The notes under the pieces: model-generated | Databases searched by the model: none | What the model was told of the DNA's origin: nothing | What the model saw: the letters and a program-made list of their open reading frames with translations, nothing else | Program-made: the position numbers and the translations under genes | Origin: Hyphomicrobiales bacterium | GTDB taxonomy: Bacteria; Pseudomonadota; Alphaproteobacteria; Rhizobiales; Beijerinckiaceae | Length of the DNA: 64,000 nt | NCBI GenBank assembly: GCA_930633495.1 | Contig: CAKNFJ010000001.1 | Location: forward strand, 1,674,001-1,738,000 | Direction of reading: 5' to 3' | Shown: one piece after another, positions 1 through 64,000 of the stretch | Layout of the letters: each line of letters opens with the position of its first letter | How positions within the stretch are numbered: position 1 is the stretch's first letter

Positions 1-174
1 ACCGGAGCGGGCGTGAAGCTGAAGCCGGAGGGCGACAAGGAGCAGGGCCAGAACAGCCGCGCGCTACTCTCCGTGATGCAGTGGCAGAAGGGCGCGCTGG
101 AAGTCGTCTGGCCGAAGAGCGTCGCGGTCAAGGAGGCGGTCTCGGTGCCGCTCCCGGAATGGTCGAAACGCTGA
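1..174 (+). CDS. ABC transporter substrate-binding protein, C-terminal fragment (branched-chain amino acid type)
   Basis: This is the last 57 codons of a gene that begins left of the window; the frame is open from base 1 to the TGA at 172-174. The tail contains SVMQWQKGALEVVWPKS, which resembles the C-terminus of periplasmic LivK/HAAT-type ligand-binding proteins, where a V-x-Q-W-Q-x-G segment is followed by a VWP motif. Such proteins deliver branched-chain amino acids or aromatic and acyl compounds to an ABC permease. The downstream CoA ligase and reductase suggest an organic-acid ligand, but that is inference. Only the tail is visible, so the family call is moderate and the substrate unknown. 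Confidence 0.6.
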   Translation, partial: TGAGVKLKPEGDKEQGQNSRALLSVMQWQKGALEVVWPKSVAVKEAVSVPLPEWSKR

Positions 175-189
175 GGAAAGACTGCGGGA

Positions 190-215
190 GAACCGGGCTC
201 GCCTGAGCCCGGTTC
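190..215 (+). terminator. Strong hairpin after the binding-protein gene
   Basis: The two 11-base arms GAACCGGGCTC and GAGCCCGGTTC form a perfect stem around a GCCT loop, 15 bases after the stop codon of the upstream gene. There is no T-run after it, so it may be a weak or Rho-assisted terminator, or an mRNA-stabilising stem separating the ABC gene from the CoA ligase at 233. Confidence 0.55.
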
Positions 216-232
216 ACGCCAACGAGGTCAAT

Positions 233-1843
233 ATGCAGACGCTTGTCGCGCAGTTGCGCTCGGCCGCCGCGAAGGCGCCGCAGGCCCGGATCCACGACGG
301 GGCGCTCGCTCCCGACTATACCGAACTCCACGAGCGCAGCCTGCGCGTCGCCGGCGGGCTGGCGCGGCAAGGCATCGGGGAAGGCGACCGGGTCGCGCTC
401 TGGCTGCCCAACGGCCTCGCCTATCTCGACCTCGTCCATGCCTGCCACCATCTCGGCGCCGTCGCCGTGGCGATCAATACCCGCTTTCGTACCGCGGAAG
501 CCCAATCCATCCTGCAGCGAACCGGGGCCCGTGCGCTGGCGATCGCACCCGGCTTCAAGGACATAGCGTTCCTGGACATGCTGGCAGGGATGGATCGGGC
601 TGCGCTCCCGGAACTGCGCCTCATCGTCTCGGTCGGCGAGGAACTTCATGATGCCTTGTCCGGCGCCACCTCTCTTGCTCATCGTGACTTGCTCGCGGCC
701 AATCCGGTGGCGAGCCGAGCCGACCCTGAGCTTCCGGTTGCGATCTTCGCGACGTCCGGGACCACGAATGCTCCCAAATTCGCGCTGCATCGCCAGGGGA
801 ATATCGCCCTGCACGGCGCGCGCATCGCCGCAGCCTTCGGCTTCGATGCCGGCGATGCCCATCTGCTTCAGGCCGTGCCGTTCTGCGGCATCTGGGGCTT
901 CAGCCAATGGATGGGCACCGTCGCCGGCGCCGCCAGCGCGTCTCTCGTTCCGTTCTTCGAGGCGCGCGGCGCGGGCACGCTGATCCGCGAACGCGGCATC
1001 ACGCATCTGAGCGGCCCGGACGACCTGATCCAGCGGCTCTTCGATGCCTTTCCCGAGCAACGCCCCTTTCCCACGCTGCGCGAGGCGCTGATCTCGACCT
1101 TCAATCCGACGCTGGGCGAATTCACGACCTCGATCGACCAACGCGGGCTGCGAATGGTCAACGGTTACGGGATGAGCGAGATATTCTCCTTCTTCTCGCG
1201 CCGACGCGCCGACGATCCGCCGCCCCTGCGGCAGCGGCCGGGTGGCACACCGCTCGACCCGCAGGCCGAGCTTCGCGTCCGCTCGACGACAGGCGACGCC
1301 CTGCTCGGCATCGGCGAAGTCGGCCGACTCGAGCTTAAGGTCGATACGCTGTTCAGCGGCTATTTCGGCGATCCCGCCGCGACCGCCGCGGCCTTCACCC
1401 CGGACGGCTTCTTCCGCACCGGCGATCTCGCCGCTCTCGGCCCGGGAGGCACATTCGATCTCGTGGGGCGCGACGGCGACTTCCTGCGACTCGGCGGATT
1501 CCTGGTCAATCCGGTCGAGATCGAGGATGCGGTGAAGCAAGCCGCGCCCGGCTGCGAGGTCGTCGTCGTCGAGGCGGCGACCGCGCGCGGTAACAAGCCC
1601 GTCGCCTTCATGCGTGCCGGGCCGGGCATTGCCCCGCCGAATGCAGCGGTGCTGACGAACGCGCTGCGCGGCCGCATCGCCGATTTCAAGGTTCCCGTCC
1701 GGATCGTTCCTCTCGAGGCCTTCCCCGTCGCGATCGGTCCCAACGGCGAAAAGATTCAGCGCCATCGCCTGCGCGCGATGGCAGCAAGCCTGCTCGAAGC
1801 GAGCGACCCCAACTCCGCAGAGTCGAAGAGAGTGCCAGAATGA
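233..1843 (+). CDS. AMP-dependent acyl-CoA synthetase/ligase (ANL superfamily)
   Basis: This 536-residue enzyme should activate a carboxylic acid to an acyl-AMP and then to an acyl-CoA thioester in the cytoplasm. The phosphate-binding loop FATSGTTNAPK is at residues 172-182. NGYGMSEI follows in the middle of the protein, and the C-terminal part carries RTGDLAALGPGG and LVGRDGDFLRLGGFLVNPVE, the hinge and A8 motifs of the ANL family. Length is normal. The start ATG at 233 has GAGGT about 9 bases upstream. The stop overlaps the start of the next gene by four bases, so the two are co-translated. Pairing with an AcuI-type reductase and a binding protein suggests catabolism of an imported short or unsaturated acid. 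The specific substrate cannot be read from sequence. Confidence 0.85.
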   Translation: MQTLVAQLRSAAAKAPQARIHDGALAPDYTELHERSLRVAGGLARQGIGEGDRVALWLPNGLAYLDLVHACHHLGAVAVAINTRFRTAEAQSILQRTGARALAIAPGFKDIAFLDMLAGMDRAALPELRLIVSVGEELHDALSGATSLAHRDLLAANPVASRADPELPVAIFATSGTTNAPKFALHRQGNIALHGARIAAAFGFDAGDAHLLQAVPFCGIWGFSQWMGTVAGAASASLVPFFEARGAGTLIRERGITHLSGPDDLIQRLFDAFPEQRPFPTLREALISTFNPTLGEFTTSIDQRGLRMVNGYGMSEIFSFFSRRRADDPPPLRQRPGGTPLDPQAELRVRSTTGDALLGIGEVGRLELKVDTLFSGYFGDPAATAAAFTPDGFFRTGDLAALGPGGTFDLVGRDGDFLRLGGFLVNPVEIEDAVKQAAPGCEVVVVEAATARGNKPVAFMRAGPGIAPPNAAVLTNALRGRIADFKVPVRIVPLEAFPVAIGPNGEKIQRHRLRAMAASLLEASDPNSAESKRVPE

Positions 1844-2835
1844 GCGAGACCTTCACCGCGCTGCTGATCGAGGACGATGGCGGCAAGCCGAAAGCCTCCT
1901 TCCGTGAGATCGGATTCGACGCCCTGCCCGACCATGACGTCCTGGTCGAGATTCACTACTCGACCCTCAACTACAAGGACGGGCTGGCGGTCTCCGGCAA
2001 GGGACGCATCGCGCGGCGCCTGCCGATGGTCGCCGGCATCGACCTCGCTGGCATCGTCAGGCAGTCGCGCTCGCCGGACTGGAAGCCGGGCGACAAGGTG
2101 GTCGTCAACGGCTGGGGCCTCTCGGAGACCGAATGGGGCGGCTATTCCCGCTATCAGCGGCTGAAGCCGGACTGGCTGACGCGCCTGCCGGAGGGTTTCG
2201 ACCTGGCCGAAGCCATGGCGATCGGTACGGCGGGCTACACGGCCGCTCTTTGCGTCGATGCACTCGAAGACTGGGGTTCGATCGGCGCCGGCAGCGGCGA
2301 AGTGCTGGTTACCGGCGCCGCCGGCGGCGTCGGCTCGACCGCTATCGCCCTGCTTGCGGCGCGCGGCTATGCCGTCACCGCCGCGACAGGCCGTCCCGAA
2401 ACCCATGAGTACCTGCGGGGACTGGGCGCAAGCGCTTTCGTCGAGCGCGCAGCCCTGGCCGAGAAGGGCGCGCCCCTGCAGAAGGAACGCTGGAGCGGTG
2501 CTGTCGACACCGTCGGCAGCCAGACGCTTGCGACCGTGCTGTCGCAGGCTCGCTACGGCGCGGCGATCACCGCCTGCGGCCTTGCCGGCGGGGCCGATCT
2601 CCCTGCAACCGTCCTGCCGCACATCCTGCGCGGCGTGGCCTTGATCGGTGTCGACTCAGTCATGGCTCCGCACGCAAAGCGCGAGCGCGCCTGGGCGCGC
2701 CTGGCGCGCGATCTCGATCGCGATGCCTCGCGAACCATGACCCGCGTCGAACCGATGTCCCGCTTGCCGGAACTGGCCGGACAGATCATCACCGGGCAGA
2801 TCCGCGGCCGCGTGGTCATCGACGTCTCGCGCTGA
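1840..2835 (+). CDS. Acrylyl-CoA reductase-like MDR oxidoreductase (AcuI/YhdH family)
   Basis: A 331-residue zinc-independent medium-chain dehydrogenase/reductase. YSTLNYKDGLAVSGKG near the N-terminus and the nucleotide-binding VTGAAGGVGSTAIALLAARG in the middle match the YhdH/YhfP/AcuI group. Members of this group reduce acrylyl-CoA to propionyl-CoA, or related enoyl compounds, with NADPH. No structural or catalytic zinc cysteine cluster is evident. The ATG overlaps the stop of the CoA ligase (ATGA), so ligase and reductase probably act in sequence: an unsaturated acid is activated and then reduced. AcuI itself is the closest functional model, but other 2-enoyl substrates are possible. Confidence 0.82.
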   Translation: MSETFTALLIEDDGGKPKASFREIGFDALPDHDVLVEIHYSTLNYKDGLAVSGKGRIARRLPMVAGIDLAGIVRQSRSPDWKPGDKVVVNGWGLSETEWGGYSRYQRLKPDWLTRLPEGFDLAEAMAIGTAGYTAALCVDALEDWGSIGAGSGEVLVTGAAGGVGSTAIALLAARGYAVTAATGRPETHEYLRGLGASAFVERAALAEKGAPLQKERWSGAVDTVGSQTLATVLSQARYGAAITACGLAGGADLPATVLPHILRGVALIGVDSVMAPHAKRERAWARLARDLDRDASRTMTRVEPMSRLPELAGQIITGQIRGRVVIDVSR

Positions 2836-2850
2836 TCCGCGAATTGGCCG

Positions 2851-2881
2851 CGGCGCGCCTGCCCTCGGGGGCGGCGCGCCG
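2851..2881. terminator. Convergent intergenic hairpin
   Basis: The arms CGGCGCGCC and GGCGCGCCG flank a 13-base GC-rich loop between two convergent genes. The position suggests a shared bidirectional terminator. No T-tract is present on either side. Confidence 0.5.
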
Positions 2882-2888
2882 GACACCC

Positions 2889-3278
2889 TTACTCGGCCTT
2901 CTTGCCGCCGGCATCGAACTGCTTGAGATAGGCCAGCAGATCCGCGATGCGCTTCTCGTCCTTGAGACCGGCATAGACCATCTTGGTGCCGGGCACCTTG
3001 CCGCGCGGGTTCTGGATGTATTCGGAGAAGGTCGCCTCGTTCCAGACCAGGCCGGAATCCTTCATCGCGGCGCTGTAGCTGTAGCCGTCGCGCCCGCCCG
3101 CCTTCTGGCCGATGACGCCATTGAGGGCGGGGCCGACCGTGTTCTTGGCGGTTTCGCCGACCTGATGACAGGCCCGGCACTGCGCATAGATCTTCTCGCC
3201 CGCCGCGGCGTCCTGGGCGCGGGCGGGCTGGACGGCGGCCGCGAGCAAGGCGCCGCCGGCAAGGACTGCGAATTTCAT
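2889..3278 (-). CDS. Periplasmic class I cytochrome c (c2/c550 type)
   Basis: This 129-residue protein starts with a Sec signal peptide (MKFAVLAGGALLAAAVQPARA). It has one heme-attachment motif, CRACH, followed by the VGPALNGVIGQKAGG segment of small soluble c-type cytochromes, and a Met axial-ligand candidate in GTKMVYAGL. An upstream in-frame extension overlaps sorB and lacks features, so the ATG at 3278 is chosen. It is the last gene of the minus-strand group sigma, anti-sigma, sorA, sorB, and lies 11 bases after sorB. The likely role is to accept electrons from the sulfite dehydrogenase and pass them to a terminal oxidase. Family membership is sure; the partner assignment is inferred from context. 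Confidence 0.85.
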   Translation of the reverse strand: MKFAVLAGGALLAAAVQPARAQDAAAGEKIYAQCRACHQVGETAKNTVGPALNGVIGQKAGGRDGYSYSAAMKDSGLVWNEATFSEYIQNPRGKVPGTKMVYAGLKDEKRIADLLAYLKQFDAGGKKAE

Positions 3279-3289
3279 CACGGCTGATC

Positions 3290-3637
3290 CTATGGCTTCG
3301 GAGCGAAGGGGTTGACCCAGCCGCCGCCCTGGGCCGGCGCCTTCGGCGGGAAGGCCTGGGCGAGATAGTCGAGCAAGGTCTTGCGCATCTCCGGATCGGG
3401 CGCCGGCATGCTGTGCTTCTCGGTCATCCAGTTGAGCGTTTCGTCCCAGCGGGCGCGATCCATGCCCTGCCGGCCGACGACCTTCATCGAATGGCAGGCG
3501 ATGCAGTAGCCGAAGGTTTCTTCGCGGCCCGGAAAATCGGGCAGCGTCTCGGCCGTCTCCTCCTGGGCGAAGCCAACGGAGGGGGCGAGGAAGATGGCCG
3601 CGAGAGCGGCCATCCGAAGCGATTGCGCGAACACCAT
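3290..3637 (-). CDS. sorB: Sulfite dehydrogenase cytochrome subunit SorB-like
   Basis: A 115-residue monoheme cytochrome c with a cleavable N-terminal signal ending near VGFAQ and the heme motif CIACHSMK. The body (RQGMDRARWDETLNWM, then MRKTLLDYLAQAF) matches SorB-type subunits, which accept electrons from the molybdenum cofactor of SorA in the periplasm. It starts 2 bases after the sorA stop, so the two are translationally coupled. Size fits the SorB family. The symbol rests on family features plus the adjacent sorA. Confidence 0.8.
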   Translation of the reverse strand: MVFAQSLRMAALAAIFLAPSVGFAQEETAETLPDFPGREETFGYCIACHSMKVVGRQGMDRARWDETLNWMTEKHSMPAPDPEMRKTLLDYLAQAFPPKAPAQGGGWVNPFAPKP

Positions 3638-3639
3638 CG

Positions 3640-4962
3640 TCAGCCCACCAGAATCGCGATGCGGTGGAGCGGGTTGGAGCCGTAGCCCTGCGGGTTCCAG
3701 TTGGTCGCGACATGCGGCTGGGCGATGCCGCGGGAATCCGTCGCCCGGGCCCAGAGCTCGAAATAGCCCTCGCTCGGCAAAGTCACCTTGCCGGTCCAGC
3801 GCACCCAGTCGTAGCGGTTCTTCGGCTTGGCCAGCGTCATCTCATGCCAGCGCTGGCCGGCATCGAAGGAGACTTCCACCTTGGCGACCTCGTGGTCGCC
3901 GGCCCAGGCCGCGCCGCGCAGCGCGACCTCGCGCGTCGCCGCCGGCAGGCGGGTCCCGTTCGCCGGCGTACTGATGATCGAGCGCACCGGCATCGAGGTC
4001 AGATCGGTGAAATTCGTCTTCCCGTCGGCATTGGAGCCGGGAACGATCGGCACCGTGGGGACGCGGTAGGAGGTGCCGCCCATGCCCTGCCCGTCATGCG
4101 GGGTCGCGCGAACCAGAATCCGGTTCAGCCATTTCGAGGAGAGCGAGGCCGGCCAGCCCGGCACCAGCAGGCGCAGCGGGCCGCCATGGATATGCGGCAG
4201 CGGCTCGCCGTTCATCGCCCAGACGATCAGGCAATGCGGCTCCAGCGCCTTCTCGATCGGCATGCCGCGCGAGATCGCATCCTTGGTGGTGTCGCCGGAG
4301 AGATGCGGATCGGCGCCGAAATGGCCGGTGAACTTGGCCGAGGCCTTGAGGCCGGCCGCCTTCAGCACGTCGGCGAGGCGCACGCCGGTCCATTCGGCGC
4401 AGCCTGCGCCGCCATTGGTCCACTGGTTGCCGCGCGCCGCCGGCTGATAGAAGGAGCGACCGTTTCCGCCGCATTCCAGCACCATGCGGAAGGTATGCGC
4501 CGGGAAGCGGGATTTGAGTTCCGCGACCGTCAGGGTCAGCGGCTTGTCGACCTCGCCCTCGATCTTGAGCTGCCAGCCATCGACATCCTTGATCGGGTCC
4601 GGAATCTGGCCGTTGTTGCGGATGAAGAATTTGGCGATCGGCGTGGTGTCGTCGTCGAGCAGGCTCTCGGGCGTCTCCGCGACGAGCGGACGGTCGCCGA
4701 GAAGGGTCAGACCCTTGTCCTTGCCGGGATAATCGAAGGGCTGCGGTCCCTTGGGCGGCGCGGCAGCGGGCGCGCCCTGCGCGGCGGCCGGCGAGATCGG
4801 GGACAGGCGCGGCACGCCGCCAACAGCGAAGCCCAGCGCAGCGAGGCTGCCGCCGAGCAGAAGACGTCGCGATGTGCGGGGGGTATCGGTGGCGCCGGCA
4901 GCGGGCACGGCATCAATATCGGTATCGGCTGCACCATCGCGCAGGTCTGCTTCGTTGAGCAT
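3640..4962 (-). CDS. sorA: Sulfite:cytochrome c oxidoreductase, molybdopterin subunit
   Basis: A 440-residue periplasmic sulfite-oxidase-family enzyme that oxidises sulfite to sulfate. A Tat signal (TSRRLLLGGSLAALGF, residues 30-45) explains export of the folded cofactor-bearing protein. The molybdenum-coordinating cysteine is in RMVLECGGNGRSFY, at about residue 164. The Mo-co dimerisation domain fills the C-terminal third (ALRGAAWAGDHEVAKVEVSFD). An 81-base gap separates it from the anti-sigma gene and contains an ECF-type promoter at 4996-5024. Its partner is the SorB cytochrome immediately downstream. The S. meliloti SorT system is the closest characterised analogue with ECF control. Heterodimeric SorAB is favoured because the cytochrome gene is directly coupled. 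Confidence 0.88.
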   Translation of the reverse strand: MLNEADLRDGAADTDIDAVPAAGATDTPRTSRRLLLGGSLAALGFAVGGVPRLSPISPAAAQGAPAAAPPKGPQPFDYPGKDKGLTLLGDRPLVAETPESLLDDDTTPIAKFFIRNNGQIPDPIKDVDGWQLKIEGEVDKPLTLTVAELKSRFPAHTFRMVLECGGNGRSFYQPAARGNQWTNGGAGCAEWTGVRLADVLKAAGLKASAKFTGHFGADPHLSGDTTKDAISRGMPIEKALEPHCLIVWAMNGEPLPHIHGGPLRLLVPGWPASLSSKWLNRILVRATPHDGQGMGGTSYRVPTVPIVPGSNADGKTNFTDLTSMPVRSIISTPANGTRLPAATREVALRGAAWAGDHEVAKVEVSFDAGQRWHEMTLAKPKNRYDWVRWTGKVTLPSEGYFELWARATDSRGIAQPHVATNWNPQGYGSNPLHRIAILVG

Positions 4963-4995
4963 GGCGTTTCTCCCGAGGACATATTCCTCGCTGGA

Positions 4996-5024
4996 GACGA
5001 CGCAGCAGGCTTTCGATTTATTCC
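4996..5024 (-). promoter_or_regulatory. ECF sigma-type promoter of sorA
   Basis: Reading the minus strand, GGAAT (5024-5020) is followed by exactly 17 bases and then CGTC (5002-4999), itself repeated as CGTCGTC. GGAA(C/T)-N16/17-CGT(C/T) is the usual layout for ECF promoters. It lies about 35-60 bases before the sorA start and directly downstream of the sigma/anti-sigma genes, so self-contained regulation is likely. I did not find a clear copy in front of the sigma gene. Confidence 0.65.
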
Positions 5025-5043
5025 AACCTCAGGGAATCTTTTT

Positions 5044-5829
5044 TCAGCCGAGGCAGGCGGGACCGACGCTGCGCGCCTCGGCCAGCGCCGCGACCTGCTC
5101 GCGCGGGACGCCGGGCTCGTCCCGCGTGATCCGCGCCACGAGCGCGGCGATGCCGTCGAGGCGGGCGGGATCGATGCCACGGCCGATCAGGGCATAGCTC
5201 GCGCGCTCGCCGCGCCAGGCCCGGATCGCCAGCCCGTCGCGATCCCGCACCGCCGGCTGCGTCGGCAGCGCGTCCTCGGCGGGCGCGATCCAGAGGCCGA
5301 CCCGGCAGCCATTCGGCCCGACATAGCCGGCGAGCACCCCGCCGCCCCGACGCCCCGCGGGGTCGAGCGACAGATGCACGAGGCGCAGCGAAGCGAGCGA
5401 CAAATCCGGCAGAGGCCCGGCCTCGGCACCGGCGAGCTCGACGCCGAGGCGCGGCGCGGCACCGGACGACGATTGCGCGAGCCAGAGTTGATGCGCCGCG
5501 ATGGCGTCGGCGAGGGACGAGCCGGCCGGCTGCCGATGGCCGATGCCGAGGGAGGCTGCCCCGATGATCAGAGCAAGGCAGGCAGCGGCGGCCCATGGCA
5601 TCCAGCGGGCCATGCGTGGGCGGGCTTGCGGCAACGCGAAAGGCGGAGGCGCCGGCATCGGCACCGCGGCTTTGACGGCCGCCCGCAGCCGCGTCAGCGT
5701 CGCGACCTGCGCCGCAGCCTCGCGATCGGCAACGAGCGCAGCCGCGACCTGCGCGGCTTGGTCGGGCGCCAGCTCACCGTCGACATAGGCGTTGAGCATG
5801 GCCCAGGAGAGAAGGTCGCGGTCGGTCAC
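5044..5829 (-). CDS. Membrane anti-sigma factor partner of the upstream ECF sigma
   Basis: A 261-residue protein. The first about 60 residues (LNAYVDGELAPDQAAQV, then a helical stretch) resemble the cytoplasmic anti-sigma domain of Rsk/RskA-like proteins. One membrane segment (WAAAACLALIIGAASLGIG) follows at about residues 77-96, and the remainder is a periplasmic domain. The His-x3-Cys-x2-Cys signature of zinc anti-sigma factors is absent, so it is unlikely to be a thiol redox sensor of that type. It overlaps the sigma gene by four bases. Its expected job is to hold the sigma factor at the membrane until a periplasmic signal, plausibly sulfite or thiosulfate, releases it. Confidence 0.78.
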   Translation of the reverse strand: MTDRDLLSWAMLNAYVDGELAPDQAAQVAAALVADREAAAQVATLTRLRAAVKAAVPMPAPPPFALPQARPRMARWMPWAAAACLALIIGAASLGIGHRQPAGSSLADAIAAHQLWLAQSSSGAAPRLGVELAGAEAGPLPDLSLASLRLVHLSLDPAGRRGGGVLAGYVGPNGCRVGLWIAPAEDALPTQPAVRDRDGLAIRAWRGERASYALIGRGIDPARLDGIAALVARITRDEPGVPREQVAALAEARSVGPACLG

Positions 5830-6431
5830 GTTTCGTTGGCTCGTTTGCGCTGCCGCGCAGCGAAGGGGCGAACGGTTCCGCCCTCGATCGCATTCAGAAG
5901 CAAAAGCCGCGCCCGGCTGAGGCGGCTCATCACGGTTCCCACGGGCACGCCCAGGATATCCGCCGCCTCGCCATAACGGAAGCCAGCCAGATCGACCAGC
6001 TCGACGATCTCCCGATGCGGCGGATCGAGACGCTCCAGCGCCTGCCGGACGGTGATAGCGGCGATCAGACGGTCGTCATGGCACCACTGCTCGTCCTCGA
6101 ACGCTCCCTCTGCCGCATGCGCGCTGGTCTCGCCCCGGCGGTGCTCGTCGATCCAGATATTGCGCAGGATCGCGAACAGCCAGGCCCGCACGCGCTCCGC
6201 CTCTTCCGGTGGCGAGGCCGCAAGCGCCTTCGTGGCGCAGGATTGCAGGAGGTCCGCCGCGCCATCGCGGCTGCCGCTCAGGCGCAGCGCGTAGGAGAAC
6301 AGGCGCTCCCAGTTCTGGCGCAACGCACGCTCGACGATGACACGCAGGACGCAGCCCTCCGCAGCGAATTCGCCTTGTCTATCGCAGCGGCCGGGAAGCT
6401 CCAAGCCTCCCGCACCCGCCGGCGCTTGCAT
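5826..6431 (-). CDS. ECF-subfamily RNA polymerase sigma factor
   Basis: Region 2 is seen in LFSYALRLSGSRDGAADLLQ and WLFAILRNIWIDEHRR. Region 4 is seen in PPHREIVELVDLAGFRYGEA and GVPVGTVMSRLSRARLLL, a typical helix-turn-helix ending. The ATG at 6431 gives 201 residues, but the first 28 are not sigma-like. An in-frame CTG at 6347 lies 8 bases after GGAGG, so the true N-terminus may be near residue 29. It forms an operon with its anti-sigma factor and, by position, controls sorAB through the promoter at 4996-5024. In S. meliloti, RpoE1/RpoE4 respond to sulfite and drive sorT; this locus looks like the same design. Confidence 0.86.
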   Translation of the reverse strand: MQAPAGAGGLELPGRCDRQGEFAAEGCVLRVIVERALRQNWERLFSYALRLSGSRDGAADLLQSCATKALAASPPEEAERVRAWLFAILRNIWIDEHRRGETSAHAAEGAFEDEQWCHDDRLIAAITVRQALERLDPPHREIVELVDLAGFRYGEAADILGVPVGTVMSRLSRARLLLLNAIEGGTVRPFAARQRKRANET

Positions 6432-6613
6432 CGGCCGATGCCATCCGGTCGATCCTCATGGCCCGAGGGCAGAGGCGGCCCCCTCTCCATAGGCTGACGG
6501 ATCCGGCGGCGGCAGCCCGCGCGACACCGCAGCGGCGACGTGGCCGGCTTCCTTGACCCTGTTCCGGCCGGAGAATAGCCTTCGGCTATCCGAGACGGCC
6601 AGGGTTCAGCACG

Positions 6614-6976
6614 ATGCCGCTCATCTCGCCGCGTTTTTCCGTGAACGAGCGGTTGAGAAAAGCCGCCGAGAACACCCCGCCGCTGAAGCAGGGCGAGCGT
6701 GGCCAGGCCGTCGCCATCGTTCAGCTGGCCCTCATCGACCTCGGCTTCGCGATGCCGAACTCGACCAGCGGCGGGCGCATGATGCCCGACGGCATCTTCG
6801 GCCCCGAAACGGCGAACCGGGTGCGCAGCTTCCAGATGGCGAACGGGCTCGTCAGCGACGCCGTCGTCGGCCGCCTCACCATGGCCGCGCTGGAGCGGGC
6901 CATCATCGTGCAAAGCCAGATCAACGGCCGCGCGGAGGCAGGCAAGGCGCGGGCGCATAGCGCAGCCGTCCGCTGA
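6614..6976 (+). CDS. Small peptidoglycan-binding domain protein
   Basis: A 120-residue protein made almost entirely of one PG_binding_1 domain. LKQGERGQAVAIVQLALIDLG opens the repeat, and GIFGPETANRVRSFQMANGL is its hallmark second half, where a DGxFGPxT turn is followed by a short helix. There is no signal peptide, membrane segment or catalytic domain. It diverges from the ECF sigma gene across about 180 bases; a perfect ATAGCC-TTC-GGCTAT hairpin at 6575-6589 lies in its probable leader. Free-standing PG-binding domains occur in secreted lytic enzymes and in phage-like or secretion-associated proteins. No partner is evident except the unknown gene at 7098. Confidence 0.75.
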   Translation: MPLISPRFSVNERLRKAAENTPPLKQGERGQAVAIVQLALIDLGFAMPNSTSGGRMMPDGIFGPETANRVRSFQMANGLVSDAVVGRLTMAALERAIIVQSQINGRAEAGKARAHSAAVR

Positions 6977-7036
6977 ACCATCGGTCCCAAAAATGGTATC
7001 CGGCTTTCGGAAAAGCCGATGCGACACAGAAGATAA
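6977..7036. repeat. Rhizobiales-type palindromic intergenic repeat
   Basis: Directly after the stop codon, the segment contains the stem CGGCTTT (7001-7007) / AAAGCCG (7012-7018) with loop CGGA, followed by GATGCGACACAGAAG. I recognise this block on the opposite strand as part of dispersed repeats common in Hyphomicrobiales genomes. It may serve as a terminator for the gene at 6614. Copy number in this genome cannot be judged here. Confidence 0.55.
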
Positions 7037-7097
7037 GGCCGGGCACTTCCCCACGCGATCCGGGACACGGCGCGCCAGCCGAACAGCAGGAGCTTCC

Positions 7098-8021
7098 ATG
7101 GCGATCACACTGGTCCCCTCCAGCGCCACGATCTCGGCCAGCAAGGGTGGCTCGCGGCCCGACATCTTCGTCGGCACCGAACATGCGCTGCTCCATTGCA
7201 CGACCAATGTGCGGCGCGCGGCCGCCAACGAGGCGGCCGGGCACCCCGGCCACACCGGGCCGATGATCAACTGCACCGGAACCGTGCTGCTCTCGGGCGA
7301 TCCGAACTCCGCGCAGGACAAGATCGACATCACCAGCTGGGATTTCGGGATGATCCTGGTGTCCGAGCTGTCGGTCTACGAAGCCCATTACGCCGGACGG
7401 ATGGACAATGAGGGCAGCATCGCCATCAACCTCAAATCCGCCTTCACCACCAATCCCTCGCTCGACGGCGACGGCGATCTGCCCACCATCGACGAAATGA
7501 TCTTTGATCCGAGCAATCTGATCATCGCGCCGCAGACCACCGGCACCAGGGGCTTCCTCGCGACCTACAAGTTCGGCGACCACCCCAACAACCCGTTCCC
7601 TCTGCGCCAGACCAACGGCAAGATGCACTCCCCCAACTTCCTGCACACGGCACGCCGCGACGAGGGTTTCATCGCCTTCTTCGTGGCGAAGGCGCCGGGC
7701 GGCCGGATCCACCATCTGGCGCGGATCGGCTGGCATGTCGTCTGGCACGGCACGCTCGGCTGGACTTCTCCGAGCGCGACGCCCACCGTCGCCATGGTGA
7801 CGTCGCGCATCGACATCGGGCAGCCGACCACGGACGACATCGACAACACGAACTTCCCGCGCTCGGCCGCCGTCGCCAAGAACCCGCAGCGCCCGACCTG
7901 CAACGAGCAGGACGGCAACGCCTTCGACAGAGGCTACGGCCCGGCGGCGGGTGCGCCGGTGCGGGTCGAGTCGGAAACCCGCCCCGGCAATCTGCCGAGC
8001 AATTTCTTTCCTTCGCCCTGA
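7098..8021 (+). CDS. Conserved-looking protein of unknown function
   Basis: I do not recognise this 307-residue protein. The frame is open from 6993, but the ATG at 7098 has CAGGAG 7 bases upstream and the extra 35 codons cross a repeat, so 7098 is chosen. The protein has no signal peptide or membrane segment. It is acidic and rich in Thr, Asn, Asp and Pro in the middle, with phrases such as DITSWDFGMILVSELSVYEA, HPNNPFPLRQTNGKMHSP and RIGWHVVWHGTLGWTSP. The C-terminal 60 residues look disordered. It follows the PG-binding gene on the same strand after a repeat, so joint transcription is uncertain. Codon usage fits the neighbourhood and supports a real gene. Confidence 0.6.
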   Translation: MAITLVPSSATISASKGGSRPDIFVGTEHALLHCTTNVRRAAANEAAGHPGHTGPMINCTGTVLLSGDPNSAQDKIDITSWDFGMILVSELSVYEAHYAGRMDNEGSIAINLKSAFTTNPSLDGDGDLPTIDEMIFDPSNLIIAPQTTGTRGFLATYKFGDHPNNPFPLRQTNGKMHSPNFLHTARRDEGFIAFFVAKAPGGRIHHLARIGWHVVWHGTLGWTSPSATPTVAMVTSRIDIGQPTTDDIDNTNFPRSAAVAKNPQRPTCNEQDGNAFDRGYGPAAGAPVRVESETRPGNLPSNFFPSP

Positions 8022-8112
8022 GCCGGAAGCGCCGCACCCGGCCCCGCGCCTTGACAAGGTGGGGACCGAGCCCCCTGATCCGCGCCAATACGAGCGACCA
8101 CAGAGAGACATC

Positions 8113-8814
8113 ATGCCTGCATCCGCCCCGACATCCTGGCGCCCGGCCTTGTGTTTCGCCGTAGCGATGGTGGCGGCGCAGCAGGCAGCGACCGCCGCGC
8201 CGCTGACGGCCCGTGGCAACGAGCCCGGCTGGCAGGTCGAGATTTCGGACACGGCCATAACGATCCGCACAATCGATGCCGGCACCGTGACGGTCACGCC
8301 CGCCCCGACGCCGACCACGGCGAAAGGCGTCGCGACCTACAGGGCGACGGTGGATGGCCGCCCCTTCTCGCTGGTTGTCGCTCCGAAGATTTGTACGGAC
8401 ACCATGAGCGGCATGCCCCATCCGAAAACGGCGAGGGTCATCTTCGGCGGCCGTTCCCTCAAAGGTTGCGCAGGCGATCCCGCCAATCTGCTTCACGGCG
8501 ACTGGCGCATCGAAGCGATCGGCGGCAAGCGCATCGTCAAAGGCTCCAAGCCCACCCTCGCCTTCGATCCGGCGGGGCGCATCCATGGCAATGGATCCTG
8601 CAATCGCTATTTCGGCAGCTTCAAGCTGACCGGGGAAGGATTGACCATCTCGGAGACGGGCGCCTCGATGATGATGTGCGATCCGCCGCTGATGGATCAG
8701 GAACGCGCTCTGCTGAAGGGCCTCGAAGGCGTCGACCGCTTCAAGGCGACGCCATCCGGGCGGCTTCACCTTCTCGGCCGGGATGGCCGCAGCGCCGTGA
8801 GCCTGCGCCGGTAA
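8113..8814 (+). CDS. Exported META/HslJ-domain protein
   Basis: A 233-residue protein with an N-terminal signal (PALCFAVAMVAAQQAATAAP). Residues about 30-115 (TARGNEPGWQVEISDTAITI and KICTDTMSGMPHP) match the N-terminal module often fused to META domains. Residues about 120-230 form a META/HslJ domain: LLHGDWRIEAIGG, GRIHGNGSCNRYFGSFKL and ASMMMCDPPLMDQERALLKG, including the N-x-C-N and M-x-C signatures. Such proteins sit in the envelope and have been tied to heat-shock or antibiotic tolerance and adhesion, but the biochemical role is unknown. The start has AGAGAGA upstream. It ends 13 bases before the convergent LysR gene. Confidence 0.75.
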   Translation: MPASAPTSWRPALCFAVAMVAAQQAATAAPLTARGNEPGWQVEISDTAITIRTIDAGTVTVTPAPTPTTAKGVATYRATVDGRPFSLVVAPKICTDTMSGMPHPKTARVIFGGRSLKGCAGDPANLLHGDWRIEAIGGKRIVKGSKPTLAFDPAGRIHGNGSCNRYFGSFKLTGEGLTISETGASMMMCDPPLMDQERALLKGLEGVDRFKATPSGRLHLLGRDGRSAVSLRR

Positions 8815-8827
8815 AACGGCAACCGCT

Positions 8828-9733
8828 TCAGAGAGCGCCCAGCCTTTCCCTCAAGCGCCTTGCCGCGAATTCCAGGAACACGCGCATCTTCAACGGCAGC
8901 GCGCCGCGCCCGGCATGGAGCAGATGAACGGGGAGCGCCTCGACCTCGAAATCCGCCAGTACGATCTGCAGCAATCCGGCCCGGACGGCGTCGGCGCATT
9001 GGTAATGGAGAACGCGCGTCGCCCCGACGGCTTCGGACGCTGCCCATACCGCCGCCTCGGCCGTGGTCACGGACAGGCGCGCGCTGATCGGCACCTCCAT
9101 CGCGAGCTTGCCGTCCTTCGCTCGAAACGGCCAGGCGGAGATGGGCTGCAAGGCCTCGAAATTCACACATGGCAGGTTCGCCAGCTCCGCTGGCGACCGA
9201 GGCAGCCCCCGCCCGGCGCATAGCCTCGGGCTGACGCACACCACCGTCCGCATCGACCCGACGCGGGTCGCGATCAGGGTGCTGTCCGGCAGCCGGCCGA
9301 TCCGCACCGCCATGTCGACATGATCCTCGACCAAATGGAGATTGCGATCCGAGAAGAGCAGCCGCACATCGATCTCCGGATAGGCGGCCAGGAACTCGGC
9401 GACGATGGGCAGGAGGTAAAGGCGCCCGAAGAGGAGCGGAGCGGTCAGGACGAGCTCGCCGCGAGGGGCCTGAAATTCGCCGGTCGCGATCCGCTCCGCT
9501 TCGTCGATCTCCGCCAGGATACGCCGGACCGACGCGACATAGGCGACGCCGGCATCGGTCAACGCCACCTTGCGGGTCGTGCGGATGAGGAGCCGCGTCC
9601 CGAGATAAGTCTCGAGCTCGTTCACTTTCCGGCTGACGGTGGCCAGAGGCACGCCGAGATCGCGACTTGCCGCCGTGAAGCTTCCTTTGTCGACCACCGC
9701 CAAGAGGGTGGCCATGGCTTCGAGGCGATCCAC
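8828..9733 (-). CDS. LysR-family transcriptional regulator
   Basis: A 301-residue regulator. The N-terminal winged helix-turn-helix (ATLLAVVDKGSFTAASRDLG, then VPLATVSRKVNELETYLGTR) and the LysR substrate-binding domain (GELVLTAPLLFGRLYLLPIV) are complete. The first codon is GTG at 9733; an ATG six codons in (9715) is an alternative. It diverges from the flavin-type oxidoreductase at 9919 across a short AT-rich gap with nested dyads (9738-9795). This layout is typical of a LysR protein controlling the adjacent gene and itself. The inducer is unknown. Confidence 0.88.
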   Translation of the reverse strand: MDRLEAMATLLAVVDKGSFTAASRDLGVPLATVSRKVNELETYLGTRLLIRTTRKVALTDAGVAYVASVRRILAEIDEAERIATGEFQAPRGELVLTAPLLFGRLYLLPIVAEFLAAYPEIDVRLLFSDRNLHLVEDHVDMAVRIGRLPDSTLIATRVGSMRTVVCVSPRLCAGRGLPRSPAELANLPCVNFEALQPISAWPFRAKDGKLAMEVPISARLSVTTAEAAVWAASEAVGATRVLHYQCADAVRAGLLQIVLADFEVEALPVHLLHAGRGALPLKMRVFLEFAARRLRERLGAL

Positions 9734-9737
9734 AACT

Positions 9738-9795
9738 ATTCCAAACTATGAAAGATATAATCCCGAAAATAGCTGATTATATGCCGATTTGGAAT
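9738..9795. promoter_or_regulatory. Nested dyad operator between LysR gene and its divergent target
   Basis: Outer arms ATTCCAAA (9738-9745) and TTTGGAAT (9788-9795) enclose inner arms ATATAATC (9755-9762) and GATTATAT (9775-9782). All four are perfect 8-base arms in one of the few AT-rich patches of the region. The outer left arm is only four bases from the LysR GTG codon. This fits a LysR binding region with recognition and activation sites, though the classic T-N11-A was not assigned. Confidence 0.6.
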
Positions 9796-9918
9796 GACCT
9801 AAATCATAACGAGCCGATATTGACGTCTCGCTCGTCGGGGCGAGTGAGGCAGCCTGAGATCGGGGAACTGGCAGCCTTTCCCGCCAACCCCTGCACCTGC
9901 TGTGGCAAGGAGAACCGG

Positions 9919-10548
9919 ATGTCCTACGGATTTCTCGACATCGCCGTGACGCCCAGCGTCCGGGCGGTCCAGGCCGGCATGGGAGCGGACCACCTCTGGC
10001 AGGACTTCAAGGGTCATCGCGCATTCGACCGCTTCACGGAGAACGAGGCCGCCTTCATCGCCGACCGCGACAGCTTCTACATGGCGACGGTCTCCGAGAC
10101 CGGGTGGCCCTATGTGCAGCATCGCGGCGGGCCGCGCGGCTTCCTGAAGCTGCTGGACGATCGCACGCTGGCCTTCGCCGATTATCGCGGCAATCGCCAA
10201 TACATCAGCACGGGCAATCTCGCAGCCGATGGCCGGGCGTGCCTGTTCCTGATGGACTATCCGCGCCGGGCGCGCCTCAAGATCTATGCGCGCATCGAGA
10301 CCCTCGCCCTCGACGCCGACCCGGCTCTGACCGAAACCGTCATCGACTCCGGCTATCGGGCCAAGCTCGAACGCATCTTCCGACTGCGGCTGGAAAGCTT
10401 CGACTGGAACTGCTCGCAGCACATCACGCCGCGCTTCGCCGAGGCGGAGGTCGCCGAAGCGGTTCGTCCGCTTCGCGACCGCCTCATCGCGCTCGAAACC
10501 GAGAATGCCAGGCTTCGCGCCCGCCTGGCCGCCAGAGAAGGCGTCTGA
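9919..10548 (+). CDS. Pyridoxamine 5'-phosphate oxidase-family flavin protein
   Basis: The ATG at 9919 has AAGGAGAA 6 bases upstream and gives 209 residues; the longer open frame to 9748 would run through the operator region. DRDSFYMATVSETGWPYVQH and GPRGFLKLLDDRTLAFADYR are the FMN-binding split-barrel signature, and GNLAADGRACLFLMDYPRRA continues the fold. The C-terminal about 40 residues form a probable coiled coil (RPLRDRLIALETENARLRAR). Members reduce or oxidise diverse substrates with FMN or F420-like cofactors; PdxH itself is shorter on features, so PLP synthesis is unlikely. Expression is probably controlled by the divergent LysR regulator. Substrate unknown. Confidence 0.8.
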   Translation: MSYGFLDIAVTPSVRAVQAGMGADHLWQDFKGHRAFDRFTENEAAFIADRDSFYMATVSETGWPYVQHRGGPRGFLKLLDDRTLAFADYRGNRQYISTGNLAADGRACLFLMDYPRRARLKIYARIETLALDADPALTETVIDSGYRAKLERIFRLRLESFDWNCSQHITPRFAEAEVAEAVRPLRDRLIALETENARLRARLAAREGV

Positions 10549-10795
10549 CGAGCTTTCGCTGCTCTCCAATTCAGCCCGTTCGCCCGGAACGGGGCCGACA
10601 GGGCCCCTTGCCGCGAGCACGTCGCAAGCCCGCCCGGCGAGCCCGCCGCGGCGCGCTGGCGGGCGATTCGCGCCTCGAGCCGCAGTCGCGACAGCCGCAT
10701 GCAACGGCTTCGGCGCGCGCTGCCGCGCGTGACGCAGAGTGGCGTAGAGTGGCGCCGGTCCCGAACCGCCGACGGACACACTCGACGTTGGCGTC

Positions 10796-10823
10796 GCATG
10801 ATCATGCTGATCGATTTCGATCA
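10796..10823. promoter_or_regulatory. Upstream GATC-type dyads before the DeoR-like regulator
   Basis: A perfect 12-base palindrome GCATGATCATGC (10796-10807) abuts a second dyad, TGATCG-ATTT-CGATCA (10808-10823). Both share the TGATC/GATCA half-site seen again at 10902-10919, which suggests repeated operators for the adjacent regulator. Confidence 0.5.
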
Positions 10824-10901
10824 CACGAGATCTGAGATTCGCGGCATCATCTCGAAATTGGCTTGACTTCTCACTAGTAATGATTGCAAAGGATCAAAAA
10901 A

Positions 10902-10919
10902 ATGATCTGAAACGATCAT
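10902..10919. promoter_or_regulatory. Operator-like dyad just before the DeoR-like regulator start
   Basis: ATGATC and GATCAT form a perfect dyad around TGAAAC, ending 10 bases before the ATG at 10929. GGATCA occurs on both sides of it (10891-10896 and 10920-10925). This position would block transcription or translation of the regulator and of the import operon behind it, which fits autorepression by a DeoR-type protein. Confidence 0.55.
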
Positions 10920-10928
10920 GGATCAGGG

Positions 10929-11711
10929 ATGAACGCTCCACTCTCCGGCCCCCAGCGGCAGGCGCGTCTGCTCGATCAGGTGCGCACGCATCATTTCGTC
11001 GATGTGCAGGCGTTGACGGAGCTGTTCGGCGTGTCCGTCGCCACCATCCGCCGCGATCTCTCCGAGCTCGAGACGCAAGGGTTGCTGCGGCGAACCCATG
11101 GCGGCGCGCTCTTCGTCGACCAGGTCACGCGCGACCAGGCCAACCGCGACCGGACCGTCGCGAATGTCGAAGCGAAGCGCCGCATCGCTCAGGCTGCTGC
11201 GGATCTCGTGGTGGACGGCGATACCGTGATCATCGATGCGGGCACGACCTCGCTGGAAGTCGCCCGTCAACTCGGCACGCGCAGCGGGTTGACGATCATC
11301 ACCAACAGCCTCGACATCAGCCACGAGCTGGCCAACAACGCCACCGGCGACAACCGGCTCTTCGTCATCGGCGGCGAATTCCATGACGTGAACCATTCGT
11401 TTTCCGGGCCGCTGGCCGCCGAGGCCGTGCGACGGTTCAACGCCGACAAGGCCATTCTCAGCGTCTCTTCGGTCGACCTCAACCGCGGCACGATCGGCTT
11501 GCCGAGCCCGCAATTCGCCTGCGTGCAGCAGGCGATGATCGCGGTCGCCAAAGCCGCCATCGTCGTCGCCGACGCCTCGAAATTCGGCCGCGCCTCTCTC
11601 TCGGTCGTCGCGCGCTTCGATGCGCTCGACTGCATCGTGACGGATGACGATGCGCCCGCAGAAGCTGACCAGAAGACCGTCGCGCACGGTTCCCTGCTCG
11701 TTCGCGCCTGA
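10929..11711 (+). CDS. DeoR/GlpR-family transcriptional regulator of the import cassette
   Basis: A 260-residue protein. The N-terminal DeoR helix-turn-helix reads VDVQALTELFGVSVATIRRD and LSELETQGLLRRTHGGALF. The C-terminal sugar-phosphate sensor domain shows GDTVIIDAGTTSLEVARQL and ADKAILSVSSVDLNRGTIGL. This family binds phosphorylated metabolites (glycerol 3-phosphate for GlpR, sugar phosphates for others) and usually represses. Ten bases separate it from the ABC ATPase gene, so it is the first gene of the cassette A operon. Its effector is plausibly the phosphorylated product of that pathway. GATC dyads upstream (10796-10823, 10902-10919) are likely operators. Confidence 0.87.
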   Translation: MNAPLSGPQRQARLLDQVRTHHFVDVQALTELFGVSVATIRRDLSELETQGLLRRTHGGALFVDQVTRDQANRDRTVANVEAKRRIAQAAADLVVDGDTVIIDAGTTSLEVARQLGTRSGLTIITNSLDISHELANNATGDNRLFVIGGEFHDVNHSFSGPLAAEAVRRFNADKAILSVSSVDLNRGTIGLPSPQFACVQQAMIAVAKAAIVVADASKFGRASLSVVARFDALDCIVTDDDAPAEADQKTVAHGSLLVRA

Positions 11712-11721
11712 GGAGGGCACC

Positions 11722-12759
11722 ATGTCGGCAATCGAAGTCCGCGGCCTGACGAAAGCCTGGGGCAGCACCCATGCCGTGGACGGGATCGATTTTCGCGTCG
11801 AGGAAGGCGAGTTCCTCGCCCTGCTCGGCCCTTCCGGCTGCGGCAAGTCAACCACGCTCCGGCTGATCGCCGGCCTCGACGAGCCGACCTCGGGCAGCAT
11901 CGTCATCGGCGGGCGCGACGTGACCGCGCTGCCGCCGGCCCAGCGCCAGCTCTCGATGGTCTTCCAGTCCTACGCGCTGTTTCCGCATCTGAACGTCGCC
12001 GACAACATCGTCTTCGGCCTCTCGGTGCGCGGCGTCTCGAAGGCGGAGCAGCGCGACCGCCTCGCGCGGGTCGTCGACCTGCTCGGATTGTCTCAGCTTC
12101 TAGAGCGCAAGCCCTCGCAGCTCTCCGGCGGCCAGCAGCAGCGCGTCGCGCTCGGACGGGCGCTGATCGCCCAGACCCAGGTCTGCCTGATGGACGAGCC
12201 GCTCTCCAATCTCGACGCCAAGCTGCGCCACGAGATGCGAACCGAGATCCGCGCGCTGCAGCGCCGGCTCGGCATCACCATGGTCTTCGTCACCCACGAT
12301 CAGACCGAGGCGATGAGCATGGCCGATCGCGTCATCCTGATGCGCGCAGGCAGGATCGAGCAGAACGGCACCCCCGCCTCCCTCTACGAACGGCCCGCCT
12401 CGACCTTCGTCGGCGGCTTCATCGGCACGCCGCCGATGAACGTCATCGACATGCCCGCCACGCTGCGCACGCCCGGCGGCCCCACCCGAAAGCTCGGCAT
12501 CCGGCCCGAGGACATCGCCTTCTCCGAAAGCGGCCTGCAAGTCACGGTCGAAGGCGCCGAATATTTCGGTGCCGACTCCGTCACAGCTTGCCGTCTCGAC
12601 GACCAGCTTCTCTTCGTCCGCACGGCCGGCCAGCCGCTGAAGGCGCCGGGTTCCGTCGCCCATCTCGCCTGGCCGAAGAAGGCCGAGAGCATCTTCGACA
12701 GCGAGACCGGCCTGCGGATCGACGAGGCCGGCCGCCCGGCCGGTGCCCATCACGCATAA
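11722..12759 (+). CDS. Ugp-type ABC transporter ATPase (cassette A)
   Basis: A 345-residue carbohydrate-type importer ATPase of the UgpC/MalK group. Walker A GPSGCGKST is at residues 36-44, the signature LSGGQQQ at 134-140 and Walker B VCLMDEP at 154-160, with a C-terminal TOBE-like regulatory domain (RKLGIRPEDIAFSESGLQ). The ATG at 11722 follows GAGGAGGG; an in-frame extension of 26 codons into the regulator gene is rejected. It energises uptake by the two permeases at 14120 and 14992. Its length and motif positions are identical to the paralogue at 48095. Confidence 0.9.
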   Translation: MSAIEVRGLTKAWGSTHAVDGIDFRVEEGEFLALLGPSGCGKSTTLRLIAGLDEPTSGSIVIGGRDVTALPPAQRQLSMVFQSYALFPHLNVADNIVFGLSVRGVSKAEQRDRLARVVDLLGLSQLLERKPSQLSGGQQQRVALGRALIAQTQVCLMDEPLSNLDAKLRHEMRTEIRALQRRLGITMVFVTHDQTEAMSMADRVILMRAGRIEQNGTPASLYERPASTFVGGFIGTPPMNVIDMPATLRTPGGPTRKLGIRPEDIAFSESGLQVTVEGAEYFGADSVTACRLDDQLLFVRTAGQPLKAPGSVAHLAWPKKAESIFDSETGLRIDEAGRPAGAHHA

Positions 12760-12798
12760 CAGAGCGAACACGCTCGTCTCGGCAGCAGGGAGGAAACC

Positions 12799-14100
12799 AT
12801 GCAGAGTTCACGCAGGACGTTCAACAAAGGCGCGCTCGCAGCACTCGGCGCGCTCGCGATGCCGGCGATCGCACGGGCCGCCGACACCAAGATCAGCTTC
12901 TACTACCCCGTCCAGGTCGGCGGCCCGCTGACCAAGGTCATCGACGGCTATGTCACCAAGTTCAAGGCGGCCAATCCCGGCATCGAGGTCGAGGCCGTCT
13001 ATGCCGGCAACTACAACGACACGACGACCAAGGCGCTGACCGCGGCCAAGAGCGGAGCGCCGCCGACCGTGGCGGTGCTGCTCGCGACCGACATCTATAC
13101 CTTCCTCGACGAGGGCGTGATCGAGCCCTTCGACAGCTTCATCAAAACCGATGACGACCGCAAATGGGTCGCCGGCTTCATGCCGGCCTTCCTGAAGAGC
13201 GCGCAGGTCGACGGCAAGCTCTGGGCTGCCCCATTCCAGCGGTCCACCGCGGTCCTCTACTGGAACAAGAAGGCCTTCGCCGAGAGCGGGCTCGATCCGG
13301 AAAAATTCCCGACGACCTGGGACGAGATGGTCCGCTACGGCAAGGCGGTGCTGCGCAAGGACGCATCGGGCAAGGTCACGCGCTGGGGCGTCGGCATTCC
13401 CGGCAATGTCGGCTCGGCCCAGTGGCTGTTCGGCGCGCTGGCCGCCCAGAACGGCGCCTCGCTGTTCAAGGAGGACGGCACCCAGACCTTCCTGAGCGAT
13501 CCCAAGGTCGTGGAAGCCCTGAAGTTCTGGGTCGATCTCAGCAAGGTCGACGGCATCCACCCGCCCGGCATCCAGGAATGGGGCACGACCCCGGCCGACT
13601 TCCTGGAAGGCCGGATCGCGATGATCTGGACCACCACCGGCAACCTCACCAACATCAAGCGCAACGCCGGCTTCGACTTCGGCGTCGCGCCCTATCCGGG
13701 CAAGGTCGCGCCGGCCTCTGTGCTCGGCGGCGGCAATTTCTACATCTTCTCCAAGGCTTCGGCGGCGGAGAAGGAGGCGGCGTTCCGCTTCGTGAAGTTC
13801 ATGACCTCGGACGAGATCCTGGCCGATTGGAGCGTCCAGACCGGCTATGTCGCGCCGCGCGACGGCGCCTGGGAGACCCCGACGCTGAAGAAGTACGTCG
13901 AGGAGATGCCGGCCGCGACCGTCGCCCGCAAGCAGATCGCCAACTCGGTGCCGGAGTTCTCGACCTATGAGAACGCCCGCACCACCAAGGTGCTCAACGA
14001 TGCGCTCGGTGCCGCACTGACCGGGGCGAAGCCGCCGCAGGCGGCGCTCACCGAGGCGCAGGCCGAGATCGACCGCATCCTCAAGCCTTATCGCAAGTGA
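12799..14100 (+). CDS. Tat-exported extracellular solute-binding protein, UgpB-like (cassette A)
   Basis: A 433-residue family 1 solute-binding protein. The N-terminus carries a Tat-like signal (SRRTFNKGALAALGALAMPA) that ends at ARA. ISFYYPVQVGGPLTKVIDGY and the later APFQRSTAVLYWNKKAF resemble UgpB, whose ligands are sn-glycerol 3-phosphate and glycerophosphodiesters. A strong GGGAGG ribosome site precedes the ATG, as expected for a protein needed in excess. It is clearly paralogous to the protein at 49189 (shared AVYAG/IYAG, PPFQRST-type and YWNK segments). The ligand is not known. Phosphodiesters are favoured by the downstream hydrolases. Confidence 0.87.
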   Translation: MQSSRRTFNKGALAALGALAMPAIARAADTKISFYYPVQVGGPLTKVIDGYVTKFKAANPGIEVEAVYAGNYNDTTTKALTAAKSGAPPTVAVLLATDIYTFLDEGVIEPFDSFIKTDDDRKWVAGFMPAFLKSAQVDGKLWAAPFQRSTAVLYWNKKAFAESGLDPEKFPTTWDEMVRYGKAVLRKDASGKVTRWGVGIPGNVGSAQWLFGALAAQNGASLFKEDGTQTFLSDPKVVEALKFWVDLSKVDGIHPPGIQEWGTTPADFLEGRIAMIWTTTGNLTNIKRNAGFDFGVAPYPGKVAPASVLGGGNFYIFSKASAAEKEAAFRFVKFMTSDEILADWSVQTGYVAPRDGAWETPTLKKYVEEMPAATVARKQIANSVPEFSTYENARTTKVLNDALGAALTGAKPPQAALTEAQAEIDRILKPYRK

Positions 14101-14119
14101 GCCGGAAGGGATCGGCACG

Positions 14120-14995
14120 ATGAAGGTCTCGCGCAACGCCCTCTACGGAAGCCTGCTGCTGCTGCCGGCGACGGTGCTGCTCTGGGCCTTCACCTATCAG
14201 CCGATCCTGACCACCATCATCAACAGCTTCTATTCGACCCCGCGCGGCCGGCGGCCCTCCCGCTTCATCGGCTTCGAGCATTACGCCACGATGGCCGCCG
14301 ACCCGGTCTTCTGGAAGGCGTTGACCAACAACCTGATCTACGCGGCCGCCACGATCCCGCTCTCGATCGTGTTGGCCCTCGCCATGGCGCTGCTGGTGCA
14401 GGGCAGCCTGCGCGGCACCACCCTGACGCGCATGGCCTTCTTCACCCCGACCGTTCTGCCGATGGTCGCGGTCGCCAATATCTGGCTGTTCTTCTACGCC
14501 CCCGACTACGGGCTGATCGACCAGGTCCTCTCCCTGTTCGGCCTCGGCGGCAACAACTGGCTCGGCAATCGCGATACGGCGCTGTGGGCGCTGATCGTGA
14601 TCACGGTCTGGAAGGAGGCGGGGTTCTTCATGATCTTCTACCTCGCCGGGCTGCAGCAGATCTCGCCGACCCTGCTCGAAGCCGCCGACCTCGAAGGGGC
14701 GAGCTACTGGCAGCGCCTGCGTCGGGTGGTGATCCCGCTGCTGATGCCGACGACCCTGTTCATCGCGATCAATGCCGTGATCGGCGCCTTCCGCCTGGTC
14801 GATCATGTCGTGGCGATGACCAAGGGCGGCCCCGACAATGCGACCATGCTGCTGCTCTACTACCTCTACCAGGTCGGTTTCAGCTTCTGGGACACCAATT
14901 ACGCCGCCGCCATCACGGTCGTTCTGCTCGCCTTCCTGGCAGCGATCGCTCTGTTCCAGTTCGGCTATGCCGACAAGCGGGTGCACTATCGATGA
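14120..14995 (+). CDS. ABC permease, UgpA-like (cassette A)
   Basis: A 291-residue inner-membrane permease of the MalF/UgpA type with about six membrane segments. GSLLLLPATVLLWAFTY is the first, and the cytoplasmic coupling loop EAADLEGASYWQRLRRVVIP holds the EAA motif that docks on the ATPase. FYSTPRGRRPSRFIGFEHY after the first segment is typical of UgpA relatives. It lies 19 bases after the binding-protein gene and overlaps the next permease by four bases. It forms the heterodimeric channel with that protein. Confidence 0.88.
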   Translation: MKVSRNALYGSLLLLPATVLLWAFTYQPILTTIINSFYSTPRGRRPSRFIGFEHYATMAADPVFWKALTNNLIYAAATIPLSIVLALAMALLVQGSLRGTTLTRMAFFTPTVLPMVAVANIWLFFYAPDYGLIDQVLSLFGLGGNNWLGNRDTALWALIVITVWKEAGFFMIFYLAGLQQISPTLLEAADLEGASYWQRLRRVVIPLLMPTTLFIAINAVIGAFRLVDHVVAMTKGGPDNATMLLLYYLYQVGFSFWDTNYAAAITVVLLAFLAAIALFQFGYADKRVHYR

Positions 14996-15816
14996 GCGGC
15001 TTTTCTCGCATCCGGCCGGGCTTCGCGCTGGCCAACGTCGCGGCCTGGCTGCTCGCCTTCATCTGGGTGGCGCCACTGCTCTACGCCTTCTGGACGGCGT
15101 TCCACCCGCCGGCCTATGCCGCGCGCTTCGACCTCGCCGCGCCCTGGACGCTGGAGAACTTCGAGCGCGTCTGGCAGGCGGCGCCCTTCGCGCGCTATTT
15201 CCTCAACACCTTCCTGCTGGTGACGCTGATCCTGGTCAGCCAGCTCGTGATCTGCACGCTGGCGGCCTATGCCTTCGTCTGTTTTCCCTTCCGTGGCTCG
15301 AACCTGCTGTTCCTGCTCGTGCTGATCCAGCTGATGATCATGCCCGAGGCGCTGCTGGTCGAGAACTACCGCACCCTCGGCAACATCGGCCTGCTCAACA
15401 CGCTGCTCGGCATGGGCATGCCTTATCTCGCTTCCGCCTTCGGCATCTTCCTGATCCGGCAGACATTCAAGGGCGTGCCGAAGGAGCTGGAGGAGGCGGC
15501 GCGCCTGGAGGGCGCCAATCCGCTCCAGATCCTCTGGCGCGTCTTCATCCCCGTCGCGCGGCCGACCCTGATCGCCTTCGGACTGGTGACGGTCAGCTAC
15601 CATTGGAACAACTTTCTCTGGCCGCTGGTGGTCTCGAACTCTGTCGAGGTCCGGCCGATCACCGTCGGCCTGCAGGTCTTCGCCACGGTCGAACAGGGCG
15701 TCGACTGGAGCCTGGTGACGGCCGCGACGCTGCTTTCGGTCGCACCGCTGCTCTGCGCCTTCCTGATCTTCCAGCGCCAGTTCGTGCAAAGCTTCATGCG
15801 AGCCGGCATCCGGTGA
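14992..15816 (+). CDS. ABC permease, UgpE-like (cassette A)
   Basis: A 274-residue second permease, MalG/UgpE type. The ATG at 14992 overlaps the stop of the previous permease (ATGA); the longer open frame upstream is out of context. Six membrane segments are visible, starting with FALANVAAWLLAFIWVAPLL, and the EAA loop is EEAARLEGANPLQILWRVFI. The conserved tail VQSFMRAGIR ends the protein. Ten bases separate it from the phosphoesterase gene, keeping the hydrolase in the transport operon. Confidence 0.88.
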   Translation: MSGFSRIRPGFALANVAAWLLAFIWVAPLLYAFWTAFHPPAYAARFDLAAPWTLENFERVWQAAPFARYFLNTFLLVTLILVSQLVICTLAAYAFVCFPFRGSNLLFLLVLIQLMIMPEALLVENYRTLGNIGLLNTLLGMGMPYLASAFGIFLIRQTFKGVPKELEEAARLEGANPLQILWRVFIPVARPTLIAFGLVTVSYHWNNFLWPLVVSNSVEVRPITVGLQVFATVEQGVDWSLVTAATLLSVAPLLCAFLIFQRQFVQSFMRAGIR

Positions 15817-15826
15817 AGACGGGGGC

Positions 15827-16612
15827 ATGACCATGCTGATCGCCCATATCTCGGATTTCCACGTCTTCGCGGACCGGAAGGAAACCCATCTCGTCCGCGA
15901 CGATGCGGAAGCTGCAGCCCGGAAGGTCGTGGCCGATCTCGCCGCCTTCCGGCCGGCGCTCGACGGCATCGTCCTGACGGGTGACCTGACCGATGGCGGC
16001 TCGGAAACCGATTACGCCCTGCTGAAGGACATCCTGGCCGCGCTGACCTGCCCGGTCTTCGTCCTGCCCGGCAATCACGACAAGCGCGTCACCCTGCGGG
16101 CCGCCTTCGGCGACAATCTGCCTTTCGCGCCTGACGGCTTCCTTCATTACGAGGCACGGCTGGATCATATCCGCATCCTCGCGCTCGACACGCTGGTGGA
16201 GGGGCGCGGCGAAGGCCGGCTCTGCGCCGAGCGGCAGGCCTGGGCGGCCGCGCGCCTCGCCGAACCGCATGACGGCCCGACCATCGTCGCGATGCATCAC
16301 CCGCCCTTCCCGACCGGCATCGTCGCGCTCGATGTCGCGACGCTGGTCGAGGGTGCCGAGGAGCTTGGCCGCATGGTCCGCGATGCGCCCTCCGACATCC
16401 GCATCCTCTGCGGCCATGTCCACCGCCCGGTGCAGGCCAATTGGAACGGCCGCTTCGCCGCGATCGGCGGCAGCCCCGCCTTCCAGATCGGCCTCGACCT
16501 CAGCGGCCAGGCCGAGGAGCCCGGGCTGGTGCGCGAGCCCTATTGCTATTTCATCCATCGCTTCGACGACCGCGGCGATGTCTCCATGCACACACGCTAC
16601 GTCCAGATCTGA
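15827..16612 (+). CDS. Calcineurin-type metallophosphoesterase, probable phosphodiesterase (cassette A)
   Basis: A 261-residue cytoplasmic enzyme with all metal-binding motifs of the class III phosphodiesterase (CpdA/GpdQ) group: DFH near residues 10-12, GDLTDGG from 52, GNHD at 82-85, HH at 157-158 and GHVH at 196-199. Members hydrolyse cyclic nucleotides or glycerophosphodiesters using two metal ions. No signal peptide is seen. Position between the importer and an IMPase-family gene argues that it cleaves the imported phosphodiester inside the cell, rather than turning over cAMP. In cassette B the same slot holds an unrelated fold (52240-53082), which supports that reading. Confidence 0.85.
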   Translation: MTMLIAHISDFHVFADRKETHLVRDDAEAAARKVVADLAAFRPALDGIVLTGDLTDGGSETDYALLKDILAALTCPVFVLPGNHDKRVTLRAAFGDNLPFAPDGFLHYEARLDHIRILALDTLVEGRGEGRLCAERQAWAAARLAEPHDGPTIVAMHHPPFPTGIVALDVATLVEGAEELGRMVRDAPSDIRILCGHVHRPVQANWNGRFAAIGGSPAFQIGLDLSGQAEEPGLVREPYCYFIHRFDDRGDVSMHTRYVQI

Positions 16613-16616
16613 TGTC

Positions 16617-17414
16617 ATGAGCCTACCTTCCGCCGCCGACCAGGACGCCGTCGAAACGCTCTCGCGCGAGGCCGGCGCTCTCGCGCTCGACCATTTCGCG
16701 CGCGTCGCCAACCTACCCGTTACGATGAAGGGACATCTCGACCTCGTGACGGAGGCCGACCAGGCAGTCGAACGCTTCATCGCCGCGGGCTTGCGCCGGC
16801 TCTTCCCGGAGGACGGCGTGCTCGGCGAGGAAGGCAGCGGTCAGGACAGCCGCAGCGGGCGCCTCTGGGTGGTAGACCCAATCGACGGAACCGCGAATTT
16901 CGTGCGCGGCAACGATCAATGGGCGGTCTCGATCGGCCTGTTCGAGGCCGGTCGCCCGCGCTTCGGTATCATCCACCCCCCGGTTCGCGGCCAGCTCTTC
17001 CGTGGCGGTCCCGGGCAACCGGCAACGCTGAACGGGCAGCCCCTGCCCCCCGCCAGACCGCTCGATCCGTCGCGGGCCCTGATCGGCATCAGCCTCCACC
17101 CGGCGACCCCCGTCGAAACCCGCCTCGCCACGATCCGCCACATCATCGGCAAGCTGCGGCTCGACTTCCGCACCTGCGGCGCCTCGACGATCACGCTCAT
17201 GGACATGGCAACGGCCCAGCTCGATGGCTATGTCTGCGACGGCATCGCGAGCTGGGACGTGATGGCGGCGCTGCCGATCCTGGAAAGCCTCAGCTATGCC
17301 TGCTCGCTCGACTGGTCGCGCACGGCGCTGACCGACAAGCTAGGTTTCGTCTGCGGGACAGAAGAATTCCTGCTTGCGATGGAAGAAGTCTGCCCCGTTC
17401 CGCCCAACGCCTAA
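16617..17414 (+). CDS. Inositol-monophosphatase-family phosphatase (cassette A)
   Basis: A 265-residue Mg-dependent phosphomonoesterase of the IMPase/SuhB/HisN superfamily. Metal ligands are in LVTEADQAVE, GEEGSGQ and the hallmark WVVDPIDGTANF; ASWDVMAALPI near the C-terminus is the second metal-site motif. The ATG follows the phosphodiesterase stop by 4 bases. It probably removes phosphate from the monoester released by that enzyme. HisN or SuhB housekeeping roles are possible for the family but unlikely at this position. A similar but diverged paralogue ends cassette B at 53079-53903. Confidence 0.85.
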   Translation: MSLPSAADQDAVETLSREAGALALDHFARVANLPVTMKGHLDLVTEADQAVERFIAAGLRRLFPEDGVLGEEGSGQDSRSGRLWVVDPIDGTANFVRGNDQWAVSIGLFEAGRPRFGIIHPPVRGQLFRGGPGQPATLNGQPLPPARPLDPSRALIGISLHPATPVETRLATIRHIIGKLRLDFRTCGASTITLMDMATAQLDGYVCDGIASWDVMAALPILESLSYACSLDWSRTALTDKLGFVCGTEEFLLAMEEVCPVPPNA

Positions 17415-17513
17415 GGGGCGATGAGCCTTACAATGACCGCGCCCTGACCTGCCTGCACTGCGCCATAAGACGCAGCATCAGCCATACCGCGCCGGAATTC
17501 TCAGGCGCGAAGG

Positions 17514-17545
17514 GCCACGGCCGCGCCGAGCAGCGCGGCCATGGC
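17514..17545. terminator. Convergent intergenic hairpin
   Basis: GGCCGCGC (17519-17526) and GCGCGGCC (17533-17540) form a perfect stem with loop CGAGCA, extended by GCCA/TGGC beyond one mismatch. It lies between convergent genes and could end both transcripts. There is no T-tract. Confidence 0.5.
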
Positions 17546-17572
17546 ACAAGGCCGGCGCAGCCGAAGCCGATA

Positions 17573-19036
17573 TCAGCCCAGCCCGCCGATATGGAACGAC
17601 TTGATCGAGAGATATTCCTCGATGCCGTATTTCGAGCCCTCTCGGCCGATGCCGGATTGCTTGACGCCCCCGAAGGGCGCGGCCTCGATCGAAACCGAGC
17701 CCGTATTCAAGCCCACCATGCCGAATTCGAGCTGCTCCGCGACCCGCCAGGCACGGTTGAGATCGCTGGTGAAATAGTAGGAGGCGAGGCCGTAGGGCGT
17801 GGCATTCGCGATCTCGACCGCCTCGCGCTCGTCCCTGAAACGGAAGAGCGGGGCGACCGGCCCGAAGGTCTCCTCGCTCGCCAGCGCCATCCCGATCGTG
17901 GCTCCGCCGAGCACGGTCGGCGCGGCGAAGAGTTCGCCCTGCGCCGCCTTCGCGCTGGCCAGCAGCATCGCGCCCTTCGCCCGGGCGTCCTCGATATGGC
18001 GCTCGACCTTATCGACCGCCGCCTTGTTGATGAGCGGGCCGATGGTGACGCCCTCCTCCAGACCGTTGCCGACCACGAGCTTCGAGACGGCCGCCGAGAG
18101 CTTGTCGGCGAAGCGATCGTAGATGCCGTCCTGCACGAGCACGCGGTTGGCGCAGACGCAGGTCTGGCCGCTGTTGCGGAACTTGCTGGCCATCAGCCCC
18201 GCGACGGCGAGGTCGATATCGGCATCGTCGAAGACCAGAAAAGGTGCGTTGCCGCCGAGCTCGAAGCTGACCCGCTTCATCGTGTCGGCGCATTGCTGCA
18301 TCAGGAGCTGGCCGACGCGGGTCGAGCCGGTGAAGGAGAGCTTGCGCACGCTCATGCTGGAGGTCAGTTCGCCCCCGATCTCCTGCGGCAGGCCGGTCAG
18401 CACGCTGACGATGCCCTTCGGGATACCGGCCCGCTCGGCCAGGACCGCGAGCGCCAAGGCCGAATAAGGCGTCAGCTCCGAGGGCTTGATGACGATTGGG
18501 CAGCCGGCGGCAAGCGCCGGGCCGGCCTTGCGGGTGATCATCGCCGCCGGGAAGTTCCAGGGCGTGATCGCGGCGGCGACGCCCACCGGCTCCTTCAGCA
18601 CGATGATGCGGCGGTCGCTGGTGGGGGCGGGAATCGTGTCGCCGTAGATGCGCCGGGATTCTTCCGCGAACCATTTCAGGAAACCGGCGGCGTAGCGCAC
18701 CTCGCCGCGCGCCTCGGCGAGCGGCTTGCCCTGCTCGACCGTCATGATGACCGCGAGATCCTCGAGATGGTCGAGCATGAGATCGTGCCAGATCTCGATC
18801 AGCCGGCCGCGCTCCGCGCTCGGGAGGGCGCGCCAGCCGGAGAAGGCCTTCTCGGCCGCTGCGATGGCGGCTTGCGTCTCGCTGCGGCCCAGCGCCGGCA
18901 CCGTGCCGACCATCTCCCGCGTCGCCGGATTGACGACCGTCAGCGTCGCTCCGTTCGCGGCGCCGATCCATTCGCCGCCGACATAGGCCTGCTCGCGGAA
19001 CAGGGACGGATCCTTCAGGCGTGCGGCGATGCTCAT
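17573..19036 (-). CDS. gabD: NAD(P)-dependent succinate-semialdehyde dehydrogenase
   Basis: A 487-residue aldehyde dehydrogenase. The start ATG at 19036 has GGAGG 6 bases upstream; a 94-codon in-frame extension has no ALDH character. PWNFPAAMITRKAGPALAAG is the cofactor and oxyanion region, VSFELGGNAPFLVFDDAD contains the general-base Glu, and FRNSGQTCVCANRVLVQDG holds the catalytic Cys within the GQTCVCANR segment typical of GabD. It oxidises succinic semialdehyde to succinate, the last step of 4-aminobutyrate breakdown. No gabT is nearby. Related semialdehydes (for example glutarate semialdehyde) cannot be excluded. Confidence 0.85.
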   Translation of the reverse strand: MSIAARLKDPSLFREQAYVGGEWIGAANGATLTVVNPATREMVGTVPALGRSETQAAIAAAEKAFSGWRALPSAERGRLIEIWHDLMLDHLEDLAVIMTVEQGKPLAEARGEVRYAAGFLKWFAEESRRIYGDTIPAPTSDRRIIVLKEPVGVAAAITPWNFPAAMITRKAGPALAAGCPIVIKPSELTPYSALALAVLAERAGIPKGIVSVLTGLPQEIGGELTSSMSVRKLSFTGSTRVGQLLMQQCADTMKRVSFELGGNAPFLVFDDADIDLAVAGLMASKFRNSGQTCVCANRVLVQDGIYDRFADKLSAAVSKLVVGNGLEEGVTIGPLINKAAVDKVERHIEDARAKGAMLLASAKAAQGELFAAPTVLGGATIGMALASEETFGPVAPLFRFRDEREAVEIANATPYGLASYYFTSDLNRAWRVAEQLEFGMVGLNTGSVSIEAAPFGGVKQSGIGREGSKYGIEEYLSIKSFHIGGLG

Positions 19037-19658
19037 CGTATCCTCCAGGGCGGTTAGCCCATGATCATGCGGATCGGCAGCAGGGAATACCGAGAGAACG
19101 CGGCCTGCGCCACTTCCTACCGAGTTTGCGGTGATTCCGGCAGCTTCTGCTTCGCCGCCGACGACTGCGCCTGCCGGGTTCGGGAGGAGAATGGCGCGAG
19201 CCTGCTTCGGAACCTCAAGCAACGAGGCAGGCAGAGGCGGAGACGATCGGATCAGAGCAGCCTCGACCGTCCTGCCCTCCGGCAACCGGCCCGAACCCGT
19301 CGACGCGCCGCGCCGCAAGGCCGTCCGAGCTTGGTTTACTGGTAAAATTTTAACAAGAGGCTACCCTGCCAGCCGCGCCCCGCTCCACCGACCTGTATCA
19401 GGGTAACGTAAGGAAACGGCCGAGCAAGTGGGGCTGTTGTCGGCATGGATTGCGACCTGCTCCAGGGCTGGTGTTCCCGCGACGCCTGCGAGGCCGAACG
19501 GCTACCGGGCGCGCTCGAGAACATTCCGCCCGTCGGCGATCCTCCGACGGAGCGACATCGCACGACATCCGCAAGCAGTTTCGCAAGTCACCTTACGAAT
19601 TAACGCCACCACTTCACTTCGTCGAAGCCTGCCCCGGCGCAGGCCCAAGGGGGATTCG
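19037..19658. other. Long divergent intergenic region without a supported gene
   Basis: Between gabD and the globin-coupled receptor, 622 bases hold only open frames of skewed composition that I do not accept. The one AT-rich patch (19331-19356) contains a dyad TTTAC-TG-GTAAA (19336-19347), which could be part of a promoter or operator. AAGGGGGA near 19648-19655 is the ribosome site of the receptor gene. Nothing else recognisable was seen. Confidence 0.45.
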
Positions 19659-21185
19659 ATGTCGAACTCGGACGATCTCACACAACGCCTCGCCTTCATG
19701 AAACTCGGAGCGGACGAGCGCCAGCGCATCCGCAGCGTCGAGAAGGTCATCGTCGATGCGCTTCCCGGCGCGCTCGATGCCTTTTATGCCCAGGTGAAAG
19801 CCTATCCCGAGACGCGCGCCTTCTTCGGCAACCAGGCGCAGATCGACGGGGCCAAGAACCGGCAGGTCTCGCATTGGGACCGGATCGCCAAGGGCCAGTT
19901 CGACCAGGACTATGTCGCCGCCGTCACGCGCGTCGGCGAGGTCCATGCGCGGATCGGGCTGGAGCCGCGCTGGTATATCGGCGGCTATGCGCTGCTGCTC
20001 TCGCAACTGATCGGCAAGGTGCTGGAAGCGCGCTGGCCGAAGAGCACCTTCGGCTCCAGGCTGCCAGGCGCGGAGGACCGATCGGCGGAAATCGGCGCGA
20101 TCGTCAAGGCCGCGCTCCTCGACATGGACTATGCCATCTCCGTCTATCTCGAAGCGTCCGAGGCCGCGCGGCTGAAGGCCGAGGCCGAGGCGAAAGCCAT
20201 CGAGCAGGCCAAGGCGGCCGAGCGCGAGAAGGCCGTGGCCCTCGTCAGCGAAGGCATGGCGGCACTGGCGAGCGGCGATCTGAGCTTCCGCATGACCCAG
20301 GATATCCCGGCGGAATACGCCCAGATCCGCGATCACTTCAACGACGCCATGGGGCGGCTCGGCGAGATGGTGACCACGATCAAGGCAAGCTCCGCGGCCA
20401 TCGCGGGCTCATCCCATGAGATCAACGACGGCGCTGCCAACCTTTCCGCGCGAACCGAAGAGCAGGCCTCCGCGCTCGAGGAGACCGCCGCGACGACCGA
20501 GCAGCTCGCAGCCTCGGTCAAGACCTCCGCCCAATCGTCGCGGGAATCTGCGGCGCTCGCGGACGAGGCGACGGGCATCGCACGCACCGGCGGCGAGATC
20601 GTCCGCGACGTCGTCGAGGCCATGACGCGGATCGAGGATGCCTCGAAGAAGATTTCGGAGATCACCAGCGTCATCGACGGCATCGCCTTCCAGACCAATC
20701 TCCTGGCCCTCAATGCTGCCGTCGAGGCGGCCCGCGCTGGCGATGCCGGCCGCGGCTTCGCCGTGGTTGCGGCCGAAGTCCGCGCGCTCGCGCAGCGTTC
20801 GGCTGCCGCAGCCAAGGATATCACCGGCCTGATCGGCTCCTCCGATGCCGAGGTGACGGAGGGCGTCCGGCTGGTCCGGCTGGCCGGCGAGACCCTGGAG
20901 AAGATCGTCGATGCGTCCGTCCGCGTCTCCGGCACCGTCAAGGAGATCGCGTCGGCAACCGGCGAGCAGGCCAACGGCATCGAGGAGATGAGCCAGACCG
21001 TCAGCCACATGGACGAGATCACGCAGCGCAACGCCGCCCTGGCCGAGCAAAGCGCGGCGTCGGCGCGCACGCTGATGACGCAGATCGAACGCTTGAGCCA
21101 GCTGGTCTCGGCTTTCCGGACCGGGAGCGAGAATCACGCCGCCAAGCCGGCGAACATCGTGACCCTGCATCGCCAAGCGAGCTGA
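19659..21185 (+). CDS. Soluble globin-coupled chemoreceptor (HemAT-like)
   Basis: A 508-residue protein. The ATG at 19659 is preceded by AAGGGGGA; 77 upstream in-frame codons are rejected. Residues 1-165 are a protoglobin sensor domain: the proximal heme histidine is probably H96 in [11 protein letters not shown], followed by [12 protein letters not shown] helical linker rich in Glu, Ala and Lys (residues 165-200) leads to a chemoreceptor signalling domain whose tip is [20 protein letters not shown], then [20 protein letters not shown]. No membrane segment is present, so it is cytoplasmic and likely senses O2 or another diatomic gas for aerotaxis. No che genes adjoin it. Confidence 0.9.
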
Positions 21186-21212
21186 TCGGGCGCCCAGGCG
21201 GGCTCATGAAAC

Positions 21213-21253
21213 AAGGGCTCGAAGGGCTTCGCGGGAGGCCCTCCGAGCCCTTT
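21213..21253 (+). terminator. Terminator after the globin-coupled receptor
   Basis: Outer arms AAGGGCTCG (21213-21221) and CGAGCCCTT (21244-21252) plus inner arms AGGGC/GCCCT make a long GC-rich stem ending in TTT. It starts 28 bases after the stop codon and is a convincing intrinsic terminator. Confidence 0.75.
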
Positions 21254-21333
21254 CGCCATCATGCGATCCGTTGCTGACTTTATCCGTCAGGGGCTTTCAC
21301 GGTTGCACCATCCTTCGGGAAGGCTTCCTGCTA

Positions 21334-21431
21334 GAGCAGTTCCACAATTCTCCGAATCGCGGAACTGCTCCGAGCTCCTGTTCTGCCGCATTTTCTTCAC
21401 GCGAACCGGAGGCCACTTCGCTCGAAAATGC
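21334..21431. repeat. Two-part palindromic intergenic repeat
   Basis: GAGCAGTTCC (21334-21343) and GGAACTGCTC (21361-21370) form the first dyad. GCATTTTC (21388-21395) and GAAAATGC (21424-21431) form the second, around TTCACGCGAACCGGAGG and CACTTCGCTC. The second block matches a dispersed repeat I know from Bradyrhizobium- and Bosea-like genomes. It ends 27 bases before the next start codon, so it lies within that gene's leader. Confidence 0.65.
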
Positions 21432-21458
21432 TCTAAGCAGCAATGCGAGGAGAGCCCC

Positions 21459-22724
21459 ATGTCCCAGGAAGCCCTGTTCGAACGCCTCTGGAACGGCACC
21501 TCACCGATGGAGGAATGGACCGAGGCGGTCTCACACGGCGCCATCACGCCCGTCGCGGACAACATCATCACGGTCCACACCACCTATTTCTGCGGCAGCG
21601 TCACGGCGATCCGCACCACTGACGGGCTCGTGCTGATCGACACGGCCAAGCCGGATACCGCGCAGCGGACGTTCGAGGTGATCCGCTCCTGGGACGACAG
21701 CCCCGTCCACACGGTGATCTACACGCACGGCCATATCGACCACACCAGCGGCATCGCCGTCATCGACGGGGAAGCCGAAGCCCGGGGCCGGCCCCTGCCC
21801 CGCATCGTCGGGCACCGCAACGTCGCGCGGCGGCTGCAGCGCTATGAGGACACGCGAGGCTTCAACAGCATCGCGCAGGGGCAACAATTCAATCTGCCGG
21901 GCTATGTCTATCCGACCGGCCAGCGCCGGCCGGACACGATCTACGACGACACGCTTTCGCTGATGATCGGCGGCGAGCGGATCGAACTCTTCCATGGCCG
22001 CGGCGAAACCGACGACGCGACCATCGTCTGGCTGCCGGAGCGGCGGGTTCTCGCCAGCGGCGACTTCGTCATCTGGGTGTTCCCGAATTCCGGCAATCCC
22101 CGCAAGGTCCAGCGCTACACGGCCGAATGGGCCAATGCGCTGCGCCGGATCGAGAGCCTCAAGCCGGACATCCTGATTCCGGGGCACGGCCCCGTCGTCT
22201 TCGGCGAGCAGCGGGTCTCGCAGATGGTGCGGGACGGCGCCGAAGCGCTGGAACATCTGGTGCGGGAGACGCTCGCGCTCATGAATCGCGGCGCGACGCT
22301 CGACGACATCCTGAGCAGGGTCAAGGTTCCGGCCGCGTATACGTCGAAGCCCTATCTGCTGCCCAAATACGACGACCCGGAATTCCTGGTTCGCGGAATC
22401 TATCACCTCTATGGCGGCTGGTTCGACGGGAACGCCGCGCATCTCAAGCCGGCGCGGGCGGGTGATCTTGCGCGCGAGCTGGCAGAGCTCGCGGGCGGAG
22501 CCGGAAAGCTCGCAGGGCGAGCCGCCACCCTGAGCGAGGCCGGTCAATCCCGGCTCGCCGTCGAACTGGCCGAACTGGCCGGCGCGGCGGCTCCCGATGA
22601 CCGGGAGATTCAGCGCATGCGCGCTGCCGTGCTCGACAAGGCCGTCGAGGGAGAAAGATCGCTGATGGGCAAGGCCTTCCTGGCCGTGTTCGCACGCGAC
22701 GCAACACAAAGATCGCAATCTTGA
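21459..22724 (+). CDS. Metallo-beta-lactamase-fold hydrolase, alkylsulfatase-like
   Basis: A 421-residue protein. The ATG at 21459 follows GCGAGGAGAG; upstream in-frame codons lie in a repeat. The zinc motif THGHIDHTSG (HxHxDH) and the later FHGRGETDDATIVWLPERR and IPGHGPVVFG define the MBL fold. YGGWFDGNAAHLKPA is the hallmark of the alkylsulfatase dimerisation domain of SdsA1/BDS1 enzymes, which cleave alkyl sulfate esters. Those enzymes are over 600 residues with a signal peptide and a C-terminal SCP2-like domain; here both are missing, so this is a short intracellular variant. Substrate uncertain. The locus also carries sulfite dehydrogenase genes about 16 kb away, but a functional link is speculative. 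Confidence 0.78.
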   Translation: MSQEALFERLWNGTSPMEEWTEAVSHGAITPVADNIITVHTTYFCGSVTAIRTTDGLVLIDTAKPDTAQRTFEVIRSWDDSPVHTVIYTHGHIDHTSGIAVIDGEAEARGRPLPRIVGHRNVARRLQRYEDTRGFNSIAQGQQFNLPGYVYPTGQRRPDTIYDDTLSLMIGGERIELFHGRGETDDATIVWLPERRVLASGDFVIWVFPNSGNPRKVQRYTAEWANALRRIESLKPDILIPGHGPVVFGEQRVSQMVRDGAEALEHLVRETLALMNRGATLDDILSRVKVPAAYTSKPYLLPKYDDPEFLVRGIYHLYGGWFDGNAAHLKPARAGDLARELAELAGGAGKLAGRAATLSEAGQSRLAVELAELAGAAAPDDREIQRMRAAVLDKAVEGERSLMGKAFLAVFARDATQRSQS

Positions 22725-22828
22725 AACACGGCGCGTTCGGAAACCTGCAATCCTTGGCCGGCACTCCCGCTTGGCAACCCGCCTGAACGCCGATAACTCT
22801 GAAACGCGGTTTCACTCCCAAGGCGTCC

Positions 22829-23194
22829 ATGACGAGAGGTCGATTCACGGCGATCGCGCACTGTGTCTGGCTCCTGATCGCTGTGGGCATCGCGGCAGGT
22901 TTCGCCCATGCCGCCCCGCCGAAAGCCCTCGCCTTCATCCATGGCGTCTGGCAGGGCGAGGGCCGAGTCATCATTCTGGACACGGAGCGGATGCAGGCCA
23001 ATGCCAGCTCGGAAAAGCCGTTCGAGCGAGCGCCCCTGATCATCCGGAACATGACCGAGCGAATGGTGACGTTCTCGATCGGAGAGCAGCGCTTCATCGG
23101 GCTGTTCGACGGCGATGCGCTGGCGCTGACCGGAGATGGCATGACCGGCACGGTCCGGCTGCTGCGCATGCCCGGACCTGCGCGAAAGAACTGA
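22829..23194 (+). CDS. Small secreted protein of unknown function
   Basis: A 121-residue protein with a clear signal peptide (HCVWLLIAVGIAAGFAHA, cut near residue 28). The mature part, about 93 residues, is predicted beta-rich: FIHGVWQGEGRVIILDTERM, MVTFSIGEQRFIGLFDGDAL. The HGVWQGEG opening resembles small lipocalin-like or calycin beta-barrel starts, but I cannot name a family. The gene stands alone between an alkylsulfatase-like gene and a convergent phosphatidyltransferase gene. Confidence 0.6.
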   Translation: MTRGRFTAIAHCVWLLIAVGIAAGFAHAAPPKALAFIHGVWQGEGRVIILDTERMQANASSEKPFERAPLIIRNMTERMVTFSIGEQRFIGLFDGDALALTGDGMTGTVRLLRMPGPARKN

Positions 23195-23227
23195 GCCTCG
23201 TCTCCGGGCTTTCTGGACGGCGAGGCT
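23194..23227. terminator. Convergent hairpin between small secreted protein and phosphatidyltransferase genes
   Basis: AGCCTCG (23194-23200) and CGAGGCT (23221-23227) are complementary and span the 32-base gap between the convergent stop codons. The loop is 20 bases, so the stem is only moderately convincing. Confidence 0.4.
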
Positions 23228-23832
23228 TAGCGCTCGACGTCCTGCCGTTGGGAGGCGACCCGCGCGCGATAGGCGGCCGTGCGCGACGGCTCCTCCCGCG
23301 CCAGGATCTGCCCGACCCGGATCACCTCCCGCGCAAAGGTGACGCAGGCCCAGGCGACCATGACGAGCAGGACCAGATCGAACGGACTGAAACCGGCGAT
23401 GTCCGGCATGGTCTTGACCGGCGTCAGCGCCATGCCGACGCTCAGCGCGACCATGATGAACCGGCCTTCGGTAGGACCGATTCCGTCATGGGCGATATCA
23501 TAGACGCCGATCACGCCGGCCCGCAGATGCACCAGGACGGCAAGAAGAAGATAGCCGGCAAAGGTCGCTACGGCGACGTCGAAGCGTATCCAGGGCGAAA
23601 GACCGAGCCCGCCGAGGATCAGCGCCGTCGTCAGCACGTCCGCGGCCTGGTCGATGAACATGCCGAAGCGCGGCCGCTCGATGCTCCGGACCCGCGCCAG
23701 CGTTCCATCGAGGCTGTCGCCCAGCCAATGCACCGCGTAGCCCAGCACGGCCGGGAGCAGCCAGAGCACGGAGAAATCGCTCAGCGCATGCGCGATGTTG
23801 ACGAACAGGATGACGGTAGCGGGCTTGTTCAT
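23227..23832 (-). CDS. CDP-alcohol phosphatidyltransferase family membrane protein
   Basis: A 201-residue integral membrane enzyme. The family signature D-G-x2-A-R-x8-G-x3-D-x3-D is read in DSLDGTLARVRSIERPR followed by FGMFIDQAADVL. About five or six hydrophobic segments are present (for example FAGYLLLAVLVHLRAGVIGV). Such enzymes transfer an alcohol headgroup from or onto a CDP-activated lipid in phospholipid synthesis. The headgroup here is unknown. The ATG at 23832 is chosen because the longer frame crosses the divergent AraC gene. The promoter region is shared with that regulator, which may control it. Confidence 0.8.
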   Translation of the reverse strand: MNKPATVILFVNIAHALSDFSVLWLLPAVLGYAVHWLGDSLDGTLARVRSIERPRFGMFIDQAADVLTTALILGGLGLSPWIRFDVAVATFAGYLLLAVLVHLRAGVIGVYDIAHDGIGPTEGRFIMVALSVGMALTPVKTMPDIAGFSPFDLVLLVMVAWACVTFAREVIRVGQILAREEPSRTAAYRARVASQRQDVER

Positions 23833-23873
23833 GCGCGAGATCCGCAATCGACCGGGGAACGCCACGACGCTAG

Positions 23874-23922
23874 TCTGGCGTATGTTCAACGTCTCGCCAG
23901 ATATCATCGACAAAACGCCAGA
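23874..23922. promoter_or_regulatory. Triple TCTGGCG/CGCCAGA repeats at the AraC-type regulator start
   Basis: TCTGGCG (23874-23880) is inverted relative to CGCCAGA (23895-23901), and a second direct copy lies at 23916-23922, exactly 21 bases on, or two DNA turns. This suits cooperative binding of an AraC-type regulator. The repeats straddle the annotated ATG at 23882; if translation starts at 23930, they all lie in the leader. Confidence 0.55.
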
Positions 23923-24658
23923 CGCCGCAATGCTGGACGGTGTCGGCGTGCTCGCCCGGCGTTTTCCGATGGGGCATCGCCTGGCCTGGCATCGCCACGC
24001 CTGCGGGCAATTGCTCCATGCCGTGCAGGGCACGATGCTGGTCGAGACCATGGCCGGGCGCTGGGTCGTGCCGGTCGGCCGCGCGCTCTGGCTGCCGCCG
24101 CAGGCGCCGCATGCCCTGACCATGGCCGGCGATGTCGAGATGCGGACGGCCTATGTCGCGGAGGCGCGGCTCGACGGCACGGTCCTGGCAGCCGGTGCCG
24201 TCAAGGTCGTCGAGGTGAGCCCCCTGCTGCGTGCCTGCCTGCTCGGACTGTTCGATGCGGGAAATCCGCCGGACCGCCGCGCGGCGCTGATCACGCTCCT
24301 GCTCGACGAAACCCAGCGTGCGCCGGATGCGTCGACATTCCTGCCGATGCCGGCGGATCCGCGCGTGCTTGCGGTCGCGCGCGCCATCCTCGCCGCGCCG
24401 GGGACGGAGGCGGCAGCGGAAGATCTCGCCCTGGCCGCCGGGCTCTCGCTGCGCTCGCTCTCCCGGAGCTTTCCGATCGAGACAGGCCTCACCTTCAAGC
24501 GCTGGCGCCAGCGCGCCCGCATCATGGCGGCCGTGACGATGCTGTCAGGCGGCATGACGCCGAAGCGCGCCGCGGCGGCACTCGGCTTCTCCTCGCAGGC
24601 GGCCTTCGCCGCCGCGTTCAGGGCGGTGATGGGCCAAAGCCCTTCGCGGGGCAATTGA
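23882..24658 (+). CDS. AraC-family transcriptional regulator with cupin sensor
   Basis: A 258-residue regulator if begun at the ATG at 23882; an ATG at 23930 would give 242 residues and start right at the cupin domain. The sensor half shows FPMGHRLAWHRHACGQLLHA and GRWVVPVGRALWLPPQAPHA, typical of the NimR/YqhC-like cupin group. The C-terminal AraC helix-turn-helix pair is seen in DLALAAGLSLRSLSRSFPIE and PKRAAAALGFSSQAAFAAAF. It diverges from the phosphatidyltransferase gene and is probably autoregulated through the repeats at 23874-23922. Neither start has a good ribosome site. Confidence 0.85.
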   Translation: MFNVSPDIIDKTPDAAMLDGVGVLARRFPMGHRLAWHRHACGQLLHAVQGTMLVETMAGRWVVPVGRALWLPPQAPHALTMAGDVEMRTAYVAEARLDGTVLAAGAVKVVEVSPLLRACLLGLFDAGNPPDRRAALITLLLDETQRAPDASTFLPMPADPRVLAVARAILAAPGTEAAAEDLALAAGLSLRSLSRSFPIETGLTFKRWRQRARIMAAVTMLSGGMTPKRAAAALGFSSQAAFAAAFRAVMGQSPSRGN

Positions 24659-24684
24659 GCGGAGGCAACGACGCTCCCCACAAT

Positions 24685-24710
24685 CGAAAAATCGGGCCCA
24701 AACGGGCCCG
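24685..24710 (-). terminator. Intrinsic terminator of dctA
   Basis: On the minus strand CGGGCCC pairs with GGGCCCG around GTTT (24710-24693), followed by ATTTTTC. It is a classic stem plus T-run located 66 bases after the dctA stop codon. Confidence 0.75.
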
Positions 24711-24776
24711 CTTCCATCTGCGGCACTGCGCGGTCGGGGCTGCGGCGTTCCGGATATCCGCTCCGGCGCCGCCGTC

Positions 24777-26114
24777 TCACTCCGCCGGAACCGCCAGGAC
24801 CTCGCCATCGACCACCAGCGGCGAATGCCCGCTGAGCGCAGCCTTGAGCTGCTCCTGGTCGAGCTCTCCTTCCCAACGCGCCACGACGATCGTCGCAACC
24901 GCATTGCCGATGAAGTTGGTCACCGCGCGGCACTCCGACATGAAGCGGTCGATACCGAGGATCAGCGCCATGCCGGCAACCGGGACGGCGGGAACGACCG
25001 AGAGCGTCGCCGCCAGCGTGATGAAGCCCGCGCCGGTGATGCCGGCAGCGCCCTTCGAGCTCAGCATCGCGACCAGCAGCAGCAGGACCTGATCGCCCAG
25101 CGGCAGGTGGATGTCCATCGCCTGGGCAATGAACAGCGCCGCCAGCGTCATGTAGATGTTGGTGCCGTCTAGGTTGAAGGAATAGCCGGTCGGGATGACG
25201 AGGCCGACGACGGAGCGCTTGCAGCCGGCCGCCTCCATCTTCTCCATCAGACTCGGCAGCGCCGCTTCCGAGGACGAGGTGCCGATGACGAGGAGGATCT
25301 CCTCCTTGATGTAGCGGATGAGGGCGAAGATCGAGAAGCCGTTATAGCGCGCGACCACGCCGAGCACGACGAGCACGAAGATCGCGGCCGTGATGTAGAA
25401 GGTCACGATCAGCATCGCCAGATTGGCGACGGAGCCGATGCCGTAACGGCCGATGGTGAAGGCCATCGCACCGAAGGCGCCGATCGGGGCCGCCTTCATC
25501 AGGATCGAGACCAGCTTGAAGATCGGGGCCGTGAGCGCCTGCAGGAAGTCGAGCACCGGCTTGCCGCGCTCGCCCACCATCGCCAGCGAGAGGCCGAACA
25601 GGACGGAGAAGAACAGCACCTGCAGGATGTCGCCGGAGGCGAAGGCGCCGACGATCGTGTCGGGGATGATGTTCTGCAGGAAGCCGATGACGCTGGTATC
25701 ATGCGCCTTGGCCGCATAGCCCTGCACGGCCTTGGCATCGAGGCTGGCCGGGTTGATGTGCAGGCCGGTGCCCGGCTGAATGACGTTGCCGACGATCAGG
25801 CCGACGATCAGCGCCAGAGTCGAGAAGGTGAGGAAGTAGATCATCGCCTTGCCGGCGACGCGCCCGACCTTCTTCATGTCGCTCATGCCCGCGATCCCGG
25901 TCGAAACCGTCAGGAAGATCACCGGCGCGATGATCATCTTCACCAGCTTGATGAAGGAATCGCCGAGCGGCTTCATTGCCGTGCCCTGCTCCGGCCAGAA
26001 ATGGCCGAGCAGGATGCCCGCCGCGATGGCGAGCAGCACCTGCACATAGAGATGCTGATAGAACTTTCTGGGCGCCGCCGGCTGGGCCGGCACGACGTCG
26101 ATCATGGTCGCCAT
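24777..26114 (-). CDS. dctA: C4-dicarboxylate:cation symporter DctA
   Basis: A 445-residue inner-membrane symporter of the DAACS (glutamate/dicarboxylate) family that imports succinate, fumarate and malate. [20 protein letters not shown] contains the re-entrant serine-rich loop, and [20 protein letters not shown] is the substrate-binding segment with the NLDGT motif. [20 protein letters not shown] is also characteristic. Length is normal. The start has GGAGCAGACA in front. Transcription is from the sigma-54 promoter at 26173-26188 with tandem activator sites at 26261-26310, and the divergent dctBD operon supplies the sensor and activator. Confidence 0.94.
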
Positions 26115-26172
26115 TGTCTGCTCCTTGGGTCGGCGGTGTTTTGCTCTTGTTCGAAACCGCTGCGCCCCTTTC

Positions 26173-26188
26173 GCAACCGGCGTGCCAA
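26173..26188 (-). promoter_or_regulatory. Sigma-54 (RpoN) promoter of dctA
   Basis: The minus strand reads TTGGCACGCCGGTTGC. The -24 GG and -12 GC doublets are exactly 10 bases apart, matching the TTGGCAC-N5-TTGC consensus. It lies about 60 bases before the dctA start codon. Confidence 0.88.
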
Positions 26189-26260
26189 ACGCTTCGCTCG
26201 GCCAGACATCCGGAAAAACAAAGGGTTAGCGCCCTGCCGACGCCCCTTGTGGAATTCGAT

Positions 26261-26310
26261 TGGCGGAAGCCCGCACATTGTCCCCTTGATTTGTGCGGAA
26301 ATCCGCACAA
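26261..26310. promoter_or_regulatory. Tandem DctD activator sites
   Basis: TTGTGCGGA-AA-TCCGCACAA (26291-26310) is a perfect dyad with 9-base arms. A second, imperfect copy, TTGGCGGAAGCCCGCACA (26261-26278), is centred 30 bases away, about three DNA turns. Both sit about 90-130 bases upstream of the sigma-54 promoter, the expected place for an NtrC-type activator. The stronger site also adjoins the dctB start at 26320 and could autoregulate dctBD. Confidence 0.75.
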
Positions 26311-26319
26311 CGACAGGAC

Positions 26320-28140
26320 ATGAGCCATTTGCCGCTCGTTCACGGGAAGGGCGTTGCCAGGCTGCCCTGGTTGGTCTTCGGGCTGGCCGTCGCGGCGGTC
26401 GCGATCGCCTGCCTGTTCGCGGCAGGAGAGTTCGGCCGCAGCCGCGCCATCGCCGGCGCCCAATCGCGCGCCGAGGATGCCGGAACGCTCGCGCTCGCCA
26501 TCCTGCGCGGAGAGCTTGAAAAGCAGCGTGCGCTGCCGGTCATCCTGGCGCGCGATCCCGATGTGCGGCAGGCGCTGACCGGCGGCAGCCGCCACGGGCT
26601 CGACCTCAAGCTGGAAGCCATCGCGCGGGAAGCCCGGACGGCAGTGATCTACCTGCTCGGCGCCGACGGCGTCGCGATCGCCGCGAGCAACTGGAACGAG
26701 CCGACGAGCTTCGTCGGCAACGACTACAGCTTCCGCGACTACTTCAAGGGTGCGGTCGCGAGCGGCGCCGCAGAGCAGTTCGCGCTCGGCACGGTCAGCC
26801 AGCGTCCGGGCCTCTACATCACGCGCCGGATCGAGCAGGCCGGCACGAGCCTCGGCGTGATCGTCGTCAAGGCGGAGTTCGACCGGGTCGAGGCGGATTG
26901 GCGGGCGCTCGGCGGCCAGACCTTTGCCGTCGACGCGCGCGGGGTCGTGCTTCTGGCGACGGTCGAGGACTGGCGCTTCCGGGTCGAGGCGCCACTGGAC
27001 GACGCGACCGCGGCGGCGATCCGGGATTCATTGCAGTTCGGCGCGGCGCCGCTGACCCTGTTGCCGATGCGGCAGCAGGGGAACCTCGTTCAGGCGCTGC
27101 CGCCGCTGACCGGCCGCTTCGTCCAGGCCCGGCATCCGGTGCCGACGACGGACTGGGCGCTGGAGGTGCTCCAGCCCGTCGATGCCGCGATCGTCAGCGG
27201 GCGCTCGCAAGCGCAGGCCCTCACCGCGCTGGTGCTGATGCCGGGCGCGGCGCTGGCGGGTTTTGCCCTGCACCGCCGCCGGCGCAACATCGCCCGGACT
27301 GCGGCCGACGCCAGGGCAAAGGCCGAGCTCGAGGACCGTGTCGCAGAGAGAACCGCTGAACTGGCCGGCGCCAATGAACGCCTCGTCGCCGAAATGGCGA
27401 AGCGGGCGCGGGCCCAGGAACGCCTGTCCAACCTGCGGGAAGAACTCGCCAGGGCAAACCGCCTCGCGACGCTCGGGCAGATCACGGCCGGCGTCGCCCA
27501 TGAGATCAACCAGCCGCTCGCGGCGCTGCGCACCTATGCCGAAAACGCCCGCGCCTTCCTGAAACGCGCCGATACGGCCGAGGCCGACGGCACGCTGGCA
27601 CGGATCGTCGCGCTGACCGACCGGATCGGGGCGATCACCGAAGCACTGCGCGGCTTCGTCCGCCGCCGCAAGGAACCGCTCTCCTCCGTTTCGGTCGCCA
27701 CCGTGATCGAGGGCGCGCTGACCTTGCTCGAAGGCCCGTTGCGCCAGGCCGGCGTGGCCCCGGTCGTCACGGCTCCATCCGAGCCGGTCCTCGTCACGGC
27801 CCGACCGATCGAACTCGAACAGGTGCTGGTCAACCTGCTGCGCAATGCGATCGAGGCGCTTCTCGAAGGGGGAGAGGGCGCTCAGCCCGCCCTCGCCATC
27901 ACGGTCACGGCCCAGGGCGACAGAGTCGAGATCGCCGTCGCCGATCGCGGCCCGGGCCTGTCCACGGATGCGCTGGCGCAGCTCTTCGTCCCGTTCAGCA
28001 CGACCAAACCCAAGGGGCTCGGCCTCGGCCTGGTGATCTCGCAGGACATGGTCACCTCCTTCGGCGGCACGCTGACCGCGACCAGCCGCCCCGGCGCCGG
28101 CGCCAGCTTCGTCATCAACCTCGAAAGGGCCGCCGCATGA
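26320..28140 (+). CDS. dctB: C4-dicarboxylate sensor histidine kinase DctB
   Basis: A 606-residue membrane kinase. A first membrane segment ([20 protein letters not shown]) and a second near residues 303-320 ([18 protein letters not shown]) bracket a periplasmic double-PAS-like sensor domain of about 270 residues, with [20 protein letters not shown] as in DctB. A coiled coil leads to the phospho-acceptor H394 in [17 protein letters not shown]. The ATPase domain shows [19 protein letters not shown] and [10 protein letters not shown]. The ATG at 26320 is preceded by ACAGGA; an ATG nine codons upstream would overlap the activator site. It signals to DctD, whose gene overlaps its stop codon by four bases. 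Confidence 0.92.
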
Positions 28141-29504
28141 CTGCTTCCGGCGCCTCCCTAGCCGCGATCGAGGTCGCCTTCGTCGATGACGACGCCGATC
28201 TGCGCGACGCCAATGTGCAGGCGCTGCGCCTTGCCGGCTTCCGGGCCGTCCCGCTGCCCTCCGGCCAGGCCGCGCTTCAGCACATCGGCCCCGACTATGC
28301 CGGGATCGTCGTCACGGATATCCGCATGCCCGGCATGGACGGAATCGAGCTGTTCAGGCGGCTGCGAGCGCTCGATCCCGACATTCCGGTGATCATGATC
28401 TCCGGCCATGCCGATATCGACACCGCCGTCGGCGCGATCAGCGAGGGCGCCTACGACTTCATCGCCAAGCCCTATGCAGGCGAGCGCCTCGTCGAAACCC
28501 TGCGGCGCGCGGCCGAGAAGCGCGCGCTCGTCCTCGAAAACCGGCGCCTGCGGGCGCTCGCGGAACAGAGCGAGGAGGAGACCGCCCTTCTCGGCGAAAC
28601 CCCCGCCATCGCGCGCCTGCGCCAGACAGTCCGCGAACTCGCCGACGTCGATGTCGACGTGCTGGTTCTGGGTGAGACCGGAACGGGCAAGGAGGTCGTC
28701 GCCAGCCTGCTGCACCGGCTCGGGCGGCGGCGCGACAAGCCCTTCGTCGCGCTGAATTGCGGCGCGCTGCCGGACAGCGTCATCGAAAGCGAGCTTTTCG
28801 GCTACGAACCCGGCGCCTTCACCGGCGCGCAGAAGCGGCGGATCGGGCGGATCGAGCACTCCAGCGGCGGCACGCTCTTTCTCGACGAGTTGGAGAGCAT
28901 GCCGCTGGCGGCCCAGGTCAAGCTGCTGCGCGTGCTGGAGATGCGCGAGATCGCGCCGCTGGGCTCGAACGATCTGCGCCGCGTCGACCTGCGGGTCGTG
29001 GCGGCGACCAAAATCGATTTGAGCGATCTGGCGCAGCGCCGCGATTTTCGCGAGGATCTCTTCTATCGCCTCAATGTGGTGACGCTGCGCATCCCACCGC
29101 TGCGCGAGCGCCGCCGCGACATCCCGCTGCTCTTCACCCGCTTCCTGTCGCGGGCGGCGGAAAAATATCGCCGCCCTATGCCGGCGCTGGACCGCGCGGT
29201 AGAGCGCCACCTCGTCGAGAACGACTGGCCGGGCAATGTGCGCGAACTGGTCCATTTCGCCGAACGCGTCGCGCTCGGCCTGTCCGGGGATGCGCCGCCG
29301 GCTGCCCGGCCATCGGATGGCGCCGACCAATTGAGCCTGCCGGAGCGGCTCAACGCCGTCGAAGCCACGCTGATCCGGGAGGCGCTGGAAGCGTGCCAAG
29401 GCGATGTGCGCGCCGCGCTGGAGGCGCTCGGCATCCCACGCAAGACCTTCTACGACAAGCTCGCACGGCACGGAATCGACCGCGCCGCCTATCTGCCCCG
29501 CTGA
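28137..29504 (+). CDS. dctD: Sigma-54-dependent response regulator DctD
   Basis: A 455-residue NtrC-family activator. The receiver domain has its phospho-acceptor Asp in [12 protein letters not shown]. The AAA+ domain contains Walker A GETGTGKE, the sigma-54-contacting GAFTGA loop ([13 protein letters not shown]) and Walker [13 protein letters not shown] Fis-type helix-turn-helix closes the protein ([20 protein letters not shown]). It should bind the tandem sites at 26261-26310 and activate dctA when dicarboxylates are sensed by DctB. It is translationally coupled to dctB. Confidence 0.93.
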
Positions 29505-29535
29505 AGCCGGGCGGCGCGCGCCCGTTCAGCGCCGG

Positions 29536-30429
29536 TCAAAGCGCCTCACGTCGCGGCATGCCGGCCTGCGCTCCCTGCGCAAGGCAGGACAGCGCCGCCG
29601 CGCGACAGCCGAGATCGAGCGCGCGGGGAAGGTCGAGCCCCTCCTCCAGCGCAGCCGCCACGGCGCCAACGAAGGTATCGCCGGCTCCGGTGGTGTCGAC
29701 CGGCTCGATGCGCGGCGCCGGCACATGGACCGTCGTGCCGTCGGGCGCATGGGCGAAGGCCCCTTCCGCGCCGGCCGTGACGATGCAGCGCGTCGCCGTT
29801 CCACGGATGAGCGCGGCGATCCCGGCCTCGCGCCGCCCCAGGATGGCGGCGATGTCGGCGGCCTCGTGCTCGTTGACGATCAGGACATCGCTGGCCGCAA
29901 GCAGGGCTGCGGCATCCGCCGCGCCAAACCCATCGGGCACCGGCGCGCAATTCCAGACCACCCGCCCGCCGGCCGAGCGCACGCGCCGCGCGAGTGCGAG
30001 CGACTGCGCGAAGGGCACCTCCATCTGGAGCACCAGGATCGTCGCGGCCGTCAGCAGCGCCTCCGGCACGTCGCCGGCCCGTGGCTCGAGATTGGCGCCG
30101 CTGGCGACCGTGATCGCATTCTCCGCGCGCGCATCGACGGTGATGAAGGCGCAGCCGGTGGGGGCCTCGCCGATCCGGACCAGATCGACCGCGACGCCGT
30201 TGGCGGCGAGGTTCGCCATCGATTCGCGGCCGAAGCCGTCATCGCCGACGCAAGCCGCCATGGCCACCCGGCCGGGCGCCGCGAGGCGCGCCGCCGCTAC
30301 CGCCTGATTGGCTCCCTTGCCGCCGAAATGGCGTTCATAGGATGGAGCGAGCACGGTCTTGCCGGGCCCCGGAATGGTGGCGACCCGTGCCACCAGATCG
30401 ACATTGACCGATCCGAAGACCAGGATCAT
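29536..30429 (-). CDS. rbsK: Ribokinase
   Basis: A 297-residue PfkB-family sugar kinase. The N-terminal signature GGKGANQAVAAARLA and the C-terminal PfkB signature DTTGAGDTFVGAVAA (with the catalytic Asp in GAGD) are intact. FGSVNVDLVARVATIPGPGK at the start is typical of RbsK. It phosphorylates ribose to ribose 5-phosphate. No ribose transporter adjoins it; it lies convergent to dctD and 90 bases upstream of hmgA on the same strand. Another pentose or nucleoside substrate is possible. Confidence 0.85.
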   Translation of the reverse strand: MILVFGSVNVDLVARVATIPGPGKTVLAPSYERHFGGKGANQAVAAARLAAPGRVAMAACVGDDGFGRESMANLAANGVAVDLVRIGEAPTGCAFITVDARAENAITVASGANLEPRAGDVPEALLTAATILVLQMEVPFAQSLALARRVRSAGGRVVWNCAPVPDGFGAADAAALLAASDVLIVNEHEAADIAAILGRREAGIAALIRGTATRCIVTAGAEGAFAHAPDGTTVHVPAPRIEPVDTTGAGDTFVGAVAAALEEGLDLPRALDLGCRAAALSCLAQGAQAGMPRREAL

Positions 30430-30519
30430 CCGACGCCCCTCGCCTGCCTGCGGCCTCTGCCGGCCCGGCGCGGAGAGATAAGATGAAATCCGCCCGCTGG
30501 CGAGCCATGCGGATCGAGG

Positions 30520-31878
30520 TTAGGGGCGGCCCGGATCGAAATGCCGGGCGAGCTTGTGGCCATAGCCGCCATAGTCCCGCTGGAACGCCTCCGAATGGGC
30601 AGCGAAAGCCGTGACCTGTTGCGGAAAGCGCGTCTCGAACATGAAGGCGAGCGTGCCCTCCAGCTTATGCGGCTTCAGCTCGACATTGCTCGCGCGCTCG
30701 AACGCATCGACGTCGGGGCCATGCGGCAGCATCATATTGTGCAGCGAGATGCCGCCGGGCACGAAGCCGCCGCCGGTCTTGGCGTCGTAGACGCCATAGA
30801 CCAGCCCCATGAGCTCACTCATCACGTTCATATGGTACCAGGGCGGCCTGAAGGTGTTCTCCGCCACGAGCCAGCGATCGGAGAAGATCACGAAGTCGAT
30901 ATTGGCGGTTCCGGGCGTTTCCGAGGGCGAGGTCAGCACGGTGAAGATCGACGGGTCGGCGTGATCGTAGAGGATCGGCCCGACCGGCGAATACCGACGC
31001 AGATCGTATTTGTACGGGGCGTAGTTGCCGTGCCAGGCGACGACGTCGAGAGGCGAGTGCCCGATATCGGCGACCCAGAGGTTGCCGCCCCATTTCACGA
31101 ACATCTTCGAGGGCGCGTCGCGGTCCTCATAGGCCGCGACGGGCGTGAGGAAATCGCGCGGATTGGCGAGGCAGTTGGCGCCGATCGGCCCCCGCTCGGG
31201 CAGGGTGAAGGCGCCGCCATAGTTCTCGCAGAGATAGCCGCGCGCCGGCCCGCCGGGCAATTCGACGCGGATCTTCACGCCGCGCGGGATTACCGCGATC
31301 TCACCCGGCTCGATATCGATGATGCCGAACTCGGTCCAGAGCCTCAAGCTCCCCAGCTGCGGCACGAACAGCATCTCGCCGTCGGCATTGTAGAAGTACT
31401 CGTCGACCATCGAGCGCGTGATCAGATAGACATGCGCGCCCATGCCGCCCTGGCTGCCGGCATCTCCCGCCGTGGTCATGCTGTGGATCCCCTCGACGAA
31501 GGAGACCGGCTCCGGCGGTAGCGGCAGCGGGCTCCAGCGCATCGGCGCGAGCGGCAGATCGACTTCGCGCGCCGGGGCCGTGCGCCACAACCCGATATCC
31601 GCCTTCCGGAACGCGTTCCAATGGGCCACCGTCGGCCGGATACGATAGAGCCAGGAGCGCTCGTTGGTGGTGCGAGGCGCCGTAAAGGGCGAGCCGGAAA
31701 GCTGCTCGGCATAGAGCCCATAGGCGCATTTCTGCGGCGAATTGCGGCCCAGCGGCAGCGCACCCGGCAGCGCCTCGGTCTCGAAGCCGTTCCCGAAGCC
31801 GGACATGTAGCCGGTCTGGATCGCGCTCTCGATCCTGCGCTCGCCGGCAGGCGGCACGGACGGGTTCGAAACATTCAT
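30520..31878 (-). CDS. hmgA: Homogentisate 1,2-dioxygenase
   Basis: A 452-residue non-heme iron enzyme that opens the ring of homogentisate to maleylacetoacetate in tyrosine and phenylalanine catabolism. [20 protein letters not shown] near the N-terminus and [20 protein letters not shown] near the C-terminus are signature segments; the His and Glu iron ligands lie in the second half. Length is normal. The fumarylacetoacetase and maleylacetoacetate isomerase genes that often follow are absent here. A MarR-type gene diverges from it across 112 bases, so repression by that protein is likely. Confidence 0.94.
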
Positions 31879-31951
31879 GGCGCGACCTCCCGATACGCGG
31901 CCGATCAGACAGGCTCATCGGCTTCCCGCAGAGCCGCCCGCCGCCGAAAAC

Positions 31952-31982
31952 GGTTGCTTTCGTAACTGTTGATTTTGTAACC
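31952..31982. promoter_or_regulatory. Possible MarR operator between hmgA and its regulator
   Basis: In an AT-rich patch, GGTTGC (31952-31957) mirrors GTAACC (31977-31982) with one mismatch. TTTCGTAAC and TTTTGTAAC repeat directly 15 bases apart. The segment ends 8 bases before the MarR ATG. The assignment to MarR is inferred from position. Confidence 0.45.
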
Positions 31983-31990
31983 AACAAGGC

Positions 31991-32425
31991 ATGACAACGC
32001 TCACGCTCGAACGCTTCCTGCCCTACCGGCTCAACCGGCTGAACACGGCGCTTTCGCTGCGCTTCCGCGCCGTCTACGGGCCTCACCACGATCTGACCGT
32101 GCCCGAATGGCGCGTGCTCGCCACGCTCGGCCAGTTCGGGACCCTGACCGCCAAGGCCATCGGCGCCCATTCCGCGATGCACAAGACCAAGGTCAGCCGG
32201 GCGGTGCGCGCGCTGGAGGAGCGCCGCTGGCTGACACGCCGCGCAAACGAAGCCGATCGGCGCGAGGAGAGCCTGACGCTGACGGCGGCGGGCCGGCGCA
32301 GCTACGGCGAGATCGTGCCGCGCGCGCTGGCCTTCGAGGCCGAGATCCTGGCGGCACTCGACGCCGACGCCGCCTTGCTGCTGCGTGGGCTCGACCGTCT
32401 GGAGGCGCGGCTCCTCGGCGGCTGA
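31991..32425 (+). CDS. MarR-family transcriptional regulator, probable hmgA regulator
   Basis: A 144-residue winged-helix protein. Helix-turn-helix: LTAKAIGAHSAMHKTKVSRA, followed by VRALEERRWLTRRANEADRR, where the wing carries the DRR-like motif of MarR proteins. Length is standard. It diverges from hmgA, and similarly placed MarR/HmgR-type regulators respond to homogentisate in other bacteria; that effector is inferred here. No ribosome site is obvious upstream of the ATG. Confidence 0.82.
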   Translation: MTTLTLERFLPYRLNRLNTALSLRFRAVYGPHHDLTVPEWRVLATLGQFGTLTAKAIGAHSAMHKTKVSRAVRALEERRWLTRRANEADRREESLTLTAAGRRSYGEIVPRALAFEAEILAALDADAALLLRGLDRLEARLLGG

Positions 32426-32566
32426 ACACGCGCTCCCGTACGCACGCCCTCGCCGGAGGGGGTTGTCCCGGACGCATCGATCCGCCGCTGATTTTCCTTG
32501 CGATCCGGGGCTGACCGACAGATGACGGATCGTCGTTCCCAATCAGCACCCGTGAGGATCGCGGCG

Positions 32567-34915
32567 ATGACGTGCCCCGCCGATCAGGCAACAGAGGCTG
32601 CGGCCGAAAACGAAGCCTTTCGCCCGCATACCTCGCATTGGGGCGTGTTCTCGGCGCGGATGAAGGGGGGGCAGCTCGAAGTGCGGCCGCATCCGGGCGA
32701 CCCCGATCCCAATGACATCATCCAGAATTTCCCGGCGGCGCTGCGCCACCGTGCCCGCATCGCCCAGCCGATGGTGCGCCGCGGCTGGCTGGAGGACGGG
32801 CCCGGCCCCGATGACCGGCGCGGGCGCGACGAATATGTGCCGATGTCATGGTCGGCCGTGCTCGACAGGCTCGCCGGCGAACTGCGTCGCGTGCGCGACG
32901 ATCACGGCCCCGGCGCCATCTTCGGCGGCTCCTATGGCTGGGCCAGCGCCGGGCGCTTCCACCATGCGCAGAGCCAGATCCACCGCTTCCTCAACACTTC
33001 GACCGGCGGCTATGTCCGCTCGGTCAACAGCTACTCGTCGGGCGCTTCCTCCGTGCTCGTGCCGCACATCATCGGCGACTACGAAGACCTGGTGAAGCGC
33101 AACGTCTCCTGGGAGCAGATCGCCGAGCACAGCGAGATAGTGCTCGCCTTCGGCGGCATGGCGCTGAAGAACAGCATGGTCGCCGGTGGCAGCATCAGCC
33201 GCCATGTCGAGCGCGGCGCGATGGAGCGCGCGCAGGAGCGCGGCTGCGAATTCGTGCTGGTGAGCCCTCTGCGCGGCGACCTGCCGACGGAAGCCGGTGC
33301 CGAATGGGTCGCGAACATCCCGGGCAGCGACACCGCGCTGATGCTGGCGCTCGTCCATACGCTCGTCGCCAACGGGCTGCATGACCGCGCCTTCCTCGAT
33401 CGCTACACGGCCGGCTGGCCGGTCTTCGAGCGCTACCTCACCGGCGAGAGCGACGGACAGCCCAAGGATGCGGCCTGGGCCGCGCCGATCACCGGCATGC
33501 CGGCCGAGGAGATCGTCGCGCTGGCCAAGCGCCTGCATGGCAAGCGCGCGCTTATCGTCGTGGCGCACGCGCTGCAGCGGGCCGCGCATGGCGAGCAGCC
33601 GGTCTGGATGGGCATGGTGCTGGCAGCGGCGCTCGGCCAAATCGGCCTGCCCGGCGGCGGCTACGGCTACGGGCTTGGCGCCATCGCCTATTACGGGCGA
33701 CGCTACAACGCCGTGCCGATGCCGACCTTCTCGCAAGGGCGGAACCCGGTCAGCGACTTCATCCCGGTCGCGCGCATCGCCGACATGCTGCTCAACCCGG
33801 GCACGACCTATCGCTATAACGGCCAGACCCGGACCTATCCCGCGATCAAGCTGGTCTACTGGGCCGGCGGCAATCCCTTCCACCACCATCAGGACCTGAA
33901 CCGCCTGCGGCAGGCGTTCGCCCGGCTCGACACGCTGGTCGTCCATGAGCTCGCCTGGACGGCGACGGCGCGCCATGCCGACATCGTCCTGCCCTGCACC
34001 ATGACGCTGGAGCGCGAGGATATCGGCGGCAATGCCAACGACCCTCTGCTGGTGCCGATGCATCCGGTCGTCGCGCCCTATGGCGAGGCCCGCGACGATT
34101 ACGCGATCTTCGCCGGGCTCGCCGAGCGGCTGGGCACGGCCGAGGCCTTCACCGAAGGGCGCAGCGTGCGGCAGTGGCTCGAGTATCTCTATGAGCCGAC
34201 CCGCATCGGCCTTGCCGAGAAGGGGCTGCCGGCGCCGAGCTTCGCCGAATTCTGGGCGAGCGAGGGCTTCGACCTGCCGCAGCAGCCCGACGATGGCGGC
34301 AGGCTGCGCGCCTTCCGCGCCGATCCCGCCGCATCGCCGCTGCCGACACCGAGCGGCAAGCTCGAGATCTTCTCGGAAACGATCGCGAGCTTCGGAGAGG
34401 CGGACTGCCTCGGGCATCCCGCCTGGTTGGGGGCAACCAATGTGCCCGACGCCGCCAACCCTTACGTCCTCGTCGCCAACCAGCCCCGCACGCGCCTGCA
34501 CAGCCAGTTCGATTTCGGCGGCCATAGCAGCGACGCCAAGCATCGCGGGCGCGAAGTCGCACATATGCATCCGGACGACGCGGCCCTGCGCGGCATCGCC
34601 GACGGCGACATCATCCGCCTCTCGAACGAGCGCGGCGCCTGCCTCGCCGCCGTGCGCCTCACCGACGGGATCCGCCAAGGCGTGGTGCAGCTCCCGACCG
34701 GCGCCTGGTACGATCCGGTCGACCCGAGCGAGGAGAAGTCGCTCTGCGTCCACGGCAATCCGAACGTGCTGACGCGCGATGTCGGGACCTCGGCCCTGGC
34801 ACAAGGCTGCACGGGCCAGCTGACCACGGTGCGGGTCGAGCGCTTCGACGGCAACCTGCCGCCCATCCAGGCCTATGACCCACCGGGCGCGCCGGCGGCG
34901 GACGCCGCGGAATAG
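32567..34915 (+). CDS. Molybdopterin guanine dinucleotide oxidoreductase, BisC/TorA type
   Basis: The ATG at 32567 has GAGGA 8 bases upstream and gives 782 residues; earlier in-frame ATGs are possible. GGSYGWASAGRFHHAQSQIH and SVNSYSSGASSVLVPHI match the DMSO-reductase family, with a serine molybdenum ligand in the NSYSSG segment. There is no N-terminal CxxC iron-sulfur motif and no Tat signal, which favours a cytoplasmic biotin-sulfoxide or methionine-sulfoxide reductase (BisC-like) over periplasmic TorA or DorA. The C-terminal MGD-binding domain is complete (QPRTRLHSQFDFGGHSSDAK). A FAD oxidoreductase gene follows about 100 bases later; co-function is uncertain. Confidence 0.85.
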   Translation: MTCPADQATEAAAENEAFRPHTSHWGVFSARMKGGQLEVRPHPGDPDPNDIIQNFPAALRHRARIAQPMVRRGWLEDGPGPDDRRGRDEYVPMSWSAVLDRLAGELRRVRDDHGPGAIFGGSYGWASAGRFHHAQSQIHRFLNTSTGGYVRSVNSYSSGASSVLVPHIIGDYEDLVKRNVSWEQIAEHSEIVLAFGGMALKNSMVAGGSISRHVERGAMERAQERGCEFVLVSPLRGDLPTEAGAEWVANIPGSDTALMLALVHTLVANGLHDRAFLDRYTAGWPVFERYLTGESDGQPKDAAWAAPITGMPAEEIVALAKRLHGKRALIVVAHALQRAAHGEQPVWMGMVLAAALGQIGLPGGGYGYGLGAIAYYGRRYNAVPMPTFSQGRNPVSDFIPVARIADMLLNPGTTYRYNGQTRTYPAIKLVYWAGGNPFHHHQDLNRLRQAFARLDTLVVHELAWTATARHADIVLPCTMTLEREDIGGNANDPLLVPMHPVVAPYGEARDDYAIFAGLAERLGTAEAFTEGRSVRQWLEYLYEPTRIGLAEKGLPAPSFAEFWASEGFDLPQQPDDGGRLRAFRADPAASPLPTPSGKLEIFSETIASFGEADCLGHPAWLGATNVPDAANPYVLVANQPRTRLHSQFDFGGHSSDAKHRGREVAHMHPDDAALRGIADGDIIRLSNERGACLAAVRLTDGIRQGVVQLPTGAWYDPVDPSEEKSLCVHGNPNVLTRDVGTSALAQGCTGQLTTVRVERFDGNLPPIQAYDPPGAPAADAAE

Positions 34916-35012
34916 ACCTCACGGCTTCGTCGCGCACCGCCGGGCCCGACAGCCTCGGCGGATCGCGCGATCGCTGCCGCGCCGACCTTTCTTATGCCTG
35001 CCGCGAGGCCGT

Positions 35013-36299
35013 ATGACCCCGTCCTATATCGACACCTATTATCGCCGCACCCTCGCTTCCGGCGAAAGCTACCCACCGGCCGAAGGACACATCAAAGCGG
35101 AGATCTGCATCGTCGGCGGCGGGCTGGCCGGGCTGACGGCCGCGCTCGAACTGGCCCGGGCCGGGCGCTCCGTCGTGCTGCTGGAGGCGCAGCGCGTTGC
35201 CTGGGGCGCCTCGGGACGCAATGGCGGCTTCGTCAGCGCCGGCTATGCGACATCGCTGTCTGCCATCGAGCGGCAGACCGGGCGGCAGCAGGCGGAGGAA
35301 CTCTATCGCATGACCCTCGAAGGCGTCGGCATCGTCCGGCGCAATATCGAGAGCCTCGGCATCACGGACGCCGCCCCCTCGCCGGGGATCATGCGCGCCG
35401 TGCGCTACGACCCCGGAATCGCACTGCGGGAGGAGCGCGACGCGCAGGAAAGACGCTTCGGCCGCAAGCTGCGCTATCTGCCGCGCGAGGAAACCCGCGC
35501 CTTGCTGCGCTCGCCGAAATACCATGCCGCGCTCGCCGACGACGACGCCTTCCACTTCCATCCGCTGAACTATGCGCACGGCCTCGCGCGCGAGATCCTG
35601 CGGCTCGGCGGTAAGATCCATGAAGGCTCGCCGGTCCTGTCCTGCGCGCTGGATGGCGCGGTGAAGCACCTGCGCACCGCGCAGGCCACCATCGAGGCCG
35701 AGCAGGTGCTGTTCACCACGGGCGGCTATACTGGCGCGGTCCTTCCGGCTCTCAAGAGTTCCTATCTGCCGATCGCGACCTATGTTCTGCTGACCGAGGC
35801 CGCGCCGGAGCTGATCCGCGAGGCCATCCGCACCGGCGCGGGCGTCGGCGACGACCGCCGGGCCGGCGACTATTACCGGCTGGTCGAAGGCGGCAACCGC
35901 ATCCTGTGGGGCGGCCGGATCACGACCCGCACGACCGAGCCGCGCAACGTCGCGGCCCTGCTGCGCCGGGAGATGGTCACGACCTATCCGCAACTCTCCG
36001 CATTGAAGGTCGAACTGGCCTGGTCGGGCCTGATGTCCTACGCCCGCCACCTGATGCCGCAGATCGGGCAATACCGGCCGGGCGTCTGGTACTGCACGGC
36101 TTTCGGCGGCCATGGCATGAACACGACCGCCGTCGGCGGAACGGTCATCGCCGAAGCGATCCGCGGCGCCAGCGACCGGCACAGATTGTTCGCGCCCTTC
36201 GGCCTCGCCTGGAATGGCGGGCCGTTCGGAACGGCGGCGGTCCAATTGACCTATTGGCGCTACCAGGCTGCCGATTTCCTGCGCGAACGCCGGCAGTGA
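35013..36299 (+). CDS. DadA/PuuB-family FAD-dependent amine oxidoreductase
   Basis: A 428-residue flavoenzyme. The dinucleotide-binding motif is ICIVGGGLAGLTAALELARA, and the second family motif is VAWGASGRNGGFVSAGYA. Near the C-terminus WYCTAFGGHGMNTTAVGGTV contacts the FAD. This arrangement is that of gamma-glutamylputrescine oxidoreductase (PuuB) and related D-amino-acid or sarcosine dehydrogenases. The start has GCGAGG in front; the upstream open frame is ignored. No polyamine genes are adjacent, so substrate is open. Confidence 0.83.
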   Translation: MTPSYIDTYYRRTLASGESYPPAEGHIKAEICIVGGGLAGLTAALELARAGRSVVLLEAQRVAWGASGRNGGFVSAGYATSLSAIERQTGRQQAEELYRMTLEGVGIVRRNIESLGITDAAPSPGIMRAVRYDPGIALREERDAQERRFGRKLRYLPREETRALLRSPKYHAALADDDAFHFHPLNYAHGLAREILRLGGKIHEGSPVLSCALDGAVKHLRTAQATIEAEQVLFTTGGYTGAVLPALKSSYLPIATYVLLTEAAPELIREAIRTGAGVGDDRRAGDYYRLVEGGNRILWGGRITTRTTEPRNVAALLRREMVTTYPQLSALKVELAWSGLMSYARHLMPQIGQYRPGVWYCTAFGGHGMNTTAVGGTVIAEAIRGASDRHRLFAPFGLAWNGGPFGTAAVQLTYWRYQAADFLRERRQ

Positions 36300-36460
36300 G
36301 AGCCGCCCCCTCGCAGGGACGCTCGCTCGAATCGTAACGACAGTCTTCAACGGTCGGGAAATAACTCGGCGCTAACGATGATTCGAAAGCGCGCTGCCGC
36401 GCGGCCGGATGGCTGCGGGCGGAACGTCGCTTACCGCGCTTCGACCGAGGATTTGGATCC

Positions 36461-38098
36461 ATGAAGAGCCTGACGATACGTCGTCGTATCCTGCTCAGCT
36501 TCGCAGCCGTGATGGCGGTGATGTCCGCCATCGCGGCGCTCTGCTACGTCTGGTTCCTGCAGACGGAACGCGAAGCGCTGGCCGTCGAGACCAAGACGGT
36601 GCCCGGCCTCTACTACAGCGCCCAGCTGACCACGGCCTGGATGGAGGCGCGCGGCCTCGCCCGCGAATTCCGGCTTTCCGACACCGCGGCAGAGAGGAAC
36701 CGCGCGAGCGATGCCATCCTCGCCGGCCGGGAGCGGATACGCTCCCTGCTAAAGGCCTACGAAGCCACCATCGACACCGAGGAGGACCGGAGGAATCACG
36801 CCGAGGCGCAGCGACAGTTCGAGCAATTCGTGCCGGTCGAGGACGCCATGATCGCGGCCGCGAAACTCGCGGCGGGCAACGGGCAGGCGATCGACCAGAG
36901 CGCGCTGGTGCGCAACGAGATCGAGCCGCTCGCGGCGCGGCTCAGCAATACGCTGCGAACGATGATGGACTTCAACAAGACCGAGGCCGACGAGTCGACC
37001 CGCAACATCGTCCGCATCGTTCGTGCCGCCGAGTTCGGGCTGATCATCGCCTTCATCGCCGCGCTCGCGCTCGCCATCCTCTGCGGCTACCTGCTGTTCC
37101 GGGCGATCACCGTACCGCTCGGCAAGCTGCTGGGCATGGTCGACGTGATGCGGAGGGGCGACTTCAGCGAGAGGCTCGCGCTGGCGCGGCGCGACGAATT
37201 CAGCACGCTAGCCGACGGCGTCAACGCCATGGCCGACGATCTCGCCGGGCTGATCGGCCAGATCCAGAAATCGAGCATCCAGGTCAACACCTCGATCACC
37301 GAGGTTGCCGCGACCTCGAAGGAGCAACAGGCGACGGCCAGCGAGATCGCCGCCACCACCACGGAGATCGGCGCCACCTCAAAGGAGATCTCCGCGACCT
37401 CGAACGAGCTGGTCCGCACCATGGACGAGGTCTCGGCCGTGGCCGAACAGACCGCCACGCTGGCCGGCGGCGGCCAGGCGGGCCTCGCGCGCATGGAAAG
37501 CACGATGCGGCAGGTGATGGAGGCCGCCGGTGCCATCAACGCCAAGCTTGCGATCCTCAGCGAGAAGGCCGGCAACATCAATCAGGTCGTCACCACCATC
37601 ACCAAGGTCGCCGACCAGACCAATCTGCTCTCCCTCAATGCCGCGATCGAAGCGGAAAAGGCCGGGCAGTACGGCCGGGGCTTCGCGGTGGTCGCGACCG
37701 AGATCCGGCGCCTCGCCGACCAGACCGCCGTCTCGACCTACGACATCGAGCAGATCGTCAAGGACATCCAGTCGGCCGTCGCCGCCGGCGTGATGGGCAT
37801 GGACAAGTTCTCCGAGGAGGTCCGGCGCGGCATGCAGGATGTCCAGCAGGTCGGCGGCCAGCTCTCGGAGATCATCGACCAGGTGCAGGGCCTCGTGCCG
37901 CGCTTCGAGGTGGCCAATGAGGGCATGCAGGCCCAGGCGACCGGCGCCGGCCAGATCAGCGAGGCCCTGGCGCAGCTCAGCGAGGCCGCGCAGCAGACGG
38001 TGGAGTCGCTGCAACAATCCACGCTGGCGATCGATGAGCTGAATCAGGTCTCGAGCGGGCTGCGCAGCAGCATCTCGCGCTTCAAGCTGCGGGCGTGA
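36461..38098 (+). CDS. wspA: WspA-like membrane chemoreceptor of a surface-sensing pathway
   Basis: A 545-residue methyl-accepting protein. Membrane segments at residues 10-32 and about 192-213 bracket a four-helix-type periplasmic domain of 160 residues. A HAMP domain follows ([20 protein letters not shown]). The signalling tip reads [20 protein letters not shown] then [20 protein letters not shown], with the EAEKAG variant characteristic of WspA rather than flagellar receptors. GAGGA stands 9 bases before the ATG. It opens a seven-gene operon in exact Pseudomonas Wsp order. In Pseudomonas, surface contact activates WspA and leads to WspR phosphorylation and c-di-GMP production. Confidence 0.88.
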
Positions 38099-38120
38099 CG
38101 AAGACGGAAACGGTCCGACG

Positions 38121-38585
38121 ATGCTGTTCCTGATGTTCCAACTCGGACGGGACCGCTATGTGCTCGACACTGCGGAGGTCGAGGCGGTGCTGCCGTTGCT
38201 GGCCGTGAAGCTCCTGCCGGCGGCTCCCGCCGGCGTGGCGGGCGCCATCAGCTATCGCGGCACTCCGGTCCCGCTGATCGACCTGTCGCTGCTGGCGCTC
38301 GGCCGCCCGGCCGCGCCGGTGCTGAGCACGCGCATCATCCTGCTGCGCTATCCGGCCGAGCAGGGCGAGCGCAGGCTGCTGGGGCTGATGGCGGAGCGCG
38401 CCGTCGAGACGATCACGCGCGACCCCGCCGATTTCGTCGCCTCCGGCGTCGAAGCCGGCATGCCGCCCTATCTCGGGCCGGTCGCGGCCGACGAGGACGG
38501 GCTCATCCAATGGGTCAGGCCGGAGGCCCTGCTGCCGCCTGAAATCCGCGACATCCTGTTCCGGCAACTGGCGGCAGGGACGTGA
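38121..38585 (+). CDS. wspB: CheW-like adaptor WspB
   Basis: A 154-residue CheW-domain protein: LMFQLGRDRYVLDTAEVEAV opens the fold and GVAGAISYRGTPVPLIDLSL is its central motif. It should couple the WspA receptor to the WspE kinase. It starts 22 bases after wspA and its stop overlaps the start of the methyltransferase gene by one base. The assignment as WspB rests on order and domain; the cluster has a second, longer CheW protein at 39862. Confidence 0.85.
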   Translation: MLFLMFQLGRDRYVLDTAEVEAVLPLLAVKLLPAAPAGVAGAISYRGTPVPLIDLSLLALGRPAAPVLSTRIILLRYPAEQGERRLLGLMAERAVETITRDPADFVASGVEAGMPPYLGPVAADEDGLIQWVRPEALLPPEIRDILFRQLAAGT

Positions 38586-39862
38586 TGCCGAACAGCGCGA
38601 TCACCAGCGACTTCGAGCAGATGCTGCGGGATATGATCGGCCTCAGCAGCGACACCGTCGGAACATCGGTCATCCGCCATGCGCTGACGCGGCGGATGAC
38701 CGCCTGCGGGCTGCCGGATCTCGAGGCCTATCGCAGCTATCTGGCGGCGAACAAGGGCGAGCGCCAGGAGCTGATCGACAGCGTCGTCGTGCCGGAAACC
38801 TGGTTCTTCCGGGATCGGGAAGCGTTCGTCGCCATGACCCGGAAAGCCCGCGAGTTGCGCCGCGAGGATCGTCCGCTGCGCCTGCTCAGCCTGCCCTGCT
38901 CGACCGGCGAGGAACCCTATTCCATGGCGATGGCGCTGTTCGACGCCGGCTTCGAGCCGCGCGACTTCGTCATCGACGCGATCGACGTCAGCGCGAGAAA
39001 CCTCGCGCTGGCGGAACGAGCCCGGTATGGGCGCAATTCCTTCCGCGGCAACGATCTCAAATTCCGCGCCCGCTATTTCGACGCGGTCGACGGCGAGTTC
39101 CACCCGCATGAGATCGTTCGTCGGCAGGTTCGTTTCTCGCGCGGCAACGTGCTCGACCCGGCCAAGGCCGCGGAGCGCGAGATCTACGACATCATCTTCT
39201 GCCGCAACCTCCTGATCTATTTCGATCGCGAGACGCAGGCTGCGGCCCTCGTGACGCTCCGGCAAGCCCTGGTCGGTGACGGGCTGCTGCTCGTCGGCCC
39301 CGGCGAATCCGGCCTGCCCTCCCTGCACGGTTTCGTCTCGGCACGCCTGCCGCGCGCTTTCGCCTTCATCAAGGCCACCGCTACGCCGAAGACCGAGCCC
39401 AGGCGGCGCCCGGAGGTGAAGCCGCTCGCCGGCAGCAGGCCACGCCCTCCTGCCGCCGCCGGATTGCCTCCGAAACCGAAGCTCAGGCCATTCGCCGCGC
39501 GGATGCCCCTGGGTCCTCAGGCTGCCGAAATCGCGCCGCCGGACGGCGCCGCCGCCGGGCTCGCCGTCATCGAGAGCGCGGCCAATGCCGGGCGCCTTTC
39601 CGAAGCGCGCGCCGCCGCGGAGCGCCATATCGCGGCCTTCGGTCCCTCGGCCGAGGTCTTCTATCTGCTCGGCCTCGCACAGGACGCCGACGACGCCGAG
39701 GAAGAGGCTGCCAACAACTACCGCAAGGCGCTCTATCTCGCCCCCGACCATCGCCAGGCGCTGGCCCAGCTCAAGCTGCTGCTGCAACGCCGCGGTGACG
39801 AGGCGGGAGCACGCGCGCTGGCCAACCGGCTCGACCGGCTGACGAAGAGGAGCGGAGCCTGA
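38585..39862 (+). CDS. wspC: CheR-type receptor methyltransferase with C-terminal TPR, WspC
   Basis: A 425-residue protein. The N-terminal CheR domain (residues 1-270) contains the SAM site LLSLPCSTGEEPYSMAMALF and the catalytic-domain end DIIFCRNLLIYFDRETQAAA. A Pro/Ala-rich linker (about 285-340) leads to a TPR-like tail: AEVFYLLGLAQDADDAEEEA, then ANNYRKALYLAPDHRQALAQ. CheR plus TPR is the known WspC architecture. It methylates the WspA signalling domain to tune kinase activity. A GTG three bases earlier is also in frame; ATG at 38585 is preferred. Confidence 0.88.
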   Translation: MPNSAITSDFEQMLRDMIGLSSDTVGTSVIRHALTRRMTACGLPDLEAYRSYLAANKGERQELIDSVVVPETWFFRDREAFVAMTRKARELRREDRPLRLLSLPCSTGEEPYSMAMALFDAGFEPRDFVIDAIDVSARNLALAERARYGRNSFRGNDLKFRARYFDAVDGEFHPHEIVRRQVRFSRGNVLDPAKAAEREIYDIIFCRNLLIYFDRETQAAALVTLRQALVGDGLLLVGPGESGLPSLHGFVSARLPRAFAFIKATATPKTEPRRRPEVKPLAGSRPRPPAAAGLPPKPKLRPFAARMPLGPQAAEIAPPDGAAAGLAVIESAANAGRLSEARAAAERHIAAFGPSAEVFYLLGLAQDADDAEEEAANNYRKALYLAPDHRQALAQLKLLLQRRGDEAGARALANRLDRLTKRSGA

Positions 39863-40566
39863 TGCCTGCCGCGACCGACATGACGGCGACGGACCCCACC
39901 AATGGCATCAGCGAATGCTGGCGGGAGATCGGCGTCCGCGGCGACCAGTCCTGCCCCGAGCTCGAGACCCATCTGCATTGCCGCAACTGCCCGACGCACG
40001 CGCAGATCGCGCGCCAGCTGCTCGACCGGCCGTTGCCGGCGGGCTATCGCGAGGCGTGGACGCGCCACTTCGCGGGACGGGCGGAAACCGGGGTCGAAGA
40101 CGCCGAGAGCGACACCGTCCTGATCTTCCGGCTTGGAGCGGAGTGGCTCAGCCTGCCGGCTTCGGCCTGCCGGGAAATCGCCGAACCGCGCCCGGTCCAC
40201 TCCTTGCCCCATCGTCGCAGCGGCGCCGTTCTCGGCATCGTCAATGTGCGCGGCGAGTTGCTGGTCTGCGTCTCCCTGCCGGAGCTGCTCGGGATCGACG
40301 CCACGCCGTTGCCCCAGGCGGGCCGCCGGATCACCGCCTTCCGCCGCCTCGTGGTGGTCGGCGAGGAAGGCCGGCGCTCGGCCTTCGAGGTCGATGAAGT
40401 CCACGGGCTGCACGCCTTCGACCGGAGCACGCTGAGCGCCGTGCCGACCACCGTCGGCAAGGCCGCCGCGAGCCTGGTCACCGGCGTGATCGCCTGGAAC
40501 GACCGCTCGGTAGGTTGCCTCGATGGCGGCCGGCTGGTCGAGCTCATCGACCGGAGCATCGCATGA
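39862..40566 (+). CDS. wspD: CheW-like adaptor WspD with N-terminal extension
   Basis: A 234-residue protein. An N-terminal Cys-containing segment (CWREIGVRGDQSCPELETHL, then CRNCPTHAQIARQLLDRPLP) of about 70 residues precedes a CheW domain (DTVLIFRLGAEWLSLPASAC, GAVLGIVNVRGELLVCVSLP). The CxxxxCxxxxxxxxCxxC pattern is also seen in WspD proteins and could bind metal, though that is inference. Start and stop overlap both neighbours, showing tight coupling. It is the second scaffold between WspA and WspE. Confidence 0.86.
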   Translation: MPAATDMTATDPTNGISECWREIGVRGDQSCPELETHLHCRNCPTHAQIARQLLDRPLPAGYREAWTRHFAGRAETGVEDAESDTVLIFRLGAEWLSLPASACREIAEPRPVHSLPHRRSGAVLGIVNVRGELLVCVSLPELLGIDATPLPQAGRRITAFRRLVVVGEEGRRSAFEVDEVHGLHAFDRSTLSAVPTTVGKAAASLVTGVIAWNDRSVGCLDGGRLVELIDRSIA

Positions 40567-42827
40567 GCGGCACCGATTTCAGCGAGCTCTCGATGCTCGA
40601 GCTGTTCCGCGCCGAGCTGTCCTCGCAGTCTCAGGCCCTGACGACCGGGCTGCTCGCCCTGGAACGCGACCCGGTGGCGGCCGCCCATCTCGAAGCCTGC
40701 ATGCGCGCCGCCCATTCGCTCAAGGGCGCCGCGCGCATCATCGACCTTACCCAGGCGGTTCGGGTCGCCCATGAGATGGAAGAGTGCCTGGTCGCGGCGC
40801 AGCACGGAAAACTCAGGCTGAACCACGCCCATATCGACGCGTTGCTCAAGGGCATCGATCTGCTCGCAGCCCTTTCCTCCGAGCAGGGCCCAGCCGATGA
40901 CGAAGCCGAACGGCGGATCGCGCATTTCATCGAGGCGCTTCGCCAAGCCTCGACGGAAGAGAAGGCGGAACCACAGGAGGCCATGCCGGCCTCCGCCGAA
41001 CGGATCGAGGCTCCCGCCGCCGAAGAAATCATGCCGACGATCCCGGCTGAACCCGGAGCGTCGCCCCTCCCCGGCGAAAGCCGTGGCGGGCGCATGGTCA
41101 GGGTCACGGCCGACAGCCTCAACCGCCTGCTCGGGCTCGCGGGCGAATCGCTGATGGCCTCCCGGCGGCTGCGGCCCTTCAATGACGGGCTGCAGCGGCT
41201 GCGGCGGACACAGGCCGAGCTCGTCAGGAGCTTCGACGCGCTCCAGGCGGCGCTCCCCGCCGAGACCGCCGACCCTCGCATCCTGCAGGCGCTGGAAGCC
41301 ATGCAGCTCAGGCTTCAGGAAAACCAGGCCATCCTGAACCAGCGCGTCGAGGAGTTCGACGCCGTCGACCGGCAAGCGACCGATCTCGCCAGCCGGCTCT
41401 ATGACGAGACGCTGGCCAGCCGCATGCGCCCGTTCGACGATGGCGTCCGGCATTTCTCGCGCACCGTCCGCGACATCGGCCGGGCGCTCGGCAAGACGGT
41501 GCGCCTCGACATCGTCGGCGGCGCGACGAGCATCGACCGCGACATCCTCGAACAGCTCGACGCCCCGCTCGGCCACCTGCTGCGCAACGCCGTCGATCAC
41601 GGCCTCGAAAGCCCGGATGAGCGCCACGCCGCCGGCAAGCCGCATGAGGGAACGATCCGGCTTGAAGCGCGGCATCACGCCGGGCTGCTCCAGATCATCG
41701 TCAGCGACGATGGCCGCGGCATCGATCTCGATGCCTTGCGGCAGGCGACCCTCGATCGTGGCTTCACCACCGCCGAGACCGTGCATGATCTGAGCGAAGC
41801 CGAGCTGCTGGAATTCCTCTTCCTTCCCGGTTTCTCGATGAAGGCGACGATCAGCGACATTTCCGGGCGCGGTGTCGGCCTCGACGCCGTCCAGGCCATG
41901 GTCCGCCAGCTGCGCGGCCAGGTCGAGATCGCCTCGCGGCTCGGCCGCGGCACCCGGTTTCAGCTGCAGCTGCCGCTGACGCTCTCCGTGATCCGGGCGC
42001 TCCTGGTCGAGATCGCCGGAGAACCCTACGCCCTTCCGCTCACCGCGATCATGCGGACCCTGCGCCTGCCACGGGAACGCATCGCCTCCCTCGAGGGCCG
42101 CCCGCATTTCCAGCTCGACGAGCAGCAAATCGGGCTCGTCACCGCCCATGAGGTGCTCGGCCGCGGAGAGCCCAGCGCGGACGGCAGCGATCTCGCGGCC
42201 GTCATTGTCGGACAGGGCGACGATACCTATGCGCTGGTGGTGGACCGCTTCATCGGCGAGCACGAACTGGTGGTGCGCCCGCTCGACCCACGCCTCGCCA
42301 AGGTCAAGGATGTGAGCGCCGCCGCCCTGATGGAGAACGGCTCCCCCGTCCTGATCCTGGACGTCGAGGATCTGATCCGGTCGATGGAAAAGCTGGTCTC
42401 GAGCGGCCGCCTCAAGACGCTGGAACATCGGCCGGAACGCCAGGGACAAAGGCAGCGCAAGCGCATTCTCGTCGTCGACGATTCGCTCACCGTGCGCGAG
42501 CTGGAGCGGAAGCTGCTCGCCCATCGCGGCTTCGAGGTCGAGGTCGCGGTCGACGGCATGGATGGCTGGAATGCCATTCGCTCCGGCTCCTTCGACCTCG
42601 TGGTGACCGATATCGACATGCCGCGCATGGACGGTATCGAGCTGGTGACGCTCATCAAGAAGGATGGCGGCCTGCGCAGCACGCCGGTGATGATCGTGTC
42701 CTACAAGGACCGCGAGGAGGATCGCCGCCGTGGACTCGATGCCGGCGCGGATTACTATCTGACCAAGAGCAGCTTCCACGACGAGACCTTGATCCACGCC
42801 GTCGAAGACCTGATCGGGGAACCATGA
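40563..42827 (+). CDS. wspE: Hybrid CheA-type histidine kinase WspE
   Basis: A 754-residue kinase. The Hpt domain holds the phospho-acceptor H51 in MRAAHSLKGAARI. Then come a dimerisation/ATPase region (HLLRNAVDHGLESPDERHAA, VSDDGRGIDLDALRQ, GRGVGLDAVQAMV), a CheW-like regulatory domain, and a C-terminal receiver domain with D683 in VVTDIDMPRMDG. The kinase-plus-receiver layout is that of WspE and differs from flagellar CheA. Its ATG overlaps the wspD stop. It should phosphorylate WspR, the diguanylate cyclase, and WspF, the methylesterase. Confidence 0.9.
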   Translation: MSGTDFSELSMLELFRAELSSQSQALTTGLLALERDPVAAAHLEACMRAAHSLKGAARIIDLTQAVRVAHEMEECLVAAQHGKLRLNHAHIDALLKGIDLLAALSSEQGPADDEAERRIAHFIEALRQASTEEKAEPQEAMPASAERIEAPAAEEIMPTIPAEPGASPLPGESRGGRMVRVTADSLNRLLGLAGESLMASRRLRPFNDGLQRLRRTQAELVRSFDALQAALPAETADPRILQALEAMQLRLQENQAILNQRVEEFDAVDRQATDLASRLYDETLASRMRPFDDGVRHFSRTVRDIGRALGKTVRLDIVGGATSIDRDILEQLDAPLGHLLRNAVDHGLESPDERHAAGKPHEGTIRLEARHHAGLLQIIVSDDGRGIDLDALRQATLDRGFTTAETVHDLSEAELLEFLFLPGFSMKATISDISGRGVGLDAVQAMVRQLRGQVEIASRLGRGTRFQLQLPLTLSVIRALLVEIAGEPYALPLTAIMRTLRLPRERIASLEGRPHFQLDEQQIGLVTAHEVLGRGEPSADGSDLAAVIVGQGDDTYALVVDRFIGEHELVVRPLDPRLAKVKDVSAAALMENGSPVLILDVEDLIRSMEKLVSSGRLKTLEHRPERQGQRQRKRILVVDDSLTVRELERKLLAHRGFEVEVAVDGMDGWNAIRSGSFDLVVTDIDMPRMDGIELVTLIKKDGGLRSTPVMIVSYKDREEDRRRGLDAGADYYLTKSSFHDETLIHAVEDLIGEP

Positions 42828-42854
42828 GGCAGACGCCGCGATGAAGGAGGTTCC

Positions 42855-43886
42855 ATGAGAGTCGGCCTCGTCAACGACCTGCCCATGGCCGTCGAGGTTC
42901 TGCGGCGGATCGTCACCTCGACCGCCGAGCACACCATCGCCTGGATCGCCATCGACGGAGCCGAGGCCGTCGCTGCAGCCCGGCGCGACCGGCCCGACCT
43001 GATCCTGATGGACCTGAACATGCCGGTCATGGACGGCGTCGAGGCGACGCGGCGGATCATGACCGAGACCCCCTGCCCGATCCTGCTCGTGACGGCCAGC
43101 GTCGATGCCAACGTGTCCGGCGTCTACGATGCGATGGGTCACGGCGCGCTCGATGCGGTCGACATCCCGACTGTCGGCCTGAACGGCGGCGCTTCCGCGC
43201 AGGCCGGCGCCCTGCTGGCGCGCATGGCGGCGGTGTCCCGTCTCGCCAGCGACATGCCGCGGACGATGCGCAAGGCGCGCGCGCCGGCTCCGCGCCTCGC
43301 CACCGCACCATGCCTCGTCGCCATCGGCGCCTCGGCGGGCGGCCCTGCCGCCGTCGCAACCCTGCTCGCCGGGCTGAATCGCGGCTTTCCGGCCGCGATC
43401 GTCCTCGTCCAGCATCTCGACGCCCAGTTCGTCCCCGGCTTTGCGAGCTGGCTCGAACAGCAGAGCGGCCTTCCGGCCCGCCCGGCCCGGGAAGGCGACC
43501 AGCCCGTGCCGGGAAGCGTCCTGATCGCGGCGAGCGGCGACCATCTGGTCTTCACATCACCCGACGTACTCGGCTACCGGGCGGAGCCGCGCGACTATGT
43601 CTACCGGCCCTCGGTCGACGTCTTCTTCGAAAGCGCGGCACGCGAATGGCGCGGTAAGACGATCGGCGTGCTGCTGACCGGAATGGGGCGAGACGGCGCC
43701 CAGGGATTGAAACTGCTGCGCGACAAGCACCATTTGACAATCGCTCAGGATCAGGCGACGAGCGCGGTCTATGGCATGCCCAAGGCAGCCGCGGCCATCG
43801 GCGCCGCCACAGAAATCCTGCCGCTGACAGCGATCGCGCCGCGTCTTGCCGATCTCTGCGGCAAGACGGTCTTCCAGAAGGCTTAG
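42855..43886 (+). CDS. wspF: CheB-type receptor methylesterase WspF
   Basis: A 343-residue response regulator. The receiver domain has D53 in LILMDLNMPVMDG. The methylesterase domain shows the catalytic Ser160 in AIGASAGGPAAVATLLAG, a His region at VLVQHLDAQFVPGFASWLEQ and the C-terminal LLTGMGRDGAQGLKLLRD. GAAGGAGG precedes the ATG. It removes methyl groups from WspA and resets the pathway. Loss of WspF in Pseudomonas locks WspR on and gives wrinkly colonies, a testable parallel. Confidence 0.9.
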   Translation: MRVGLVNDLPMAVEVLRRIVTSTAEHTIAWIAIDGAEAVAAARRDRPDLILMDLNMPVMDGVEATRRIMTETPCPILLVTASVDANVSGVYDAMGHGALDAVDIPTVGLNGGASAQAGALLARMAAVSRLASDMPRTMRKARAPAPRLATAPCLVAIGASAGGPAAVATLLAGLNRGFPAAIVLVQHLDAQFVPGFASWLEQQSGLPARPAREGDQPVPGSVLIAASGDHLVFTSPDVLGYRAEPRDYVYRPSVDVFFESAAREWRGKTIGVLLTGMGRDGAQGLKLLRDKHHLTIAQDQATSAVYGMPKAAAAIGAATEILPLTAIAPRLADLCGKTVFQKA

Positions 43887-43887
43887 C

Positions 43888-44928
43888 ATGACAGGCGAAC
43901 CAGATATTCCCACACCGGACGCCCCGCTCCCGGCCGACCACTACCTGGCGATGGTGCTGCTCGTGGACGACCAGGTGATGGTCTGCGAGGCCATTCGCCG
44001 GGCACTGGCCCAGCATGGCGACCTGGATTTCCACTATTGCACCGAGCCGCTCGAGGCCATCGAAGTCGCCCAGCGCGTCAAGCCGACCGTCATCCTGCAG
44101 GATCTGGTCATGCCCGGCGTCGACGGCCTCGATCTGGTCCGGCGCTATCGCAAGCATCCCGCGCTGCAGGCCGTCCCGGTCATCGTGCTCTCGACCAAGG
44201 AAGATCCGGCGACCAAGAGCGAGGCCTTTCAGGCCGGCGCGAACGACTATCTGGTGAAGCTGCCCGACAAGGTGGAGCTGATCGCACGCATCCGCTACCA
44301 CACCCGCGCCTATCTGGACCATGTCCAGCGCGACGAAGCGTATCGGGCCCTGCGGGAGAGCCAGCGGGAGCTGATGCGGGCCAATCTCGAACTGGAGCGC
44401 CTGACGCGGATCGACGGGCTGACCGGCCTCGGCAACCGCCGCTATTTCGACGAATACCTCACGGCGGAGTGGAAGCGGGCGCAGCGGACCCGCAACCCGC
44501 TGTCGGTCCTGATGATCGATGTCGACCACTTCAAGCGCTATAACGACGCCTATGGGCATCTGGCGGGCGACGACGTGCTGAAACGGGTCGCCGACGTGAT
44601 CCAGACCGGCGCCTGCCGCGCGACCGATCTCGCCGCGCGCTTCGGCGGCGAGGAATTCGTCGTCGTCCTCACCGATGTTTCGCAGGAAGGCGCGGCCCAT
44701 GTGGCGGAGCGGATGGTCGAGGGAGTCCGCGACCTGAACATCCCCCACGGCTCGGGCCGGGTGACGATCAGCGTCGGCATCGCCACCGCCTGGCCGAGTC
44801 CGGAATCCGGCCCCGGCAGCCTCGTCAATGCCGCCGACCTCGCCCTGTTCCGCGCGAAGAACAGCGGGCGCGACCGGGTGGTCGCCTCAGACAACGCTCC
44901 GGCCAAGGACGACGAGACGTCGTCCTGA
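43888..44928 (+). CDS. wspR: Receiver-GGDEF diguanylate cyclase WspR
   Basis: A 346-residue protein. The receiver domain has its phospho-acceptor D72 in VILQDLVMPGVDGLD. A helical stalk leads to the GGDEF domain with the active GGEEF at residues 253-257. An inhibitory RxxD site (RATD) lies exactly five residues before it, so product feedback is likely intact. The start follows the wspF stop by one base. When phosphorylated by WspE it should make c-di-GMP from two GTP and promote biofilm formation. It is the output of the operon. Confidence 0.9.
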   Translation: MTGEPDIPTPDAPLPADHYLAMVLLVDDQVMVCEAIRRALAQHGDLDFHYCTEPLEAIEVAQRVKPTVILQDLVMPGVDGLDLVRRYRKHPALQAVPVIVLSTKEDPATKSEAFQAGANDYLVKLPDKVELIARIRYHTRAYLDHVQRDEAYRALRESQRELMRANLELERLTRIDGLTGLGNRRYFDEYLTAEWKRAQRTRNPLSVLMIDVDHFKRYNDAYGHLAGDDVLKRVADVIQTGACRATDLAARFGGEEFVVVLTDVSQEGAAHVAERMVEGVRDLNIPHGSGRVTISVGIATAWPSPESGPGSLVNAADLALFRAKNSGRDRVVASDNAPAKDDETSS

Positions 44929-44956
44929 GCATCAGCCGGCGGCTCTGGCCCGGACC

Positions 44957-45661
44957 TCAGACGGACCGGGTCAGGCCTCCGTCGACACGCAGATTCTGGC
45001 CGGTCACATAGGCGCCGTCCGGTGAAACCAGAAAGGCGATCGCCCCGGCGATCTCCGCGCTCGTGCCATAGCGCTGCATCGGGACGCTCTGGCGCCGCTC
45101 CTCGGTCCCCGGCAGGCTGTCGATCCAGCCCGGCAGCACGTTGTTCATGCGGATGTTGTCGGCTGCGTAGGTGTCGACGAAGATCCGGGTGAAGGATGCG
45201 AGGCCGGCGCGGAAAACGGCCGAAGTCGGGAACATCGCGCTCGGCTCGAAGGCCCAGGCCGTCGAAATATTGACGATCGCTCCGGATTTCTGCCGTTGCA
45301 TGATCGGCGCCACGAGGCGCACGGGGCGAATGACGTTCATCAGGTAGACGTCGAGCCCGCGATGCCAGTCCTCGTCCGTGATATCGAGAATCGGCGCACG
45401 CGGGCCGTGGCCGGCGCTGTTGACCAGAGCGTCGATGCGCCCCCAGCGCTCAATCGCGAGATCGACGAACCGGCGCAGGTCGTCATTCGACTGGTTCGAG
45501 CCCGTCACGCCGATGCCGCCGAGTTCGCGCGCAAGCGCCTCGCCCTTCCCCGAAGACGAGAGGATGCCGACCTGGAAGCCATCCGCCGCCAGGCGCCTCG
45601 CCGCGGCCGCCCCCATGCCGCTGCCGCCTGCGGTGACGAGGGCCACTTTTCCTGCCGACAT
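44957..45661 (-). CDS. Atypical SDR-family protein lacking the YxxxK catalytic pair
   Basis: A 234-residue short-chain dehydrogenase-like protein. The ATG at 45661 has GGAGACAAGC in front. The Rossmann start VALVTAGGSGMGAAAARRLA, LVNSAGHGP and the structural IVNISTAWAFEP with Ser133 are present. However, where the catalytic Tyr-x3-Lys should lie the sequence reads TSAVFRAGLASF, giving Ser147 and Arg151 instead. The tail LPGWIDSLPGTEERR and GQNLRVDGGLTRSV is typical of the family. It may bind NAD(P) without classical reduction, or use a different mechanism. It diverges from a LysR gene. Confidence 0.82.
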   Translation of the reverse strand: MSAGKVALVTAGGSGMGAAAARRLAADGFQVGILSSSGKGEALARELGGIGVTGSNQSNDDLRRFVDLAIERWGRIDALVNSAGHGPRAPILDITDEDWHRGLDVYLMNVIRPVRLVAPIMQRQKSGAIVNISTAWAFEPSAMFPTSAVFRAGLASFTRIFVDTYAADNIRMNNVLPGWIDSLPGTEERRQSVPMQRYGTSAEIAGAIAFLVSPDGAYVTGQNLRVDGGLTRSV

Positions 45662-45780
45662 GCTTGTCTCCATCATCGCCAACGCCCGGACCTTGTCCAA
45701 GGCCGTCGATAGTCTCTAGCATTCCGGACCTGTCCTGACGAACGAGTTCCGTTCGCATTTGCCTGTAGAAAAACTATCGC

Positions 45781-46674
45781 ATGATCGGCCGCCTTCATCG
45801 CCTTCCCTCCCTCAACGGCCTGCGCGCCTTCGAGGTGGCTTCGCGCCATCTCAACTTCCGTCTCGCGGCCGAGGAACTGGGCGTGACGCAAGGGGCCGTC
45901 GCCCAGCAGATCCGCCAGCTCGAAGCGGAGCTCGGCCTGAAGCTCTTCGAGCGGCTGCCGCGAACCCTGGCGCCGACCGAAGCCGGGCGCAGCTACGCCG
46001 CCTCGATCCGGCGTGCCCTGGAGACGATCGCCGAGGCCACGGACAACCTCCGCCCAGCCCCGCTGCATCTGACCATCAGCGTGACGCCGAGCTTCGCATC
46101 GCGCTGGCTCATCCCGCGCCTGCCGGACTTCACCGCCGCCCATCCCGGAATCGAGCTGCGCATCGTCGCGACCGATCGGCTCTCGGACTTCCGGACCGAT
46201 GCGGTCGACCTCGCCGTCCGGCTCGCGCGCCCGCCCTTCGGCGCCGGAGTGAATGCGGAGCTGCTGTACGAGCAGCGGATCATATCCGTCGGCAGTCCGC
46301 TGCTGCTCGAAAAACTCGGCGACCCGGCCGTGCCGGAGAACTTCACGCGCTATCCGTTGCTGCACGACGCCCATGATTTCTGGCCGGCCTTTCTGGAAGC
46401 CGTTTTCCAGGGATCAGCACCCAGGCCGGGCCAGAACATCCGCTTCAACCAGACCGCCCTGGCGCTGGAAGCCGCCGTCGCCGGACAGGGGTTGGCGCTG
46501 ACGAGCCGTTTCCTCGTCGAGGACGACATCGCGCGCGGCCGTCTCATCGCCCTCTTCGGCATCGAGCTGCCGGTCGAAGCCGGCTTCTACATCCTGTCGC
46601 CGAAGCGCCCCCGGCATCCGGAGCAAAGTGCAACCGTGCGCCGCTGGCTGACCGGGGCCGCCGGAGCCCGCTGA
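45781..46674 (+). CDS. LysR-family regulator, GcvA-like group
   Basis: A 297-residue regulator whose start (LPSLNGLRAFEVASRHLNFR, then LAAEELGVTQGAVAQQIRQL) is characteristic of the GcvA/AmpR-like branch. The ligand-binding domain is complete (TISVTPSFASRWLIPRLPDF). It diverges from the SDR gene across 119 bases, so that gene is its likely target. The M20 hydrolase downstream has its own space and a possible terminator between. Confidence 0.88.
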   Translation: MIGRLHRLPSLNGLRAFEVASRHLNFRLAAEELGVTQGAVAQQIRQLEAELGLKLFERLPRTLAPTEAGRSYAASIRRALETIAEATDNLRPAPLHLTISVTPSFASRWLIPRLPDFTAAHPGIELRIVATDRLSDFRTDAVDLAVRLARPPFGAGVNAELLYEQRIISVGSPLLLEKLGDPAVPENFTRYPLLHDAHDFWPAFLEAVFQGSAPRPGQNIRFNQTALALEAAVAGQGLALTSRFLVEDDIARGRLIALFGIELPVEAGFYILSPKRPRHPEQSATVRRWLTGAAGAR

Positions 46675-46701
46675 GGCGAGGCGCAACAAATTTGCGTGCG
46701 C

Positions 46702-46724
46702 GAGGCGCGATTGCAGCGCCTCTT
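46702..46724 (+). terminator. Terminator-like hairpin after the LysR gene
   Basis: GAGGCGC (46702-46708) and GCGCCTC (46716-46722) pair around GATTGCA and are followed by TTTC. It lies 28 bases after the stop codon and before the M20 gene. Confidence 0.5.
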
Positions 46725-46776
46725 TCACGCGGTCTGGCCTAACGATGTCGTCGGCGGACGAACAAGGCTGCGACCG

Positions 46777-47940
46777 ATGCCCCAACTCGATCTCGATGCG
46801 CTTCAGGCCGACATGACCTCATGGCGGCGCCATCTTCACGCTCACCCCGAATTCGGCTTCGAGGAGACCGGCACGGCCGCCTTCGTGGCCGCGAAGCTGC
46901 GCGAATTCGGCCTGGACGCGGTGGTCGAAGGCGTCGGCGGGACCGGCGTGGTCGGGACGCTGAAGCGCGGCGGTGGGAACCGGGCGATCGCGCTGCGCGC
47001 CGACATGGACGCGCTGCGGATTCCCGAGCAGGGCGATCTCCCCTACCGCTCGCAGACGCCCGGCGTGATGCATGCCTGCGGCCATGACGGGCATACGGCG
47101 ATGCTGCTCGGGGCGGCAAAGCTCCTCGCGGCCGAAGGCGGCTTCGACGGCACCGTGCACTTCCTGTTCCAGCCCGCGGAAGAATGGGGCAAGGGCGCGC
47201 TCGCCATGATCGCCGACGGCCTGATGGAGCGCTTTCCCTTCGACGAGATCCACGGCCTTCACAACATGCCGGGCCTCGCCATCGGCGCGTTCCAGACCCG
47301 GCCCGGTGCGATCATGTCGGCGGAGGACAATTTCGAGATCGTGCTGAAGGGCGTGGGCGGCCATGCGGCGCGTCCCCATTCGGGCAACGAAGCGCTGGTC
47401 GGCGCCTGCGCGCTCGTCACCAGCCTGCAGACCATCGTCTCGCGGCGGCTGAGCCCCGCGGACATCGCCGTGGTCTCTGTCACCGAACTCCTGACCGACG
47501 GCACGCGCAACGCCCTGCCCGGCACCGCGCGCATCCTCGGCGATGCCCGCAGCTTCCGCCCGGAGGTCAGCGCCGAGATCGAGCGGCAGATGAGCATCAT
47601 CGCGCAGGGCACGGCGCAGAGCTACAATCTGAGTGCCGAGCTGCACTACACGCGCGAATTCGTGCCGCTGGTCAACGACGAGGCGCTGGTGCAGGAGGCT
47701 CTGGCTGCGGCGCGAACCGTGCTCGACGACGGCAGCGTCGCCGTGGCGCGCGAGCCGATGACGGGCTCGGAGGATTTCGCCCGCTTCCTCGACCACGTCC
47801 CCGGCTGCTTCGCCTTTGTCGGAAACGGCGAGGATTCGGCGCCGCTGCACAATCCCGGCTACGATTTCGACGATCGCGGCCTGATCCATGGCGCGCGCTA
47901 TCACGCCGCCATCGTGCGCCGCAGGCTGGGCCCGGGCTGA
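46777..47940 (+). CDS. M20-family amidohydrolase (hippurate hydrolase/IAA-amino-acid hydrolase type)
   Basis: A 387-residue metal-dependent amidohydrolase. WRRHLHAHPEFGFEETGTA is the N-terminal signature, and the metal ligands lie in GVMHACGHDGHTAMLLGAAK and LFQPAEEWGKG (catalytic Glu pair). The dimerisation domain is present (LKGVGGHAARPHSGNEALVG). The ATG at 46777 is the last plausible start before the HRHLHAHPE block. It cleaves N-acyl amino acids such as hippurate or N-acetyl compounds. It stands directly upstream of cassette B with a 154-base gap, and could be unrelated or could share its regulation. Confidence 0.87.
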   Translation: MPQLDLDALQADMTSWRRHLHAHPEFGFEETGTAAFVAAKLREFGLDAVVEGVGGTGVVGTLKRGGGNRAIALRADMDALRIPEQGDLPYRSQTPGVMHACGHDGHTAMLLGAAKLLAAEGGFDGTVHFLFQPAEEWGKGALAMIADGLMERFPFDEIHGLHNMPGLAIGAFQTRPGAIMSAEDNFEIVLKGVGGHAARPHSGNEALVGACALVTSLQTIVSRRLSPADIAVVSVTELLTDGTRNALPGTARILGDARSFRPEVSAEIERQMSIIAQGTAQSYNLSAELHYTREFVPLVNDEALVQEALAAARTVLDDGSVAVAREPMTGSEDFARFLDHVPGCFAFVGNGEDSAPLHNPGYDFDDRGLIHGARYHAAIVRRRLGPG

Positions 47941-48094
47941 TCCGCGGCGCTCCCGCCGCAAATGCCGGTGGGTCGGCATGGGGGCGCTCTTGTATGTCGC
48001 GGATGTTTCGCGTCATGGTCGCCGCGACATCGTGCCGGCACGGGGGCCATGCTGCGCCGGCTCATCACGACGACACAAGGCAGAGCGGGTCCGC

Positions 48095-49132
48095 ATGGTT
48101 TCGGTCGAACTCCGGACGGTATCCAAGAACTGGGGCGGAGCCGCCGCCGTCGACGCCATCAGCTTCACCGTCGAAGGCGGCAAGCTCGTCGCCCTGCTCG
48201 GACCTTCGGGCTGCGGAAAATCGACGACGCTGCGCCTGATCGCCGGCCTCGAAGACACCAGCGGCGGCACGATCACCATCGGCGGGCGCGACGTCACCCG
48301 TGCGTCGCCCTCGCAGCGCGGCATTTCGATGGTGTTCCAGAACTATGCGCTGTTTCCGCATCTGAGCGTCGGCGAGAACATCCTGTTCGGCCTGAAGGTC
48401 CGGAAGGTTTCGCGCGCCGAGCGCGACGAGCGCCTTGCCCGCGCAGCCTCGATCCTGGGGCTCTCGGCCCTGCTCGACCGCAAGCCGTCGCAGCTCTCGG
48501 GCGGCCAGCAGCAGCGTGTCGCGCTCGGCCGCGCCATCGTCGCGGAAGCGCCGGTCTGCCTGATGGACGAGCCGCTTTCCAACCTCGACGCCCAATTGCG
48601 CGTCGAGATGCGTCGGGAAATCCGCGAGCTGCAGCAGCGCCTCGGCATGACCATGGTCTATGTCACGCACGATCAGGTCGAGGCCATGACGATGGCCGAT
48701 CAGGTGGTGCTGATGCGCAACGGTCGGATCGAGCAGGATGCGCCGCCCGACGTGCTGTACGAGACTCCCGCCACGATCTTCACCGCCCGCTTCGTCGGCA
48801 CACCACCGATGAACGTGCTGCCGCTTGCGGTGGTGCAGGCACAGGGCGGCAGGCTCGCTCCGCCGCCCGGGCTCGATCCCGCGGGGCTTGCCGTCGGCAT
48901 CCGCCCGGAGATGGTCGAGATCGCGGATAGCGGCGTCGCCGCCGATGTCGTCGCGGTCGAATATCTCGGCGCCGACACGCTGCTCGATACCCGCGTCGGC
49001 AGCCATCCCTTCATCGTCAGGCGCCCGGGCAAGGTCCGTGCCGCAGCCGGCGAACGGATCTACATCACGTTGTCACAATCGGCGCTGCACTGGTTCGACC
49101 TGGCGTCGGAACGAAAGGTGGTTCGGGATTAG
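48095..49132 (+). CDS. Ugp-type ABC transporter ATPase (cassette B)
   Basis: A 345-residue ATPase with Walker A GPSGCGKST, signature LSGGQQQRVALGRA and Walker B VCLMDEP at the same residue positions as the paralogue at 11722. The tail (AVGIRPEMVEIADSGVAADV) is the TOBE-like domain. The ATG at 48095 is chosen because upstream codons lack ABC character. No regulator gene and none of the GATC dyads seen before cassette A precede it, so control must differ. It serves the permeases at 50482 and 51357. Confidence 0.88.
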   Translation: MVSVELRTVSKNWGGAAAVDAISFTVEGGKLVALLGPSGCGKSTTLRLIAGLEDTSGGTITIGGRDVTRASPSQRGISMVFQNYALFPHLSVGENILFGLKVRKVSRAERDERLARAASILGLSALLDRKPSQLSGGQQQRVALGRAIVAEAPVCLMDEPLSNLDAQLRVEMRREIRELQQRLGMTMVYVTHDQVEAMTMADQVVLMRNGRIEQDAPPDVLYETPATIFTARFVGTPPMNVLPLAVVQAQGGRLAPPPGLDPAGLAVGIRPEMVEIADSGVAADVVAVEYLGADTLLDTRVGSHPFIVRRPGKVRAAAGERIYITLSQSALHWFDLASERKVVRD

Positions 49133-49188
49133 AGCCCGGTCACGAGCATCGGACGCTCGAACCATCCCAACGAGGGAGAGAGGATATT

Positions 49189-50478
49189 ATGGACAGGCGT
49201 GAATTCTTAGGCGGCTCAGCCGCCCTTGCAGGTGCGATCGCGATGCCCGGCATCGCGCGCGCGCAGACGGCGGAGATCTCGTTCTTCTATCCGGTCGCCG
49301 TCGGCGGGCCGATCACCAAGCTGATCGACACCTTCGCGGCCGATTTCGAGAAAGAGAACCCGTCGATCCGCATCAAGCCGATCTATGCGGGCACCTATCA
49401 GGAAACCATCGTCAAGGCTCTGACCGCGCATAAGAGCGGCACGCCGCCGGTGCTGTCGGTGCTGCTGTCGACGGACATGTTCACGCTGATCGACGAGGAG
49501 GCGGTCGTTCCGTTCGACGGTTTCGTCAAGAACGAGGACGACAAGAAGTGGCTCGGCAGCTTCTTCCCGGGCTTCATGGAAAACAGCCAGACCGGCGGCC
49601 AGACCTGGGGCATTCCCTTCCAGCGCTCGACCGTCGTGCTCTACTGGAACAAGGAACTGTTCAAGGAGGCCGGGCTCGATCCCGAGACCCCGCCGAAGAG
49701 CTGGGCCGAGCAGGTCGCCTTCGCCCAGAAGCTGACCAAGCGCGATGCCGCCGGCAACGTGACGCAGTGGGGCATCCAGATTCCGTCCTCGGGCTTCCCC
49801 TACTGGCTGTTCCAGGGGCTTTCGACGCAGGCCGGCGTGATCCTTGCCAACGCGGAAGGCAACAAGACCGACTTCGCCGCGCCCGGCGTCGTCGAGGCGC
49901 TGCAGTACTGGGTCGATCTGGCGCAGAAGCACAAGGTTCACCCGCCCGGCATCGTCGAATGGGGCACCACGCCACGCGACTTCTTCGAGAAGAAGGTCGC
50001 GATGATGTGGACCACCACCGGCAACCTCACCAATGTCCGCGCCAATGCGAAGTTTCCGTTCGGGGTCGGGCTTCTGCCCGCCGGGCGCCGCTTCGGCAGC
50101 CCCACCGGCGGCGGCAACTTCTACCTGTCGAAGAAGGCGAAGCCGGCCGAGCAGGAAGCGGCCTTCAAGTTCGTGCGCTGGATCACCACGCCCGAGCGTG
50201 CCGCGCAATGGAGCATCGACACCGGCTATGTCGCGGTGACGCCCGCCTCTTACGACACCCCGGCGATGAAGAAATACGTCGCCGACTTCCCGCAGGCGCT
50301 CGTGGCCCGCGACCAGCTTCCGCATGCGGTGGCCGAGCTCTCGACCCATGAGAACCAGCGCGTCACCAAGGCGCTCAACGATGCTCTCCAGGCCGCGCTG
50401 ACCGGCAGCAAGGCACCCCAGCCGGCGCTGACCGAGGCCCAGGCCGAAGCGGAACGCATCCTCAAGCCCTATCGCTGA
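49189..50478 (+). CDS. Tat-exported solute-binding protein, UgpB-like (cassette B)
   Basis: A 429-residue binding protein. A Tat signal (MDRREFLGGSAALAGAIAMP) precedes the mature ISFFYPVAVGGPITKLIDTF. FPFQRSTVVLYWNKELF and HPPGIVEWGTTPRDFFEKKV parallel the cassette A protein almost phrase by phrase, showing common descent with clear divergence. GAGGGAGAGAGG precedes the ATG. It captures the ligand in the periplasm. Ligand identity may differ from cassette A but should be chemically related. Confidence 0.87.
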   Translation: MDRREFLGGSAALAGAIAMPGIARAQTAEISFFYPVAVGGPITKLIDTFAADFEKENPSIRIKPIYAGTYQETIVKALTAHKSGTPPVLSVLLSTDMFTLIDEEAVVPFDGFVKNEDDKKWLGSFFPGFMENSQTGGQTWGIPFQRSTVVLYWNKELFKEAGLDPETPPKSWAEQVAFAQKLTKRDAAGNVTQWGIQIPSSGFPYWLFQGLSTQAGVILANAEGNKTDFAAPGVVEALQYWVDLAQKHKVHPPGIVEWGTTPRDFFEKKVAMMWTTTGNLTNVRANAKFPFGVGLLPAGRRFGSPTGGGNFYLSKKAKPAEQEAAFKFVRWITTPERAAQWSIDTGYVAVTPASYDTPAMKKYVADFPQALVARDQLPHAVAELSTHENQRVTKALNDALQAALTGSKAPQPALTEAQAEAERILKPYR

Positions 50479-50481
50479 ACG

Positions 50482-51360
50482 ATGAACCAGCGCGCGACCG
50501 CAACGATCCATGGCTGGCTGCTCCTGCTGCCGGCCATGGCCTGCCTCGTCCTCTTCACGCATTGGCCTGCGGTCGCGAGCTTCATCGAGAGCTTCTATTC
50601 GACACCGAAGGCGCGCCGTCCGGCGCGCTTCATCGGCTTCGACAACTACCAGCAGCTTCTTGCCGACCCGATCTTCTGGAAAGCGATGAGCAACAACCTC
50701 TGGTTCGCGCTCGGCACGATCCCGAGCTCGATCGCGCTGGCCCTGCTGATGGCCGTCTGGGTCAATGACCGCATCGTCGGGCGGACCTGGGTGCGCATGG
50801 CCTATTTCACGCCGACGATCCTGCCGATGATCGCGGTCGCCAATATCTGGCTGTTCTTCTTCACGCCGCAATACGGGCTGCTCGAACAGATCGTCGCCTT
50901 TTTCGGCGGCCGCCCGACCAACTGGCTCGGCTCGCAGGATACCGCGCTCTACGCGGTCACCATCGTCGCGATCTGGAAGGAAGCCGGCTTCTTCATGATC
51001 TTCTACCTGGCCGCGCTGCAGGCCCTGTCGCCGAGCCTGGGAGAAGCGGCCGCGATCGAGGGGGCCTCGCGCTGGACCTTCTTCTGGCGCATCCAGTTCC
51101 CGCTGCTGATGCCGACCACGCTCTTCGTCCTGATCAACGCGGTCATCAATGCCTTCCGCATGGTCGACCATATCTTCGTGATGACGCGCGGCGGGCCGGA
51201 CAATGCGACGACGCTGCTGCTCTACTACATCTACCAGATCGGCTTCGGCTTCTGGGACACGGCCTATGCCGCGACGCTGACCTGCGTGCTCCTGCTGCTG
51301 CTCGCGTTGGTGGCCTTCGTCCAGTACGGCTGGCTCGAACGCAGGACGCATTATCGATGA
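50482..51360 (+). CDS. ABC permease, UgpA-like (cassette B)
   Basis: A 292-residue MalF/UgpA-type permease, starting 3 bases after the binding-protein stop. The first membrane segment is GWLLLLPAMACLVLFTHWPA, the loop FYSTPKARRPARFIGFDNY corresponds to that of the cassette A protein, and the coupling loop is EAAAIEGASRWTFFWRIQFP. Its stop overlaps the next permease start by four bases. Confidence 0.88.
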   Translation: MNQRATATIHGWLLLLPAMACLVLFTHWPAVASFIESFYSTPKARRPARFIGFDNYQQLLADPIFWKAMSNNLWFALGTIPSSIALALLMAVWVNDRIVGRTWVRMAYFTPTILPMIAVANIWLFFFTPQYGLLEQIVAFFGGRPTNWLGSQDTALYAVTIVAIWKEAGFFMIFYLAALQALSPSLGEAAAIEGASRWTFFWRIQFPLLMPTTLFVLINAVINAFRMVDHIFVMTRGGPDNATTLLLYYIYQIGFGFWDTAYAATLTCVLLLLLALVAFVQYGWLERRTHYR

Positions 51361-52223
51361 GCGCCCCCGCCAAGCCGCAGGCCGCGGCGATCTCCCGCAC
51401 CGACCCCTACGCCCCCAAGGGGCTGTCGCTGACGCTGGAGTCGGTCGGCGCCATCCTGCTCGCGCTGATCTGGGTGCTGCCGCTGGCCTATGCCGTCTGG
51501 GCGGCCATCCACCCGGCCGAATACACCACGCGTTTCGTGCTGAGCGCGCCCCTGACCTTCGAGAACTTCGCCCGCGCCTGGGTCGCGGCGCCGTTTCCGC
51601 GCTATTTCCTCAACACCTTCGTGCTCGTCACGCTGATCCTGTTCTGCCAGCTCGTGCTCGGCACGCTCGCCGCCTATGCCCTCGCCCGCCAGGATTTCTG
51701 GGGGCGCGACATCGCCTTCGCCCTGATCCTGGCCCAGCTCATGATCATGCCGGATGCGTTGATCGTCGAGAACTACCGCACGCTCGCCAAGGTCAACCTG
51801 ATCGATACGATCCCGGCGATCGCACTGCCCTATATCGCCTCCGCCTTCGGCATCTTCCTGCTGCGGCAGACCTTCAAGACGGTGCCGAAGGAGCTCGACG
51901 ACGCCGCCCGCGTCGAGGGCGCAAGCCCGCTGCAGGTGCTGCTCAAGGTCTATGTCCCGCTCGCAAAGCCGACCTATCTCGCCTATGGGCTGGTCTCGGT
52001 CAGCTATCACTGGAACAACTTCCTCTGGCCGCTGCTGGTGACGAACTCGGTCGAGTCGCGGCCGCTGACGGTCGGCCTCCAGGTCTTCTCGTCGACGGAC
52101 CAGGGCATCGACTGGTCGGTGATCTGCGCGGCGACGCTGATGACCTCCGCACCGCTGCTCATCGGCTTCCTGCTGTTCCAGCGCCAGTTCGTGCAGAGTT
52201 TCATGCGCGCCGGCATCAAGTAA
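51357..52223 (+). CDS. ABC permease, UgpE-like (cassette B)
   Basis: A 288-residue MalG/UgpE-type permease. About 20 extra N-terminal residues precede the first membrane segment compared with the cassette A protein. The EAA loop reads DDAARVEGASPLQVLLKVYV, and the tail FVQSFMRAGIK is nearly identical between cassettes. It is followed after 16 bases by the hydrolase gene, so transport and hydrolysis remain linked. Confidence 0.88.
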   Translation: MSAPAKPQAAAISRTDPYAPKGLSLTLESVGAILLALIWVLPLAYAVWAAIHPAEYTTRFVLSAPLTFENFARAWVAAPFPRYFLNTFVLVTLILFCQLVLGTLAAYALARQDFWGRDIAFALILAQLMIMPDALIVENYRTLAKVNLIDTIPAIALPYIASAFGIFLLRQTFKTVPKELDDAARVEGASPLQVLLKVYVPLAKPTYLAYGLVSVSYHWNNFLWPLLVTNSVESRPLTVGLQVFSSTDQGIDWSVICAATLMTSAPLLIGFLLFQRQFVQSFMRAGIK

Positions 52224-52239
52224 CCGTGCGGCGGGTCGC

Positions 52240-53082
52240 ATGAAGCTGATCACCTGGAACATCCAATGGGCCCGCGGCGTCGACGAAAAGGTCGATCCGC
52301 GCCGCATCCTCGACCATGCCCGGCAGATGGCGGATTTCGACGTGCTCTGCCTGCAGGAAGTCGCCGCCAACTTCCCCGATCTCGACGGCAACGACCGCAC
52401 CAATCAGTTCGCCCTGTTCAACGAGCTCCTGCCCGGCTTCACGGCCGTCGAGGCGATCGGCGTCGATATTCCCGACGGCGAAGGCGGGCGCAAGCGCTTC
52501 GGCAACCTGATCCTCTCGCGTCTGCCGGTGGCGCAGGCGCTGCGCCATCTCCTGCCTTGGGAGGCGGCGGCGACGCGCAACATGCCGCGCGTGCTGGTCG
52601 AGGCGATGATCGAGACGCCCTTCGGCCCGATCAGGCTGATGACGACCCATCTGGAATATTCCTCGCCGGCGCTCCGCGCGGCCCAGATCGAGGGTATCCG
52701 GCAGGTCCATCGCATGGCCTGCGCGCGGCAGGCAACGCCGCGCCTGCCCGGCCCTCACACCTATGCCCCGACGCCGAACGCGGCGAGCGCGATCCTGACC
52801 GGCGACTTCAACATGCGGCCGGACGATGCCGGGCTGGCACAGTTGCTCGCGCCGTTCGACGGGGACATGCCGCCGCTGGTCGATCTCTGGCCGGTGCTGC
52901 GGGGCGAAGAACCGCATCCGCCCTCCGCCTTCATCTGCGACCAGACCTACGGCCCGCCCGGCTGCCTCGACTATGTGCTGGCGACGCCGGACCTTGCGCA
53001 GCGAGCCCGTTCGATCGTCTACGACATCGAAACGCGCGCCTCAGACCACCAGCCGATCCTGGTCGAGTTCGACCTCAGATGA
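52240..53082 (+). CDS. Endonuclease/exonuclease/phosphatase-fold phosphodiesterase (cassette B)
   Basis: A 280-residue cytoplasmic EEP-superfamily protein. Motifs in order: TWNIQWARG, the metal-binding Glu in VLCLQEVAANF, HLEYSSPALRAAQ, the Asp/Asn pair in ILTGDFNMRPDDAG, and RASDHQPILVEF at the end. The fold includes sphingomyelinases, inositol-polyphosphate phosphatases and nucleases. It occupies the position that the calcineurin-type phosphoesterase holds in cassette A, so the same step is probably done by an unrelated enzyme. DNA repair is less likely in this operon. It overlaps the phosphatase gene by four bases. Confidence 0.83.
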   Translation: MKLITWNIQWARGVDEKVDPRRILDHARQMADFDVLCLQEVAANFPDLDGNDRTNQFALFNELLPGFTAVEAIGVDIPDGEGGRKRFGNLILSRLPVAQALRHLLPWEAAATRNMPRVLVEAMIETPFGPIRLMTTHLEYSSPALRAAQIEGIRQVHRMACARQATPRLPGPHTYAPTPNAASAILTGDFNMRPDDAGLAQLLAPFDGDMPPLVDLWPVLRGEEPHPPSAFICDQTYGPPGCLDYVLATPDLAQRARSIVYDIETRASDHQPILVEFDLR

Positions 53083-53903
53083 TCTTCACGCGGCAGGACC
53101 ACGACCGGCTCGACGCAATCCTGCGCGAGGCTGCAAGGCGCGAGGTGATGCCGCGCTTCCGTCGGCTGGCGGATGGCGACATCCGGGAGAAGCAGGCGCC
53201 GGGCGATCTGGTGACGGAAGCTGATGAGGCCGCCGAACGCTTCATCTGTGCCGAGCTGGCCAAGGCCTTTCCAGGCGCGGCGCTGATCGGCGAGGAGGCG
53301 GTGACGCGCGAGCCCGCTCTGCTCGGCCGGCTGGCGGAGGCCGATCTCGCCTTCGTCATCGACCCCATCGACGGCACGCTCAACTATGCCAACGACCTGT
53401 CGCTCTTCGCGGTGATGGCCGCCGTCATCGTCAAGGGCGAGATCGTCGCCGCCGTGATCCACGATCCGACCGCCGAGGACAGCGCCATGGCGCTGCGCGG
53501 CGAAGGCGCCTGGCTCAGCCATGCGGGCGGCACAACGCACGACCTGCGCGTCGCACCCGCCGTCGCGATGCGACACATGAACGGCATGGCGAGCTGGCAA
53601 TATTTCCCGGAGCCGCTGCGCAACACGCTGCCCGGCCGCTTCCCCGCCTTCCTCGAAGTTGGCTCACTGCGCTGCTGCGGACAGGAATACCGGCTGGCGG
53701 CGGCCGGGCGCCTGCAATTCCTGCTCTACGGCGTGCTCAACCCCTGGGACCATGCACCCGGCGTGCTGCTCTACAGCGAAGCGGGCGGCCATGCGCGATT
53801 GCTCGATAGCCGGGCCTATTCGCCGACCGAACGCCCGTCCGGGCTGCTCTGCGCGCCCGATGAGGCGAGCTGGCGGGAGATCAGGTCGATCCTGCTGGAT
53901 TGA
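53079..53903 (+). CDS. Inositol-monophosphatase-family phosphatase (cassette B)
   Basis: A 274-residue member of the IMPase/HisN superfamily. DLVTEADEAAERF, IGEEAV and FVIDPIDGTLNYANDLSLFA supply the metal site, and NPWDHAPGVLLYSEAGG completes it. The ATG overlaps the previous stop (ATGA). It should remove phosphate from the monoester produced upstream. It is diverged from the cassette A phosphatase, for example NYANDL where that has NFVRGN. An intergenic repeat follows at 53944. Confidence 0.85.
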   Translation: MIFTRQDHDRLDAILREAARREVMPRFRRLADGDIREKQAPGDLVTEADEAAERFICAELAKAFPGAALIGEEAVTREPALLGRLAEADLAFVIDPIDGTLNYANDLSLFAVMAAVIVKGEIVAAVIHDPTAEDSAMALRGEGAWLSHAGGTTHDLRVAPAVAMRHMNGMASWQYFPEPLRNTLPGRFPAFLEVGSLRCCGQEYRLAAAGRLQFLLYGVLNPWDHAPGVLLYSEAGGHARLLDSRAYSPTERPSGLLCAPDEASWREIRSILLD

Positions 53904-53943
53904 GCCATAAAGCTCGCGCGCCACGCCTCGTCACAACCTCGAC

Positions 53944-54052
53944 GTCATCCGGACAAGCCGCGAAGCGGCGTCGATCCGGGATCCATCGGAGCGCTTCCGG
54001 CTGAGGTTCAGGCATGGATCCCGGGTCTGGGCTTCGCTTCGCCCGGGATGAC
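53944..54052. repeat. Dispersed palindromic intergenic repeat
   Basis: The unit begins with GTCATCC (53944-53950) and ends with GGATGAC (54046-54052). It contains AAGCCGCGAAGCGGCG, GGGATCCATCGGAGCGC and GGCATGGATCCCGGGTCTGG. Blocks of this form are highly repeated in Bradyrhizobium-, Methylobacterium- and Bosea-like genomes. It sits between the convergent phosphatase and ftsK genes and could fold into a terminator for both. Confidence 0.7.
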
Positions 54053-54069
54053 AGCCCTTTTTTGGACAC

Positions 54070-56628
54070 TCAGTCCTCGTCGTCGCGCTGGCGCGGACCG
54101 TCCGCGAGAATCTCTCTTTTCCCGGCGTGGTTAGCGGGTCCGACGATGCCCTCGTTTTCCATGCGCTCCATGATGGATGCGGCGCGGTTGTAGCCGATCT
54201 GGAGGCGGCGCTGGATGTAGGAGGTCGAGGCCTTCCTGTCGCGCAGCACGACCGCGACCGCCTGCTCGTAGGGGTCGTCGGAATCGACCGCACCCATGCC
54301 GGTCTTGTCGAAGACGGCGCCGTCCTCGTCCTCGGCGCCTTCCTCCTCCTCGGAGGTGACGGCGTCGAGGTACTGCGGCCGCCCTTGCGTCTTCAGATGC
54401 GCCACGACCTTCTCGACCTCGGCATCCGAGACGAAGGGGCCGTGGACGCGGGTGATGCGCCCGCCGCCGGCCATGTAGAGCATGTCGCCCTGGCCGAGCA
54501 GCTGCTCGGCGCCCATCTCGCCGAGGATGGTGCGGCTATCGATCTTCGAGGTGACCTGGAAGGAGATGCGGGTCGGGAAGTTCGCCTTGATCGTGCCGGT
54601 GATGACGTCGACCGAGGGGCGCTGGGTCGCCAGCACGACATGGATGCCGGCGGCGCGCGCCATCTGGGCGAGGCGCTGGATCGTGCCCTCGATCTCCTTG
54701 CCGGCGACCATCATCAGGTCGGCCATCTCGTCGACGATGACGACGATATAGGGCAGAGGCTCGAGGTCCATGACCTCCTCCTCGTAGATCGCCTCGCCGG
54801 AATGCTTGTCGAAGCCGGTCTGGACCGTGCGGGTGATCACCTCGCCGGCGGCCTTGGCCTCCTGGACGCGGGCGTTGAAGCCGTCGATGTTGCGCACCGA
54901 GAGCTTCGACATCTTCTTGTAGCGCTCCTCCATCTCGCGCACCGCCCATTTCAAGGCGACGACCGCCTTCTTGGGATCGGTGACGACCGGGGTGAGCAGA
55001 TGCGGGATGCCGTCATAGACGGAGAGTTCCAGCATCTTGGGATCGACCATGATCAGGCGGCATTCCTCGGGCTTGAGCCGGTAGAGGATCGACAGGATCA
55101 TGGTGTTGATGGCGACGGACTTGCCCGAGCCGGTGGTGCCGGCGACGAGCAGATGCGGCATGCGCGCCAGATCGGCGATCACCGGCTCGCCGCCGATGGT
55201 CTTGCCGAGGCAGAGCGCGAGCTTGTGCTTGGTCGCCTCGAAATCCTGGCTGGCGAGCAGCTCGCGCAGGAAGACGGTCTCGCGGCGGGCATTGGGCAGT
55301 TCGATGCCGATCGCGTTCTTGCCCTGCACCACCGCAACGCGCGCCGACACCGCGCTCATCGAACGCGCGATGTCGTCGGCGAGAGAGATCACGCGGGAGC
55401 TTTTGATGCCGGGGGCAGGTTCGAGCTCATAGAGCGTCACGACCGGGCCGGGGCAGGCCTGGACGATCTCGCCCCTGATGTTGAAGTCCTCCAGCACGCC
55501 TTCGAGCAGGCCGGCATTCTGCTGCAGCACCTCGATCGGCGTCCCCTCGCCCTGTTCCTGCGGCGGCTCAGCCAGGAATTCGATCGGCGGCAGCTGGAAG
55601 CCGGCATCCTGCACCACCGGCAGCTCGACGAGGCGGGGCTTGGCCTTGAACGGAGCGACGGCCTTGACGGACTCGGCCACGACAGGCTCCGGCACAACCG
55701 GCTCGGGCTCGACCGGCGGCCGCGTATTGCGCGCCAGCGGCACGCCGGGCTTCGCGGTAATTGCGACCTCGACCGGAGGCGGAACGTCGTTCTCGACCGG
55801 AAGCATCTCGGCCGCCGGCGCCGCCCATGACGGCGCCGAGATCTGGAGGCTCACCTGATAGCTCTGCCCCCAGCCCATCCCCGACCAGGCCGGGGCGGTG
55901 ACCGGTGCTGCCACCGCAAGCGGCGCCGCTTCCGGCAGCTTGGCCATGGGCTCAGGGCTCGCCTGCACCATCGCTTGGGGCGCAGCGTCAACGGTGACGA
56001 CAGCGGCAGCGGCCGGGGCGGCCCACGCCGCAGGCGGCGCGACGGTCTCGAACGAAAACTCGGCGTCGTCGCGCTCGGCCTCTGGCACGCATTCCCAAAA
56101 GGCGTGATCGGAAATGAAGGCGAGCGGCGTCGTCGCCTCTTCGGCTTCGACCACCGTCCCCGACCAGACGACCTCCTCGATCACCTCGAAAGGTTCGTCG
56201 ATGACCGGAGCCAGCGCGTCGTCTGGCTCTGCATCGGGCGTGGACGGCGCGTCCGCGAGCGATGCGTCCTCGCCCTCCGGCGCGCCCCAAACCGACTTGA
56301 TCAGATGATCCGGCGTGCGCCAGAAGCGGACGCGGCTGGGGCTTGCGGCCGGCTCGGCCGGAGGCGCGACAGCCTCGACGGCCGCTGCTTCGACGACCGG
56401 TTCGGCAGCCCGCTCACGCTCGGCCTGCGCCGCCTTGCGCAGCTTGTCGGGCGTGCGGCTGAAGCGGACATTCTCGGGCCAGACGAAGGGCTGCGGCTCG
56501 GGTTCCGCGACGGCGCGGCGCGAACCCCGGTACAGCACCGGGGCCTGGACGGATTCGTCGGATGGGTCTGAGCGATTGGCCTCGGAAACGAGGGCGTTCG
56601 CGCGGCGGAGACGATCCAGTTTATGCAT
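54070..56628 (-). CDS. ftsK: FtsK/SpoIIIE-family DNA translocase without visible membrane domain
   Basis: An 852-residue translocase. The motor shows Walker [30 protein letters not shown], Walker [13 protein letters not shown] and [19 protein letters not shown]. The gamma DNA-reading domain closes it ([20 protein letters not shown], then [18 protein letters not shown]). The first about 350 residues are Pro/Ala/Glu-rich with no hydrophobic segment, unlike classical FtsK with four membrane helices. The motif VRFxRTPDxLxK occurs twice there (about residues 54-65 and 100-111). It may be a soluble second FtsK that needs a partner to reach the septum. Chromosome dimer resolution is the expected role. 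Confidence 0.85.
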
Positions 56629-56730
56629 GGGCTTGGGCGAACACGATAACTCGTTAACCAGTCCCCCAGTGGTAGCCCGGCAGGGTTAAGGCCCCATGAA
56701 TCCGGCTGGCTATCAACAGGCGCGATCGCG

Positions 56731-56880
56731 TCAGTCACGCGTGTCGTCGTCCTGCAGAACGCGCCACGCGGCCCCCTCCAGATCGGCGAACTGGCCGCTG
56801 CGCATGCACCAGAAGAAGGCGCCGAGCCCGATCAGGCCGAGCCCCAGCGCCAACGGGAACAGGATCACGATGATGTTCAT
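56731..56880 (-). CDS. ccoS: cbb3 oxidase maturation protein CcoS
   Basis: A 49-residue protein with one membrane segment (MNIIVILFPLALGLGLIGLG) followed by AFFWCMRSGQFADLEGAAWR, the conserved CcoS pattern with GQFxDLxGxAxR. The ATG overlaps the ccoI stop by four bases. CcoS is needed for cofactor insertion into the CcoN subunit. It is the last gene of the cluster, about 100 bases before ftsK on the same strand. Confidence 0.92.
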   Translation of the reverse strand: MNIIVILFPLALGLGLIGLGAFFWCMRSGQFADLEGAAWRVLQDDDTRD

Positions 56881-59075
56881 GCCTCTGCCTCCGGCAATGC
56901 CCTCCGGCCGCGTGCGCGCAGGGCGTTGAGCGTCACCACCAGCGACGATCCCGACATGGCGGCGGCGGCCACCAACGGGGTCGCGAGCCCGGCCATGGCG
57001 ATCGGCACCGCCACCGCATTGTAGAGCACGGCGAACCACAAATTCTGCAGCATCAACCCACGCGCCTTGCGCGCGATCCCGATGGCTGCCGACACCGGGG
57101 CGAGGCTGTCGCCGAGGAAGACGACATCCGCCGCCGCCTGCGCGAGATGGGTCGCGCTGACCGGCGAGATCGAGACATGCGCGCCGGCGAGCGCCGGCGC
57201 GTCGTTGAGGCCGTCGCCGATCATCAGCACCTTGCGGCCATTCGCCGCCATGCTGTCGAGCAGGTTGAGCTTGTCGCTCGGCAGCAGGCCGGCACGGACA
57301 TGCGTGATGCCGAGCGCGGCCGCGACCGGCGCCACCGCCTCCGGCCGGTCGCCGGACAGGATCGCGATCTCCAGTCCCGCCGCGCGCAGGGCCGCGATCG
57401 TCTCGCCCGCATCCGGACGAAGGCGCTGCCCGAGGGCGAGCACGGTGCGATAGGCCCCGCTGCGATAGGCGATGAGCGAGGCGCCCGGGTGCAGCGCCTT
57501 CACCGAAGCAGCCTCGCGCTCGGCGCCGCAGAAGTCGAGGCTGCCGAGCCGCTGCTCGTCGCCACCTTCGCCCGCCGAGAGGCCCCGGCCACGCTCTTCA
57601 CGGACATCGATCCGCGCCGACGGGCTGCCGAGCGCCCGCGCAAGGGCCTGCGCCAGCGGATGATGGCTTGCGGCGGCGAGCGCGCCGATCTCGGCCCGGC
57701 GCTCGGGCGGCAGTGCCTCCGGGTTGAGGATATCGGGCTCGGGCAGCGTCAGCGTGCCCGTCTTATCGAAGACGGCGACGTCGGCCTCGGCGAGGCGCTC
57801 CAGCGCATCGCCCTCCTTGAGCATGATCTTGCGCTTGAACAGGGCCGAGGCGGCGACGACCTGCACCGCCGGAATGGCGAGGCCGAGCGCACAGGGGCAG
57901 GTGATGATCAGCACCGTGACGGCGATCATCAGCGCCTCGGGCCAGGACAGCCCCCAGGCGAACCAGCCGAGGAAGGTCGCGGCCGCCAGCGTGTGAACGA
58001 CCGGCGCATAGAGCCGCGCGGCCCGGTCCGACAGGCGGACATAGCGCGAGCGGTTCCCGACGGCCTGGCTCATCAGCCGGTCGATCTCGTCGAGCAACGT
58101 GCCCTGCCCCGCCGCTTCGACGCGCACCGTCAGCGCGCCGGTTAGGTTGAGCGTGCCGGCATGGACGCGCCCGCCCTGGCCGATCGCGGCCGGCGCCGTC
58201 TCGCCGGTAACGAGGCTCTGGTCGAGCTCGGAGCGGCCGGTCTCGACAATGCCGTCGACGGAAACGCGCTCGCCCGGACGGACGAGGACGCGGTCACCCG
58301 GCGCAATCGCCGCGATCGGCGTGATCGTCCAGCTGCCGTCATCGGCAAGCCGCGTCGCGGTCTCGGCCTTGAGCGCGGCGAGGTTGCCCGCGAGATCGCG
58401 CGTGCGCCGCCGCATCAACTGATCGAGATAACGGCCGATCAGGAGGAAGAAGAGCAGCATCACCACGCCGTCGAAATAGGCGTGGCGGCCATGGGTCCAG
58501 GTCTCGGCGACGGACATGGCGAGCGCTAGCACGACGCCGATGGTGATCGGCACGTCCATGTTGACGGCGCCGGCCTTCAATGCCCGGAGCGCACTTTCGA
58601 AGAAGGGCCGGCCGGCATAGGCGGCCGTCGGCAAGGCGATGAGCGCCGAGAGCCAATGGAAGAAATCCCGCGTCGTCGGGTCGATGTCGCCGCTGTTGCC
58701 GGACCAGACCGCGACCGAGAGCAGCATGATGTTCATCGAGGCAAAGCCGGCGACGCCGAGCCGGCGCAGCAGGCTGCGTTCCTCGGTGGCCGCGTCATCC
58801 TCCTGCCGCTCCGGCACGAAGGGATAGGCCTTGAAGCCGAGCGCCGCGAGCTTGTCGACGACCGCCTCCGGCCGCAGCAGGGTCTCGCGCCATTCGACCG
58901 AGACGCGCTTCAGCGCGAGATTGACGCGGGCGCCGAGGATGCCGGGCTCACGGCCGAGCCCGCTTTCGATTGCCTGCATGCAGCCGGCGCAGCGAATGCC
59001 GTCGACCGCGAGCTCCATGCTGGCGACGCCGTCGTCGCGATGACGCACGAACACCGAGAGATCCTGCGCCGCCAT
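56877..59075 (-). CDS. ccoI: Copper-exporting P-type ATPase for cbb3 assembly, CcoI/FixI
   Basis: A 732-residue P1B-type ATPase. The N-terminal heavy-metal domain has CxxC in GIRCAGCMQAIE. The transport-path motif is TCPCALGLAIP, the phosphorylation site VFDKTGTLTLPEP and the hinge MIGDGLNDAPALAGAHVS. Eight membrane helices are expected. CcoI delivers copper for the binuclear centre of the cbb3 oxidase rather than giving bulk copper resistance. It overlaps ccoS and lies 1 base after ccoH. Confidence 0.93.
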   Translation of the reverse strand: MAAQDLSVFVRHRDDGVASMELAVDGIRCAGCMQAIESGLGREPGILGARVNLALKRVSVEWRETLLRPEAVVDKLAALGFKAYPFVPERQEDDAATEERSLLRRLGVAGFASMNIMLLSVAVWSGNSGDIDPTTRDFFHWLSALIALPTAAYAGRPFFESALRALKAGAVNMDVPITIGVVLALAMSVAETWTHGRHAYFDGVVMLLFFLLIGRYLDQLMRRRTRDLAGNLAALKAETATRLADDGSWTITPIAAIAPGDRVLVRPGERVSVDGIVETGRSELDQSLVTGETAPAAIGQGGRVHAGTLNLTGALTVRVEAAGQGTLLDEIDRLMSQAVGNRSRYVRLSDRAARLYAPVVHTLAAATFLGWFAWGLSWPEALMIAVTVLIITCPCALGLAIPAVQVVAASALFKRKIMLKEGDALERLAEADVAVFDKTGTLTLPEPDILNPEALPPERRAEIGALAAASHHPLAQALARALGSPSARIDVREERGRGLSAGEGGDEQRLGSLDFCGAEREAASVKALHPGASLIAYRSGAYRTVLALGQRLRPDAGETIAALRAAGLEIAILSGDRPEAVAPVAAALGITHVRAGLLPSDKLNLLDSMAANGRKVLMIGDGLNDAPALAGAHVSISPVSATHLAQAAADVVFLGDSLAPVSAAIGIARKARGLMLQNLWFAVLYNAVAVPIAMAGLATPLVAAAAMSGSSLVVTLNALRARGRRALPEAEA

Positions 59076-59076
59076 C

Positions 59077-59622
59077 TCATCTCTCCGGCAGGCTGATGCG
59101 GCTGCGGGAGACGAAGACGACCTCCTCGCCGCGCCGCGCCCGCAGTTCCAGAATCCAGGAACCGGCGTCGATATGGTCGAAGCGCGCCTCGTAGCGCCCG
59201 GGCTGACGCTCGACCAACGCCACCTCCCGGTCGTGAGCGGATCTGGCCGGATGCCGCAGCCGCGCCGTCGCCGCGAAACCCGACAGCGGCTGCCCGAGTC
59301 GATCGGCGAGCGTCACGCCGAGCGCCACGCCCCCGCCCTCGCGGGCGAGCGTCGCCGCGGCGTTCCAACCGCGCGCGTCGCGCTCGTGCTGACGGGCGAC
59401 CTCCTCGTTGAAATGCTGGCTGTCCTCATAGGCGCTGCGGGTTTCGACACCCGGCATCGTGCGCAGCGCCATCGTCAAGATCGTCGCATTGACCGAGATG
59501 ATCACACCGAAGAACAGCACCAGCATCGCGGCGACCATCCGGCCGGTGAGCGCGAAGGGACGGCGCGGCCGCGGGGCGGCGGGAGTGTCGCAGGACATCA
59601 GGAAAACTCCGCAGCAGCTCAT
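59077..59622 (-). CDS. ccoH: cbb3 assembly membrane protein CcoH/FixH
   Basis: A 181-residue protein from the ATG at 59622, which has GGGAGG 6 bases upstream and overlaps the ccoG stop; an ATG at 59598 is an alternative. The N-terminus MSCCGVFLMSCDTP is unusually Cys-rich. One membrane segment follows (MVAAMLVLFFGVIISVNATI), then a periplasmic FixH domain ending in RSRISLPER. FixH is required for stable cbb3 assembly, probably with CcoI. The cysteines might bind copper, but that is a guess. Confidence 0.88.
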   Translation of the reverse strand: MSCCGVFLMSCDTPAAPRPRRPFALTGRMVAAMLVLFFGVIISVNATILTMALRTMPGVETRSAYEDSQHFNEEVARQHERDARGWNAAATLAREGGGVALGVTLADRLGQPLSGFAATARLRHPARSAHDREVALVERQPGRYEARFDHIDAGSWILELRARRGEEVVFVSRSRISLPER

Positions 59623-61073
59623 GGTTTGCCTCCCGGCGCCATGAAATGGTCGGTGGCGCGCACGGTTTCCCCGGCGAAGAGGTCCGAGGCGGTGATGGTG
59701 ACGGGTTGAGACGCCTCCAGCGGCACGCCGGCCGGCACGGTGACGAGCACCCGCACCTCGCGCGACGCATCCGGGTCGACCGTCACGACCGGGCGCAAAT
59801 CGGCGGTGGGGGCTACTCCGACCGCTTCGATGCGGATACCCGGCAGCCCGTCCACGGTGAGCGCGAAGGGGCGAGCCTCGGGACGCTTGTTGAGCAGGCG
59901 GACGGCATAGGCGTTGCGGATCGAGCCGTCGCTCAGCGTCACGAACAGCGGCGCGCGCTCGTGCAGCACCGAGATATCGGCGGTGCGGCGGGTCGCGAGC
60001 TGCCACAGCATCGCGCCGCCAACGACCGCGATCAGCGCCGCATAGATCAGCGTGCGTGCGCGCAGCGGCCGATAGATCGCCGCCTGACCGGCCATGCGCC
60101 GCTTGACGTTGTGCTCGGTGTCGTAGGCGATCAGCCGCTTGGGGCGATCGACCTTGGCCATGACGGTGTCGCAGGCATCGATGCACAGCCCGCACTGGAT
60201 GCAATCGAGCTGGGAACCGTCGCGGATGTCAATGCCGACCGGGCAGACGGCGACGCATTGATGGCAGTCGATGCAATCGCCGGCCGGCGCGCCCTGCGCC
60301 CTCAGCTTCACGGCCTGCTTGACCGAGACGCGCGGCTCGCCGCGATCGTAGCGATAGGTGACGTTCAGCGCCTCGTCATCGGTCAGCGCCGCCTGGATGC
60401 GCGGCCAGGGGCACATGAACTTGCAGACCTGCTCGCGCATGATTCCGGCGAGCGAATAGGTGGTGAAGGTCAGGATCGCGATCCAGACATAGGCCGAGAG
60501 CGGGGCGGTGAAGGTCGCAAGCTCCCTCACCAGCGTCGGCGCGTCGGCGAAGTAGAGCACCCAGGCGCCGCCGGTCCACCAGGCGATGACGAGCCAGACC
60601 GCGTGCTTGGCGCTCTTGCGCCAGAGCTTGTCGAAGCTCCACGGCGCATCGTCCAGACGCATGCGCTCGCGCCGGTCGCCCTCGAAGAAGCGCTCGACGG
60701 CGAGGAAGAGATCGGTCCAGACCGTCTGCGGGCAGAGATAGCCGCACCAGACCCGGCCCGCGACGGCGTTCATCAGGAACAGGACGAACGCCGCGAGGAT
60801 CAGCAGGCCGGTGAAGTAATAGACCTCCTGCGGCCAGATCTCGATGAAGAAGAAGTAGAAGCGGTTGTTGGCGATGTCGGCCAGCACCGCCTGGTTCGGC
60901 AGATGCGGGCCGCGATCCCAACGTAGGAACGGCAGCAGGTAGTAGATGCCGAGGCACAGGAAGAGGATCAGCCACTTCGCGCGCCGGAACGGGCCGGAGA
61001 CGCTCTGCGGATAGACCTTCCGCGACGCCGCGAAGAGCGGGATGTCGTCGGGATCGGCCCCGGCCGTACTCAC
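59619..61073 (-). CDS. ccoG: Polyferredoxin cbb3 assembly factor CcoG/FixG
   Basis: A 484-residue membrane protein. Several hydrophobic segments (WLILFLCLGIYYLLPFL, VVGGAMLWQLA) surround two 4Fe-4S motifs, CIDCHQCVAVCPVGIDI and CIQCGLCIDACDTV. The GTG at 61073 is 7 bases after GGAGGG and one base after the ccoP stop. An ATG at 61103 would overlap ccoP. CcoG helps reduce copper for cofactor assembly. It begins the ccoGHIS part of the cluster. Confidence 0.92.
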   Translation of the reverse strand: MSTAGADPDDIPLFAASRKVYPQSVSGPFRRAKWLILFLCLGIYYLLPFLRWDRGPHLPNQAVLADIANNRFYFFFIEIWPQEVYYFTGLLILAAFVLFLMNAVAGRVWCGYLCPQTVWTDLFLAVERFFEGDRRERMRLDDAPWSFDKLWRKSAKHAVWLVIAWWTGGAWVLYFADAPTLVRELATFTAPLSAYVWIAILTFTTYSLAGIMREQVCKFMCPWPRIQAALTDDEALNVTYRYDRGEPRVSVKQAVKLRAQGAPAGDCIDCHQCVAVCPVGIDIRDGSQLDCIQCGLCIDACDTVMAKVDRPKRLIAYDTEHNVKRRMAGQAAIYRPLRARTLIYAALIAVVGGAMLWQLATRRTADISVLHERAPLFVTLSDGSIRNAYAVRLLNKRPEARPFALTVDGLPGIRIEAVGVAPTADLRPVVTVDPDASREVRVLVTVPAGVPLEASQPVTITASDLFAGETVRATDHFMAPGGKP

Positions 61074-61074
61074 G

Positions 61075-61959
61075 CTACTGCCCTCCCCCCAGCGAATGGA
61101 CATACACGGTCAGCGCCTTGAGCGTCGTCTCGTCGAGACGACCGCCCCAGGCCGGCATCACGCCGCCCCGGCTGTTGGAGATGGTCTCGGTCAGCGAGGC
61201 CATGTCCATGCCGTAGAGGCTGATCGCGTCGGTCAGGTTCGGCGCGCCCATCTCCGGATTGCCCTTGCCCGCCTCGCCGTGACAGGAGGCGCAGTTGTCG
61301 GCGAAGAGCTTGCGCCCGAGCGCGAGATCCGCCTTCGGCTCGGTCGGGAGACCAGCGATCTCGCGGACATGGTTGGCGACGGTCTTGATCTCGTCGCGCT
61401 TGAGCATGCCGTCGCGGCCGAAGGCCGGCATCTGACTCACCCGCGTCTCGTCGTTGCCGGCGACGCGGATGCCGTGACGCAGCGTCTGCATGATCGCGTC
61501 GAGGGAGCCGCCCCAGAGCCAGTCGTCGTCGTTCAGGTTGGGGTACCCCTTGGCGCCGGCGCCGCCGACGCCGTGGCAGGCCGCGCAATTGTCGCCGAAC
61601 GCGGCCTTGCCCTGCGCCATCGCGATCTGGAACAGCGCCGGATCGGCCTTGATCTGGGCCGGCGTGGCATCGGCCATGCCAGCGGCCAGCTTCGCGCGCT
61701 GGGCCTTGAGCTCGCCCATCTGCACAGTGATGTCGGAGCGGGTGGCGTAGCCGATCACGCCTCTGGTGGCGTCGGTCAGCAGCGGCCAGGCCGGGTAGAC
61801 GATCCAGTAGCCGACGGACCAGACGATGGTGGCGTAGAAGATGCCGAGCCACCAGCGCGGCAGCGGCGTGTTGAGTTCGCGGATGCCGTCCCATTCATGG
61901 CCGGTCGTGGTCTGACCGGTGGCGGCGTCGATCTCCGGAGCGTGGTGACGCTGGTCCAT
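61075..61959 (-). CDS. ccoP: cbb3 oxidase diheme cytochrome c subunit CcoP/FixP
   Basis: A 294-residue membrane-anchored cytochrome. The N-terminal helix (WWLGIFYATIVWSVGYWIVY) is preceded by HEWDGIRELNTPLPRWW, typical of FixP. Two heme-binding motifs are present, CAACHGVGGAG and CASCHGEAGKG. It passes electrons to CcoO and on to CcoN. The start lies 3 bases after the ccoQ stop. Confidence 0.95.
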   Translation of the reverse strand: MDQRHHAPEIDAATGQTTTGHEWDGIRELNTPLPRWWLGIFYATIVWSVGYWIVYPAWPLLTDATRGVIGYATRSDITVQMGELKAQRAKLAAGMADATPAQIKADPALFQIAMAQGKAAFGDNCAACHGVGGAGAKGYPNLNDDDWLWGGSLDAIMQTLRHGIRVAGNDETRVSQMPAFGRDGMLKRDEIKTVANHVREIAGLPTEPKADLALGRKLFADNCASCHGEAGKGNPEMGAPNLTDAISLYGMDMASLTETISNSRGGVMPAWGGRLDETTLKALTVYVHSLGGGQ

Positions 61960-61962
61960 CGT

Positions 61963-62118
61963 TCAGTCCTCGCGCAGCGGATTGAGCGCGGCTTCCTCGA
62001 AGCGGGCGCGATTCTTCGGCCAGAAGGCGTAGACACACACGCCGAGGAAGACCGTCATGAAGTAGAGCAGGCCGACGGACTGGGCGAAGCCGGCAAGCCA
62101 GTGATAGGTCGTTTGCAT
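61963..62118 (-). CDS. ccoQ: cbb3 oxidase small subunit CcoQ
   Basis: A 51-residue single-helix protein: HWLAGFAQSVGLLYFMTVFL then VYAFWPKNRARFEEAA, the WPKNRxxFExAA tail of CcoQ. It stabilises the oxidase complex. It lies between ccoP and ccoO, 11 bases from the latter. Confidence 0.93.
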   Translation of the reverse strand: MQTTYHWLAGFAQSVGLLYFMTVFLGVCVYAFWPKNRARFEEAALNPLRED

Positions 62119-62129
62119 CGGAGTCTCGC

Positions 62130-62894
62130 TCAGCGGATGTTGGCCTTGTCGTCGTAGAGCTTGAAGTCGACCATCGTGCCGAGCACCTGCAGATAGGCGA
62201 TCAGGGCGTCGGCTTCGGTGATGCGCTGCGGGTCGCCGTCGAAATCGCGCGACTGCGCCTTGGGATAGCGCTTCTCCAGATCGCTCTGGCCGGGATGGTC
62301 CGGCGTCGCCTGCGCCCGCAGGTCGGCCTGCGCCTGAGCCACCATCTCGTCGGTATAGGGCACGCCGCTGGCGCGGTTGGCGCGCAGATCCTCCGCGATG
62401 TCGCCGAAGGCGAGGTCGGTCTTCGCCAGGAAGGGATAGCCCGGCATGATCGACTGCGGCACGACCGCACGCGGCTCGGCGAGATGCGCCCGCTGCCATT
62501 CGTCGGAATACTTGCCGCCGACGCGGGCAAGGTCCGGCCCGGTGCGCTTGGAGCCCCACTGGAAGGGCTTGTCGTACATGCTCTCGGCCGCGAGCGAGTA
62601 ATGCCCGTAGCGCTCGACCTCGTCGCGCAGCGGCCGGATCATCTGGCTGTGGCAGTTGTAGCAGCCCTCGCGGACATAGATCGCGCGCCCGGCGAGCTCG
62701 AGCGGGGTGTAGGGCCGCATGCCCTGCACGGTCTCGATCGTGTTCTTCAGGTAGAAGAGCGGCGCGATCTCGACGAGGCCGCCGACCGAGATCACCAGCA
62801 GCACGCCGATGGCGAGGATGATCGAGTTGGTCTCGAAGATCTTGTGCTTGGCCCAGAGCGACTTGCGCGCCGGCTTGTGTTCGATGCTCGTCAT
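62130..62894 (-). CDS. ccoO: cbb3 oxidase monoheme cytochrome c subunit CcoO/FixO
   Basis: A 254-residue subunit with an N-terminal membrane anchor ([20 protein letters not shown]) and one heme motif in [39 protein letters not shown] and the C-terminal [20 protein letters not shown] are conserved in FixO. It carries electrons from CcoP to the CcoN active site. It is 12 bases from ccoN. Confidence 0.95.
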
Positions 62895-62906
62895 TCCGGA
62901 AACTCC

Positions 62907-64000
62907 TCAGACGGCCATGGCCAGCGGCGCCGGTGCCTCGTCCTCACGCGGCATCTCGGCCGCGCTCTCGGAGCGCACGGTCATCCAGAGGTTGAAGGCC
63001 ATGATCAGCGCGCCGATCAGGAACAGCGCCCCGCCGAGCGCGCGGATCACATAGAAGGGGTGCATCGCGGCGACGGTCTCGATGAAGGAATATTCGAGGA
63101 AGCCGAGCGAGTTATAGGCACGCCACATCAGGCCCTGCAGGATGCCGGAGACCCACATCGCCGTGATGTAGAAGACGATGCCGAGCGTCGAGATCCAGAA
63201 GTGCCAGCTCACCAGCTTGAGCGAGTAGAGCCCCTTGCGGTTCCATAGCCAGGGCACCAGGCAGTAGATCGCGCCGAAGGAGATGTAGGCGACCCATCCC
63301 AACGCGCCGGAATGGACGTGGCCGATGGTCCAGTCGGTGTAGTGCGACAGGGCGTTCACGGCCTTGATCGACATCAGCGGGCCTTCGAAGGTCGACATGC
63401 CGTAGAAGGCGAGCGAAACCACCATCATCCGCAGCACAGGGTCGGTGCGCAGCCGGTCCCAGGCGCCCGAGAGGGTCATGATGCCGTTGATCATGCCACC
63501 CCAGGAGGGCATCCACAGCATGATCGAGAAGGTCATGCCGAGTGTCTGCGCCCAGTCGGGCAGCGCGGTGTAGTGGAGATGGTGCGGGCCGGCCCAGATG
63601 TAGATGAAGATCAGGGCCCAGAAATGGATGATCGAGAGCCGGTAGCTGTAGATCGGCCGTTCCGCGCGCTTGGGCACGAAATAGTACACGATCGCGAGGA
63701 AGCCGGCGGTGAGGAAGAAGCCGACCGCGTTATGGCCGTACCACCACTGGAACATCGCATCCTGCACGCCCGACCAGAGGCCGTAGGACTTCGGCGACAG
63801 GATCGAGACCGGCACCGCGACGTTGTTGCCGATGTGCAGGACGGCGATGGTCAGGATGAAGCCGAGATAGAACCAGTTCGCCACATAGATATGCGGCTCC
63901 TTGCGCTTCTTCAGCGTGCCGAGGAACACCAGCAGATAGACGACCCAGACGATGGTCAGCCAGAGATCAGCATACCATTCCGGCTCGGCGTATTCCTTGC
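62907..64000 (-). CDS. ccoN: cbb3 oxidase catalytic subunit CcoN/FixN, C-terminal part
   Basis: The frame stays open to the window edge, giving about 364 C-terminal residues; the gene starts to the right of the window. [40 protein letters not shown] and [20 protein letters not shown] carry the histidines for CuB and the hemes and the family's cross-linked Tyr region. Membrane helices run throughout. This subunit reduces O2 to water at low oxygen. FixK/FNR-type boxes, if present, would lie upstream, outside the window. Confidence 0.95.

Follow-up and report, generated by a model that had tools for sequence, protein, structure and literature searches.

What does a bacterium take up and break down with an operon that joins a Ugp-like importer to a phosphodiesterase and a phosphatase under a DeoR-family regulator? 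In the window (the whole 64-kb stretch of DNA analysed), seven co-directional genes on the + strand (10929-17414) form such an operon, tightly spaced with intergenic distances, in order, of 10, 39, 19, -4, 10 and 4 bp; the final two encode the phosphodiesterase (PDE) and an IMPase-family phosphatase (Table 1). A family scan placed all seven proteins above their Pfam cut-offs, from DeoRC/HTH_DeoR to Inositol_P, and the stretch at 15827..17414, where a first-pass annotation had seen phosphodiesterase and phosphomonoesterase candidates, holds two genuine genes (PF00149 and PF00459 over cut-off) that end a conserved operon. The NCBIfam models assign no named function, since every score shown for the operon proteins lies below its cut-off (for the ATPase, among the best 25 of 188 matches), and scans for sigma-70 promoters and terminators at both operon ends gave no match. 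Unlike the plasmid-borne acc genes for agrocinopine use, the operon sits on a contig (C1) of at least 5.1 Mb, and thus on a chromosome. An aldehyde dehydrogenase gene (17573-19318, - strand) is convergent with its end, and the neighbourhood further includes genes for a protoglobin-coupled methyl-accepting chemotaxis protein (19428-21185) and a metallo-beta-lactamase-fold protein with an alkyl sulfatase dimerisation domain (21261-22724).

Table 1. Genes and candidate operators of the two importer operons in the window.
Feature	Position	Strand	Basis and remarks
Three palindromic candidate operators, TGATN8ATCA	10808-10823, 10881-10896, 10903-10918		Pattern scan of 64 kb window
DeoR-family repressor, AccR-like (P0001)	10929-11711	+	PF00455/PF08220; identity to three AccR-position DeoRs (see text); tree
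CUT1/UgpC-like ABC ATPase	11722-12759	+	ABC_tran/TOBE_2 over cut-off
UgpB-like solute-binding protein (P0003)	12799-14100	+	SBP_bac_8/SBP_bac_1 (PF13416/PF01547); signal sequence by eye
Permease, UgpA-like	14120-14995	+	BPD_transp_1 over cut-off
Permease, UgpE-like	14992-15816	+	BPD_transp_1 over cut-off; overlaps preceding permease by 4 nt
Calcineurin-fold PDE, GpdQ/Rv0805-like (P0006)	15827-16612	+	Metallophos; by eye no signal sequence
IMPase-family phosphatase, AccG subfamily (P0007)	16617-17414	+	Inositol_P; P0007 has two additional residues ahead of ATG
Second-operon ABC ATPase	48095-49132	+	56% identity to first-operon ATPase
Second-operon UgpB-like binding protein (P0368)	49189-50478	+	54% identity to first-operon binding protein
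Second-operon permease	50482-51360	+	60% identity to first-operon counterpart
Second-operon permease	51357-52223	+	62% identity to first-operon counterpart
Second-operon EEP-fold (PF03372) hydrolase (P0369)	52240-53082	+	No BLAST match to first PDE
Second-operon IMPase-family protein	53079-53903	+	ATGA overlap with EEP gene; 36% identity to first IMPase over 125 aa

Proposed pathway

Our data suggest that the operon probably imports a phosphodiester for two-step hydrolysis and is controlled by an AccR-like repressor, with a sugar phosphodiester as the likeliest class of substrate. The UgpB-like CUT1 ABC importer would take up the diester, the GpdQ-like metallophosphodiesterase would split it in the cytoplasm to yield a phosphomonoester plus an alcohol or sugar, and the AccG-like IMPase would then free phosphate and the second sugar. 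The sugar phosphate expected from this cleavage might be a pyranose-2-phosphate, as it is for the agrocinopines, and the AccR-like DeoR would be bound to palindromes upstream of its own gene until the phosphomonoester intermediate lifted repression. Much the same scheme, import and stepwise hydrolysis under a phosphosugar-sensing repressor, had been put forward in the first-pass annotation and fits the gene families, intact catalytic motifs and conserved gene order, from which, together with the relationship of two proteins to AccR and AccG, the putative operator and pocket residues of the phosphate-binding type, we infer each activity, the order of the steps, the effector and the substrate.

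Conservation of the gene order

Named genomes were scanned with an alignment of the PDE, and the best 80 of 110 relatives were kept, giving 79 loci. The complete order DeoR-ATPase-SBP-permease-permease-PDE-IMPase (SBP, solute-binding protein) is present at 19 of these, in other alphaproteobacteria that include Microvirga, Alsobacter, Rhizobium, Neorhizobium, Roseobacter relatives, Boseongicola and a Rhodospirillales MAG. Contig ends interrupt the cassette at L046, L047 and L050, where the visible part agrees; at L052 the genes are all there but in another arrangement, L054 lacks just the IMPase, and the other 55 loci (PDE at or below 48% identity) have no cassette order. The binding proteins divide the cassettes into two types, one like that of the window (about 600-760 bits) and a second type (about 380-416 bits). 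As the order is conserved at other loci, we regard the composition as a recurrent cassette; as the 79 loci were selected by their PDE, they speak for the IMPase only where a PDE accompanies it. The composition had been thought undescribed, and it is absent from the titles and abstract openings of the open-licence literature among the matches listed, but it is not peculiar to this genome. Within the window's own genus, a PDE of more than 40% identity occurs in 0 of 24 relatives, suggestive of acquisition of the operon by this strain.

Kinship with the agrocinopine genes

Agrocinopine use is known from Agrobacterium plasmids, whose transfer it also governs (excerpts of PMC4526662 and PMC6341043). 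Plasmid records supplied three acc-type operons for comparison; in one (L112), the encoded binding protein matches AccA, the agrocinopine binding protein of solved structure (E 3.4e-302). They resemble our operon in the order DeoR-importer-phosphodiesterase-IMPase and in a matching palindrome upstream of the regulator. By BLAST, the operon DeoR is 45, 48 and 51% identical to their DeoRs, and the operon IMPase 53-54% identical to their IMPases and 56% to P0335. The parallel with the Ti-plasmid genes, raised in the first-pass annotation as a likeness, is, as judged from these alignments, true homology for two genes, the regulator and the phosphatase, and extends to similar candidate operators. 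The contrast that had been drawn in transporter and hydrolase fold holds as well: the acc importer is of the AccA peptide type whereas ours is CUT1/UgpB-like, AccF is a GDPD whereas our PDE has the calcineurin fold (PF00149), and neither the binding protein against AccA nor the PDE against AccF gave a significant BLAST match. Among the 120 IMPase relatives listed, P0335 (Agrobacterium fabrum plasmid) and P0318 (Sedimentitalea) carry the source name arabinose phosphate phosphatase, and 436 plasmid records have a match.

AccG and the cassette IMPases fall together in a single clade of 31 rows (99/99) in a 46-row tree, and this joint clade persists at 97/99 in a cleaned 37-row set. In the 46-row tree the IMPase of the second operon and the genome's other IMPases (8 of 9 entered, with L127 left out) fall outside it, as do those of two relatives of the cassette, L169 and L170, which counts against our reading. 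A nesting of AccG within the cassettes, suggested by the 46-row tree, was discarded when the AU test gave it no support (p = 0.194), and because AccG as sister is thus not rejected, we claim only a common clade. In the DeoR tree, AccR groups with the cassette DeoRs at 92/93, just under the tool's star and with a long-branch warning. The known effectors of AccR are pyranose 2-phosphates (PMC4526662, in excerpt). Since the regulator and the phosphatase are kin to AccR and AccG, a sugar phosphodiester is favoured over glycerophosphoinositol; both had been named as plausible substrates, and the latter has lost ground.

Candidate operator and sensor residues

The pattern TGATN8ATCA has three matches in the window, all upstream of the DeoR gene, and the repeats were also seen separately. 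In a comparison of sequences upstream of DeoR genes, this loose pattern occurs in 9/12 window-type, 1/3 acc and 0/42 remaining rows. The refined pattern TGAKYGN4CRMTCA is found at 9/12 window-type DeoR genes, at 3/3 AccR genes (a partly circular count, as the pattern was refined after the acc sites were seen) and at 0/26 other DeoR genes, against a background of 2 in 697744 bases; its presence at 0/13 second-type cassettes counts against our reading. A variant, TGATYGN4CRATCA, has six sites in the window's genome, one of them at this operon. On the sensor side of the regulator, N155 and S157 are common to AccR and to the window-type and second-type DeoRs, whereas other DeoRs (n = 25) mostly have Asp at these two positions (23/25 and 20/25); the pair was chosen post hoc from 17 sensor-side positions selected because the groups differ.

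The importer and its possible ligands

The nearest solved sequence to the binding protein is UgpB, and the Ugp importers (UgpBAEC), including the GPC-binding UgpB of Mycobacterium tuberculosis, share with the operon the importer family, the phosphate-binding quartet and the best structural match. The operon proteins nevertheless stay below all four Ugp cut-offs, with 146.8 of 411 bits for UgpB, 118.1 of 335 for UgpA, 136.8 of 297 for UgpE and, only slightly under, 388.2 of 432 for UgpC. As the first three are far short, glycerol 3-phosphate is not implied as a ligand; its uptake was rejected as the main function, and of the earlier description of the importer as Ugp-like, the relation to UgpB stands and the ligand does not. 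The phosphate-binding Tyr/Ser/Ser/Tyr of UgpB is kept as Y72, S149, T279 (Ser to Thr) and Y350. As an indicator that diesters are used, this quartet was rejected: it is present in 71/71 SBPs, and since some of these have no phosphodiesterase adjoining, it is no proof of a diester, a point against our reading. The two-Trp clamp of UgpB seems not to be retained as a pair; the Trp188/Trp191 site falls on P201/V204 in the alignment with the E. coli protein and on W196/G199 in that with the Phaeobacter protein, so that one Trp may align, ambiguously. On re-examination of the Foldseek ranking, the predicted binding protein (mean pLDDT 79.9) fits GPC-bound UgpB best, with a UpG-binding protein as the second-best structural family; Z gaps are small down to a trehalose binder (42.5), which also counts against our reading.

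These likenesses raise the possibility that the operon feeds on a deacylated phospholipid head group (glycerophosphoinositol, glycerophosphocholine or glycerophosphoglycerol), which the PDE would split into glycerol 3-phosphate and an alcohol phosphate or alcohol, with the IMPase dephosphorylating the product. A UgpB-related binding protein whose model best fits the GPC-bound form, a PDE resembling GpdQ in sequence and a last gene of the IMPase family all agree with such a diet, which we nonetheless hold to be unlikely: the phosphatase groups with AccG and the regulator with AccR, whose effectors are pyranose 2-phosphates (PMC4526662, in excerpt), the UgpB, UgpA and UgpE scores are far under cut-off, and the seven genes include none for the use of glycerol 3-phosphate.

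The two hydrolases

The PDE (261 aa) scores 61.8 bits for PF00149 against a cut-off of 21.5, and its predicted model has a mean pLDDT of 91.7. Residues D10, H12, D53, N83, H157, H197 and H199, which we take from GpdQ to be the metal ligands, do not vary across 35 aligned sequences, that of the window among them, so that the protein has both the calcineurin family and the metal motif set of GpdQ-like enzymes. Its nearest solved sequences are a GpdQ-type phosphohydrolase, the best PDB match (structures 2dxl, 2zo9 and 3d03 are presumably GpdQ), and Rv0805. The PDE thus shares family and motif set with GpdQ and Rv0805, but the similarity amounts to only about 98 bits and, in contrast to both, it is placed in an importer operon beside an AccG-like phosphatase. 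The phosphatase, 265 aa from its ATG, scores 161.4 bits for PF00459 (cut-off 27), with the superfamily motifs GEE, DPIDGT and WD all intact; its nearest solved sequences are IMPases, and it is below the cut-off of the HisN model (123.3 of 275 bits).

A cyclic nucleotide PDE identity was rejected, as SpdA (122.8 of 400 bits) and CpdA (91 of 225) stay under their NCBIfam cut-offs. Import of small or cyclic nucleotides, with the PDE acting on 2',3'- or 3',5'-cyclic nucleotides or dinucleotides, is correspondingly improbable, for against these weak matches and the UpG-binding protein among the structural relatives of the modelled SBP stand the sub-threshold scores, the lack of any nucleotidase, nucleosidase or deaminase gene among the seven, and an AccR/AccG kinship that indicates sugars.

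The second operon and importer relatives

A second operon in the window (48095-53903) couples a paralogous importer to a hydrolase of another fold and a distant IMPase-family protein (Table 1); its binding protein and that of the first operon are probably the two binding proteins mentioned in the first-pass annotation. A search of 249 genomes of the order with the SBP alignment at E 1e-60 gave matches in 46, one of them the window's genome, and 47 contexts (L133-L179) were read. Five contain an EEP gene and another five (L166-L170) a calcineurin PDE with an IMPase, which is AccG-like in three of them and distant in the other two. A calcineurin PDE stands alone in nine; the same strand carries no searched hydrolase in the remaining 28, and in seven of the 28 a weak match lies on the opposite strand. 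Five other downstream genes that were tested encode two isomerase-like TIM barrels, a HAD hydrolase beside EEP, a PfkB kinase and one unmatched protein. In SBP2-type operons tested, the hydrolases are replaced by an isomerase-like protein in two and by a PfkB kinase in one, which counts against our reading. The differing downstream genes indicate that importers of this family work in different pathways.

Several of these contexts show further arrangements. In a relative of the second operon (L164:9039-10717), an EEP hydrolase is followed by a HAD-family hydrolase replacing the IMPase, as if the phosphatase fold had been swapped. In L151 and L153, and by similar sequence starts in L155 and L156, an SBP2-type importer and a DeoR adjoin a xylose-isomerase-like TIM barrel. 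In L129, L131 and L171-L179 (same-genus and other genomes), a different UgpB-like importer lies beside a calcineurin PDE, and an AccG-like IMPase was not found adjoining.

Such variety would be expected if the importer simply carried a sugar or sugar phosphate and two housekeeping hydrolases were just co-transcribed with it, as the 28/47 contexts without a searched hydrolase and the isomerase-like genes of two tested relatives might indicate, but the importer-PDE-IMPase order retained at 19/79 loci, the second operon with its other hydrolase fold and IMPase, and the related IMPase that follows the GDPD in acc-like operons make this explanation very doubtful.

Possible sugar-phosphodiester cassettes outside crown galls

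The sugar-phosphodiester reading can be set against the distribution of the AccG clade. An AccG search of 397 genomes of the order at E 1e-45 found 12 places in 10 genomes; the cassette is rare, and because an IMPase search at the same threshold matched the window's genome alone among 385 of the class, and the window's genome and G129 among 299 of the phylum, the IMPase subfamily is rare too. Eight of the 12 places are regulator-importer-PDE operons: the window, L166-L168 (calcineurin PDE), L183 (acc) and three hybrids, L181, L182 and L184, which combine AccR, CUT1-type permeases, a GDPD and AccG. Pfam confirmed the binding protein and GDPD of L181, and the location of L182 on a 5.35 Mb contig makes that hybrid chromosomal. 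The refined palindrome is present in L181 and L184 and absent from L182 and L183, and the importers of L181 and L184 lack the phosphate quartet in the alignment, which counts against our reading. The acc operon L183 carries an additional divergent GDPD gene beside AccF. Four places (L185-L188; 47-50% identity) lie outside such operons and also count against it: L187 has a PhnT/PotA-like ABC operon and, close by, a SorC-type regulator, L185 and L186 look similar to it when read by that script, and the ATPase in L188 lies 7 kb from the AccG-type gene.

We tentatively propose, as a possibility that may well fall short, that mix-and-match sugar-phosphodiester cassettes exist on the chromosomes of free-living alphaproteobacteria, in which a fixed AccR/AccG pair is combined with exchangeable importers (UgpB-like, other CUT1, peptide-type) and PDEs (calcineurin, GDPD), the crown-gall agrocinopine operon being one recruited version. 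Diesters of glucose-2-phosphate are rare in nature according to an excerpt of a review (PMC7356202), which counts against our reading. Use of xanthosan by Xanthomonas (XanT-XanP) is similar, by description, in that a sugar phosphodiester is likewise taken up and cleaved as food, but relies on a TonB-dependent transporter, a 2H phosphoesterase and a ROK regulator (PMC12807533, in excerpt). The AccR/AccG type of the regulator and last enzyme hints that such compounds are eaten outside crown galls too. If so, agrocinopine-like sugar phosphodiesters would be environmental nutrients rather than crown-gall oddities, and the homologous regulator-phosphatase pair with its candidate operator, in Rhizobium, Microvirga, Alsobacter and Rhodobacterales relatives, would set the agrocinopine system in a wider, non-disease context, indicating a little-known environmental pool of sugar phosphodiesters and offering a short list of proteins for finding its members.
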